Assembly (NCBI RefSeq): GCF_026151205.1
Contig: NC_087080.1
Span: forward strand, 12,449,837 to 12,509,836
Length of the DNA: 60,000 nucleotides
Direction: 5' to 3'
Source: Bolinopsis microptera
Lineage: Eukaryota; Ctenophora; Tentaculata; Lobata; Bolinopsidae
The stretch's first letter is position 1, and each line of letters opens with the position of its first letter. The translations under genes and the position numbers were made by a program. Below, one piece after another: positions 1-60,000 of this stretch. The notes beneath the pieces were generated by a model. The model ran no database searches. It was not told the DNA's origin and saw only the letters and a list, made by a program, of their open reading frames with translations.

Positions 1-1638
1 AATATCACTCATTTTCGTTTCAAAATTGTCCGTTTTATGATGTGATTATTGAATCCCCTTGAACTCTTTTTTCTGTTTCTTTGAACTCAAACTGTACCAG
101 AGGCAATTCCAAACAGAATTAGTGAAAAGTATGATACAAAAATCAACCTCCCGTTAGATGTACTACAATTATCACATTGTATTTTAAAACAACGAAATAT
201 AGCTATTTTTCGGGTCCAGTTCTCTGGGTGGCTGTTTGAAGGGTACATAATTCATTAATAAAGATGAAACTTCATTCACACCTACAATAATGGTAACTCA
301 GTATGGATACAAGGATGAAAAATTGTTCCAACCACTTGAAGGATACAAATATCACATTTTTTGTGAACCAAATTTTACAAGTGTAACATTCGTGATAAAT
401 GTATCAATATGGGTCTATAGAACGAGATTCTTTTTGATACATGTACAATAAACATTATTACTCCCTGAATATCTTACACAGCACATCTAGGAACCAAAAT
501 AGGATACGAATATCACAATTTCAATTTAAATAATTTTTAATTTTTTAAAATTTTTTTTAATCAAGTGATATTTGTATCTGAAAAGTGCTTATTTAATGAA
601 ATGCCTATTACTTATTGACTATGTTTAATAATATTGGATGAATTGATCTTCAAAAACAACATTCGCACATTATTGACATTGATTCGTGAAAAATATTGAA
701 TTTAATGTGATATTTGTATCATTTACAGGTCATTTATTGAATGTCAATCATTACAACATTATTTTACAGCCTAAAGCACCTTGAATAGCATTCAAAACAT
801 CAACATAGTCCTCACTGGTTGTCATTATAGCCTACCCTAAGTGATGTGTGATAATCGTACCATATTTCGTATATTTAACCATTAATCGCGGTACATATAA
901 CACCCACATGCTTCAGAAAGGTTTGACGGTCACATCTATCACGATAACTCACTCAAATCATGTAAATTCGATTTTACACAGCCATAAACAACTTTCCCTG
1001 TGATATTCTTATCATAAAGTGTACAAATAACAAATTTAGCTGTTTCATGTTGATGAATGAGTGATTATTGTATCCTTGTTGACCAAACTACAAATTTTTG
1101 TGGCAATTGGTTTAAAATTGGCCGAGTAATAACTATCACATGGTTTGGCAATCAAAATTCGAGCATGTGGCAGTCAAAACGTGAGACAACGTCTTGTTGA
1201 AGATGTCCATTTAGTTATTGTCCAAATCTCACTCAACTTCACACCTAGACTATTACAGTTGCAGGGACAGCTTGCCAAGTTGTGAGAAAGGATAAACTGT
1301 AATTGTATTAGGCATGTACAGTAGGGACAGTGTACAGCAAGGAAAGTGTGTGTGTAATGACGCTGTATATTACTACAGTTCCAGGATATGAATGCGAGAA
1401 CAATCAGATCTACCACGTTAAATTTAAAACTACATGCGATCTCTCGTCGAGTACTAAATATAGTACAATAGTACAATAGTATTGATGACAATCGCGGTAG
1501 GTATGATGACAATCTGATCTCTTATTTTTAAATATCCTCACTTATCACACGACACAGGTTAAGCATGATAATAACTTAATTACCTAATTAATAACTTAAT
1601 TACCTTTATAAAGAAAAGCCACGCCCTAATCTGGATAA
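1..1638. other. 3' flank of receptor gene; non-coding, recurring GATA-like motif
   Basis: I see no coding sequence here. Between 41 and 1075 a motif close to GTGATATTTGTATC recurs in both orientations: near 41, 391, 565, 707, 846, 1000 and 1061 on the plus strand, and near 341 and 502 on the minus strand. The copies at 565 and 707 are identical over 14 bases. Sequence around the motif is not obviously conserved, so this is either a decayed satellite or a set of sites. The 112-codon minus-strand open frame at 1174-1512 looks random. Confidence 0.5.
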
Positions 1639-4600
1639 TTAATAATGCTGCTTACTTTCTTCCATTGGATCCTGTAGTCCTGCTACAGCAACTTGTAAAT
1701 TCTTGTCGTAGTTGCCATGGCGTGGTGAGTCCATAGGTTCGTCCTCCGACTTCAGAATATCGTGTGTTGTCTTAAATATCCTGGAAAATAAGGTGGTTTG
1801 TCTTTAATATCCTGGATAATAGGGTGTGTTAACTCCTGGTGGTGTAGTTAGGGAGGCGGTGGAGTTTAGAGATAAACTGTCCTTGTAGTAATGTGAGGCA
1901 GGACACTAAGCAGGCTTAAATTTTGAATATTCATACAAAATATGTATAATAATTATCTAATCGCACAGATTACCACCAACCATGACCAGGTTACTTATTG
2001 TCATCCTAATTCTCGGTTATTAATCATTAATCCCCCACGTGACACGACCCACCCTTTACATGGTAAAATATCTGACCTTTGTCTGTTGATATAAATGAAT
2101 ACAGCTGCTAGCGCTACCACTACGACCCCTATGACAGTGCCTATAGCCATGGCCGGCATCTGGGACTGGCCCGTTACTGCGGAGGTTTCTCTGGTGGGAG
2201 TTGGAACAGGGCCTGGGGTCGTGGGGACTTGGGTCGCTGAAATAACAAATGTTAGGTTAAGTTGCTCAATAAAAAGGAGAAGAATTATACAACAGTCAAC
2301 AGAGCTGCGCTAACATTGGGTAGGATCCATATGTCAGCTGGTGGGTCTCACATAAACACTATCCAACCAACTCTTATATCTTGTCAAGACACCACGTTAA
2401 TTCTAAGATATTAAGATATTATAATAATAACTGTTAAATACTTTAATTAAATACTTTAAATTGTAACTTACTGACAGGTTTCTGCTGAGTACGGCCCACA
2501 TTAGGGTTAGTTTTAGGACCGGGTCCCACAGCCGTGTAAGCACGTGATTCACACGAGTAAAGGGAGTCCTCTTTAAGAGCACCTAATTTCCAGAAGAGCT
2601 CGCTAGTGCTTATAGAGTGGATGGGAACCTCCTCCCCCGCCTCCTCGTCATCACAGTTTCCCTCACACTGGTAGATGCATGTTGTTTCGTATTCTGTTAT
2701 AATGCCGTTTTGTTTGTCTTCTGAAGGCGGCTGCCAGCTTATCATTAGTTCCTCTGGAGACAGACTTTCTATTCTCAAGTTCTGAGGTCGCCCGTCCGGA
2801 ACTGAAAAGGATTTTGATTTATTTTGTATATTACATAATTTTAGAATTTTCTTTATTGTTCTATTGTTCTGAAAAATGTAAAAGTCCATAATTTTGATAA
2901 TACCATATAATATCAAGTCACACTTAAATACACTGTATATAGATGTCATAGGAATGTTTTTAATGTCGACTAATGTGATATGAATACAAGAATTTATATA
3001 TTTATTTTATCTATTATCATAGATTATGTTATTCTCGATAAATGGTTTAAATTCCATTCCCAAAGATCTACACATAATGGAATGTTGTATTACAATAGTT
3101 TGTTCCTCATTTTTATGTTTGGCTACTACACTTTACTACGTAGCTGCAAGTGTCACTTAAGATGAGAACACTAACACACTGGTGGAAATGGAACCGAGTA
3201 GGCATGTCTACTGTACACCAGTACCAGTACACAGCGGTGATTGTTTGTTGCCATAATAATACGTTTTAAATATTCCTATTGTTACTATAACTATTTACTA
3301 AGGTTACTCAATTAGTAACCGTAACCGTGGTAACTCACCGTCCTCATTAGTAACCACTGCCACAGGGAGGGAAGAGCCCCGGGTCCCTATCTTATTGTAG
3401 TTGGTTATTGTAAACTTGTACCTCCTGTTCGGAGCCAGACCGTCTACTCTCATCTCGGTTTGTGTCGGAGACTCTGTAGGTTTCTGAAAATTTGATAATT
3501 ACTGTACATGTAATCACTCAAACTTTAGCCATTTAAAGTCATGATCATTGCAGGTAAGTGGTAATTGTGACGTCAGAAATGTTGAGAACTCTCTGAGATG
3601 ATTTCTGGGAACTGTCCTGACCATATCCCGTTGGAATCGCTTTGTTGCGATTTATTTCCGACAAAATTATATAAGGTATATTATATATGACTATTTAATA
3701 TAGCAAAAGAGCACTAACTATTTCTTTGCCCCCCTTGTAGGTGTCCATTATTTCCACAGTGAGATGAGTTGTTGTCGGGTAGAAGCTCGGTACAGACCAG
3801 GTTAGGTTTACAGCTCTGGAGGACACTGAGTAGTTTCCCTCCGACGAAATGTTGAAGTTTGCAATGATTGGGGGAGGCTCTGAAAACGGATCATCATGTA
3901 ACTATAATGAAATATGAAACATAATTTTACATTGAATAAATACGAAGTATTTACAGAACCCTATTTTTTCAAGGATTTGGGTTTCCGTATATATATAGAA
4001 TGTTCAACAGGTTGATTTTACAACAGAAATAGGTTGAGTAATTTGGTTCCTATACTATGTAGTTTATTCTGGACAAGGCGGAAGATATCATATGTATGAA
4101 GGGAGCTTCGATAAATTAAGAGCATTGTTCTTTTATGAGATAAAAACTTCCCCCTTCCGCATGGCCTGACTGCCCGGCCCCACCCCTTCAAACCTAATAA
4201 CGATCATCTCAACAAATGTTTATAATTACCTATAACAGTAAAATTGACTTTCTTAGTAACTCCAACACGAGAGACCATGCATTGATATTGCATTGTGTTC
4301 TGGATCGTAGCGTTTTCATTGGGCACTATAACATACGAGCCATTTCCGTGATCGTTTGTAGCTTCTCCCACAAACTCCTGCTTCCCGCTGGGCAGGAGCA
4401 GGAATATTTCCATCAGTCGATAGTCGTCTGTTCTGAGATATATACGAATGAGCAAGTAGCAACATAATAAATATATTTGCTCCTTCATAAAAATATTTCT
4501 CATTTTTTGTTATTTGAATATTAATATCTGCCAAGTGAAACGTTCATTTTTTCTGCACGTTTTCGGAAGTAGCATTCACATGATCACACTAGAATGTGCA

Positions 4601-5006
4601 GTTAGATGTTTAATATCAATATACTAACTTAATAAGCACATAACATAATCGCTATTACGTAAAAGAATGGAGGAGCGGTACCGGTCAAGTTTTATGTTAT
4701 AATTAAAACAAGGGCTTGAATCAATTCCTTCAGACAGGTGTCTAGTACACTATTGATTTATAAATCAAGTTATTTATCAAGTTATTTACAAATCAGGTTG
4801 TTATATAAATGTAATAAAATTTCCGCTCCTAGAAAATCTCATGAGTCATACTTTAACACGATTATAGTAAAACTGGCTTATTGCCAGGAGTTACCTTTTA
4901 TCAAAGCAGGAGGTTTTACAAGTGCATTTGCAATGAAGTGTTACATTGGTCTTCCAGTGAATTTCCCTGTCACTGGGATCTAATGAGATTTCCAGACACT
5001 GTGTAG
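1639..5006 (-). CDS. Ig/FN3-domain single-pass membrane receptor, 3' part (7 exons)
   Basis: Exons, 5' to 3' on the minus strand: 4895-5006, 4230-4432, 3719-3879, 3339-3483, 2472-2801, 2077-2236, 1639-1780. All junctions are GT-AG with matching phase, giving 416 residues and a stop at 1639-1641. Residues ~1-105 form an Ig-like domain (Cys pair in LHCKC and YQCMV). Residues ~106-207 are one FN3 domain and ~208-317 a second, with ISWQPP and YTAVGPGP typical of FN3. Next come a Thr/Pro stalk (VPTTPGPVPTPT), a hydrophobic helix (MAIGTVIGVVVVALAAVFIY) and a basic stop-transfer (INRQR). The tail is ~50 residues, ends in ESKQHY, and shows no kinase, phosphatase or ITIM-like motif. The first exon seen begins in phase 2, so the signal peptide and any further Ig domains lie upstream and were not found. 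Likely a cell-adhesion or recognition receptor; the exact family is unknown. Confidence 0.8.
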
Positions 5007-5807
5007 CTGAAATATGATAATATTACTTAATAATATTACTATATAATATAACTATATAATATTACTTTTTTGTTGAGATTATCTGTGAAAACTCAAGTCC
5101 TATGTTATGTTCTAGTACCCCTATTAGCTTGTATGAGAAATTTACTTTCCCTTTTAACAAAATTTTTTTTTTTTCGATACTAAGTAAGCCCCAAAATTAT
5201 TTTCAATAGAAAATTTCCCACAAATTATAGGATAAGAGATTTTTTCAAAGATAAGGAATAATCTGTATAATCTGAGCCCGTTATCGAGAAATTTGTAAAT
5301 GGAAACCATTTTGGAACAAACAAAGTATTCAATATTAAATATCATGATTTAAAGTTATTTTTAAATTTCTACTAGTATATATCGAGTATAATGTATATTA
5401 TAATAATACCTATTGTACAAACATAACACAATAGAAATTTAAAGAGAACCCCAAAAGTTTTTTAGAATATTACAGCTCGTTCAATACTCTAAAAAACAAT
5501 GCTCAATAATCACACTTGTGGTAACACACTCCAGAATAACATGCAAGACAACCATAAGTATAAGATCGGTTATGATTGAAAGGGGGAAAAGTACACTGCA
5601 ACAGCAGAAAATACAGCACAGAAAGCATTGGTTTACAGCTCCGACCATGAATCTGCAACCACCGGCTTGAAGACCCTTCTTACTGATATCAAATGTGTAG
5701 ATGTGTACCTGCTCCTTTGTAAATATACCAGAAGTGCATATAAAGACTGAACACAAGTCTCAAAATCTTAGCAAATAGGCACACCAGGTTTCTTGCAGAG
5801 TCTATTG

Positions 5808-6039
5808 ACTATTGACAGATTTGGCAGATCTAAATATGTATGGCATTGATGGTATTGGAACACTGACACACTTCACACCACTCAAAAGCAACCAAACTGT
5901 ACTGGATAGTTGCCAAAACTGGCTAAAATGTGAATTTGTTGAGTCTGCCTTTCGTAGGAAAAAGGTTGGTATTGTATCTATGAGTACGAGATTGGTAAGT
6001 GCAGCAGAAAAATCTCCCAAGAAAATAAGAAAAATATGA
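5808..6039 (+). pseudogene. Possible piggyBac-like transposase remnant
   Basis: An open frame of about 75 codons reads LADLNMYGIDGIGTL, then KKVGIVSMSTRLVSAAEKS. Order and spacing resemble the late part of piggyBac-type DDE transposases, where a short helix and a GI.(A/G).GT strand precede a K.V..(L/V)ST segment. No catalytic aspartates are visible and flanking frames are broken. The match is from memory of the family pattern and is weak. It is of interest because TTAA-flanked foldback elements occur elsewhere in the window. Confidence 0.2.
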
Positions 6040-6546
6040 AAGAAGAAAAACATGGGCACACTTAAGTGCAGCAAACTTATCCTTTCACAACACTCACGTT
6101 CATTAGCAACGACTGATTGGAAAATTAGGTTATTTGGTTAATAGCAACATTATGAATATGAAAATTAATTAATTGATTTATTAATTAGCCGCTTGAAATA
6201 ACAAATCCAGGTCAATAAACCAAGATTTTGCTAGTGACATAATATCATAGGTATCATGAAGATCTATAAAATAATTGGTAGCAAGAGTACTTTCAAGTAC
6301 CTTTCAAGGAAAGACATTTTTAGAGTATTGCTGTTTAAAACTGATAAATTGAGCTGGATTCTACAAACTTGGAATTTCATAGAACATTGCCAAGAGGCAT
6401 TCACATTTCACATCCAAGGCATTAAAGAACCGTACACAATCAGTCCTGTGATTTGTTCACACACGGGTGTTAGATCTGACAGTGCAGGGTTATCAACAAT
6501 GGTTTATTAACAGCCTTCAAATGATTGTCAAATAAAAATGAATTAC

Positions 6547-6650
6547 CTAAGCTTCCTGGAATAAGTAGAAGGATCAAGTATGTAATTATCGGAGGCATCA
6601 TCCTGAACAGGAAAGCAGCTTTTCATCAAGTCATTGTACAACTTCTGCAG
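6547..6650 (-). other. Exon-like segment, unassigned
   Basis: On the minus strand this 104-bp stretch has an acceptor-like CTTTTCTAG before it and a GTAATT donor-like site after it. One frame is open throughout, with a non-repetitive, balanced translation beginning LQKLYNDLMKSCFPV and ending STYSRKLR. No neighbouring exon of matching phase was found and I do not recognise the protein. It may be an isolated exon of an undetected gene or a pseudogene fragment. Confidence 0.25.
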
Positions 6651-7744
6651 CTAGAAAAGTGATTTATTACCAAGTCTCTTCCTAATTAAAAATTTGATAA
6701 GATAATAATAATAATAAATTAATGTTATTTTTAAACAGCACCAAAAGGTTAAATAATTTAAATTTAACCCTTATGCACAGCTGTAAATGACACTTAAATT
6801 AACGTGAGTGTGCATCTTTGCCTTAGACGAGGTGGAACAAGAAACTGTTTAGAAAACAGGCGATAAAAACTGTAAGATATAACGTGACTAAACAAGGCAG
6901 ATGCACCTAACAAGCAGATATCCAAGAAGGATTAGCAGGTTTTCTAACAGAGGACTAGATATAGATGAAAATGAAATTCCCTGATATATTAAAAATTCTA
7001 TAAAAACTCTATACAAATTCTTTAAAAAAATCCATAGAAATTCTATGGACTCCAAATATACAAACAATGTGAAGTTTCCAATATACAATAAAAAATGATT
7101 TAAAAAGTTTACTGCAGAACAGTAACTGATGATAAAGATTTAATTATATCTGAAAATCCAATACAGTCATACCAAACAATCTGGGCAACATAAAAGTAGA
7201 GACAGTGAACAAAAGAGAAGAAAAAAGATGCTCTAGTACTTGAGACAAAATACAAAGAATAAGGTAGCTTTCTCCCAGGTGCCAACCCAAAAAATGTTGG
7301 TGTCCCAGGATAGAGCCTCCTTTTCCGACCTACACTACAATTTTGTTGGCAGACACAATGAAACGCAAAAATAGATTATTATCTTAAATGTTGCCCAAAA
7401 AGTTGTTGTAAAGTATAAAACTAAATTAACATATTAACAAATAAACAGAAAACCTCGATTTACCAGTCAAACGATAATTTCAGTCAAACAAAATTTCAAT
7501 TTGATGCTATTTATTACAATAAAAATTGGGTAAAACATTTCAATTCGATAATTGTTCAGAGAACATTGTTCAGAAAGGAATGTTTTGTTTTTTTAATGAT
7601 AAAAACATTATTGGCAAAAAGGTCTCCAGTCACGTCTGGAAGATCTGGGAACTCCACACTTGGCGATCCGAAACTGCTCCAGAGATCCAAAATTAATCCA
7701 AATCTGCAGTGAATGTGTAAATAATGATGACCTCAAGCTAAGTA

Positions 7745-7855
7745 AGAAGATCCGTATTTCTACAGGGCCCACCCACGCCTAGCTGGGAAGTCTAGTCCCT
7801 ATATTAGACAGCCAATGCTCTATCCATTGGCATGTATGCGGGCTTACCCAGGCCT
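7745..7855 (-). repeat. Possible tRNA-derived SINE fragment
   Basis: Read on the minus strand, the segment carries GCCAATGGATAGAGCATTGG, close to a tRNA D-arm/A-box. About 50 bases on is AGGCGTGGGTGGGCCC, where a B-box (GGTTCGAATCC) would be expected but is degenerate. No intact cloverleaf can be folded by eye, so this is not a functional tRNA gene. Confidence 0.25.
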
Positions 7856-8853
7856 GTAATAAATGGGGAGTACCTCTTAGGACGACCAGTGCTAGACACT
7901 GTTTACTATTACCTGGGGACCTCAGGCTATTATATTTATGTTCATAATCATAGAGAATAGAGATTCGGCGGAATGACAGGCTGAGCGTCGCGTGGCCCAG
8001 TAATGTTTACTACTGACTGAATGAAAACATACTTAACTCTTTGGATTGGTAGAACCTGTCTGGTTACACGAATTGTAGCTAGTTTCAGATTAACTCACAT
8101 GATATTATTGCCGACTTAGGCTGCTTGGATTTATTATGTCTCAACCATTGTTTGGTGTGTTACTTTGTTTTGGGCTTTACTAGTAAGCTTTATTGATTTT
8201 ATCCATAAAATTGCAATTGATATTTATGTAACTATCCTTTTGATATTGAGATATTGGTATCTCAGATCACGTGTACATCGTTCCTTTTTTATGACACAGT
8301 AATTTATTGACACTCACAGCTATAATTTTAATCATTGAATCAGTATTTTTATCTGTGCTCTGCGTAATGCATCACATGAATCAGTTTTTTAATCTATTAA
8401 CTTATTACACATTTGTGCTCTGCTTTAGCATCACTTGACTATTTAAAAAAATTGTTTGTTCGGGCCATGACCTTATAGTCAGCCAATTGGCCATTGCTAT
8501 ATTATGTGTATATTGTTTGAATATTCTTTCACGTTTTTTTTATTTATGTAACTTGAGTTACTTTTGATTGATTTTGCACATGACTGACATGTTTTAACTG
8601 GAGAAGGGGTTCCCACAGTGGTAGTTTTATAAACCACTTTTAATTTATTGACCTATTATACTTAGTGGTAGTTTTATAGACCACATTTAATTTATTCACT
8701 TATCATACTTAGTATTTATTTTTGGTGACTGTATCACCCAGTTTTAACATTTGATAATTGTACAGTTTATTGACGACACATTGACTGAATGTTATTTTAT
8801 ATTCTAATCTATATTCTAGATATTTTATTTATTTTACAACAGACGACAACTTC

Positions 8854-9931
8854 CTGTTTTTTCTTCTATATTAGTTACTCATATCTCTTGTACAGACTTT
8901 TTTACAAGGACATTGACAAATGATACTCACATTAGGCATTCATTATTGCATCTAAATTATTTCACTTGCATTAGGCTTAGAATTTATTCTCTGGTCAACA
9001 GATTTCAAATGTTTAATTAATTTGTAGTATGACAGTAAGGTATATAAGAAGTTATTTAATTTTGCTTGGGCTATTATATTGACTAGGTATTGAGGTTTAA
9101 TGATGATATGGAATTTGAATTCTATATAAATTTACACTATGTGGTTGGGGCATTTTGCATAGTAAATATGGTTACTACTCATATATATCATATTATTTGA
9201 TTGGTATTCGATTTCTGATTATTTCTTAGGAATATGATTATTATATCTCAATTTGGCTTTAGGTAGGGTGCCCCGCTAAAAGAACTGGATTCTTCCAGGA
9301 AGCATCCCGTGCACAGACCTTAGTCTACATATTGATTGAAATAAATTTTCGTGCACATACAGAATGAATGGTTAATAATTTAATATATATGTAGACCAAG
9401 CTCTGTGCACGGGATGCTTCCTGGAAGAATCCAGTTCTTTTAGCGGGGCACCCTACCTAAAGCCAAATTGAGATATAATAATCATATTCCTAGAGAAATA
9501 ATCAGAAATCGAATACCAATCAAATAATATGATATATATGAGTAGTAACCATATTTACTATGCAAAATGCCCCAACCACATAGTGTAAATTTATATAGAA
9601 TTCAAATTCCATATCATCATTAAACCTCAATACCTAGTCAATATAATAGCCCAAGCAAAATTAAATAACTTCTTATATACCTTACTGTCATACTACAAAT
9701 TAATTAAACATTTGAAATCTGTTGACCAGAGAATAAATTTCTAAGCCTAATGCAAGTGAAATAATTTAGATGCAATAATGAATGCCTAATGTGAGTATCA
9801 TTTGTCAATGTCCTTGTAAAAAAGTCTGTACAAGAGATATGAGTAACTAATATAGAAGAAAAAACAGTCTACATATATATTAAATTATTAACCATTCATT
9901 CTGTATGTGCACGAAAATTTATTTCAATCAA
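8854..9931. repeat. Long near-perfect palindrome with duplicated inverted loop (A-L-A'-L')
   Basis: The left arm (8854-9333) and right arm (9388-9867) are reverse complements over about 480 bp with very few mismatches. The spacer between them, with its edges (9332-9394), is repeated as an exact reverse complement immediately after the right arm (9868-9931, 63-64 bp). The order is therefore A, L, A', L'. There is no ORF inside. Such an arrangement could come from two foldback elements sharing an end or from a snap-back template switch. Confidence 0.85.
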
Positions 9932-12051
9932 AACTTTTTCTACCATAAACGTTTTCGATCGGGAATCGTCTTTTAATTATTTTGGGGAATATCTTGACTT
10001 GATATATCGACACAAATGACTGATCAACCACCTTATTAAAAAAAAAGAAAAAAAAGGGGTATGTGTAGAGGGGATGATGATTAATCACTCTACTCTGATT
10101 TCAACCCTATAATACTACCACTAACAAAGAAGAACAAAATTTTAAAAGGAACACAATGATCATTATCTGTGGTTTCATCCTTATGTAGCAAAGAAACGTT
10201 TTATAAATCTTTACTCCACTGGGAAGTATGACTAAATTAAATATTTTAATGTTGTTTTTATTCATGATTAACTTTTGATAATTATTACTTTTAAATTTGA
10301 TGGAGAAATAGTAATTTTTCTATGTAGTGTGATGATACTTTGTAGACATTATATTAGTGATGATGTTATGTCATAATTTTTACTTTTACTTTTACTTTTA
10401 CTATACTTTTAGGAAAACAAAATTTAAATTGTATTGTCATTACAATGAATAATAATATCAAAATAAATATAAATAAACATCCAATAACAAACTTGTTAAA
10501 ACCAGTATAGCCCAAAATGCTCTATTAACAAATAAAACTAATTCGCAGGATCAAGATCATGATCATGGTCCTTCAAACGCGCATATATAAGCCATACTTG
10601 TATCACGTCGTGACCCCCACGGTCGTTTCACCATCGTCCTTACGATACAGAGTGAGCCGCGCACTCATGCGCGGCGGGTCATTATACAACGTATGACAAA
10701 TAAGTGAAAGACTTTATGCATCTTCTTAAAATACAAAATAAATTTGATCAATTACAAATTAGATAATATAAACATGACAGTCAATATAACCACAAATATT
10801 TTCATCGGGAACATGTAAAAAAAATGATTTTAAATTTTGTATTACTGGCTGCAACTTCCAGCCAAAGGTTAGTACTTAAATACAGGGACGAAGCTAGTAG
10901 TATTCTTTGAAAGAAAGTTTTAATCGCACGCGCATCAAAAATATCCATCTCAACCGAAGATACAGCCGATTTAAATATAAACCACTTTCAAGTAAAACAA
11001 AAAATTTTAAGTAAAACAAAATTTAAATTTTATGGCCATTACAATGAATAATTATATCATAATAAATATACGTAGACATTGATAATAAACTTGTTTTATC
11101 CAGTATACAACCCAAAATGTCAGCCGACTAACAAAATTTAAAAAAAAAGCTTGCATGTTCATAGTTTTTCTAACGAGCATACTTAAGCTGCACGGAAATA
11201 ACTTTAATTCAATTCTACGTCATATTAAAAACTTTACATCATTTTTGCGATACAAAAATAAATTTTTAAATAAATAAATAACACTTTTGCTGCTTAGGCG
11301 CGGCACTGCACTCGACCCACATGCTATACAACGTGTAGCAACGGTGGCGATTACGATCTTCCCCCTTGAGGGAATCCTACGCATGTTGTTAACTGTCAGA
11401 CTTTGGACGAGGATATGTTCTCGCGCCGTACGTTTATTGTAGTAAAGCATTTTGGTACCAGAACGACAAATCTGTTCGAAAATTGAGTGTTTTAGTGAAT
11501 AACTTTGAATATATTTTTGATTTTCTCACGGTCTGACTGATAGATTTTCTTTAAACTTTCCAGATAGTTACATCGTTATATGGCGGATAATGTGTGAGAG
11601 TATTGGAGTATTTATATGTGCCAAACTTAAGATATGACTTAAAACACAAGAAAGTATATATATATATATAGTTTTAAACTAATTACAACACTACAAATCT
11701 ATTACATTTATTGAGGATGACTGTAAAGGTACATTTTACCGACATTTGAAGTCAAGGCGTTGTTTTACTGACAGTTGGCTGACTAACAATATATATTATA
11801 TAATATCTTGTATATATTATCAACACCGACTTTTAATGTGTAGGAGTACAGCAACGAAATATATATATATACAAGATATTGCGAGCGTCCTGTTACTCTC
11901 TTAGATGCAATCTCTGTAAAGTATTGGACGAGAACTGATTTTAAGTAAGGATTTTAAATCAAGTTCAGGATTAGAAAAAAGTTCTCCGATTTGCAGTTTG
12001 AATAGTATGTGCTTGTGACGCATCCGGTATCAGCATAATCTCAGAGTAAAC
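9932..12051. other. Intergenic, AT-rich, with diverged dispersed repeat
   Basis: No gene seen. Contains a repeat pair (10413-10535 and 10998-11135), a GC-rich patch at 10560-10690 with a perfect 7-bp hairpin at 10656-10675 (GCCGCGC, loop ACTCAT, GCGCGGC), and TA-rich microsatellites near 11655 and 11865. The 76-codon minus-strand open frame at 11220-11450 is not convincing. Confidence 0.5.
10413..11135 (+). repeat. Diverged direct-repeat pair
   Basis: Segments 10413-10535 and 10998-11135 align by eye, sharing AAACAAAATTTAAATT, ATTACAATGAATAAT, AAACTTGTT and CCAGTAT in the same order and spacing. The similarity may continue weakly to the GC-rich blocks near 10660 and 11300, which share a CTATACAACG-like stretch. 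This suggests an old duplication of a ~600-bp unit or two copies of an unnamed interspersed repeat. Confidence 0.5.
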
Positions 12052-12195
12052 ATGTCTCGCGTGCATATCTTCTTTATCTTTTTTAGCAAAACTCTTTTCT
12101 CAGAAAGTCACCGAGTAAAAAGTCAGATGACTGTAACAAAGCAGCAGAAATCCCAGACATTGATAGCCCTCTCTCATCATCATGCTGAAATTTAA
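12052..12195 (+). CDS. Small ORF with hydrophobic N-terminus, hypothetical
   Basis: ATG at 12052 opens a 47-codon frame beginning MSRVHIFFIFFSKTLFS, a stretch resembling a short signal peptide, followed by a polar tail ending HHHAEI. It lies just upstream of an exon-like segment at 12253-12439. No homologue is recognised and chance is a real possibility in AT-rich DNA. Confidence 0.15.
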   Translation: MSRVHIFFIFFSKTLFSESHRVKSQMTVTKQQKSQTLIALSHHHAEI

Positions 12196-12252
12196 AAAAT
12201 ACAATTCGTGACTCTACAATGGTATAATTGAGACTTTTCAAATCTCAATCAG

Positions 12253-12439
12253 GTTTTAATTATCTCAGTTACTCGCCAGATTTTGAACGATTAGGCGCTA
12301 GACAGTATGATTCTAAAGATTTACAATCTAAAACTTTGTACTACCTTTGTTCATCCTTAGAACAATTACATCACGAAGTGCTCCAGCGGACGAAGCACTC
12401 CAGCGGACATCTGAGCAGAAACGATTTCACTCGACCAAG
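12253..12439 (+). other. Exon-like segment, unassigned
   Basis: The segment follows an AG acceptor (CTCAATCAG) and ends in a donor-like AAG|GTACTGG. The open frame between them has balanced composition: FNYLSYSPDFERLGARQYDS, then LYYLCSSLEQLHHEVLQRT, ending RNDFTRPR. Its composition is unlike the surrounding AT-rich spacer. I do not recognise the product and found no partner exon. Confidence 0.3.
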
Positions 12440-13208
12440 GTACTGGAGCTGAAAAATTCAGAGTCATATCTCTTTTGTAAACAAGTGAAAAAGAAGTAAT
12501 AAATTACAAACAATGTCATTAAGCTTATTAGCGATCATGGATGAAGATAACAATGTAATTAGGAACAATGTAAACATGGAATACAGCATCGTATTGATTT
12601 AATTGAGTGGGTCTCAGAATTAATTTGAAGATAACACACTTTTTAAAAAGTTTAAACCAGTCGGTCGGATTAACAAGTAAACGAAATACAGTAGTCCCGG
12701 TAACGAAGCTTTAATATACCACTCATCATGCGGAACAGTGTGTAAAATATAACATTAAAATAATTCACTGGCTAAACATTTCAGGTTACTAAATGATTGA
12801 ATGTGCCTGTGTACCATTAGCATTAATATAGTACATAATACGGTGTAGTGTGTACTATTTGTACTATACACTATTTTTATATTAATTTATCGTGCATTGC
12901 TGGGAAGGCTGTTAATTTAGGATAGAGTTATTGTGGCACTTATATCAGTTTGCTCTTTTGCAGTTGTTCTCACACTGCTAAGTAAAAGTTTTACAACTTA
13001 AAAGCAAATTTAAAATTATTCTACACAGTCCACCTGTATAACATCAACCCAGGAAGTTAAGTTATTAAAGCTTTAAAGGCAAAGCAGCGTGTACGAAACC
13101 ATAATATCAAAACTTCCTTTTCTCTAGATCTCTTAAAATATTGTACTAAGAACTAAAACAAATTCAATTAGGAATTGAAAGCAGTCTTCATTACGAAATT
13201 TAATACAC
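12440..13208. other. Intergenic spacer 3' of the LINE
   Basis: AT-rich spacer without a gene. Nothing stands out apart from short TA-rich inverted patches around 12830-12890 (GTGTAGTGTGTACTATTTGTACTATACAC). Confidence 0.4.
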
Positions 13209-16200
13209 ATAGGATTTCAAAGGATTTCAAGGATTTCAAAATAAAATGATCATTACAATAAACATTGTGTCGGATCTAAATTTAAAAAATAAAGATAAAA
13301 TGAAAGTCATAAACGAAAAAACCGAAACCTGTCCTGAAAAATGCATGGTTGACGGTTATAGTCTAAAGAGTTTAAAAACCGAGCTATTCTAAAAAGGAAT
13401 GTTCATGACGCGAACAACCAGTCCTTTGTGTCCATGCCTAAGATCCACACATAAATTCCACACTAAATCAAAAGTGTGAAACGCACACGAAAAATAACAC
13501 ACTGTCGGATCCACGTTTCGCATGTTGAGTCCGTGAGTCATGTTGTAGGTCCTTCCTTTTCTTTTCTGTCACTCGGGGGGAACCTCCGCTTGTTCACTTT
13601 ACTCAAGAATCTGGCAGTTTCTCTGATCAATAGGATATCCTTGAAGAGGTCGGCAAAGGTCTCCGCTCCAGAGGTGATCATGGTTCTCGCCTGCTGACCT
13701 ATGTTTCGCCTCAGGTCGTCGTAAAGCGAACAATCCGTGAGAACGTGTTTCTCATCTTCAATGATCGGCTCAAACATTGGTAGTTCGGCCAGTATACCGA
13801 CAGCTTCAAGGTCTGATGAAGAACAGTGCTTACAAATGCGACTGAGCGGATTTTCACGGTTGATGGCGTATCTACCGGTCTCGATGTTGAACTTATGAGC
13901 ACTCATTCTGAACTGCGCCAGCCGCTTCACCTCTTCTCCACTGAGCTGCAGGTTCAGGTACGCTTCAGCTGTAAATTCACTTTTGATAGTGTTGTAGAAA
14001 CTGAGCTTCCGGTTGTTTTGCCGCTCATCGTTCCAACAGTTAATAAAAGTACTACGTAGTGCTGTTTTGAATTGGTTGGGGTAGGTCAACCTGCGAGATG
14101 ATACTGACTGAAGGCTTTGTCGGAGATCTTCTATACCTTTGTACCATGGCAGATTGAGTGTGCGTTGTTCTATGAACGCCTGTCTGGCTAGACTTGTGCA
14201 ACCAGCTCTGTCCATTTGCTCAAGTCGGTTGAAATACCCAAATACTTGCTTTGATGCCTTTATCACTAGGGGGCAGCGGCCTGTATCACCCCATACACTC
14301 GCATTTGAGGTTTTTCTGCCCACTCCTAAGGTCCACTTGAGGAATGAGAGATGAAACTTTTCGAGAGGATCTCTTGCAGTCTCCTTCAGGAGAGATTTGG
14401 TGTTGATATTATCTTGATAGTTTCTGACAAAGAGAGTCTCTGGGAGCCACACCTGACATCCGTATGTCACAATCGGTACCACAAGCGCGTCGAATAGCTT
14501 GAATACGATTGTTCGGCTGAAGTGTCTTAAGTCAATACTGCTTTTTAGCGCGAAGTAGCTTCTGAGACCTTTTTGCTTCAGTTTGTTCTGTGCTACTGCT
14601 GAGGAACCGTTGAGGGTAAAGGTTATCCCGAGGTAGCAATATTCTCGAACTGATGTGATGTTGGTTTCGCCGAGTTGGAATGTCAGACTCTCTTTAAGGA
14701 GCCTCCCGGAACGGTTGAACACCATCACTGCCGTTTTTCCGATGTTAACAGTTAGTCCCCATTCGATACAGTAACTGTGTAAAACGTTTAAAAGTTTCTG
14801 TAGTCCAGTATGGTCAAGGGCAAGAAGTATAAGATCATCAGCCCAGAGGAGATGAGTGATATTAACATTATTCAGTTCAGGGACGTTGACTTCCTCAGCG
14901 TTATCCAGATCTAGGGAGAGTTGGTGGATGAAACACTTGAACAGCTCAGGAGACATCGGGTGACCTTGCTCAGTCCCACAGTGAATGTCGATTGTCTCTG
15001 ATAATCTGTTCAACAGTTTGATTTTTGCTGAGGAATGTGAATACATCTGCTCGATACATTGAAAGTATCGACCTCTTACTCCTAGCTCCCAGAGTTTATA
15101 GAGCATGGCATCTCGGCACACAGAGTCGAACGCCTTCGCGTAGTCGACGAAGCATCCATATAGCCTCTTTTTCCGTTGCGTTACATACTTTTGGATGCAA
15201 GTTGAGAGTGTTAGTATGTGGTCACTCGTCTGTGCTTTTTTACAGAACCCTAGCTGGTTTATGGTGTCTGGACAGTTCAGTGACCGGAATGTGAGTAGGC
15301 GCTGTAATAAGATAGTTGAAAACAGCTTCCCAACATTGCTCGCCACGGCTATCGCCCGGTAGTTGTTCGGATCGTATACACTCCCCTTTTTGTGCAAGGG
15401 GGTAACTAGAGAGGTCGTCCATGGATACTCCCCGAGTTTCAAACAGTGGTTGAACAGGTTGAGAACAGCTGACAGCATTGGTTCATCTGACGAAATGAGG
15501 AACTCATTCAGGATTTTATCTTCGGCGATGGCTTTCCCTTTCTTAAGGCCTTTGATGGCGGTCCGAAGTTCCTCTATTTCGATATCTTTGTCCAGAACTT
15601 CCACGAGTTCATGAACACGAAGTTCAGTCTTTCTGCGTTCCGTGAAGTCAGCAGTTTCTTCATTCGGGATGGAAGGTTTTGAGTACAGCTCTTTGAAGAA
15701 TTTACAGAAGTTCATCATATCGAAAACGTCCAGCTTTGAGCCATTTGAGGAGAAGCTTTTAAGTTTCTTAAAGCGACTCCAGTTTATGTCGCGCCCCTCG
15801 TCAACATCACGACAAAGAGATTCCACGAACTTGGCCTTCTTCTGTCTCACGAGCTTTCGGTATTCGCGGCGTTTGTTGTAGTAGCTGTCTCTCAGTTCTT
15901 TATCAAGAGGACTTTTACCGTATGTTTTAGCTAATCGATTTAGTTCACGTTTTTCGATGATGCAGGCAATATCAAACCATGGAGACTTCGGTTTTGCCCT
16001 TTTGTATCCCCGAGTTTTCCTATTGAGGGGTTTTTGTTTATGTTTTCTAGGTCTTGGTAGGGCCTGATCAGCCATATCACGATAAATGCCGACGATGTTT
16101 TCATTGAGCTTAATGACATCCTCCTTTTTTACGCAAACAGCTTCAACCAGTTCCGCGATTCTGCTTGCAAACTGGGGTTCTTTTTGGACATCTAGGAACT

Positions 16201-17170
16201 GCTGTTTATTCTCTGAAGCATTCTCGTCCCATTTGTGTTTTATTGGGGCTGGCTGGAGTGAGGATAGAATTTCGTCCGGATCAATTATATAATTATGACT
16301 CAGTTTCAGTGTGCATAAGCATGGGCGGTGGTCTGAGAATTTCGTAAGATCTAAGACCTTAAGACTTTGCACCGATTCCCTTAGCATGGGGGATGCTGTT
16401 ACGTAGTCTACAACGCTGTGTCCATTGTAATTAATTGAGGTGGGTTCCCCAAAGATGTCTCCTAGTGTATCACCATTAAGAATGCTAAGGTTCAGACTGG
16501 ATATGAAGTCCAGAAAGAGTTTTCCCCTTGGGTTTATCACAGAGTCTTTGCTTGATCTTGTTGATTTTTCTGGAAAGCTTGCGATTGTTGAGAAAGCCTC
16601 GATGTCAGCTGGAGGTTCATCATCAAAGTTAAAGTTAAGGTCCCCTGTTCTTGCATTGAAGTCTCCTAGAACCAGTTTCTCGCCGAGATCTGTGTTTTCA
16701 GCAACAAAGTCAATAATGGATTCGAGTGTTGACTGGGATGGTCCACCATTGCTGTTTTTCAGTCTCTTTTTGTAGGATGACTGCTCTGGGGAGTCGTATA
16801 CGTTGATTATTGTGAACTTAAGAGTATCATCAGTGGCGGGGCAAAAAGTCACCGCTTGAATATCTGGATGGGAGCTTTTTACGGGCTTGAAGTCTCCTGA
16901 CAGGGATCGATGGACCCCCACACATAGCCCACCGGAGCGCGAGCCGGTTCTAAGGCTATTGTAGCATTTGAAGTTTGGAAGGTGGAACTCAGCCTTCGTT
17001 TCCTGCAGGCAGAATATGTTACACCCAATGAGAAGTTTGACGAAGTCCTCATCATCGGCCTTGGGGCCCTCTTTGAAGGACATTGCGTCATGAATGTTCA
17101 CATATGACTCGCTCCATGCACGAACAAAATTAAAATAATAGACCGAATAGAAATTACATCAAAGATCAAT
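13209..17170 (-). mobile_element. APE-type non-LTR retrotransposon (LINE), apparently lacking ORF1
   Basis: On the minus strand the element runs from about 17170 to about 13209. It contains one long ORF (13538-17101), a ~300-bp 3' UTR, and a 3' end made of three copies of a ~10-bp unit (TTTGAAATCC-like, 13209-13240), as in CR1/L2/RTE-type LINEs that end in short tandem repeats instead of poly(A). No ORF1 is visible between 17171 and 17970, so the copy is probably 5'-truncated. The uninterrupted ORF indicates a young insertion. Confidence 0.85.
13538..17101 (-). CDS. LINE endonuclease-reverse transcriptase (ORF2-like)
   Basis: About 1,187 codons without a stop. The N-terminal ~290 residues are an exonuclease-endonuclease-phosphatase (APE) domain: CLQETK supplies the catalytic Glu, LVLGDFNARTGD the GDFN motif, and FSDHRP the terminal SDH. 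The central RT domain has PNNYRAIAVASNVGKL, GCFVDYAKAFDSV (palm Asp), GTEQGHPMSPELF (motif B), LLWADDLILLA (catalytic box, WADD instead of YADD) and LTVNIGKTAVMVF. The C-terminus has a Cys/His knuckle (CKHC ... DEKHVLTDCSLYDDLR). The open frame extends upstream to a stop near 17170 with no ATG before the Met in NIHDAM; position 17101 is GTG, not a true start. The product nicks target DNA and primes reverse transcription there. Clade is not resolved. Confidence 0.92.
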   Translation of the reverse strand: MNIHDAMSFKEGPKADDEDFVKLLIGCNIFCLQETKAEFHLPNFKCYNSLRTGSRSGGLCVGVHRSLSGDFKPVKSSHPDIQAVTFCPATDDTLKFTIINVYDSPEQSSYKKRLKNSNGGPSQSTLESIIDFVAENTDLGEKLVLGDFNARTGDLNFNFDDEPPADIEAFSTIASFPEKSTRSSKDSVINPRGKLFLDFISSLNLSILNGDTLGDIFGEPTSINYNGHSVVDYVTASPMLRESVQSLKVLDLTKFSDHRPCLCTLKLSHNYIIDPDEILSSLQPAPIKHKWDENASENKQQFLDVQKEPQFASRIAELVEAVCVKKEDVIKLNENIVGIYRDMADQALPRPRKHKQKPLNRKTRGYKRAKPKSPWFDIACIIEKRELNRLAKTYGKSPLDKELRDSYYNKRREYRKLVRQKKAKFVESLCRDVDEGRDINWSRFKKLKSFSSNGSKLDVFDMMNFCKFFKELYSKPSIPNEETADFTERRKTELRVHELVEVLDKDIEIEELRTAIKGLKKGKAIAEDKILNEFLISSDEPMLSAVLNLFNHCLKLGEYPWTTSLVTPLHKKGSVYDPNNYRAIAVASNVGKLFSTILLQRLLTFRSLNCPDTINQLGFCKKAQTSDHILTLSTCIQKYVTQRKKRLYGCFVDYAKAFDSVCRDAMLYKLWELGVRGRYFQCIEQMYSHSSAKIKLLNRLSETIDIHCGTEQGHPMSPELFKCFIHQLSLDLDNAEEVNVPELNNVNITHLLWADDLILLALDHTGLQKLLNVLHSYCIEWGLTVNIGKTAVMVFNRSGRLLKESLTFQLGETNITSVREYCYLGITFTLNGSSAVAQNKLKQKGLRSYFALKSSIDLRHFSRTIVFKLFDALVVPIVTYGCQVWLPETLFVRNYQDNINTKSLLKETARDPLEKFHLSFLKWTLGVGRKTSNASVWGDTGRCPLVIKASKQVFGYFNRLEQMDRAGCTSLARQAFIEQRTLNLPWYKGIEDLRQSLQSVSSRRLTYPNQFKTALRSTFINCWNDERQNNRKLSFYNTIKSEFTAEAYLNLQLSGEEVKRLAQFRMSAHKFNIETGRYAINRENPLSRICKHCSSSDLEAVGILAELPMFEPIIEDEKHVLTDCSLYDDLRRNIGQQARTMITSGAETFADLFKDILLIRETARFLSKVNKRRFPPSDRKEKEGPTT

Positions 17171-17973
17171 TAACAAGTATATTAATTGAGTGTATCATTA
17201 ATTAAGTCCTCCAAATCCAGAGCACTGGAAGAGAGAGCTGGGTTGAGTGATAAGTGAAGAAGTGAAGAAAGCTCATTATAATGATTACGTGCACATGTTA
17301 CATGCTAGTGGAATGAGTATACTAGTATAGATACACCTGTAGGTACTTCAAGTGGCTTTCCAGAGGCTGATGAAGAGGGTGATGGGCTTATATTACAGTA
17401 TTTCGGTTGTAGTTGGAGCTAGGAGAGAAAGCATAGAGGTCCACATGAGAAGTTATCCGTCTGCTGAGACTGCTGTTGGCACGGCAAGACACTGATATAT
17501 TTCACATTCCTTGCTGTTGGATGTTCTTCTCTTAAAAAAATCCGGTCACCATCCTCACGCACTCACTAGATGATTTAGTTGCTACAGGAACTGGCAGGCG
17601 ATTATTAATCTTCGATGCTGGCTCTATTTTCCTAAAGAGTGGAGAAATGGTAACAGGCTTCACTCCCTATTCCACCCACTGACCGGTCTCCTCAAACACA
17701 TCTAGCTCATACCCCAGGTTTTTCTCAAACTTCTTTTTCTTTTCTATAGTAGACCTGTTTCTCATAAGATATATGAATGTAACAGCAGGAATTTCATCCC
17801 CGACATGTTATATAATGAATATCTGTACCTATTAAGCTCATTCCTTGTAATTTTGCTCACAAATTGATGTGTTTATTCTATTCCGTAGCAGCTGTGCGCA
17901 AATATCCAACAGATGAAATATATCTAATGGATTTTTAAAAGTCACCTCATGATATCTGTCAAATAAGATGTAC
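17171..17973. other. Spacer with a coding-like minus-strand remnant
   Basis: Mostly non-coding. On the minus strand near 17780 an ATG opens a ~32-codon frame (MRNRSTIEKKKKFEKNLGYE, then ELDVFEETGQWVE) ending at a TAG near 17680. The same frame continues past that stop with plausible protein (PVTISPLFRKIEPASKINNR) to about 17420. It looks like a decayed exon or mobile-element ORF; the family is not recognised. Confidence 0.3.
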
Positions 17974-19079
17974 TTAATCTAATTGGAACCATCAAGGGGA
18001 ATAAAATTAAATTATTGGATGCCAGGAACTAGAAATAAATATACTGGAATACTGTGTTTCCCTGAAGAGGTCTAAATCTAATTGGAACCATCAAGGGGAA
18101 TAAAATTAAATTATTGGATGCCAGGAACTAGAAATAAATATACTAGAATACTGTGTTTCCCTGAAGAGGTCTTAATCTAATTGGAACCATCAAGGGGAAT
18201 AAAATTAAATTATTGGATGCCAGGAACTAGAAATAAATATACTGGAATACTGTGTTTCCCTGAAGAGGTCTTAATCTAATTGGAACCATCAAGGGGAATA
18301 AAATTAAATTATTGGATGCCAGGAACTAGAAATAAATATACTGGAATACTGTGTTTCCCTGAAGAGGTCTAAATCTAATTGGAACCATCAAGGGGAATAA
18401 AATTAAATTATTGGATGCCAGGAACTAGAAATAAATATACTGGAATACTGTGTTTCCCTGAAGAGGTCTTAATCTAATTGGAACCATCAAGGGGAATAAA
18501 ATTAAATTATTGGATGCCAGGAACTAGAAATAAATATACTGGAATACTGTGTTTCCCTGAAGAGGTCTAAATCTAATTGGAACCATCAAGGGGAATAAAA
18601 TTAAATTATTGGATGCCAGGAACTAGAAATAAATATACTAGAATACTGTGTTTCCCTGAAGAGGTCTTAATCTAATTGGAACCATCAAGGGGAATAAAAT
18701 TAAATTATTGGATGCCAGGAACTAGAAATAAATATACTGGAATACTGTGTTTCCCTGAAGAGGTCTAAATCTAATTGGAACCATCAAGGGGAATAAAATT
18801 AAATTATTGGATGCCAGGAACTAGAAATAAATATACTAGAATACTGTGTTTCCCTGAAGAGGTCTTAATCTAATTGGAACCATCAAGGGGAATAAAATTA
18901 AATTATTGGATGCCAGGAACTAGAAATAAATATACTGGAATACTGTGTTTCCCTGAAGAGGTCTAAATCTAATTGGAACCATCAAGGGGAATAAAATTAA
19001 ATTATTGGATGCCAGGAACTAGAAATAAATATACTGGAATACTGTGTTTCCCTGAAGAGGTCTAAATCTAATTGGAACC
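17974..19079 (+). repeat. 99-bp satellite array, about 11 copies with alternating variants
   Basis: A 99-bp unit (contains TAATTGGAACCATCAAGGGG and GTGTTTCCCTGAAGAGGTC) repeats about 11 times, plus a short partial copy at the 3' edge. Copies are nearly identical except at two diagnostic sites: TCTAAAT versus TCTTAAT at the unit boundary and ACTGG versus ACTAG inside. The boundary variants alternate over much of the array, suggesting a 198-bp higher-order unit. Confidence 0.95.
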
Positions 19080-19634
19080 TGTAGCAACACAGCGCTGAAA
19101 ACAGAAAATGAAGAAGCTATAACATATAAGCGGTGCGCAGCGCCTACACCTAAAACCATACATTTTAAATATTGTCAAGATATTAAACGAGTTTTACGAG
19201 ATAATATAGCATGCTGACTTCGTAGGATATTACGATTATACCCATGCCAGTTCCAAATGTGAGTTAGCGCCTAAACCAAAAGCAGTTGGCAAAAGGAGCC
19301 AGTTGCCTGCAAGAGCTTTACTAGCACCCGATTTACCACTTTTGAAGCACAAACTCAAACCTAAAACCGGCCGAGCACAATATATTAAACACAACGTAAT
19401 TACCACAAAACCGATCAAAATGACGTTAAAACAGTCTTTGCAGGTGCATGTGTGCATTAAAACACCGTTGCTATGGAACCTTTTGGTTGTTACCTAAATT
19501 CCTATTTTTCATCATATTTGCACGTGGGCGGTCGTACAGACATCATACAGAAATAATATATGGTTTGTATGAGAAAGATATTATGTGATACTTATATGAA
19601 CACCTTTTCAAAGAAATGAGTCTTTAGTCTCTTT

Positions 19635-19922
19635 TTAAACAAGACGTGCAGGTTGACTCTTGATTTCGATGCATTTGGTGTTACAGTCTGGAGCTATGTT
19701 GTTGACGCATTTGAACACTGTTAAGGCAATCTTATACTCTATTCGCTGTCTAATTGGAAGAAAATGAGCCTTTTTCAGGAAGGCCCACTTTTTAATAGCT
19801 TTTCTACCAAACAAGAATCGTACACAGGAATTTTGTACCTTCTGGAGTTTCTTTATGAGAAAATCGGGTAAACCATATGCATAGAGAATTCCATTGCAAT
19901 AGTCTAGTTTTGAAAAGATCAA
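19635..19922 (-). pseudogene. LINE reverse-transcriptase C-terminal remnant
   Basis: The minus-strand frame reads FSKLDYCNGILYAYGLPD, LIKKLQKVQNSCVRFLFG, then HFLPIRQRIEYKIALTVFK and CVNNIAPD. This is the well-known tail after the RT domain in CR1/L2/Jockey-type LINEs (LDYCN..LYGLP ... LQ.VQN.AAR ... LHWLPV..RI.FK ... YK.L). Only about 95 codons remain, with no catalytic domain, so it is a dead fragment from a different family than the 13.5-kb LINE. Confidence 0.65.
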
Positions 19923-19996
19923 ACAGTGAATGAGCTGTCTTGTGCATATTGTTTGAATACTTTTTATAAAAAATGTTTAGTGTTTACAGTACAATA

Positions 19997-20860
19997 TCAT
20001 AAAATAAAAAAGTAGACTTCTGAATTAGTAAGGAAGGAAAATGGAAATACCAGATAGTCTGGGTAAACAATCTTAGGAATAGAATGGTCCCAGAGTGAGC
20101 TTAATTTAGGGGCACGGTCGGTTATGTTCATGGAGGGTTGTTGTATCTGTATCATGGCATGTTCTGTCAGATTGAGGTGAGAGCGTGATGTGAGGGATTT
20201 GAGGACTGTAATGTTGTTCAAGGAGATCAGGTGTCCAGTAGGCAAGGCACAATGGACAGGGGTCCTGACTCATGCGAGATATCCTGACTATACGAGATAT
20301 CTTACACTGTGAGTAAGATATCTCGTATATTTGGAGTTGGTGGTGTGAGTTGAGTAGGGGGTGTGGTCTTCATCTTGGTGGGGAGGTTGCAGTCAGTGAT
20401 AGCTGATGAGTGGGTGACATGACTTTGATGTCGTGTTTTCCGAGTATCTTGCAGATAGGTTCGAAGAGGGAGGATGGAAGGTTAGGGAAACGTTGAGTGC
20501 ATGCTCTCTGGTCTGTCGGTTGAATGAGAAAAAACAATTGTTTTTGAGAAAAGACAATTTTATTATTTATCACCAATTTATTACACAATCAATCAATAAA
20601 TATATATCTGAATAAATAATATTCAACTAATGAGGCTAAGGACTGAATTTGCAGTGAACTTCGTCCTGAAGCAGACGTGTCTGACAGTCTGCAGTTTGTC
20701 TTCGAGGGATCGCTGAGAGTTGTGGAGAAAGAAGTTGATGAGGGAGCTTATGGTGGTGAGGTCGGAGGGAATTTTTGTTTGTAGGACGAAATGTTTTCAA
20801 GGCAAGGTGCATGTCGCAGGAAGTATAGAGGGACTGAACATCTAGGGAGGCGTGGTAGGA
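19997..20860 (-). pseudogene. Decayed Penelope-like element (RT to GIY-YIG region)
   Basis: Minus-strand frames contain, in the right order, three pieces that resemble Penelope-like elements. ASLDVQSLYTS followed by LAL (20819-20848) is like the RT palm motif DV.SLYT. LPSSLFEPICKILGKHDIKV (within 20370-20588) is like the linker before the endonuclease. HLISLNNITVLKSLTSRSHL followed by EHAMIQIQQPSMNITDRAPK (within 19997-20245) is like the tail of the GIY-YIG domain. Frames are shifted and stopped, so the copy is inactive. Family assignment is from motif memory. Confidence 0.5.
20289..20329. repeat. Perfect 17-bp inverted repeat
   Basis: TATACGAGATATCTTAC at 20289-20305 and its exact complement at 20313-20329 flank a 7-base loop. 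It lies inside the Penelope-like remnant and has no assigned role. Confidence 0.8.
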
Positions 20861-21166
20861 GTAGTTATGGCTTTATGGGATGTGTCGAAGCAGTGTTTGA
20901 AATCTGAGGAATCTTTTAGCTGGAGAAGATTCCGAGCTAAGGGTTTAAGGAAAAAAGTCAGACATTCTTATTTGCCACCCCTAGAGCTTTTTGCCAGCCC
21001 CCCCCCTGTAAGCATTTGGTACCCTCAATGTTTTTTGGATAATAAGGAGAAATTATAAGCCAAATGGATGAATTCTACCAAGGAATGAAAACTCCAAAGT
21101 TGATGATATTCGTTTCTCAAGCCATGCATTGGTTGTTTAGAACTCTCTTCCACTGATGTTAAGGAA

Positions 21167-21376
21167 TAAGGGGGCAGGGGGTCTTCATGAAAATCTTTTT
21201 AGCTGTTTCTAATAAAATGGAGTGATCTATCAGTTGCTTTTGATCCCATCGAAAAATATTGTTACTAGCCAAAGTATCGCTGGTCAAAGATAGATATTGC
21301 TTCCCTCTATTAGAAACAATTCTAATGTTGATTTCGAATTGAGTTTCATAAAGACCACAGCCCCTAAAATCTCTAA
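21167..21376. mobile_element. Short foldback element of the GGGGGC-terminal family
   Basis: The left end (GGGGGCAGGGGGTCTTCATG) and right end (CATAAAGACCACAGCCCC) are inverted and imperfect, with internal arms that pair (GTTTCTAATA / TATTAGAAAC). The arm sequence is a diverged copy of the arms at 35971-36698 and 50138-50508. No ORF. Looks like an internally deleted, old member of that family. Confidence 0.6.
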
Positions 21377-22950
21377 AAATGTGTGTTCCTAGAGCAAAAC
21401 TCTCAGTTTTGCTAGTACCTTAATTTTGCTAGTACCTTAATTAAGTTTTTCAAAAAAGTGTAATTTATTATAAAATTCTAACTTTAATGTTTTGAAGCAG
21501 ATATGAATGAATTGAGACTGGAGGACTCTTGAATGGTGGGCCATGAGTGTGAAGGGAGCAATTGTTACTCAGGATGGAAAAGGATCTCAATGGGAATTTC
21601 TAAGTGTTAGTTAAAATTTGATTTTAATTTTGTGAAGATGCCATCACAGTTTTGTCAGTATTTACTTCAACATATTTTATACCCTTTATATTATCATTTG
21701 CATAATGATACAGTCAAATAGTAAAACCATCAATTAATTGTATGACAGAATCAACACAACGATACTATAAACACGATACTATACACATTAGAGATCTTTT
21801 ACTGTTAAACCTCAATAAAAGTTATAGAATTGCAGATACGATTTTGGTTAAAATTTAATTTATGTTCAAATATAAAATATTATCATAAAAATTAACATTA
21901 AGATTCATTATTGATTTTAATATTTGGCATAAACAGGAAATATTTTTAAAATCTTCTTACTTATCTATTATTATTATCTAATTCTTCAATATCTTTTTCT
22001 AATAAGTTTTGTTTTATTTTAAGAACTTTCTAACAAAAAGAGCTAAGTATCAAGCATTTCCCAAATTTTAACTGTCTTTTAAAACTATCAGAAGCGTGCA
22101 CTCTATGATTTGGTAAAGTTACGTCACCCCATTACATCATCCCGCCCTCAAGACGATGAACACATGTTTTTTAAAAGCTTCTGTTATTCAAACTATAATA
22201 TTATCTTTCATATGTTTCACTTGTTTCTGCAAAGAAGTCGAAAATCGCATAAATATTGTCACTAGTTTGTCGGTTTGGTATGTGCTATAATAGCATGTGC
22301 AGCAGACCTGTTATCTGTTAAATTATTCACAATTAGTAACCAGAGTGACGTCCATCTCTGAACTTACCTGTAAAATAATCTTTATTGTCTCATGTTGAGT
22401 TATGGTATCGTTAGAAAATTCAGTTACATAACTCATTAGTGTTCAACATGAAGTAAGAATCACTGCCAAGTATAAAATATTATCTCATCACTTCCCCTAT
22501 CATGAAGTATAAAATATTATCTCACCACCACCCCTAAAATAAAATAGAAAATATTATCTTGCACCACTGAAATGAAGTATAAAATACCATCTCGAGTTAC
22601 TGACCAGTGTACATGTCAGGAATAGCTTCATTCTGCACGCAGTTACTCATCAGTACACTGTATAGTGTGTGTTGACAGGACGAGGAGTGTAGTACATCTC
22701 GCACGTTATTATATGGAATATTGTTAACTGCTCTTATGTTACTGTTGTGTCTTTATTTTCTTTGCTCTGGAATACATTTGCATTGTAGTATTTCATGCCT
22801 GGCTAATGCGAATGATTCATATTTATACCTTTTAGAGATGCCAATTAAAACTTAATTAGTAATTTGCTAGCAACTTTGCAGCATGTCCTTCGTCACAAGT
22901 TTGTATCGCTCTGTTTGTACGGTATTTTGTAGTGACGTTCCCTTCTTTGC
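21377..22950. other. Spacer upstream of ELMO; first ELMO exon not found
   Basis: AT-rich DNA with no recognisable exon. Around 22490-22590 a short phrase (ATGAAGTATAAAATATTATCTC-like) recurs about four times. The missing first coding exon(s) of the ELMO gene could lie here or further upstream. Confidence 0.4.
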
Positions 22951-23520
22951 TTAGTTGCTTACACGGTGTTAGTTGCTTACACTGTGTTAGTTGCTTACAC
23001 CGTGTTAGTTGTTTACACGGTGTTAGTTGTTTACACGGTGTTAGTTGTTTACACTGTGTTAGTTGTTTACACGGTGTTAGTTGCTTACACTGTGTTAGTT
23101 GTTTACACGGTGTTAGTTGTTTACACGATGTTAGTTGTTTACACGGTGTTAGTTGCTTACACTGTGTTAGTTGCTTACACTGTGTTAGTTGCTTACACTG
23201 TGTTAGTTGCTTACACTGTGTTAGTTACTTGCACGGTGTTAGTTGTTTACACGGTGTTAGTTGCTTACACGGTGTTAGTTGCTTACACGGTGTTAGTTGC
23301 TTACACGGTGTTAGTTCTTTACACGGTGTTAGTTGCTTACACGGTGTTAGTTGTTTACACGGTGTTAGTTGCTTACACGGTGTTAGTTGCTTACACGGTG
23401 TTAGTTGCTTACACGGTGTTAGTTCTTTACACGGTGTTAGTTGCTTACACGGTGTTAGTTCTTTACACGGTGTTAGTTGCTTACACGGTGTTAGTTCTTT
23501 ACACGGTGTTAGTTCTTTAA
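22951..23520 (+). repeat. 18-bp minisatellite, about 31 copies
   Basis: Unit TTAGTTGCTTACACGGTG with variants at the C/T of GCTT and the G/T of CGGT, and TTAGTTCTTTACACGGTG. Because 18 is a multiple of three, long frames stay open on both strands; these are artefacts. The array ends 15 bp before the first identifiable ELMO exon. Confidence 0.95.
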
Positions 23521-23535
23521 ATAGTGTTATTTCAG

Positions 23536-26500
23536 TATGACTCACTCCAGAAGATAGTCAGTTCTGCTCTTCAAAAGTTTGACATTGAAGGAGATGTTGA
23601 AGAGTGGGCTTTGATGAACGAAAGTAGTCGGCGTTTTATAACTGAACAGGTTTGTTTTATAACTTATCAGTTAAAAAGAATAACATAACAGGTTTGTTTT
23701 ATAACTGAACAGATTTGACATAATACTGATTCACATTTCGTTTTAATAAGATTAATAGATTAATTATATCATTAAAAAATTTCATTTCTATTTTAACCAA
23801 GTGGCCCAAAATATTCAGGCATCAATACTGGTACATCCAACCTTTAGCCTATCTATCAAACTCTTCATAGTTTATTCTTTAAATCTAGAAGCTTGATTAT
23901 CGTTCGGTGGGACTTATTCAAATGGAATTGTTCATTGTTCATGTTACTTGAAGCAGGTCGTAAGCAGGTGGCCCCCCAAACTTACATCTTTCCATGAGAA
24001 ATTAGAACACTAAGATTGGTTTAATTGTTTTATAATGGGTATCATTATACGTTTACCAATAGTTTACCAAGATGTCGTATTGTACATGATGTTGTACAGA
24101 AGAGTGAACAGCAGGATGACCAGAAGTTAATGTACATCTGCGCTAATTAACGGGTAATTAGAGCCGGTGTACATTATTTACGAGTAATTATTCTCTCACC
24201 GGAAATCAAATCTTGCTGGGCACAAGTTTAGTTTGTTGTGTCCGAACAGTTAGTTTACTGTACCTGAACCCTCTGTGTTAATTTACCGTACCTGAAGTCT
24301 GAACCTTCCGTGTTCGTTTACACTTTACTGTACCTGAACCCTCTGTGTTAGTTTACTGTACCTGAACCCTCTGTGTTAGTTTACTGTACCTGAACCCTCT
24401 TTTTTAGTTTACTGTACCTGAACCCTCAGAGTTAGTTTACTGTACCTGAATACTGAACAGGCTGAACTTTGTTTTCGTTAACTGTACAACAATTGGCGAT
24501 AAGATCAAGTAATCGGTTCCATTAGATGTTCCGTGGCCGACAACTGAACCTTATATAACCTAATTCCCACAGTCCACACAGTTAACAGGGCACCCAATCA
24601 GCTAAATTGGGAGACGAATCAGCCTAAATGTCAAAATCATCACCTTACACATTTTTATGCTGAAGTAACATATATATCGTAGCATTCAAATAATATTCAG
24701 ACAATATTCAGATAATATTCAGCTAATATTCAGATAATATTCAGTAAATATTAGAAATATCCCGTACTACTTCGCTCAGTGCAAGTAATGTGATTATCTT
24801 GACAAGTAATAATGATGATAAGGTGACTACTGACTAATGTGACTGGTAATGTATGAGTTGTAGAACTGACAGTTAATTAAGTTAATATTGAGGTGTCACG
24901 TGAACAACTTCCAGTCTATTGTAGTGCGGTCCCTTCCCGCCGGTTATATTATATACAGTTATATTTGTTAGTTATTTGCTCACTCTGTATTGCAATATAG
25001 TTCACCGTCAGTTCCGTCCAGCTCAGTACATTGTAACATTGTAATACTAAACCAAATGCGACATGAGCTATGATAAGTCACATTTCTTGCACAAAACGAG
25101 GTAATTAATTAAAAGCTTGGGGGGTAAAGAAGAGGCCTGGTTTATCAAAGTACCTGGTATAGAGAGGACCGGTATATAGGTTTGACTGTACAGTGTACTG
25201 TGTACATTGTAATACTTATAATTACATATTGTGCTACATTCTAATACATTCCATTGCACTGTCACGTTAGTTGATCCCTAAGTAGCATCTTGAGTAGCAG
25301 CCCCTAGTTACAAGTCAGTATTCCTCATCTCTCTCTTTGCCTTTGTGTTCATTTCCCTCCTGCTATACACTTTTATACAGTGTACATACCTGTTGTTTAC
25401 ACGTTACAATTCTGAGTTCTGGATAATGTTTTATCGCAAAGCAAACGGCCACTTCTCTGTTAGTATTTCTAATTTCGTTGCAGATACTCCATGTTAATTA
25501 TTTATCGTGTTCTTGGCGTGTAAGCTGTCATCCCTGGTTTTTACTTTTTCATCTCAAGACAATTGTAGAATAATAATCTGTTCCCGCTCTTTTGAGTGGG
25601 TCGATAATATAATTGATGTTTTGGGGCAAAGTGAGAGTCTCCGTATACAGTGTACGTACCTGTTGTTTACAATTCACAATTCTGACTTCTGGATAATGTT
25701 TTGTCGCAAAGCAAACGGCCACTTCTCTGTCAGTATTTCTGATTTCGTTGCAGATACTCCATATTAATTATTTATCGTTTTCTTGGCGTGTAAGCTGTCA
25801 TCCCTGGTTTTTACTTTTTCATCTCAAGACAATTGTAGAATAATAATCTGTTCCCGCTCTTTTGAGTGGGTCGATAATATAATTGATGTTTTGGGGCAAA
25901 GTGAGAGTCTCCGTATACAGTGTACGTACCTGTTGTTTACAACTCACAATTCTGACTTCTGGATAATGTTTTATCGCAAAGCAAACGGCCACTTCTCTGT
26001 CAGTATTTCTGATTTCGTTGCAGATACTCCATATTAATTATTTATCGTTTTCTTGGCGTGTAAGCTGTCATCCCTGGTTTTTACTTTTTCATCTCAAGAC
26101 AATTGTAGAATAATAATCTGTTCCCGCTCTTTTGAGTGGGTCGATAATATAATTGATGTTTTGGGACAAAGTGAGAGTCTCCACTCAGTTTTTCAAAAAA
26201 ATAGTTGTCGACGTTTCGGCCCACGCCTTTGTCATGGACGAGACGTTACAATTACGTTACATAGCTGCAATTTACAATGTTAAAAATAATCTGTTATATA
26301 ACTGTTAATATCGTGAAATACCTACAATATTTTACAAAAATATATACAATTACAAAAATTAACGAACAATAACGTGAAATAAGTCTATGTTATTGTTTGT
26401 TAATTTTTATAATTGTATAGATTTTTGTAAAATATTGTAGGTATTTCACGATATTGATAGTTATATATACCAGATTATTTTTAACATTTTAAATTGCAGC

Positions 26501-29500
26501 TATGTAACATGATTGTAGCGTCTCGTCCATGACAATTATTGACAAAGGTGTGGGCCAAAACGTCGACAGTCGATAACCATTTGTTTGAAAAACTGAGTGG
26601 AGACACTCACTTTTTCCCAAAACATCAATTACAACTGTAGAACCTTGTTTGATTTCTTGATTTCCGCTACATAATGTGATCCATGCAACCTAGTGCCAAC
26701 TATTTTGCCCCTGATTAGTGATAAAAGACAAAATATGTGATTACAATAGTGGTATCCAGGATAATATAAAGTGACATGTCACGTGCTATCCAGGGTAATA
26801 TCAAGTGACATGTCACGTGCTATCCAGGATAATATAAAGTGACATGTCACGTGCTATCCAGGGTAATATTATGCAACTAAATTATCTTGAAGTAGACGGT
26901 AATAGTACCTTGTCCAAACGACTCAAGAAATCTCTTAGTTTCGCTGATTACAGACGACATGCTATCAAAGTTAGTTTAATGAGATGTTTAATGATATAAT
27001 GATTATTACATTCCTCTTGTTTGAATCAGTTATCTTAATATACATTATATCATTGACTCAATGATATTGATTATTCAATCTTATAAATTGATTATCAAAT
27101 ATAATTTACCCAGCTGACTCTTTTCTTATGACTCTGAGATTGATTTATCGGAAATCGGAATGAACAAAAATTCCCAATTTAGCATAGTTATTTCAAGTAG
27201 TCAAATCTAATAAAAAACCAGGTGTAATTATTTAAAGTAACTGAGTACCACGAAAATGTTTTAATCTCTAACATTGGTCGTTGCACCCCCCCCTTTCCCC
27301 CGGCCCCTAAACCTCACCTTACTCTCTCTCACTTCAGAACAGAGAAGAAGAACTACATCCCGGCGTGGTGGCGACGATAAAGCGCTCCCCCGCAAAGCTT
27401 GCGGAAGACTCCATCCGCATCCTCTCCTCAAAGCCTGATCATGAAATCAGTTTGGAGCTGGAGAATGTGGTCAAATTGGCAGAGGTTACTAATTACTAAT
27501 AATCATCATTTAGATGATGGCGATCTTCACTTTAAATAGTCAAATTACCTAAGTTAAAAGTTTATAGTGATAAAATGTAATCTTATAATATAGTAGTACA
27601 TAAGAGGTGTTTCAGTAGTCTGTCTCTATAACTTGTCTATTTAACAGTCTCTATAATTTCTCTATAACAGTCTCTATAACTTTCTATAACACTGAAGGAG
27701 TTTTCATACGCACACGAGTTTTACAACCAAGAGGGCGTGACGCAACTACTGGATATAATCAAAAGAACTCCGATATTTGAGAGTATGAACTGTTCCATCC
27801 TGGCGCTGTCTTTACAGGCTCTCTGCCTTGTTATGGAGTACATGGGAACAGAGCTATGGACCAAGATTCTCGACAATAATGCTATCAAGAAGGTATATTT
27901 GTGATCTCCCATACACATTACAGTTTACACACTTAACATAAGCTCGACCTAGCTTAGTGGAGTGCCACGGTGCTGGCACAACTCTGATATTGTATATTCT
28001 TGAATATATATTTGTAGCCACCGCAGTGAAATGTTTTGAGTTAAGGGTGTGTACGTTGAACAGTGTGTATGTTTACATTATATCAATACAAAATATACAT
28101 AGGATGTCAAATGATGATTTAATATATAATATCAATCAAAATAAACAGCATCACATGTACTTTAAACACTGAGTTAGCATAATTCTTCAGCTGACAGAGA
28201 TAATAAAGTCACGTGAGGCCCGCGAAAAGGTGTTGGGAGTTCATGACAACAAGATCAGAACAAACACAATGAGTAGCACTCTAACCAGAAACAGCAGTAT
28301 CAGGGATTTCGACCTGCAGCACAAAGACAAGGTACCCTCCTCTCCCTCTCCCTCTCCCTCTCCCTCTCCCTCTCCCTCTCCCTCTCCCTCTCCCTCTCCC
28401 TCTCCCTCTCCCTCTCCCTCTCCCTCTCCCTCTCCCTCTCCCTCTCCCTCTCCTCTCCCTCTCCCTCTCCCTCTCCCTCTCCCTCTCCCTCTCCCTCTCC
28501 TCTCCCTCTCCCTCTCCCTCTCCCTCTCCCTCTCCCTCTCCCTCTCCCTCTCCCTCTCCCTCTCCCTCTCCCTCTCCCTCTCCCTCTCCCTCTCCCTCTC
28601 CCTCTCCCTCTCCCTCTCCCTCTCCCTCTCCCTCTCCCTCTCCCTCTCCCTCTCCCTCTCCCTCTCCCTCTCCCTCTCCCTCTCCCTCTCCCTCTCCCTC
28701 TCCCTCTCCCTCTCCCTCTCCCTCTCCCTCTCCCTCTCCCTCTCCCTCTCCCTCTCCCTCTCCCTCTCCCTCTCCCTCTCCCTCTCCCTCTCCCTCTCCC
28801 TCTCCCTCTCCCTCTCCCTCTCCCTCTCCCTCTCCCTCTCCCTCTCCCTCTCCCTCTCCCTCTCCCTCTCCCTCTCCCTCTCCCTCTCCCTCTCCCCTCT
28901 CCCCCTCTCCCCCTCTCGCTCTCTCCCTCTCTCTCTCTCCCTCTCTCTCTCTCTCCCTAAAGTTATATATTTCTTCAGTTAGGAGCCACTGATAGTGAGC
29001 CCCCTATGGCCCAGTACGCCCTCGCTGCTATTGACAGTGTTGTGAGATTTACTGACGCTGGCTTCGATATTATCTCTTCCCTTATCAAACCTGCTGATAT
29101 CATCATCTTTATTACTGAGTCAGTACTTACAATTCTGTTATCTTTCATTGGGTATTATAATGATTTTTAATATAATATAATCCAAATTAACGCAAACATT
29201 TACATTTTACTGCCCTCTGTTGAGGTCTCAATGTCCTTGTAATCAATATTTTAAAGGGTATTACAAGACTCGTGTATGTGATTATCTCTTCAGCAGTGGT
29301 CAAATCTATTATCTGATAAACTCCACGCATGAACTGATCTGAACTAACATTATTTCAGCACTAACATTGAATGTGCTCAATACGCGCTAGCTCTGATAAA
29401 TGCTTTGTTCGGGAAGCAGGAGAACAAACAGCAGTTTTATCACGATCTTCTCGAATGGAATGTTCGTGTCAATATTGAGGTCAGTTATTTTAAAACAATG

Positions 29501-32500
29501 GTATTAATTAATCAGCTGATTAATTAATTATGGTCACCCAGGCACAGTTTCATCATACATCGTATGAATTTTGCTTTCTGGTAAGGAAGTAACTTATCTC
29601 TAAGTGGATTTAGAAGTCTAGCCTTCAAAAGTATTCATACCCACAATTATGCTTCTTGTTCCTCAAATGAAATATTGGGGTTTTTGATTTTTTTCAAAAA
29701 AAGAAATGACAGTCCGGAAATAGCTCAAAGCACACCCAAAACTCTAGGAACATCATCCTTTTTCTGCACTCTGCAGAATTCTGCTTCCTAACAGTAGATA
29801 TTGTATACCCATACATGGCCGACAGTTATTATGATTCTTTACGCAGTTCATATCGTCCGTACACTGTACACTTTACAGTGTATATTGTACAATTAGCTGG
29901 TCGTAAACTTGGTAGAGATAAGCTTAGCGATAACAGACCAACGTGTGTAATAGTTGCTGTACTGAACTGAGTGCTCTACTAAACTGAGTGCTCTACTGAA
30001 CTGAGTGCTCTACTAAACTGAGTGCTCTACTGAACTGAGTGCTCCACTGAACTGAGTGCTCTACTGAACTGAGTGCTCTACTGAACTGAGTGCTCTGCTG
30101 AACTGAGTGCTCTACTGAACTGAGTGCTCTACTGAACTGAGATAGTTAACCTCCCTTATCACGTGATGGATCAGCGGTTAGCTCAGGGAATGTTGCTGGG
30201 TCACGTGATGGGTCACGTGATGGGTCCGAAAACCGTATAACTTCAGACACAACTGCTGATTAGTAATTATTAACACATACGTAGAAGGAATCATTAAACT
30301 GTACGTGCCTCGAAAGTAAGTTGATGGAAATAAATTTTATCTGGTATATTGAATAAGTTCGTTTTCAGAAAGTGATACGGACAGTGAGACCGGAACATAT
30401 GGATATCTCTCACCACATCTCAGAGTTCCAGCACCTGCTCCTAGGATTACACAAGGACGCAGCCCTGAAGCCAGTGAACGCAGAAGATGAGGAACAAATG
30501 GCCATGTTGGAGCGAGTTAAGATACAGGCTCTCTCCGAACAGAATGGGAGCGAGTGGAGTGGCCTGGGTTTTACCAGCGTGAGTTATCATTTTCATGTAT
30601 TAACAACAAACATTGGTTTTCATGGCTGGGTTCAACTATTTAGTTCACATCTGTAACTTCAGTTCTTTAAGCCTGCCCTCAGCGGGGGAAGGTTAGTGGT
30701 CTTAACCGTGCATAGAGGCCCCCAGCATATATTCCTACCATAACAATCGTATTGACGTATTTTGTAGATGTTCAAAGCTTGTTAGTGGGAGAACTGAATT
30801 ACTTTGTTGTTAATGACGTTCTTAAAAGATGTAAAGTTGCTCGCGACTTACTCGATTACTAAGTTAATCCCTGATCCGTGTGAAGAATACTTTAACCTGA
30901 ACTGTAAGTACTTCAGGAGTCAGGTGACACGGTGGAAGAGAGAGCAGCTGATTTCCAGGCTTGCCCTCCTGGTTTGTTAGCTCTGCAGTGTATCAACCAC
31001 TTCGTACAGAAACACTACGACAGGCACCGGGAGGTATGTATCTTGTCTGTACCCTGAGTAAAAGTCCAGAGCACATGTGTTCTAACATTGATGTTACTGG
31101 TTTCTCCAATCATATATAGTGCACTCAAATTCTGCTTACTTGTGCTAGCCAGTCCGAGTATTTTCCCAGCTTAAACATTCTTTGTGGCCATTATAGATTT
31201 TATTCAAGTTTCCTTGTATAATTCTGTATTATTTGATGAAAGTTTCACCCGTTATGTAGCCTGACATGTACTTTGTATTTTCAGATGGTTCTAGATCAAC
31301 TGAGCAGAGAGAAAGACCGACAATGTCCTTTTATACGCTCTGCAGTAGCGGTCACTGGATTGCTTTATAAACAGCTCAGAATTCAGAGAGATTGTGAGTT
31401 ATTTTAAGGGCTCTTGTTATTTTGTTACAAAGTTTAACATCTCCATACCAGGCTCCTCGAGGAGGAAAGGAAATATGTACGGTAGAGAAAAGGGACACGA
31501 TCCTAATCCCCTTTATCTGTAGATAAATAACGTGTCTCAAGCTTATACCCTATTATAAAAGAAATAGGGGCAATTATTGTTTTGCATCGTCAGCTGATCC
31601 AATGTTTGGGCGTTTCATCCTGCATTTGGACCGGAGATGTTGCTTTTGTTAAGATGAGGCGTGTAGAAGGTTGTAGACGTCGAGTTTATTGTGCTAACGA
31701 TATAATCTTGCCAGTTTGGGTCACTTTTAGAGGTGCCTGGACTAATATTTGCTTTTCTATAAGTCCGTATTCTTGTTATGATTACTGTTTACACACCATA
31801 TCTGACAGTTTCTTTATGAACTACACATTAAGAACTGGTCGAATATGTTCTGCTACAGGGCGAGGTCAAGGCAACGTGGCGACTTTCCTTCGTCTTATCT
31901 GCATTCCTTCACGTACTAACTTGTTGCGAAGGTCTAGCGAGAAATGTATGGCGCGGTGATATGTTTTATCTAGATTGCGCGCTGTGGGTGCAGTTAGAGA
32001 ACTTAACCACGAATAAATATATGATAGATCTGGCCACGGAATTTTCCGCTACATGAAATTCGATTTCGCGTCCCTTCAATTTTATAGATTTTACTTCCGA
32101 GTTGTGATATTTTTAAGACAGCGAAGATACCATCCAAAGCTGGTAGCAGATTACTTTCCAATAGTTACATACCAAAATAATTTAAAGTCTGCAGAATTCA
32201 GAAACCATTTTCGGTCCCAGCATTACTTACTTGGGTTACTTGGGTTGGGTTCCGAGCTAGAGTGCTACCAGGCCAAGAATGTCTTGCATCTCCATGCCAG
32301 CGAAATTGATCAAAATTGTAACCTGATATTTCACATTTTTTGACTTCCAGCTTACACTGCGATACGAATCATAAGCACACATTTGTGTGTCTTACTGCCC
32401 TAGCAGCCGCCCGGCCGCCGGGATTAATCCTAATTCTTGTATTTCTAGATATTCACTTAGTAAAGTGTTAAGGCGTTAGCGTCAAGTCCTGACTTCGATC

Positions 32501-35500
32501 CGAACTCTCAAATCAAATAAAAACCACTCAGACCCAGACTTAGCGATCGGACCGACGACACTACAGTCCCCTGACATTGACAGTACTGACGGAGAGGACT
32601 GCTCCTACTCATATTGTGACGAAATGACCGACACAAGTCTCTATTATTCTTCTGATGACGACCAACTCGACTTAGAATTAGACTCTGACACCACGCCTGT
32701 CGCTTTAAACGCTCGTTTTGTCTTCGATCTGCCGGCAAGTCGCACACGCCTGGCTGTGAGCGACGCTAGCAGAAATACTCGCAGGACTTCTAGTCTAAGC
32801 AAGTCGTTTAAGAAGGCCAGGAGGCGAGTTGAGAGTCTCGGTACTGATAATGGGGGTACACGTGATAGACTGAACAGTGCTGGAAGTAAGATTCGGAACA
32901 GAATCAAGAACAAGACTCATTTCAAACAAAGGAGAGCAAAACTGGCTCAGGAGGGAAGCAAGCAGGCCATTGTGGCTCACTCAAGTAAAGTGGTGTGCTG
33001 TATTGTACTGCACAGGAGCAATCGAGTAAAGTGGTGTGTTGTATTGTACTGCTCAGGAGCAATCAAGTAAAGTGGTGTGCTGTATTGTACTGCTCAGGAG
33101 CAATCAAGTAAAGTGGTGTGCTGTATTGTACTGCTCAGAAGCAATCAAGTAAAGTGGTGTGCTGTATTGTACTGCTCAGGAGCAATCGAGTAAAGTGGTG
33201 TGCTGTATTGTACTGCTCAGGAGTAACCAAGTAAAGTGGTGTGCTGTATTGTACTGCGCAGGAGCAATCAAGTAAAGTGGTGTGCTGTATTGTACTGCTC
33301 AGGAGCAATCGAGTAAAGTGGTGTGCTGTATTGTACTGCTCATGAGCAATCGAGTAAAGTGGTGTGCTGTATTGTACTGCTCAGGAGCAATCAAGTAAAG
33401 TGGTGTGCTGTATTGTACTGCTCATGAGAAACCAAGTAAAGCGGTGTGCTGTATTGTACTGCTCATGAGCAATCAAGTAAAGTGGTGTGCTGTATTGTAC
33501 TGCTCAGGAGTACACAAGTAAAGTGGTGTGCTGTATTGTACTGCTCAGGAGCAATCAAGTAAAGTGGTGTGCTGTATTGTACTGCTCAGAAGCAATCAAG
33601 TAAAGTGGTGTGCTGTATTGTACTGCTCAGGAGAACACAAGTAAAGTGTGTGCTGTATTGTACTGCTCAGGAGCAATCAAGTAAAGTGGTGTGCTGTATT
33701 GTGCTGCTCAGGAGCAATCAAGTAAAGTGGTGTGCTGTATTGTACTGCTCAGGAGCAATCAAGTAAAGCGGTGTGCTGTATTGTACTGCTCAGAAGCAAT
33801 CAAGTAAAGTGGTGTGCTGTATTGTACTGCCCAGGAGCAATCAAGTAAAGTGGTGTGCTGTATTGTACTGCCCAGGAGCAACCAAGTAAAGTGGTGTGCT
33901 GTATTGTACTGCTCAGGAGCGATCAAGTAAAGTGGTGTGCTGTATTGTACTGCCCAGGAGCAATCAAGTAAAGTGGTGTGTTGTATTGTACTGCTCAGGA
34001 GCAATCAATTAAAGTGGTGTGCTGTATTGTACTGCTCAGGAGCAACCAAGTAAAAGTGGTGTGCTGTATTGTACTGCCCAGGAGCAATCAAGTAAAGTGG
34101 TGTGCTGTATTGTAATGGTCAGGAGCAATCAAGTAAAGTGTGTGCTGTATTGTACTGCTCAGGAGCAATCGAGTAAAGTGGCTGTAACGTTATTCTACAT
34201 ATATATATATTAGATGTACTCTACTGTGAGTCAGATTGTGCAGCAAATGTATGTAAACATAAGGCAGGAGATTTTTTCTCAAATTTGAGTACACTGGTCT
34301 TAGTATTCAATTGCGAATCCCTTAAGTCTACTATAAAATTTACTGTCTGGGACTATTGATTTTTGATACTGTCTCCTTACTCCTTAGCTTTGTCTCGAAC
34401 TAATATACTTTAAATACTGCAACATTTGCAATAAATTGTTCCCCAAACGTAATTGATAATTCTTAAGTAAGGGTTAGGTGAGTTTCTGTATAGAAAACTT
34501 TTGCTTTCGTCATTTAACTGTCCTAAAATTTAACTTTCCTATTTAAATTTACAAAGTTGCTTACACATATAATAATACCTCAATTTTCAGATATAGGCGT
34601 GGAGATAGATTTCCTGCCGATTGTTTTCTCCCAAGACAACATATTCTTCGAGCTATTTAGTATAACAGTTCAGCTCTTCAACACTACATGGCATGAAATG
34701 TTCGCAAAAATTAGCGATTTTAACAAGGTATGTGATTTCATGTTAAGTTTGAACCAAAGAATTCGTCTCGCTAAATTTTAGTGCCAATACTTCTGAATTT
34801 GAGACCCTATATAATAGTCTCCTGATTTATTGATTATAGGAAAATAGTAGCGTAATACAATTTCCTTTAATTTCATAAAAGTTGACTTATTTACTTATAG
34901 AAGATATGATTAAACATTTTTGTTAAATATTTTTACGGTTTAGGTGCCGAAACTACATTTTGAACCACGCCGAGAAAATAATAATCGAACTTTGTTAATT
35001 TAACATACTTGTTTCAGGTTGTAGACGTAGTTAAGGAGCAATTGAACATGGTCTTCAAAGGGGAAAAGAAGATTAATAATACTGAAGATTTCAAAGGGGC
35101 ACTTAAGATCGTTCCTTTCAGCAAAATTCAGGAACAGAGGCTAAAATCCTTGGAAAAAGATTCTCTACCTATCATTGTAACTATCATTTCAAACTATTAT
35201 TCTAACTATTATTATATTTAAATTTTTGCTCATTGCATTTTTACTTCTTTATTTTCAAAAATTAAAATTTCTCTCTGTTACTGATTGTTATTTCAGCAAT
35301 TGCGTAAGAAGTTAAAGCCGGAACTGCAAGCTTTAGTTAACAGACAAAGGCTAACAATCCTGGAGGCCGGTCAGTAGGGAAAATGTTCAGCTATTTAGCA
35401 TAACCTATTATTTATTATGTAATTTCATTATTTTATTGATTTTTGTTTTATTGACTATGGGGCCGGTTAGGTCGAATCTCCGTTGGTAAAGTTATCTCTG

Positions 35501-38305
35501 GTGAGGTATTCAATGTAACCTTTATCTCAGGCGAGGTGTTCAACTGTCCGAAGAGCAACAAAAGAAACAGGACCCTGTTTTGTAGGCTCTCCTCTAACCA
35601 CAAGACTTTACATTATGGTTACGATATTGTTACTAACGATAACACTTGTCCCCCTATAGACGAGCTGCCTGATAAAAGTGAGTATTATGTTACTTTGTTA
35701 ATTAGCGCTGTGCTCATTGGTCATTAGACTGATCACTCAGCTTGTTAGTTTGAATTGATATTTCTTACTATTTTCGAAAAATGGTGATATCGCATTTTTG
35801 GCCCTACAATTATTTAAAAACATGCAAGTGAATTAAATGGGCTGATTAAACCTTCAGCGAGACAAGGCTAATTATTTGATGACAATTGGCTGGAAACATA
35901 TATTACACCAGCAACCGTAACCTTGTGTAACCGTATAGTAACCTTGTGGCCTTGCTAATTCAAAAGTTAAGGGGGCCGGGGGGGGTCTTCATCAAAATTC
36001 TCTCGAAATTGACTTTATAGTTGTTTCTGATAGAAGGGAGTGATATCTACCAGCTGCTTTTGGTCCCATGGAAAAATATTGTTCCTAGCCGAAATTATCG
36101 CCGGTCTAAGGTCAGCGCTTATGTGTAATTGTATTGCGCGAGCGATTTTCAATCGCAAATTTTGAAAATCGAGTCTAAAAATCTATCTTCTCCTACATTT
36201 TTTGAGCAATCACCCTGAAACTTTCGGGATATGTTCTAGGGACCAGTTAGAAGAGATCGTTCAAGCCAAAATTTTGAGATAGGCCTTTAAAATTTTTTTA
36301 TTAAATTTTGAAAATCTTGGACCTCGTTTTTTAACGATTTTTTCAGGTCCAAGATTTTCAAAATTGAATTAAAAATTTTTAAAGGCCTATCTCAAAATTT
36401 TGGCTTGAACGATCTCTTCTAAATGGTCCCTAGAACATATCCTGAAAGTTTCAGGGTGATTGCTCAAAAAATGTAGGAGAAGATAGATTTTTAGACTCGA
36501 TTTTCAAAATTTGCGATTGAAAATCGCTCGCGCAATACAATTACACATAAGCGCTGACCTTAGACCGGCGATAATTTCGGCTAGGAACAATATTTTTCCA
36601 TGGGACCAAAAGGAGCTGGTAGATATCACTCCCCTCTATCAGAAACAACTATAAAGTCAATTTCGAGAGAATTTTGATGAAGACCCCCCCCGGCCCCCTT
36701 AAACATGATAATATGAACGGTATTATTATCTCAACATTCTATTTCAGTGAATATCCATGATATTGAGGGTATTATTCTGTGGCGAGATATGAAGAACAAG
36801 AATAGACCCCGGGGATGGGTAAGTTAGAACAAATTGATTATTTCTATTTCCTCCCTGGAACATCGAGAAGGCCCGTGTTTGCGAGCAGAATATTGTATTT
36901 AAATGGCGGCCAGTGCTTTCTTTAGGTTAATAACATGATAACACGGCTTATAAAACTCACTGAAAAATAAACATTTCCAATTCTTTAGGATTCGCCGCTG
37001 GGATTCTCTCTGGAATACAATCAATCAACGGCAATGGACACACAAACTAAAACACTGGATTTTATCTCCCAAACTGTCGAGGTAAGGAGCTTGTTCAAAT
37101 TAGGGAAACATTTTAAATAATTTTTCACTCGAATGAAATCAGCTCAAATAGTTTTTGTTTTCATCCAGGTGAAACAATTCAATCCAATTGTAAGTATACC
37201 TTACTCGGGATTATTATGACCGGGATAAAGTGGCGGGTTTAGGGTAATTTCGCCATATTTTTCCCGAACCACATTTTCACCGGTCGTTAATAAACCCGCC
37301 GACTCAGCTTTTAGGGTTCCCAAGGGGTATGGGTGCTCATATTTTAATCGTTGTCTTATATTCACTAAAGAAGACTATTGGGACACTTGTTGTAGGTTTT
37401 TCGACTTCATTTGGCTGAAATTGCAAAAAATTCACCTTTTTGCCCAATTCTTGTCATATATCCTTATTGTCAAAGTTGATTTAAATAGGCCAATTTTTAA
37501 TTTCTCAGGTATTGACTATCTCTACATAATGAAATAGGACTCAAAGTAAAATTAACAGTTAAATTAAAACTTGAATTAATTAAAACTGTCAATAACATAA
37601 ATCAGTTTCATCAGTCATTTATTCATAATTCTAAACAATGTGAACGATGCATTCTTTCGAAGATTTTCTACAAATTGAGTCATAATGGTTATTTGATACA
37701 CGTAAACATTTAATGCTAATTCAAAACAACGAATTTTCTAGAGTGCTAGACTACCAACACGTTACTAGCAATGCGAAAATTTCTAAACTTGCTTATTTCT
37801 AATAAGGAAATTTACATCTGAGACAAAATTTTTGAATCTAAAATTGAAAGGTTGGACACCGGTAAAATGGCGACCGGGAAAATGTGGTGGGTTTTGAGCA
37901 ATTTCGCCATATTTTTCCCGAACCATATTTTAACCGGTCGTTAATAAACCCGTCGTAATAATCCCGAGTAAGGTATATGAAAAGTTTTCCAAAATACGCG
38001 ACTACGATAGTCAACAAAGAAGTGTATTTTAAATTGAAAATTATTGAGAGAAGACTCCATCAATGTAAATTGTAAACATCATATTATTACAGGTATTTTC
38101 TTATTGGACTGACGGGATAAGTGTCTTGCAAAAGAAGGATGCGTGTAACGAGACTGCTCAACAGCATCTCTCAATGTTACTTGAGATGGAGATCAAGATA
38201 CGACAGTTGGATATCCTCGACATTGAAGGATTGCATCTTCCCGAGCATCCCCCATCCATCCCACCCATTCCTGACAACTTCAACTTTCACTATAACTTCA
38301 ACTGA
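23536..38305 (+). CDS. ELMO: ELMO (engulfment and cell motility, CED-12) homologue, 17 exons, 5' exon missing
   Basis: Exons: 23536-23649, 27338-27484, 27698-27892, 28191-28331, 28979-29118, 29359-29479, 30369-30578, 30917-31033, 31285-31393, 34591-34727, 35018-35176, 35297-35369, 35531-35677, 36748-36818, 36989-37081, 37169-37189, 38093-38305. Junctions are GT-AG and in phase; total 2,208 nt, 735 residues. Vertebrate ELMOs are ~727, so about 30 N-terminal residues are missing. Residues ~1-87 match the Ras-binding/ubiquitin-like start ([20 protein letters not shown]), then armadillo-like helices. The ELMO domain has [26 protein letters not shown] and [19 protein letters not shown]. The PH domain has [15 protein letters not shown] and YWTDGISVL. 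The C-terminus is Pro-rich ([16 protein letters not shown]), the DOCK SH3-binding position. ELMO proteins bind DOCK exchange factors to activate Rac in engulfment and migration. The start at 27698 (versus 27701) is ambiguous by one codon. Confidence 0.95.
24249..24458 (+). repeat. 28-bp tandem repeat in ELMO intron
   Basis: Unit approximately AGTTTACTGTACCTGAACCC plus TCTGTGTT, in about six or seven imperfect copies, the outer ones most diverged. Confidence 0.85.
24684..24752 (+). repeat. 11-bp tandem repeat (ATAATATTCAG)
   Basis: About six imperfect copies of an 11-bp unit containing AATATTCAG. Short and intronic. Confidence 0.8.
25376..26181 (+). repeat. 270-bp direct repeat, three near-identical units
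   Basis: A partial copy (25376-25500) is followed by two full 270-bp copies (25501-25770 and 25771-26040) and a partial one (26041-26181), differing at only a few bases. Each has an ~85-codon open frame starting [12 protein letters not shown], but every copy stops at the same place and there is no sign of coding constraint. The end of each unit (AATTGATGTTTTGGGG..AAAGTGAGAGTCTCC) matches the outer arm of the foldback at 26151-26630. Confidence 0.9.
26151..26630. mobile_element. Foldback (MITE-like) element in ELMO intron
   Basis: Arms 26151-26373 and 26389-26630 are imperfect reverse complements around a ~15-bp centre. They include GTCGACGTTTCGGCCCACGC on the left and its relaxed complement on the right. 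No ORF. The outermost ~30 bp of the left arm are shared with the end of the adjacent 270-bp repeat unit, so the tandem units may be internal duplications of a larger element. Confidence 0.8.
26753..26870 (+). repeat. 34-bp tandem repeat with GTGACATGTCACGTG
   Basis: Three and a half copies at 26753, 26787, 26821 and 26855. Each full copy contains the palindrome GTGACATGTCAC overlapping an E-box CACGTG. Confidence 0.9.
28333..28960 (+). repeat. (CCCTCT)n microsatellite at an ELMO splice donor
   Basis: About 600 bp of almost pure CCCTCT hexamer, decaying to CT repeats at the 3' end. It starts within a few bases of the donor after the exon ending at 28331, and its pyrimidine-rich 3' end stops ~18 bp before the next exon at 28979. 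The 250-codon open frame through it is an artefact of the period. Confidence 0.97.
29961..30141 (+). repeat. 17-bp tandem repeat in ELMO intron
   Basis: Unit ACTGAACTGAGTGCTCT, about 10.5 copies with a few substitutions (ACTAAACTG, CCACTG, GCTG). Confidence 0.95.
31394..32531 (+). other. ELMO intron containing decayed coding-like DNA
   Basis: Open frames at 31582-31959 and 32053-32343 have less AT-biased, fairly balanced translations (for example [16 protein letters not shown]) but no recognisable domain, and other frames in the same stretch also look partly protein-like. The likeliest explanation is an old mobile-element insertion broken by frameshifts. No family could be assigned. Confidence 0.35.
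32532..32984 (+). other. Candidate 453-bp cassette exon of ELMO
   Basis: An open segment of 151 codons lies between a possible acceptor (CCACTCAG at 32524-32531) and a possible donor (TCAA|GTAAAG at 32985). It enters in the phase left by the exon ending at 31393 and leaves in the phase needed by the exon at 34591, so inclusion would keep the ELMO frame. The peptide is acidic/serine-rich first ([20 protein letters not shown]) and basic later ([34 protein letters not shown]). It would insert inside the ELMO domain, where known family members have nothing comparable. The polypyrimidine tract is poor. It could instead be a gene fragment or a retained mobile-element piece. Confidence 0.35.
32985..34183 (+). 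repeat. 41-bp minisatellite, about 29 copies
   Basis: Unit starts GTAAAGTGGTGTGCTGTATT and continues GTACTGCTCAGGAGCAATCAA; copies vary at a handful of positions and a few are one or two bases shorter or longer. The array begins exactly at the donor-like GTAAAG that would end the candidate cassette exon. Open frames on both strands through it are artefacts. Confidence 0.95.
35971..36698. mobile_element. TTAA-flanked foldback element in ELMO intron
   Basis: A 728-bp near-perfect hairpin: the left arm starts GGGGGCCGG and the right arm ends CCGGCCCCC, centred near 36334. TTAA lies immediately outside both ends (35967-35970 and 36699-36702). Arms contain AATATTGTTCCTAGCCGAAA and its complement. 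No ORF. A TTAA target duplication is characteristic of piggyBac-superfamily insertions, so this may be a non-autonomous relative. Confidence 0.9.
37197..37975. mobile_element. Non-autonomous TIR element with TA flanks in last ELMO intron
   Basis: Terminal inverted repeats TACCTTACTCGGGATTATTA and its exact complement bound a 779-bp element without an ORF. TA on each side (37195-37196, 37976-37977) fits a Tc1/mariner-type TA duplication. Inside, a ~55-bp block (CCATATTTTTCCCGAACCA) is directly repeated near each end. The left end lies 7 bases after the last base of the 21-bp ELMO microexon, within the extended donor sequence. Confidence 0.85.
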
Positions 38306-39899
38306 AGCCTGCCAGCTACACTTTATTTTTTAAACTTTCGTTTTGATTGTAGTTAAACTTAATGTATATGTGAAAATGCCAGCTTCTGCTTAGAGAAATT
38401 CTATGATGAGAACTATGAAACTGGTGTGTTTTCAAACAATGTGACAATCAAGTAATGAACAGTAATCTCATATATTTTATCTATTTCAATTATACGCATG
38501 CTCAAAATACTGTTGAAACAGCCATAATATAATGTTCATATTGCCTCACTGATTAACCACACTTTAATCATGTGTTTTTAAGTTTTAACTATGAGTTTGG
38601 TTTTATTCTTTATTTTACGTGATCTGTTTTAAGAGTCAAATCCCGAATCTTATATTTGGTCAACCGTTATACGCAAATATATTGTTGCTTTGATATTTCA
38701 ATATACGGCTCATTTATTAGGATTTATGTTATTAGTATTTTACACTGAAATAATTACGTTGTATTTTAATGTTTATATGTTGTCTGATTTACCCACATCT
38801 GATAAACCATCCTACTAACGCACTGCACATCACTAGTCAGTAGTCACGTGGCAATATATCATACCACGTGACTATAAATATTCGTGACGTTGCACTGCGT
38901 AGTTTGGGGCACTTTGGATGTGGGAAGATCGTTTCTTGGAATGGGTCAGTTCGGAGTCGTCTCCTACAACTCCTACAGTATCGGTTATGCGAGCCAGATT
39001 TTGTTACACTGCCATTTTCCGTGACTATTATTTTTACCACAAGGATTTGACAGTTGTTTTGTAGACCGTTGTTTCTCTTGGTTCTGAAATTTTTGGTTGT
39101 GGTCATATTATATTTACCTCCCAGCGAAATTAATACAACTGGTACAACAATTCCATATTATTATTAATTGATCGTTGCAATTACTTTGTCTCACGTCGTG
39201 ATCCTCGTAACTTCAATTCATTTAATAGCAGAAATCACGATTTGGGCATGGCCGCGCACTGAAAGTTAACAGGTGATACTCGTAAAATATCTGTTCCTGG
39301 TAGGTTGTAAACCTACAAACTGAAAGTGAATACTGATCGTGAATTGTAGATCATGAATTTAGAATTAGACATGATGTACATTGTACATGTTGATGTATGA
39401 CGTATGTGTTAAGTTTAAAATATAATGAACATGTTCACAAAATGTAACTCGTTTCTGAACGCCGGCCCTTGCTTAGCTGTGAAGAGAAGTAAAAGTAAAA
39501 CCATTGGATAATACAATGAAGTCAGAACACAGAATAAATTACTTTTTAATGATCGGAAAATATACAAGTTAAGTCTTGATTATCAATTAGTCTTAAAGAA
39601 CTCTAAATATTGACTACGGAAACTGGAAACGCTGATATTGAAGATTTCAAATACTAGAAGCAATAAAACTTTTTTAAAAATTTACTTCTATGTCTTGTTG
39701 CATGAAAATGTCTACTTTAAGAAATTCAAGTTACAACTACAACTAACAATAGATTCTGAATAAATATGCAAATAATTTAATAACCGCAGGTCAATTTGAA
39801 TGCTGCTAAACTTTTTGACTGTTCATCTTAGGTGTACAACTACAACTTAAATAAACTACTTAATTCTCATCGAAGAGCAAAGTTTTGAAAGTGTCGCAT
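38306..39899. other. Spacer between convergent ELMO and giant gene
   Basis: Carries the ELMO 3' UTR and, from the other side, the 3' UTR of the giant gene. No further gene is supported; the small frames at 38837-39106 are on opposite strands of the same sequence and neither looks constrained. A promoter-like cluster at 38842-38880 is listed separately. Confidence 0.5.
38842..38880 (+). promoter_or_regulatory. Paired inverted E-boxes next to a TATA-like box
   Basis: AGTCACGTGG (38842-38851) and its exact inverted copy CCACGTGACT (38864-38873) are separated by 12 bases and followed at once by TATAAATA (38873-38880). CACGTG is the site for bHLH-zip factors (USF, MITF/TFE, MYC/MAX). A plus-strand start near 38905 would be expected if used. 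No downstream coding gene is visible, so a transcript from here would run antisense to the giant gene. Confidence 0.4.
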
Positions 39900-42800
39900 C
39901 TAATTATCTCTGCAACGTTCTGCTTTGCCCAACATCATGCCACGAACGTGGATCTCACAACTTATGCAATTGAAGTCTTGACCTTTGAGATTCGCGACCT
40001 TCATAGTGAATCCCTTCTTCTTGTTGAAGGATTGTTTTTCGTTCAGCTCGGTTTCGTCCATCATGAACTTGGCTTCTATCCCCTTCATTGCGCCTAAGTT
40101 TATGTCGTTTCGCTCTTTGTTAGCCTGGGAAGGTGATATTGAAATTAAATATGAGTTAAGTTCGAAAATAGCTGAAAAGTTACATTTATATAACTTTATA
40201 TGACGTAAAGTTTATTAACAATAACATTGGTGCATAGCCTTGAAAAGGCAGGTTGCCCAGGCTTTCAGCCAAGCTTTAAACCTTTCCTGGAGTGAAAATA
40301 TGAAACTGCTAAATCACGGTTTGGTTATGTTACAGTTGGTGAATTTCATTTGAAAACGAACCTTAGCTCTGCAGGTAATCTTTTTGTTGGAATAAGTCAG
40401 CGATACGGTTACGTTGAGCATTGCACTGTCGAAACATTTGACAGCAATCCTGTCAAAATCGAAACATTGAGCATTCATTCCGCTCATCTCCATAGCATCG
40501 TCCATTGGTATAGCTCGGCAACTCGAACTGAAATGAAGAGAAATTGTTAGTAAGGATTGCTGCATGACGGTTAATCTTAATCAATTAATACCATGAAACA
40601 AATTGATTGTATTATTTTTTTCAGCAGTGTCAGTTAGAGTCAAAATTTTCACCAGGAGAATATTCAAATCTTCACTTACCTTTTGGGTAATGTGTCATCA
40701 AAGTCGCAGTTAAAACCAGTCCATCCGAATCCTGGCATTTCTTCAGGTTGGTATGGCATAACTTTCATCTTTTTACTTGTAGGGATTTGAGCTCCGTGTT
40801 TGAAACCCAGAGTCCTGCAGATAGCTCCAGCAGCGTTGTTGTTGAAACCGTCGTTACATCCAAACTGCCACTTTCCTTCTTTATCAGTCTCAATTCCAAA
40901 AGTCTCCCTTGCCAGCACAATACCAGCAAACACTCGGTCATTGCTATCTATCAACTTCTTCTCTTCGCCAACGTGTAATTTGAACTCTAGCTGACTGTAG
41001 GTGGTTCTGGGTTCGCAACGTGGTACTTCATAAGAACCATCCTTTCTACACCAACCCCATTCACTTGTAAAGTCTTTGGAGTTGTTCCAATCCCACGTCT
41101 TGTGCATCATATGACCCTCATAACATTCGTATCTGGCTTTCACTGGCATCATCTCTAACATGTTTTTATATTCCTCATCCATGTCTTCCTCACCCTCCTT
41201 CTTGGCTATGATCTCTTCATCTGATTTATCGCCCTCCTTGTCATAATCATCCCTCAATCTTAATTCAACTGCTTTTCCATTTTCTATATAAGTGGGGATG
41301 CCACAATGTTTCATTTTTTCCGGGAGTGCACATGTAGGTAGCATGACATTTCCCATATAACAACCCGCTATATTAGCCACGCTCATGTAAGCTTCATCGG
41401 CTGACTTGCCTTGATCACTAATTAATGACATGAATACCTTTTGGTTTGGAGTCATGACGAAAGGTGGATAACACATGTACGCCGCGTATTTTGAGCCATC
41501 AGAATCTCCCTCCAATAATTTGCGGCCTCCGGATATGACATCAGGGAAGCGACATTCATTGCTCTCTTGAGTACAATGAGGATGTTCAGGTTTAATTTCA
41601 CTTCCTTCACACCACACCCACCCTCCTTTTTCTTGGATGCTAGCAGGCAAGGACCACTCTTCAGTACACTCGTATCTTACCATGTTATTATTCTTCTCAG
41701 CTAGGTAACCGTTGTCAATTTTTTCGGGAAGAGAACAACTATCTTGAGTACAATGAGGATGTTCAGGTTTAATTTCACTTCCTTCACACCACACCCACCC
41801 TCCTTTTTCTTGGATGCTAGCAGGCAAGGACCACTCTTCAGTACACTCGTATCTTGCCATATTCTGATTCTTCTCAGCTAGGTAACCGTTGTCAATTTTT
41901 TCGGGAAGAGAACAACTATCAGCGGCTGCGTCTTTTACACAGACTGGCTGGTAAGTGATTGTACCGGTATTAGTATCACATGTTGCCCAGTCGCTTCCTT
42001 CAAACTTGCTCCCAGAATCACACTCATACCTGACGCCTCCGTCATGTTGATCTGTAGTTCGGTATCCATTAGGAATTTTTTCCATGTAAGTACAGACCTG
42101 GAATCTCTCACAGTCTGGTTTGAATGTTATCGCTCCATTCACACCGCAGTACATTCTGTCTTTACCATCATAAGCACGGTATCCTTCATCACATTCTACT
42201 TTGATACTATAATCATTCCTATCTTCTTCGTTGATGCTACCGTTATCAATAACCACATCGCTGAAATCGCACATTACACCACTTTTCTGAATACACTGTG
42301 GATACTTTACATTACCGTCAACATTGCACCTTGCCTCGTTGTGATCATCAACCATCCTGTATCCATCATTGCACCTGTACCATTGCTTCATTCCCATGTC
42401 GCCTTTTTTTTCCTTGACACCATCCGGGATATCATCAAATGTACAATCGAATATATTACATTTAGGTTGTTCCGGGGATACGATATCACCGTTGCACACT
42501 GCCCAGCCGCCAACTTCCCTGAGTTTTTTTGGCAGCTTCCAACCAGATTCAATGTTACACTCGTATCTTGCTTTATTGTGTTCTTTTTCAGCTCGGTGGC
42601 CGTTATCAATGCTGTCTGGGAGATCACAGTCATCTTCTTGCTCCATACAGTGAGGATGTTCAGGTTTAGTTTCACCTCCTTCACATTCGACCCAACCTCC
42701 TCTTTCTCGGATGCTAGCAGGCAAGGACCACCCTCCATCACACTCGTATCTTGCCGTGTTGTATTTTTTCTCAGCTCGGTATCCGTTGTCAATCCAGTCG

Positions 42801-45800
42801 GGTAGGTGACAATTATCTGGTTGTTCACACTTAGGCATGTAGGAGATCGTTCCATTTTTCCGATCACACATTGCCCAGTCACCTCCCTGCATCATATACC
42901 CTGCCTCACATTCGTATCTGGCATCGTTTATGTATTCTTCCATTTTCTTTCCTCCGGGTATCGCGTCAGGGAAGGCGCAGCTCTTAGACTCATAGCACTG
43001 GATGTTGTTCGTTTCCACTTGTGTTGGATCATCTTTTTTGCAACTTAACCAAGAGTTACCCTCCATTTCCATGTTATCAGGACACTCATACCGAGCACCT
43101 TTCGTTCCTTTTTCCTGGTCCAAATACTCATCTTCTTTACGAGCTCCATTAATTTCATCAGGGAAAGTACAAGTATCACCAAGAGCGCAACGGGAAACTT
43201 TAGCGACAGCTACTCGTGCACCGTCCATCTCATGGGTCTCACAGTAACCCCAGTCCGTGTCTCTCAGATAGAACCCATCATTACACTTGTATTGTGACCA
43301 GTAGCTTCCATCGTCTTGGCGACCTTCCTTTACTTTCTGTCCATTATCGATATCGTCAGGGAAAGAACATCGAGCAATACATTCAATGTTGTTATCTATT
43401 CTGAAACCATCGCTAGGATTGCATTCAACCCTCCTGTTGTAGTGAGCTGCCATGAAGCCATCGTTACACTTGTATACAGTGTAAGGACAAGATCCGCCAT
43501 CTTTCGAACTCCTCCAGTCGTACCATTTCTGAAATATATCACTTTCAGGCCAATCGCACTCATCCTCAACACAGGTTGGGAAGTTAATGTTTTTATCGGC
43601 ACTCTCCCACTCGCAGGAAGCCCAAGTTGAGCATCTCTCTGAAACGAATCCTTCATTACAGCGGTACTCGGCGTTCACATTGTCATAACTGACTTGGACT
43701 AACTTTCCGTCGGTTATGCTGTCAGGGAAGGAGCAGGTATCACACTGGAATGCCACCTTAGCATCACTTTCCATGTAGAACCAATTAGCCTCACAGTTGT
43801 TGCATTCGTCCCGGCTGCATTGAGGGTTTTTCTCTTTGATAGAACTCTGCATTTTACATCTGTTCCAGTCGCAATAACCTTCACACTTCCTCTTCACATT
43901 TCCGTTGGCACAGAAAAATTCGTCAAGAGCAACTGCAGATTGAAAATCGAACTCTGCCATTCTGAAACCTGCAGGGACTTCAAAAGCAAGATCTTTAAGG
44001 TTGTTTGCCACACTCCATCCAGTGAATGCGTTCATATCCTCAATACCCATGGTGTCCATCATAGCAATGCCAGCTTCAACAAAGGATTCAAAATTCATGG
44101 TTTCCAGATTGCCCAGTCTAGTCAGTATGGGTATGAGAATTGCTGATGTTTCAGCATTCATTTTGCCATCGAAATTTGCAGCCATACGCATCATATATTG
44201 GGATTGATCCAAGTTTGCACAGTCGTTGCTAAGGTCCGCTTCATCAAGATCATTAACTTTTTTGAAAACGTAGCAAATGACATCTACGATTGGTTCGCCA
44301 TCTTCATCGTCATCTTCATCGTCATCTTTATCATCATCATCGTCCATTATACTATTGAAGATATCGTCCCAAGACTTATCCCAATCAGATCCACACAGCT
44401 CATTAAATCCCTTTTTGATATTGGCAGAACCCATGCAGATTATGTTTTGGATTTTCAGGCCGTCAAAATCTAAGTCATCGTCCCATATAGTTTCCAAGGA
44501 ATTATCCGCACAAGTTTCCCTCAAAGCCTTTACTGCCTGTGCGACTCCGCACATGTTCATCTCAGGGGTAATGGACAGATCGAATCTGTTTTCTCCCAAT
44601 ATATCTCTTAGTCTCTCAACATCTCTATCACTCTTATCATCAAGCTTCCAATAGTTATCTTTCTCCATGCAGTAATCTTTTTCCATACCCCAGAATGGAG
44701 TAGGTTTTCTCCAGCCACAAGAGTTGCACTTCTTCCCATCTTCTCCCCAAGACCCGAAGGGACATTTCTCGCACATTCCTTTGTCGTTCAAGAAAGATCC
44801 CGGTACACAGGCGGTGCATACTTTGCTGACATCTGAAATGGATAAAACTCAATTCATTGAAAAATAAAAAACAGTAAAGAACAGAGAATGCTCATATATT
44901 AAATTGTCGTGTTAGACCTTTATTAGCCAGTTTAAACATAGAAAAGAAATTAATTACATAAGTCTACATCACAAGAATAGTAATAAAATAAGGAGGTTAA
45001 AATATAGGTTATTCTATGAAGAATTCCTTGTTTCTCACTGTAAAACGCTTAATTGAATATTTTAAATACGCTATCTGTAGTATAGAATTGCAATCTTACC
45101 TGCAAAGCTCACCCCCATATCTCCACAGCCGTCAAACATATTTTGTAAGCTGAATTGTCTGAAACAGAAAGTATTAGTAACGAGTTAGCGATAATAATTA
45201 ACATCATACAACACCTATGTAAACTATTTATACATGCTTGGGATACATTCCAACCGATAAAAGGAGTAAAGATTAACAAAAATTCTCAAACACTAAAAAT
45301 GTTTTAGTCACTCCAAGGATGTATTGGCTTTATGAAGGGCGAAGGTTCAGTTTATATAGCCAATTAATATGATCTTACATGTTATCATCGGCGAAGTTCA
45401 TCATTCCATCCAAACTCTGAAAGTCATCAAATGAAAGAGAATTTTCTGCTTTGGTGAAGGTATTGACGAAAGCCACGAGAACTCTTCCTCCTGAGAACAC
45501 TAGAGTTTACAGCAAAATTTTAATAAACCAACTTAACTGTATATTCAAAGTTATAAATTTTACACTAGCTTTGGTTATCAACTGGGATCAGAATTCAGAA
45601 TAACGAACATGTCTCACTTAAAACGTTATTTATTTTCAATCTACCTAGTAAAGAACTAAAATGTGGTTAACAAAATGTGGTTAACAACTCACCTTCGCAG
45701 CTCAACAAGTTTAGTTCACACTTTTCAGATGCCCTGAAAACAACATTAGTCAAGTTCTGAGCTTAAACACGTGACTAAAAGAGCACATTGATAACTCAGA

Positions 45801-48800
45801 GTACCCCTATTAACTAATTAATTAATTATTTAATTAGTGAAACTGGAGCATGAGACCTAAGAAGAGCGGAGCCGTTTAGTTTAAAGGATTAATTAATTAA
45901 CTAACCTTGTGAGACACGGCAACTTTCGTTCGTCACTTCGCTCAATAGCGTTCCTGACCCGTACGTAACCAGCATTAGTTCCGCAATCAACGGAAGATGG
46001 GACTGTGAACCTGAGGTAATACCTCTGCACAGTGGCAGTAGCTGCAACAGTTCCAGCAACTGCATCTGAAATTAGTGTCAAATGTTAAGAATGAGAGGAG
46101 TTTTGATATTTTAATTGGGTAAATTATGTGCGTTCATCATGTTAAAGGAAATATTAAAGCAGCTGTATGAGAGAAATCAACTTAAGTTAATAGAAGTAAA
46201 AAATCACGATATATTGCTTGGAACAGGGAAAAATGAAAAACAGTCAGCATTTTGTATTAAGTTTGATGATAATTAAGCAGAACTCACCACAAAACTGACT
46301 GTTATCTCCAGCGATTGGACAGTCACCCTTGAAGTAAGGTTCGAATTCCACCAACTCAATATCGTCTATATTCATCATATCGACATCCAGGTCCATGTCA
46401 AGTGTGTTAAGACTACTATGGCCTCCCACAAACCTGCGGAGAGTGTTTTAAGAGTTGGGTTTATCAACAAATTTCTATTTTATGGCAGAGAATTAACAGA
46501 ATTACAAACAAAATCCACAACAAAATCTAGCAATTATACCTAAAAATGAACAAGAAAACAAAAAATGAGTTGTAATATCAGAGCTGGTCTTACTCTTTGA
46601 TTTTGTTCAGATAAGGGCGTCCCAACTTGATGTACGCATTCCCCACACCTCGATGTGTATCAACCATGTCGAGGATTTTCCAGAATTCCCAGGCAAACTC
46701 GGTGGGCAAGTTCATCTCAAAGGCCATGGAGGTAACATCATCACCTGCAGCGTGACTGAAAAACATTTCAGTTATAGCAATGTGTAGGGGCAAAAATAAA
46801 TTCACAGGTTATAACTATTTAAAAGGATGATAGAAAAGAATTGAAGGTTAAAGTTGTTAACATACTCGCACTGGTAGAAATGTCCATCGAAGGGAGCAAC
46901 TTTAGAGATACCCCAGAGAGCTCTTTTGATGTTTGTACAGAAATCACCACCTTTTACTTGTACTTTAAATCCTACTGTTGCTCGAACGAAATCGCCGACA
47001 ACCTCGTCAGGTCCTGAGAAACAGAATTTCTCAGAGTCATGTTGGGGAAATAAAGAACGTTGCAATACAACACTTCCAAGATTTGAAAATTTTAATCAAC
47101 TCTGAATTTTACAATTTATACTTCTAATATCTATTGTCAATATGGGCGCTAAAACTCCGTTTAGTTTCTAATTGATAAGTAAATGATATGTAATTGATAG
47201 GTAATTGATAAGTCATTGATAGGTGTACTTACGAACACACTGGGAAGAGGAGTCAGCACCATTAGCGGTAGTTGTAAATGGTCCTCGTCTATTTTCGTCC
47301 CAGCTCTCACAATCATTACACCTGAAAGAGAATGTGTAAAATGTTGAGAAATGTGTAAAATGTTGAGAAATGCATAGAATACTTTATCTTAGCACACTAT
47401 AATCAGCGATTGTTTACACGGCATTAATTTTAAATATCTTTAATGATAATGCTTTTGGTATGTCTAATTACATTATCTACTTTTCTTTTGCAAGATGCAC
47501 ATCAAAATCTTAAATATCCAAAATATTTCCAGTTTGATCAATATTCGTGAGTACAGTCATCAGCTAGCCCATAGTGTATTTGAGTATTATATGCAAAATT
47601 TGACCGACAACTAGGCCTAATTATGTCAGGTTCCCACACAAAAACAGCATGCGTTAAATCACGTGATCAATTTCCCCACGGATTCTGTCAAGGTTGATCT
47701 TTGGATTAGTTGTTCTGTAGCCCAATATCGTGGAAATTATTTTAAAACTCAAAGTATAATATTTACTTTTTCCTCACGAACATGATAACATGATAAGCAA
47801 TAGATCTGGAAATTAATTGGAAGGTGGCCTGGGCCACACTTGTTATGGCAATGAAAGTGGTTTTGATTGGTAGATGATGCAAGTTGGTAGTACCTATCAC
47901 GTGTTAACGTTGTTGGTAATACCAGTCACTGCACGTGATAACCCGTAATGGTCTGGACCTAACCGCCAGTATCCAGATCTGTTCATTAAATATTTTGGTA
48001 GTGGTGCGAAAATGAATTGCTTTCATTTCCCTATTACCCGCAACCCCATCACGAGTGCAATCACATTCGAACATGGTGTAGAATATTTCAATCAAATTCA
48101 CGGCAAAATATTGTTTTTCTTTATCACTTGGCAACCTATGGTGCTTCATCGGACAGTAGGTAGAGTTCATTGGCATTTACAGTGACGTAACGTTACCTCT
48201 TGTCACCCCCGGTCCCTCCCTCCTCTCCCCAATAAAATGTATGTTTTTAAATATACTACTTTATGTTTCGTTTTGGATGTAAGGATCTGCTCAATGTATG
48301 CGCCAATGCACAAACATTAATATCACCTTTATGCAATAAATGGCCTACCTGTGAAACTTAACAGGTAATTTAAAAAGTTAGAAAATAACGAATAATTGTT
48401 TAAGGGGGGGGGGGGGGGGGGGGGGGTTCACCCTGATTTTTTTGTGAAACTTGGTTTCGAGATAGCAGTTGACCAACAGACTAGGACCGGTGACCGAACT
48501 TTTGAGGGAGTCCCGGACCCCAACCGCCAAACAGTGCCCGCGGGGCAGCCACACCCATATTTGGTCCAAATTAGGCCCAATTTAGCCAAATAGCCTGAAC
48601 ATGCCCAAAAACCAGATTTTAGGTGCTTTACTTGTAGCTAGTGGTCCCCTGAACTCGTATATGAATTTTCATTATGATTGGACAAAAAATTACCGAGTTA
48701 TGAGCCAAAAACATATGACCATATTTGGGCATACGCACCAAATTTGATCGATTTTGGCCCATAAATTGGTCAAATATCAATATTTTTGAATGAAACCAAC

Positions 48801-51800
48801 TTTATATGGAAGGTTAGCCTATACTTCACATCTCTATGATTATTCAGCTCAGTATCTACCTAACTGTGGATTCTGTGTTTAAATAATCGCAAAAAATGAA
48901 CAAAATCGTCCATATCTCAGTTCGCGATATTTGCGAAACTGATTTCGCTCAAAACAATAGAACTCAATAGGGTTAAAAAAATTTGGCGGCCAAATTCCAA
49001 AATTTGCCTGGAATTTTTCAGAATTTGGCCGCCAAATTAAAAAAAAAGCCTAACTCAAAATTCCAATACAAAACTTAAGGTCGAAATGCTATTCTACGTT
49101 GATTCTGAAAATTTCATGTAAAAATATTGAAACCCTATTGAGTTCTATTGTTTTGAGCGAAATATGGTCATATGGTTTTTGGCTCATAACTCAGTCATTT
49201 TTTGTCCAATATTAATGAAAATTCATATACGAGTTCAGGGGACCAATAGCTACAAGTAGAGCACCTAAAATCTGGTTTTTGGGCATGTTCCGGCTATTTG
49301 GCTAAATTGGGCCTAATTTGGACCAAATATGGGTGTGGCTGCCCCGCGGGCACCGATCGGCGGTTGGGGTCCAGGACCCCCTCAAAAGTTCGGTCACCGG
49401 TCCTAGTTTATTGGTCAACTGCTATCTAGAAACCAAGTTTCACAAAACCCCCCCCCCCCCCTTAACAAGGAATGGGTTATAAAGAGTCAGAGATCTGAGC
49501 GTTACGCTTTAATGACTTATCGTGCAATATTCGTTATTATTATATTGATTATGCGTGCCCTGACCACATCAGTAGGTGTTTGACACACAGTAAATCATTA
49601 TTTTTTTTCTTAAAAGTAATTTCTATCACCTCACGGTTTGTTTTGTTATTAATCTTACGATTAATGATAAATCACAAACTTCTTCGCTTAAATATCTTTT
49701 TCAAATATTCTAGGTACTTGTCCGTTAAGATGATTGTTTTTGTACTAGAGTACTTAAATCTACTAAGCAAGCTGTCATGTGACAAGGACTGCCCAAATAG
49801 TAAGTTTTAAAAATAAGTTAAATTATAACGTTACTTACTCTGTAGTAAGTTTTTTAAATGAGTTAAATTATTTAAACGTTACTTACTAATTAATTAGTAA
49901 TTAACATTACTTACCCTGTCATTCCAGTTTCGTTCGCAAATGTGCCAATTGGACATTTGAAACAATCGTCAACTCTGGCACCGTCAAAATTGTAGCATCC
50001 AAGTGGGCACTCGACTGAAACAAACAACTATCAGTGTCAAGTTAAAGACTAAAAGAGCAGTTTCACCGCTGTCTCACCACCTACGGTTACCTACGGTTAC
50101 CACGGGCTGCATCACAATCAACACGGGACCCGTTTAAGGGGGCAGGGGGGGGTCTTTATGAAATTTCTCTCGAAATTGATTTTATAGTTGTTTCTAATAG
50201 AGGGGAGTGATATCTATCTGCTATTTTTGGTCCCATGGAAAAATATTGTTCCTAGCCGAAATTATTACCGGTCAAAGGTCAGTGCTCATGTGTAATTGTA
50301 TTGCGCGAGCGATTTTCAATCGTGCGCCCTGAAAATCGAGTCTAAAAATCTATCTCCTCCTACATTTTTTGAGCAATCACCTTTAAACTTTCAGGATATG
50401 TTTTAAGGATCATTTAGAAACTTTTGCTCGTTTTAGAATTTCGAGATAGGCTTTTTAAAAATTTTTATTCGATTTTGAAAATCTTGGACCTCTTTTTTTT
50501 GACGATTTTTAAACTCTTAAAATATCTAATTAACATGGTTAAGTATCTAATTAACATCTACAACTCACCGCATTGATCACCATCTCCGACCATGTGTCCA
50601 GGTGGACATTTCCTGTCAGATTTGGGTGTTTCCCAGAAATCATCACTCTCAAGGTACTGGTCCATCTCGTTATCTCCGGTATCTGATGTAATAAAGTGTT
50701 AGATCAGACAAGGTCAATTATATGATAAGTTATCATAGATAACCATTCCAAAATATAAAGAGATTTCAACATTTAAGATTAGTTATGCAATGAGCACGTA
50801 TCTGTTAGAATGGTATAGCTTTCTGAAGTTAATCTTTAAAATATTTTTAGTAGTTTTACTTTTTATTTTTTAGCTTCATTCTCAACTCTATTTTAATTAT
50901 TTCATAAGGGTCTGAGCACTTCGTACAGTATTATAAAATTAGTTTGTATTGATAGTGCTACAAACTTGAAAAATACTGTAATCTATATTTCATCTTCCTA
51001 TCCCAGTAATATATAACAATATGTGCCACGTTAAGTTTGAAACTTCAGTTGAGGCTAGATGTAATACGCTTAATGGTTTAAATAATTAATTAGTGTCCTA
51101 CATTGATTTTAGTTACCTGTACTGTCATCTGTACTGTCATCTGTATTGTTATTTGGGAACACAATATCCATCTCAATACGACCAGAGTATTTCTCAGAAT
51201 AACACGTGATATTGGTATTATTGTGACCTGCTCTGAACGAATCAATAAACCCTGCTATAATAGTTTCAACAGTTACATTTTGAGGGTCATTATTGTGTCT
51301 CCAGACATCTCTATAGAAACCGGCTCCTTCCCATGCCGCGACAGAAGGTCCGATCAGGTTATCATATCCTATTCCGTTAATTAACATTCTGAAGGAACTA
51401 TCCTCCTCAGGGGCGACAACTGAACATGTTATAGAACTTGCTCCGCCAATATGAGCTTCAGAAGGTCTCGGCCCTCTGATGTGGAAAGCAACGTTCTGAT
51501 TTGGGTCTGAAATTATAGATTTGGAATGGAACTCAAACCATGTGCATTTTTCTAGGCGAGCTTATAAGTTGATACTAATATTTTAAATCAATATTATTAA
51601 TATTGATTCTTGAGCTTACACTAGCGACGTCTTATTTTGAAGAACCAGAGCTTTGATAGAATATTATTATAGCTTTCTAAAGTTAGATTTAAAATATTTT
51701 CAGAAGTTTTACGTTTCTTGTCCACTGGGTTTAGCTTCATTCTCGACCTTATTTTAATTATTTCATAAGGGTCTGAGCACTTCGTACAGTATTATAAAAT

Positions 51801-54800
51801 CAGTCTGTATTGATAGTGATACAAACTTGAGAAACACTGTAATCTAGATTTCATCCTCCTATCCCAGTAATATATAACAATATGTCAATATGTGCCACGT
51901 TAAGTTTGAAACTTCAGTTGAGCTAGATGTGATACGCTTAATGGTTTAAATAATTAATTAGTGTCCTACATTGATTTTAGTTACCTGTACTGTCATCTGT
52001 ACTGTCATCTGTATTGTTATTTGGGAACACAATATCCATCTCAATACGACCAGAGTATTTCTCAGAATAACACGTGATATTGGTATTATTGTGACCTGCT
52101 CTGAACGAATCAATAAACCCTGCTATGTAAGTTTCAACGGTTACATTTTGAGGGTCATTATCGTTTTTCCAGACCCATCTTTGGAAACCGGCTTCTGTCC
52201 ATGCCGCGACAGAGGGCGTGGTCAGCATATCATATCCTATTCCGTTAACTAACATTCTGAAGGAACTATCTTCCTCAGGTGCGACAACTGAACATGTTAT
52301 AGAACTTGCTCCGCCGATATGAGCTTCAGAAGGTGCCGGCCCTCTGATGTGGAAGTTAACGTTCTGATTTGGGTCTGAAATTATAGATTAGGAACTCAAA
52401 CTGAAACCATGTGCATTTTTCTAGGCGAGCTTATAAGTTGATACTAATATTTTAAATCAATATTATTAATATTGATTCTTGAGCTTACACTAGCGACGTC
52501 TTATTTTTAAGAACCAGAGCTCTGATCATAGAATATTATTATAGCTTTCTAAAGTTAGATTTAAAATATTTTCAGAAGTTTTACGTTTCTTGTCCACTGG
52601 GTTTAGCTTCATTCTCGACCTTATTTTAATTATTTCATAAGGGTCTGAGCACTTCGTACAGTATTATAAAATTAGTTTGTATTGATAGTGATACAAACTT
52701 GAGAAACACTGTAATCTATATTTCATCCTCCTATCCCAGTAATATATAACAATATGTGCCACGTTAAGTTTGAAACTTCAGTTGAGGCTAGATGTGATAC
52801 GCTTAATGGTTTAAATAATTAATTAGTGTCCTACATTGATTTTAGTTACCTGTACTGTCATCTGTACTGTCATCTGTATTGTTATTTGGGAACACAATAT
52901 CCATCTCAATACGACCAGAGTATTTCTCAGAATAACACGTGATATTGGTATTATTGTGACCTGCTCTGAACGAATCAATAAACCCTGCTATGTAAGTTTC
53001 AACGGTTACATTTTGAGGGTCATTATCGTGTCTCCAGACATCTCTATAGAAACCGGCTCCTTCCCATGCCGCGACAGAAGGTCCGATCAGGTTATCATAT
53101 CCTATTCCGTTAATTAACATTCTGAAGGAACTATCCTCCTCAGGCGCGACAACTGAACATGTTATAGAACTTGCTCCGCCAATATGAGCTTCAGAAGGTC
53201 TCGGCCCTCTGATGTGGAAAGCAACGGTCTGATTTGGGTCTGAAATTATAGATTTGGAATGGAACTCAAACCATGTGCATTTTTCTAGGCGAGCTTATAA
53301 GTTGATACTAATATTTTAAATCAATATTATTAATATTGATTCTTGAGCTTACACTAGGGACGTCTTATTTTGAAGAACCAGAGCTCTGATAGAATATTAT
53401 TATAGCTTTCTAAAGTGAGATTTAAAATATTTTCAGAAGTTTTACGTTTCTTGTCCACTGGGTTTAGCTTCATTCTCGACATTATTTTAATTATTTCATA
53501 AAGGTCTGAGCACATCGTACAGTATTATAAAATATTGATAGTGATACAAACTTGAGAAATACTGTAATCTATATCTCATCCTCCTATCCCAGTAATATAT
53601 AACAATATGTCAATATGTGCCACGTTAAGTTTGAAACTTCAGTTGAGGCTAGATGTAATACGCTTAATGGTTTAAATAATTAATTAGTGTCCTACATTGA
53701 TTTTAGTTACCTGTACTGTCATCTGTACTGTCATCTGTATTGTTATTTGGGAACACAATATCCATCTCAATACGACCAGAGTATTTCTCAGAATAACACG
53801 TGATATTGGTATTATTGTGACCTGCTCTGAACGAATCAATAAACCCTGCTATAATAGTTTCAACAGTTACATTTTGAGGGTCATTATCGTTTGTCCAGAC
53901 ATCTCTATAGAAACCAGCTTCTTTCCATGCCGCGACAGAAGGTCCGATCAGGTTATCATATCCTATCCCGTTAATTAACATTCTGAAGGAACTATCCTCC
54001 TCAGGGGCGACAACTGAACATGTTATAGAACTTGCTCCGCCAATATGAGCTTCAGAAGGTCTCGGCCCTCTGATGTGGAAAGCAACGTTCTGATTTGGGT
54101 CTGAAATTATAGATTTGGAATGGAACTCAAACCATGTGCATTTTTCTAGGCGAGCTTATAAGTTGATACTAATATTTTAAATCAATATTATTAATATTGA
54201 TTCTTGAGCTTACACTAGGGACGTCTTATTTTGAAGAACCAGAGCTCTGATAGAATATTATTATAGCTTTCTAAAGTGAGATTTAAAATATTTTCAGAAG
54301 TTTTACGTTTCTTGTCCACTGGGTTTAGCTTCATTCTCGACCTTATTTTAATTATTTCATAAGGGTCTGAGCACATCGTACAGTATTATAAAATATTGAT
54401 AGTGATACAAACTTGAGAAATACTGTAATCTAGATTTCATCCTCCTATCCCAGTAATATATAACAATATGTCAATATGTGCCACGTTAAGTTTGAAACTT
54501 CAGTTGAGGCTAGATGTAATACGCTTAATGGTTTAAATAATTAATTAGTGTCCTACATTGATTTTAGTTACCTGTACTGTCATCTGTACTGTCATCTGTA
54601 TTGTTATTTGGGAACACAATATCCATCTCAATACGACCAGAGTATTTCTCAGAATAACACGTGATATTGGTATTATTGTGACCTGCTCTGAACGAATCAA
54701 TATACCCTGCTATAATAGTTTCAACAGTTACATTTTGAGGGTCATTATTGTGTCTCCAGACATCTCTATAGAAACCGGCTCCTTCCCATGCCGCGACAGA

Positions 54801-57800
54801 AGGTCCGATCAGGTTATCATATCCTATTCCGTTAACTAACATTCTGAAGGAACTATCCTCCTCAGGTGCGACAACTGAACATGTTATAGAACTTGCTCCG
54901 CCAATATGAGCTTCAGAAGGTGCCGGCCCTCTGATGTGGAAGTTAACGTTCTGATTTGGGTCTGAAATTATAGATTTGGTACTCAAACTCAAACCATGTG
55001 CATTTTTCTAGGCGAGCTTATTAGTTGATACTAATGTTTTAAATCAATATTATAAATATTGATTCTTGAGCTTACACTAGCGACGTCTTATCTTGAAGAA
55101 CCAGAGCTCTGATAGAATATTATTATAGCGTTTAGAGTTAACTTAAAAATATTTCCAGTAGTCTTACACTAAGTCTTCTTGTCCACTAGTTTTAGCTTCA
55201 TTCTGAACCCTATTTTAATTTTTTCATAAGGGTCTGAGAACTTCGTACAGTATTATAAAATTAGTTTGTATTGATTATGATAGTTATACAAACTAAAAAA
55301 AACCACTGTAATCTAGATTTCATCCTCCTATCCCAGTAATATATAACAATATGACAATATATGCCACGTTAAGTTTGAAACTTCAGTTGAGGCTAGATGT
55401 AATACGCTTAATGGTTTAAATAATTAATTAGTGTCCTACATTGATTTTAGTTACCTGTACTGTCATCTGTACTGTCATCTGTATTGTTATTTGGGAACAC
55501 AATATCCATCTCAATACGACCAGAGTATTTCTCAGAATAACACGTGATATTGGTATTATTGTGACCTGCTCTGAACGAATCAATATACCCTGCTATAATA
55601 GTTTCAACGGTTACATTTTGAGGGTCATTATTGTTTGTCCAGACATCTCTATAGAAACCGGCTTCTTTCCATGCCGCGACAGAGGCCGTGGTCAGTAGAT
55701 CATATCCTATTCCGTTAACTAACATTCTGAAGGAACTATCCTCCTCAGGTGCGACAACTGAACATGTTATAGAACTTGCTCCGCCAATATGAGCTTCAGA
55801 AGGTGCCGGCCCTCTGATGTGGAAGTTAACGTTCTGATTTGGGTCTGAAATTATAGATTTGGTACTCAAACTCAAACCATGTGCATTTTTCTAGGCGAGC
55901 TTATTAGTTGATACTAATGTTTTAAATCAATATTATAAATATTGATTCTTGAGCTTACACTAGCGACGTCTTATCTTGAAGAACCAGAGCTCTGATAGAA
56001 TATTATTATAGCGTTTAGAGTTAACTTAAAAATATTTCCAGTAGTCTTACACTAAGTCTTCTTGTCCACTAGTTTTAGCTTCATTCTGAACCCTATTTTA
56101 ATTTTTTCATAAGGGTCTGAGAACTTCGTACAGTATTATAAAATTAGTTTGTATTGATTATGATAGTTATACAAACTAAAAAAAACCACTGTAATCTAGA
56201 TTTCATCCTCCTATCCCAGTAATATATAACAATATGACAATATATGCCACGTTAAGTTTGAAACTTCAGTTGAGGCTAGATGTAATACGCTTAATGGTTT
56301 AAATAATTAATTAGTGTCCTACATTGATTTTAGTTACCTGTACTGTCATCTGTACTGTCATCTGTATTGTTATTTGGGAACACAATATCCATCTCAATAC
56401 GACCAGAGTATTTCTCAGAATAACACGTGATATTGGTATTATTGTGACCTGCTCTGAACGAATCAATATACCCTGCTATAATAGTTTCAACGGTTACATT
56501 TTGAGGGTCATTATTGTTTGTCCAGACATCTCTATAGAAACCGGCTTCTTTCCATGCCGCGACAGAGGCCGTGGTCAGTAGATCATATCCTATTCCGTTA
56601 ACTAACATTCTGAAGGAACTATCCTCCTCAGGTGCGACAACTGAACATGTTATAGAACTTGCTCCGCCAATATGAGCTTCAGAAGGTGCCGGCCCTCTGA
56701 TGTGGAAAGTAACGTCCTGATTTGGGTCTGAAATTATAGATTTGGAACTTAAACTCAAACCATGAATTTTTCTAGACGAGTTTGTAAGATGATAATGATA
56801 TTGATTTTTGGGCTTACACTAGCGATGTCGTATCCCCGTCGTATCGTAAGGAACCAGAACTTGAAGCTAATAAATTTACTTCGCAGTAAACCAATTCAGT
56901 TCGCAGTAAACCAATTCAGTTCGCAGTAAACCAATTCAGTTCGCAGTAAACCAATTCAGTTCGCAGTAAACCAATTCAGTTCGCAGTAAACCAATTCAGT
57001 TCGCAGTAAACCAATTCAGTTCGCAGTAAACCAATTTGTACAGTTCGCAGTAAACCAATTTGTATTTGCACTGTTTTTTAGCTCGCTTATCAGTGATCGT
57101 TATCAGTGAAAGTGTTACTCGCCACGTCGACTTTCAACAGCGCCGACTGTGTAGCATGGATTTTTCAGTGGACCGGCTCAACGCGATGGACCATGAGATG
57201 ACATCAGAAATTCAGAAAATATTCAAGGTTGCCAATGTTTCATGTAGATCTGACTTTACTGAGACCGCTTTAATGAAACTTAACAAAAATCCACTCGTCA
57301 AAATCATCGGCAGCTTAATGAAATTGGCGGAGAAGAATATTGAACTTTGTAAAAGTGCTGCTGGGAAAATTGATGTCATGAAATCGGAGAAAATAGCGGA
57401 TCAGAAACTAATTATTGAAACTCAACAAGGACAGATGAATTCAGTTCAGGAGACAGTTAAATCAGAAATGAAAAGTTGGACGGATGTTGTCAAGAAAAAC
57501 ACTGCTCAGCGTCCTAGCGGGAAACCTTTAACAGAAAACTCTATCAAACAAGCCGTCAGGACTGTAAATGAAGAGAAGAAACGATCGAAGTACTTGATGA
57601 TCTACGGTTGCCATGAAAGTGATAAAGAAGCCGATTTTGAGCTCAACAAAGTTGTCAAGGACATACTTTACGGAACTGACGCTTTCCCCGTGCTCCGCAC
57701 TGGTGAGGTCTACAGAATCGGAAGGAAGGAACCGGGTAAGAATAGGCCTATCAAGGTCGAATTTGGTTGTGCCAGTGAGGTAGACTTGATTTTGATGCGT

Positions 57801-59165
57801 GCACGAAACCTCAGAGACAGTGACTCTTTCAAACATGTTTATTTGGGACCGGACAGAACCAAAGAGGAACAGCTTGCGCATAGTAAACTTGTTAAGGAGA
57901 TGAAACAGATGATCCAGAAAGACTCAAATAAACATTATTTCATACGCGACAGAAAGATCTGCACGGCTGATAAAACCTTATCATCTCAAACGTCCCAAAG
58001 CTCCTGATAAGAGTTAATGTATGATGTATGTTGAGTGTTATTTGGTGCTGACTGGAGTTGCCGTGTGTAGATTTACCACTTTTTACAATTAATAAATGAA
58101 CCGCGTTGAAAGCTTATTTAGCGTGTTTTTTTCAGTGCTGAGACTGGTAAATGTTAAAGTAACAGAACCTGAACTGCAACTCATATTTTTATGCTATTTT
58201 CTAGTTACGTCGACACACAAGGCTAAATAGTTTTCGGAGGCTTGCTAGAATTTTATTCTCTATGTTTCTATAATTTTATATTGTATGTTTTTTATATTTC
58301 GGTACAGACCAGCGCCCATTGGGCGTATTCAATCAATCAGTTCGTTGTCTTTCACGAAATAAATTGATCATGTGGCTTGTAAAGGTTGTAACATTAACTA
58401 TGCTTCTTTACAATTACTGATTAAAATGTTGACCGTTCGCGTTGAAGCATATTCGTTTTGATACGTGACAACCATCGACTTCCCACAGCATTCAATTATA
58501 TCTCAGAATAGAAAAACAACTGGTACGTGACATAACAAAACAAATAGCAGTTACCAGTTTTCGGATAATCGCAATGGTAGGTAGTTTTTATAGACGTTAT
58601 ATTATTATACGTTATAATCTACTGTGAATTTGAAAGTGATAACGCTGATTACTATTACACGGCATTCTGCGTGATAGATTAAATGGATTTTACAATAAAA
58701 GTTAACGGGAGGTGCTCTAATAAATAGAGCTAACATTTTTAGCCTAAAATGTTAGTTTTATAACACGGCTAAGTTTAGTCCGGTTGAATTGTATTATCCG
58801 GATTATTATTAGTTTCTAGATTTAATCATGATTTCAAACAGTGCTGAAAGAAATCAAAAAATGATGTGGAGTCTTTGTAAGTTATGAATTTGGCCCTAAA
58901 GCAAAGAGTTTAAAAAAACATAAAGTACCAGAAGAAAAAGGAAACTTACCTTCATTTGTACTTTCTTGAGCCCATACTACCAGCAGGACTGTGCAGAACA
59001 CAAACTGGGGAACACGATTTGTCAAAAGTAATTAATTAGCGCTAAAACAGGTGTCGAGATGTTAGTTGTAAGTTGTTCAAGTTTTAGAGATTGAAATTAT
59101 TGTAACTCTACAATAAAAAAGATAAGATACAGTAAATTCAAGTCACTCACAAGTTTTTTCCACAT
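39900..59165 (-). CDS. Giant secreted Ig-array / Cys-rich / sushi / SRCR protein, 22 exons
   Basis: Exons 5' to 3': 59151-59165, 58950-59004, seven 390-bp exons (56338-56727, 55455-55844, 54572-54961, 53711-54100, 52850-53239, 51985-52374, 51117-51506), 50569-50682, 49915-50014, 47233-47321, 46866-47013, 46594-46755, 46288-46433, 45906-46065, 45693-45733, 45379-45490, 45100-45158, 40680-44832, 40362-40527, 39900-40124. Total 8,475 nt, 2,824 residues, all phases matching. Signal peptide begins MWKKLFVFCTVLLVVWA. Seven Ig-like repeats fill ~24-933, then an acidic linker, an ephrin-receptor-like Cys segment (CPLGCYNFDG, CFKCPIGTFANETG), a ~600-residue unrecognised region with an Asp run (DDDDDKDDDEDDDED), fourteen sushi-like modules (~1680-2590; C.FPD.I..G ... 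Y.C..G) and an SRCR-like domain (WQFGCNDGFNNNAAGAICRT). No transmembrane segment, so probably secreted or matrix-bound. Function unknown; recognition, complement-like or matrix roles are possible. Confidence 0.85.
40680..44832 (-). other. Single 4,153-bp exon carrying all sushi-like modules
   Basis: One uninterrupted exon encodes ~1,384 residues of the giant protein, from a Cys-rich CTACVPGSF / CPFGSWGEDGKKCNSC segment through about 330 residues without a known domain to fourteen sushi-like modules and the start of the SRCR-like domain. Such a long exon contrasts with the 41-166-bp exons around it and is unusual for sushi arrays, which commonly have one exon per module. Modules 13 and 14 are expanded by acidic insertions (EEIIAKKEGEEDMDEEY). 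Confidence 0.85.
41571..41924 (-). repeat. 177-bp tandem duplication of a sushi module
   Basis: Modules 11 and 12 (both CSLPEKIDNGYLAEKN ... GGWVWCEGSEIKPEHPHC) are nearly identical at protein and DNA level, offset by exactly 177 bp (59 codons). This is the most recent duplication inside the sushi region. Confidence 0.9.
47322..48399 (-). other. Intron of the giant gene, non-coding
   Basis: AT-rich intron sequence; the 90-codon minus-strand frame at 47904-48176 shows no domain and lies outside any in-phase exon. Nothing else seen before the foldback element at 48404. Confidence 0.5.
48404..49461. mobile_element. TTAA-flanked foldback element with poly-G ends
   Basis: Terminal arms of roughly 320 bp (48404-48725 and about 49150-49461) are inverted copies, starting with a G tract of more than 20 bases and ending with a C tract. 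TTAA flanks both ends (48400-48403 and 49462-49465). A second inverted repeat sits in the centre (TTTGGCGGCCAAATT / AATTTGGCCGCCAAA). No ORF. It shares the TTAA flank and G-rich tip of the 35971-36698 element but not its arm sequence. Confidence 0.85.
50138..50508 (+). mobile_element. Half copy of the GGGGGC foldback element
   Basis: Starts right after TTAA (50134-50137) with GGGGGCAGGGGGGGGTCTTT and follows one arm of the element at 35971-36698 to its centre (CTTGGACCTC), then stops. The second arm is missing, so this is a truncated copy, inserted in an intron of the giant gene. Confidence 0.85.
51117..56727 (-). repeat. Seven tandemly duplicated Ig-exon units (861-883 bp each)
   Basis: Each unit has one 390-bp exon plus intron. 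Start-to-start spacings are 868, 865, 861, 861, 883 and 883 bp. All seven exons begin and end in phase 1, so any number can be spliced without frame change. The Ig domain has Cys in SITCSVV and NITCYSEK and N-glycosylation sites NVTV and NITC. The two units nearest the 5' end of the gene (55.4-56.7 kb) look almost identical, intron included. A diverged intron copy extends below the array to about 50800. Confidence 0.97.
56878..57060 (+). repeat. 20-bp tandem repeat upstream of LINE ORF1
   Basis: TTCGCAGTAAACCAATTCAG repeats about seven times nearly perfectly, then two longer variants ending AATTTGTACAG and AATTTGTATTTG. It sits immediately 5' of the LINE ORF1 and in the same orientation, so it may be a promoter-monomer array of the element. 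Confidence 0.9.
57156..58007 (+). CDS. LINE ORF1-like RNA-binding protein
   Basis: A 283-residue protein; ATG at 57156 is chosen because the sequence becomes protein-like there, although the frame is open from 57060. Residues ~40-110 are rich in K, E and Q with heptad-like spacing, a likely coiled coil. Residues ~140-250 look like the RRM-type core of LINE ORF1: RSKYLMIYGCHESD, VYRIGRKEPGKNRPIKVEFG and HYFIRDRKI, with YLGPDRTKEEQL between. Such proteins coat the element RNA as trimers and chaperone reverse transcription. The frame is intact although ORF2 is missing. Confidence 0.75.
   Translation: MDFSVDRLNAMDHEMTSEIQKIFKVANVSCRSDFTETALMKLNKNPLVKIIGSLMKLAEKNIELCKSAAGKIDVMKSEKIADQKLIIETQQGQMNSVQETVKSEMKSWTDVVKKNTAQRPSGKPLTENSIKQAVRTVNEEKKRSKYLMIYGCHESDKEADFELNKVVKDILYGTDAFPVLRTGEVYRIGRKEPGKNRPIKVEFGCASEVDLILMRARNLRDSDSFKHVYLGPDRTKEEQLAHSKLVKEMKQMIQKDSNKHYFIRDRKICTADKTLSSQTSQSS
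58008..58949. other. LINE 3' region and intron 2 of the giant gene
   Basis: Non-coding. The first ~380 bp appear to be the LINE 3' UTR; the rest is AT-rich intron up to the second exon of the giant gene. Confidence 0.5.
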
Positions 59166-60000
59166 TAGATTCTTTTGAATTGTCTTCTTTTATCAACTTC
59201 CTATGAAATTTAAAATTAGTGACTGTGAAATTGAATGATTATTCGAAGATCAGGTCAATTGAAATCGGGTTAAATGGTAGCAAAATCAATATTATAAGTT
59301 TTTTTAAATAATAGTTTTATCTTTAGGCCAAGACCATTTGATGCCATCAATATTCAATATACGGAGTAATCAGCCTTATTTACTCTTAATATGAAGATGT
59401 GGCAATAAACTTAAACATACATAAATCAGGTACAAAGAAAGTGCATTCAAGTGCATATTACTATTAGTTTAACGAGGGGTATAAAAGTAAACAAACACAA
59501 GATATGAAGGGGCCATATGTTTAACTTTAAAAAGTGTGAAGTGTGAACATTAAAAGTAAACAATCAGTTTCCCCCGTATCAATATAATTCTAAATTGGTC
59601 GTCCCCGCCGGAGCATTTGGTTCTCCTGGCAGTTTTTTTCTGGAATCGCCTAATTGTGTGTAATGGTGTAAATATAGTTTTTAAACACCAATCACATAAC
59701 TCAATACAGGAAGTTTTTAACGTCATTGCACACAAAATCAAGCTTGGGAAATTGCACAACATGGCATAACTTAATGAATAATAAACGACATAGGGCCAAA
59801 ATAAATTAACGGTGAACATTGAAATCAACTAAATAAACACCGCAACTTGGAACTTTGTGCGAACACTGTGATACACAGTCCACACACTATAAATATCTCC
59901 GGGATTTCGACGCGGGATCATATTATCACTCAGCCCGGCCCGCTGTTAGATAAACATCTCAAGGTGATATCATCCCGCCCCGGAAATTTGTATAAACCCG
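59166..60000 (-). promoter_or_regulatory. 5' flank of the giant gene
   Basis: Region upstream of the start codon at 59163-59165 (minus strand). No TATA box is clearly placed. Near the window edge an imperfect inverted repeat pairs TCCGGGATTTCGACGCGGGA (about 59897) with TCATCCCGCCCCGGAAAT (about 59970), GC-rich in an AT-rich setting. The 92-codon minus-strand frame at 59550-59828 has no recognisable domain. Confidence 0.3.

Follow-up and report, generated by a model that had tools for sequence, protein, structure and literature searches.

The question raised by this locus is how a run of near-identical exons can stay uniform over most of its length and still differ in one short segment, and what kind of protein such an array would build. 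The window, i.e. the whole stretch of DNA that was analysed, comprises 60,000 nucleotides of Bolinopsis microptera (NC_087080.1, 12,449,837 to 12,509,836), and the positions below refer to it. Seven Ig-like exons lie on its minus strand at 51117-56727, each of exactly 390 bp and, by the gene model, of phase 1-1; the acceptor is TTTCAG and the donor GTAACT in all seven. A sequence-only reading of this DNA had described seven 390-bp phase 1-1 exons, and the coordinates, splice sites and phases of the gene model agree with it; every motif variant that it listed is present in the exons, as follows.

56338..56727, minus strand: Ig exon E1, LLTTA / KEAGFYRD / TNNN; variable patch at 56513-56581
55455..55844, minus strand: Ig exon E2, LLTTA / KEAGFYRD / TNNN; variable patch at 55630-55698
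54572..54961, minus strand: Ig exon E3, NLIGP / EGAGFYRD / RHNN; variable patch at 54747-54815; mosaic with the flanks of E2 and the patch of E7
53711..54100, minus strand: Ig exon E4, NLIGP / KEAGFYRD / TNDN; recombinant patch at 53886-53954
52850..53239, minus strand: Ig exon E5, NLIGP / EGAGFYRD / RHDN; variable patch at 53025-53093
51985..52374, minus strand: Ig exon E6, MLTTP / TEAGFQRW / KNDN; variable patch at 52160-52228
51117..51506, minus strand: Ig exon E7, NLIGP / EGAGFYRD / RHNN; variable patch at 51292-51360
51507..56337, minus strand: the six introns that separate exons E1 to E7; in order of ascending position their lengths are 478, 475, 471, 471, 493 and 493 bp

Two distinct types are kept among the array introns. 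The two 493-bp introns (introns 1 and 2) are identical throughout, and introns 3 to 6 differ from one another by 1-3%. A 23-nt palindrome is located upstream of the acceptor in every array intron.

The array was placed in a gene model of 22 exons at 39900-59165 on the minus strand, with a protein of 2,824 amino acids. The reading frame is open over 8,475 nt, the only stop is the terminal one, and an AG acceptor and a GT donor are found at all 21 introns. Outside the array the gene consists of the following parts.

59151..59165, minus strand: exon 1, start codon (MWKKL) and first part of a signal peptide that is split in the same way in the paralogue L016
58950..59004, minus strand: exon 2, remainder of the signal peptide (FVFCTVLLVVWAQESTNE); donor phase 1
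50569..50682, minus strand: exon 10, acidic linker and first cysteines; phase 1-1
45100..50014, minus strand: exons 11-19 (49915-50014, 47233-47321, 46866-47013, 46594-46755, 46288-46433, 45906-46065, 45693-45733, 45379-45490 and 45100-45158), TNFR/ephrin-receptor-like cysteine-rich piece and an unclassified region; GT-AG introns, continuous frame
40680..44832, minus strand: exon 20 (4153 bp), TNFR-like start, sushi-like repeats and first SRCR-like part; homologous exon in L016
40362..40527, minus strand: exon 21, end of the SRCR-like domain; paralogue counterpart L016:2491-2679
39900..40124, minus strand: exon 22, C-terminal cysteine-containing domain and stop; L016 stops at the same place

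The piece encoded by exons 11-19 matched Ephrin_rec_like (E 4.4e-4) and TNFR_ELAPOR1_6th (E 7.9e-5), both below the cut-off, and in exon 20 Sushi was matched over five stretches slightly below the cut-off (E 6.9e-4). In case of the SRCR-like domain the match to SRCR (E 1.3e-4) scored below the curated cut-off, as did the domain of the paralogue, and the top PDB matches were SRCR proteins (CD5-like, E 0.0011). The N-terminal signal peptide and the C-terminal stop both have counterparts in L016. No transmembrane segment was found after the signal peptide in the translated gene model, and a hydropathy scan of the minus-strand ORFs of at least 40 amino acids (mean 2.2 over 21 residues) gave no match within the exons of the gene. 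FN3 and transmembrane exons at 2001-3006 were considered as the end of the gene and rejected, the conserved stop of exon 22 and the phases being in disagreement with them. The predicted product is a large, apparently secreted, multidomain protein with seven Ig-like, TNFR/ephrin-receptor-like, sushi-like and SRCR-like modules. It is this content (secreted, Ig-like, sushi-like, SRCR-like) that suggests the name of recognition protein given to it before.

The label Ig-like is based on the anatomy of the exons and on weak profile matches; in Pfam, no Ig model matches the array exon or any of the 12 members of the family alignment. Both in this alignment and in a 9-member one with the C10 relative, C28 and C102 (the B-strand and F-strand cysteines) are invariant, as are I26-T27, F39, N77, T79 and T82; an F.M..(I/V)NG block is common, not invariant, and the cysteines and the C-strand and E-strand motifs follow the Ig order. 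When the 12-member profile was compared with the PDB a single match was obtained, Dscam 7y9a (E 0.05). The 9-member profile gave 24 matches with E up to 10 (best E 0.11), which are not mutually independent and are all Ig-domain chains, namely 21 antibody chains, LRIG3, Dscam and pIgR. The array exon on its own had zero matches in the PDB, and the C10 domain on its own had five, two of them Ig (best E 0.32). The AlphaFold models (mean pLDDT 39.5 for seven exons, 38.2 for one exon) show a strand order that is Ig-compatible but unreliable, and they are too poor to place the variable patch.

The focusing of the differences in one short segment, as claimed in the sequence-only reading, was borne out. 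At exon nucleotides 147-214, 21 of 68 sites are variable, as compared with 17 of the 322 other exon sites (Fisher, 2.0e-8) and 45 of 497 intron columns (Fisher, 3.6e-6; 34 further columns, to which the E7 flank alone contributes, were excluded); that is, 21 of the 38 variable exon sites fall within 68 of 390 nt, at a density 3.4 times the intron mean. A scan across exon and intron columns, with a 69-nt width chosen from the data, peaks at 21, a value reached in 1 of 20,000 permutations. When the patch was set against the densest 68 intron columns (13 variable, picked post hoc), its 21 variable sites did not represent a significant excess (P 0.17). E6 and E7 differ at 18 of 68 patch sites (26%). 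Replacements account for 11 of the 12 variable codons in the patch and for 6 of 11 outside, a contrast which alone gives P 0.07, and several of them alter charge (K/E/T at 60, R/T/K at 70). An even spread with no excess of replacements had been named beforehand as part of the pattern that would speak against a variable recognition surface; the differences are clustered, and for the replacements the contrast stays at the P value just given. The description of the exons as nearly invariant at both ends is true of the 3' end, where nucleotides 271-390 have zero differences, and not of the 5' part, where replacements occur at codons 5, 7 and 14.

The proposed shuffling among the copies is supported by the site patterns. 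The copies are mosaics, with many four-gamete conflicts and a PHI-like P of 0.0001, and the clearest case is E3, which equals E2 outside and E7 inside a tract of 90-132 bp.

54704..54835 (outer) and 54726-54815 (inner), minus strand: E7-like tract in E3, delimited by site patterns

Between E2 and E3 there are 0 differences in 182 aligned bases upstream, 0 in 146 of the 5' exon, 13 in 68 of the patch and 1 in 176 after it, while E3 and E7 are identical within the patch. E3 could alternatively have arisen by a crossover at nt 127-146 together with an independent change at nt 259. Conversion or crossing-over between the array exons is evident, as judged from these patterns. The mixing of a few alternatives in different combinations was found to be real and limited: the seven copies carry five patch haplotypes, the second and third blocks move jointly (KE-TN, EG-RH, TE-KN), and novel combinations are due to the first block of E4 and to the N/D difference at codon 72.

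Selection on a binding surface had been offered as another source of the pattern, and here the outcome is divided. The patch exceeds the mean intron divergence and its changes are mostly replacements. In the neutral simulation of three haplotype pairs, P values of 0.03, 0.06 and 0.29 were obtained, and synonymous differences in the patch were also raised in two of the three pairs (for E1-E7, dS 0.17 vs 0.03 outside); nor is the patch significantly denser than the densest intron stretch. Of the seven pairs computed, six had a non-zero dS, and in these the ratio of dN over dS, calculated from NG86 counts, varied between 0.6 and 4.6; one pair repeats the same cassettes. Positive selection is not proven, and dN/dS above 1 is not established.

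The copy-number change that the symmetric phase was expected to allow is seen between paralogous loci, where 21 close family exons are distributed over five loci with 1, 1, 4, 7 and 8 copies. When seven representatives of the family were compared, conservation was lowest in the patch (0.25 identity vs 0.60), which also varies in length. Between types b and c of the C1 cluster there are 21 differences at aligned positions; 12 of these belong to this segment, here of 31 residues, and none precedes residue 40. Types a and b are distinguished by 30 positions, of which only 13 lie in the segment. No focus was observed in the 4-copy C8 array, the copies of which are near-identical, with 4 replacements, 1 of them in the equivalent segment.

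We tentatively prefer, as a nearly even call, a secreted recognition or adhesion protein with seven constitutive Ig domains, in which conversion homogenises the copies and one patch keeps divergent cassettes. The N-terminal array would provide seven tandem Ig-like domains, one per symmetric exon, in a single secreted multidomain protein, and all seven exons would normally be included in the same transcript, so that the product is a multivalent rod. The units would be kept alike by unequal crossing-over and short-tract gene conversion, which would also carry C-to-E-strand cassettes between copies, and diversifying or balancing selection may retain the cassettes if this segment contacts a ligand, such as a microbe, mucus or the cells of another individual. 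Differences that are focused in a patch and exchanged are the expected look of a diversifying recognition surface, the putative role here. The array would, if so, be a compact case of concerted evolution alongside cassette exchange, with a repeat unit uniform except for one patch. It is unlikely, as a bolder form of the idea, that a soluble multivalent Ig molecule is diversified in the germline by cassette transfer among the seven exons, independently of Dscam and of vertebrate antibodies, possibly for immunity or individual recognition.

The same data can be explained by an ordinary tandem repeat of a matrix, mucus or adhesion protein, which we regard as a real if doubtful possibility. The Ig units would have expanded recently and evolved in concert, and the patch would be the least constrained loop, where old differences survive by drift and limited conversion. 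The preferred reading is weakened and the relaxed loop is strengthened because the excess of the patch over the densest intron stretch is not significant; neutrality was not rejected in two of three haplotype pairs (P 0.06 and 0.29), dS is raised in the patch as well, the segment is length-variable across the family, and the near-identical C8 array lacks a focus. Relaxed constraint, however, should not surpass the intron level, yet the density in the patch is several times the intron mean; E6 and E7 differ there by 26%, against 1-3% among introns 3 to 6, and everything except the patch would have to be homogenised. An assembly or short-read polishing artefact, by which near-identical units were homogenised or chimerised and the copy number is perhaps wrong, is very unlikely to be responsible for part of the pattern. 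The identity of introns 1 and 2 would fit it, and the published B. microptera assembly, according to the available part of its description, was polished with Illumina reads and pilon and had haplotigs purged, which can copy bases between repeats. The patches differ, however, as in-frame multi-base cassettes, the introns hold two distinct types, the segment is variable in the separate C1 cluster as well, and polishing errors are not expected to concentrate replacements.

It is quite improbable that the seven exons are alternatives as in Dscam, with one or few included per transcript by mutually exclusive or variable splicing and with isoforms differing in binding. Any number of symmetric 390-bp phase 1-1 exons can be included without frame loss, and the common palindrome near each acceptor would suit such a system. 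The exclusion mechanisms considered were a steric limit, splice-site type, frame-linked decay and intron pairing. The splice sites are identical in the seven exons and only GT-AG, the introns, at 471-493 bp, seem too long for a steric limit to operate, and several copies keep the frame, so that decay cannot enforce exclusion. For introns 1 and 4 of the six, pairing was compared with 20 shuffles each in two-base blocks, only the last 900 nt of the upstream intron being used. Pairing between array introns and the intron downstream of E7 tends towards the strong end of the shuffles (intron 4, -63.8 vs -57.4 +- 3.6), but for both introns the duplexes of array and flanking introns remained within the shuffle range. 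No sign of splicing control of the Dscam kind was conspicuous, and the alternative exon inclusion suggested earlier has so far found no support in the sequence.

With titin-type repeats the array shares tandem Ig modules, symmetric exons and concerted evolution; titin is an intracellular structural protein, whereas the array protein is apparently secreted, and we know of no focused variable segment in titin-type Ig repeats. If the locus were the ordinary tandem repeat considered above, it would represent a matrix protein whose Ig units multiplied recently in tandem, a case of modest importance. Arthropod Dscam1 is membrane-bound. Unlike in Dscam1, conversion or crossing-over is evident in the array, and splicing is more likely cumulative. 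In the excerpts of PMC3236188, Dscam1 has mutually exclusive tandem Ig exons with short segments proposed to bind ligands, and the diversity of its paralogues is proposed to be maintained by selection, without proof from dN/dS; the likeness lies in tandem duplicated Ig-coding exons within one gene (whole-domain exons here) and in differences concentrated in short segments.

The available part of the Mnemiopsis immune repertoire study (PMC11797021) proposes as immune receptors multidomain extracellular proteins that pair SRCR with sushi, TNFR or Ig. The protein described here is probably from the same phylum and has SRCR-like, sushi-like, TNFR-like and Ig-like content; that account, as far as its excerpts go, treats domain content and expression, whereas here a tandem Ig exon array with exchange is added, of an Ig family missed by Pfam. 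No ctenophore tandem Ig exon array was found among the literature matches listed, and none is described in the available parts of the ctenophore genome accounts (Mnemiopsis, PMC11797021; the B. microptera genome paper). If the preferred reading is true, Ig-based diversity would be placed in a ctenophore, a lineage perhaps sister to all other animals. The sea urchin Sp185/333 immune family, in the excerpts of PMC3091723 and PMC5103432, is similarly repeat-rich and fast-diversifying with clustered similar copies; it consists of many two-exon genes of another protein type, while here the Ig exons are repeated within one gene.

All seven 390-bp phase 1-1 exons claimed in the sequence-only reading were located on the minus strand, with exactly the length and phase described. 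Listed in the direction of transcription:

E1: 56338-56727, minus strand, Ig-like exon, 390 bp, phase 1-1
E2: 55455-55844, minus strand, Ig-like exon, 390 bp, phase 1-1
E3: 54572-54961, minus strand, Ig-like exon, 390 bp, phase 1-1
E4: 53711-54100, minus strand, Ig-like exon, 390 bp, phase 1-1
E5: 52850-53239, minus strand, Ig-like exon, 390 bp, phase 1-1
E6: 51985-52374, minus strand, Ig-like exon, 390 bp, phase 1-1
E7: 51117-51506, minus strand, Ig-like exon, 390 bp, phase 1-1

The introns between them measure 493, 493, 471, 471, 475 and 478 bp in the same order, and all seven exons share their splice signals, with TTTCAG closing the acceptor and GTAACT opening the donor. In each of the six inter-exon introns a 23-nt near-perfect palindrome, with 0 expected from shuffles, lies some 80 nt before the acceptor; it is possibly a mere by-product of unit duplication:

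51586-51608, palindrome
52455-52477, palindrome
53319-53341, palindrome
54180-54202, palindrome
55042-55064, palindrome
55925-55947, palindrome

When E1-E7 were aligned, 38 of the 390 exon positions were variable. The differences were indeed focused in one short segment, exon nt 147-214 (the patch, nearly all of codons 50-72), which holds 21 variable sites in 68, while the remaining exon holds 17 in 322 and the six aligned introns 45 in 497. The mean pairwise differences per site were 0.148 in the patch, 0.046 in the introns and 0.025 in the remaining exon. A 69-nt scan over exon and intron, its width being derived from the data, gave a statistic of 21, matched by 1 of 20,000 permutations. The near invariance ascribed to the exon ends held at the 3' end (no differences in nt 271-390); the N-terminal part varies at codons 5, 7 and 14.

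Sequence has been exchanged among the array copies, as the shuffling proposed earlier required. The exon has 23 biallelic informative sites, many pairs of which failed the four-gamete test; a PHI-like statistic was 0.180, compared with 0.459 for shuffled site order (P 0.0001, 10,000 permutations). E3 differs from E2 at 0 of 182 aligned upstream bases, 0 of the first 146 exon bases, 13 of 68 patch bases and 1 of 176 thereafter, and its patch is identical to that of E7. The E7-like tract in E3 spans 90 to 132 bp, the two directions of transfer being indistinguishable; the same mosaic could also have arisen by a crossover near nt 127-146 together with a separate change at nt 259. E5 and E6 are identical over their last 176 bases and differ at 17 of 68 patch bases, and the E4 patch combines the NLIGP block with the KE-TN block.

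The seven exons sit in a predicted open gene model of 22 exons on the minus strand, from 59165 to 39900 (8,475 nt, 2,824 residues, 0 internal stops), with an AG acceptor and a GT donor at 21 of 21 introns; the splice sites were picked by eye under frame constraint, from the sequence only. The model is independently supported, since the single-Ig paralogue at C9:2.97 Mb (L016) shares its signal peptide split over two exons, a homologous sushi/SRCR exon, the two last exons and a stop at the equivalent place. This paralogue also has an extra N-terminal domain before its Ig exon (L016:5995-6546, minus strand), without a Pfam match. Pfam matches of the gene product all scored below the curated cut-offs: Ephrin_rec_like (E 4.4e-4), TNFR_ELAPOR1_6th (E 7.9e-5), Sushi (five stretches, E 6.9e-4) and SRCR (E 1.3e-4); a PDB sequence match to CD5-like had E 0.0011. 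No transmembrane segment was found on reading the translation, and ORFs of the minus strand, scanned for hydropathy, had no match inside the gene's exons, so the product is probably secreted. A 177-bp direct duplication with 97% matches (41565-41920) adds a near-identical sushi-like module to the long sushi exon; thus the gene grows by recent tandem duplication at two places.

The Ig label draws on domain anatomy and on weak profile matches. Pfam Ig models matched neither the array exon nor the family members, and a single array exon found no match among PDB sequences. Every member of the family alignment, the distant C10 relative included, has C28 and C102. A nine-member profile matched 24 PDB sequences at E up to 10 (best E 0.11), all Ig-domain protein chains, which are not independent since 21 are antibody chains; a 12-member profile matched solely Dscam 7y9a (E 0.05), and the C10 domain alone gave two Ig and three non-Ig matches. 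In the best Fab alignment of the nine-member profile, the patch occupies the segment that follows strand C and leads to strands D and E, which would place it on one edge of the domain, not at the antibody CDR1/CDR3 tips. Two AlphaFold models were unreliable (mean pLDDT 39.5 and 38.2).

At least 21 close family exons occur at five loci of the genome (seven here, four on C8, eight on C1, one at C9:2.97 Mb, one on C6), with an additional distant domain on C10. E1-E7 form a single clade (100/100) in a tree that left 11 of 17 inner branches unresolved and carried a long-branch warning, which fits recent expansion or homogenisation. With each locus or type represented once (seven sequences), the mean identity was 0.252 at residues 46-76 and 0.604 at the other 81 core columns (P 0.0001), with gaps at positions 49-53, 72-75 and 6. 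The C1 cluster (L013-L015, C1:5325000-5354999) has eight exons of three types, apparently in one duplicated block. Between its types b and c, 21 aligned positions differ, 12 in residues 46-76 and 0 before residue 40; between types a and b the count is 30, with 13 in residues 46-76. The C8 array (L011, C8:11870000-11879999) consists of four Ig exons that are nearly identical and follow an ORF whose start resembles a signal peptide. Its variation is unfocused: one of its four replacements falls in the equivalent segment, which counts against the reading favoured below. On C10, a 762-aa ORF (L034:6262-8547, minus strand) holds eight thyroglobulin type-1 stretches and then the distant family member.

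Other elements of the 60-kb stretch are:

2001-4509, minus strand, ORFs with FN3 (E 2.1e-7) and a transmembrane-like segment, one perhaps Ig-like; probably a separate gene
13538-17158, minus strand, 1206-aa open ORF with endonuclease and reverse transcriptase domains, LINE-type retrotransposon
17976-19079, tandem repeat, 99 bp x 11
22951-23514, tandem repeat, 18 bp x 31
28339-28958, tandem repeat, 6 bp x 103
32981-34181, tandem repeat, 41 bp x 29
35931-36757 and about 50046-50516 (the latter in the intron after exon 10), inverted-repeat element, looks like a putative MITE; close relatives at L010 and L017 among the matches listed
57054-58007, plus strand, 317-aa ORF inside intron 2, opposite to the gene, next to a 20-bp repeat (56880-57060); Pfam matches all below cut-off (best E 0.0029); presumably resembles a LINE first ORF

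We favour constitutive inclusion of all seven Ig-like domains, which would give a multivalent soluble rod. Unequal crossing-over and short conversion tracts would keep the repeat units alike, while cassettes (alternative patch versions) of one domain edge would be kept and redistributed between units. Inclusion is suggested by the matching splice signals, by the symmetry of phase and by a limited test in which no exclusion device stood out; the signals and the test also speak against a Dscam-like array, which we consider unlikely. An assembly or polishing artefact is more improbable still; the caveat for near-identical repeats comes from the short-read polishing of the published B. microptera assembly (PMC10232365).

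A more serious competitor, though less likely than the favoured reading, is a structural protein whose patch is a relaxed loop. The densest 68 intron columns contain 13 variable sites (mean 0.102), not significantly fewer than the 21 of the patch (P 0.17). The selection on a binding surface suggested earlier was not demonstrated: 11 of 12 variable patch codons are replacements (6 of 11 outside), and NG86 estimates among the three main cassettes gave dN 0.22-0.37 and dS 0.05-0.17, while neutral simulation on the three cassette pairs gave P 0.29, 0.06 and 0.03, the first two compatible with neutrality. Against the relaxed loop stands the excess of patch over mean intron diversity. Since dS is raised in two of the three pairs, the cassettes would predate the sequence on either side of them; balancing selection and survival by chance could each explain this. 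From the domain content, an immune or allorecognition use of the favoured rod may be guessed.

No published description of such an array was among the matches listed in the literature searched. The accessible part of a study on the Mnemiopsis immune repertoire (PMC11797021) reports SRCR expansions and SRCR combined with Ig, and describes no tandem Ig exon array such as this. The nearest known design is that of the Dscam arrays. PMC3236188 reports that their exons are mutually exclusive and without gene conversion between them, whereas here the copies have exchanged sequence.
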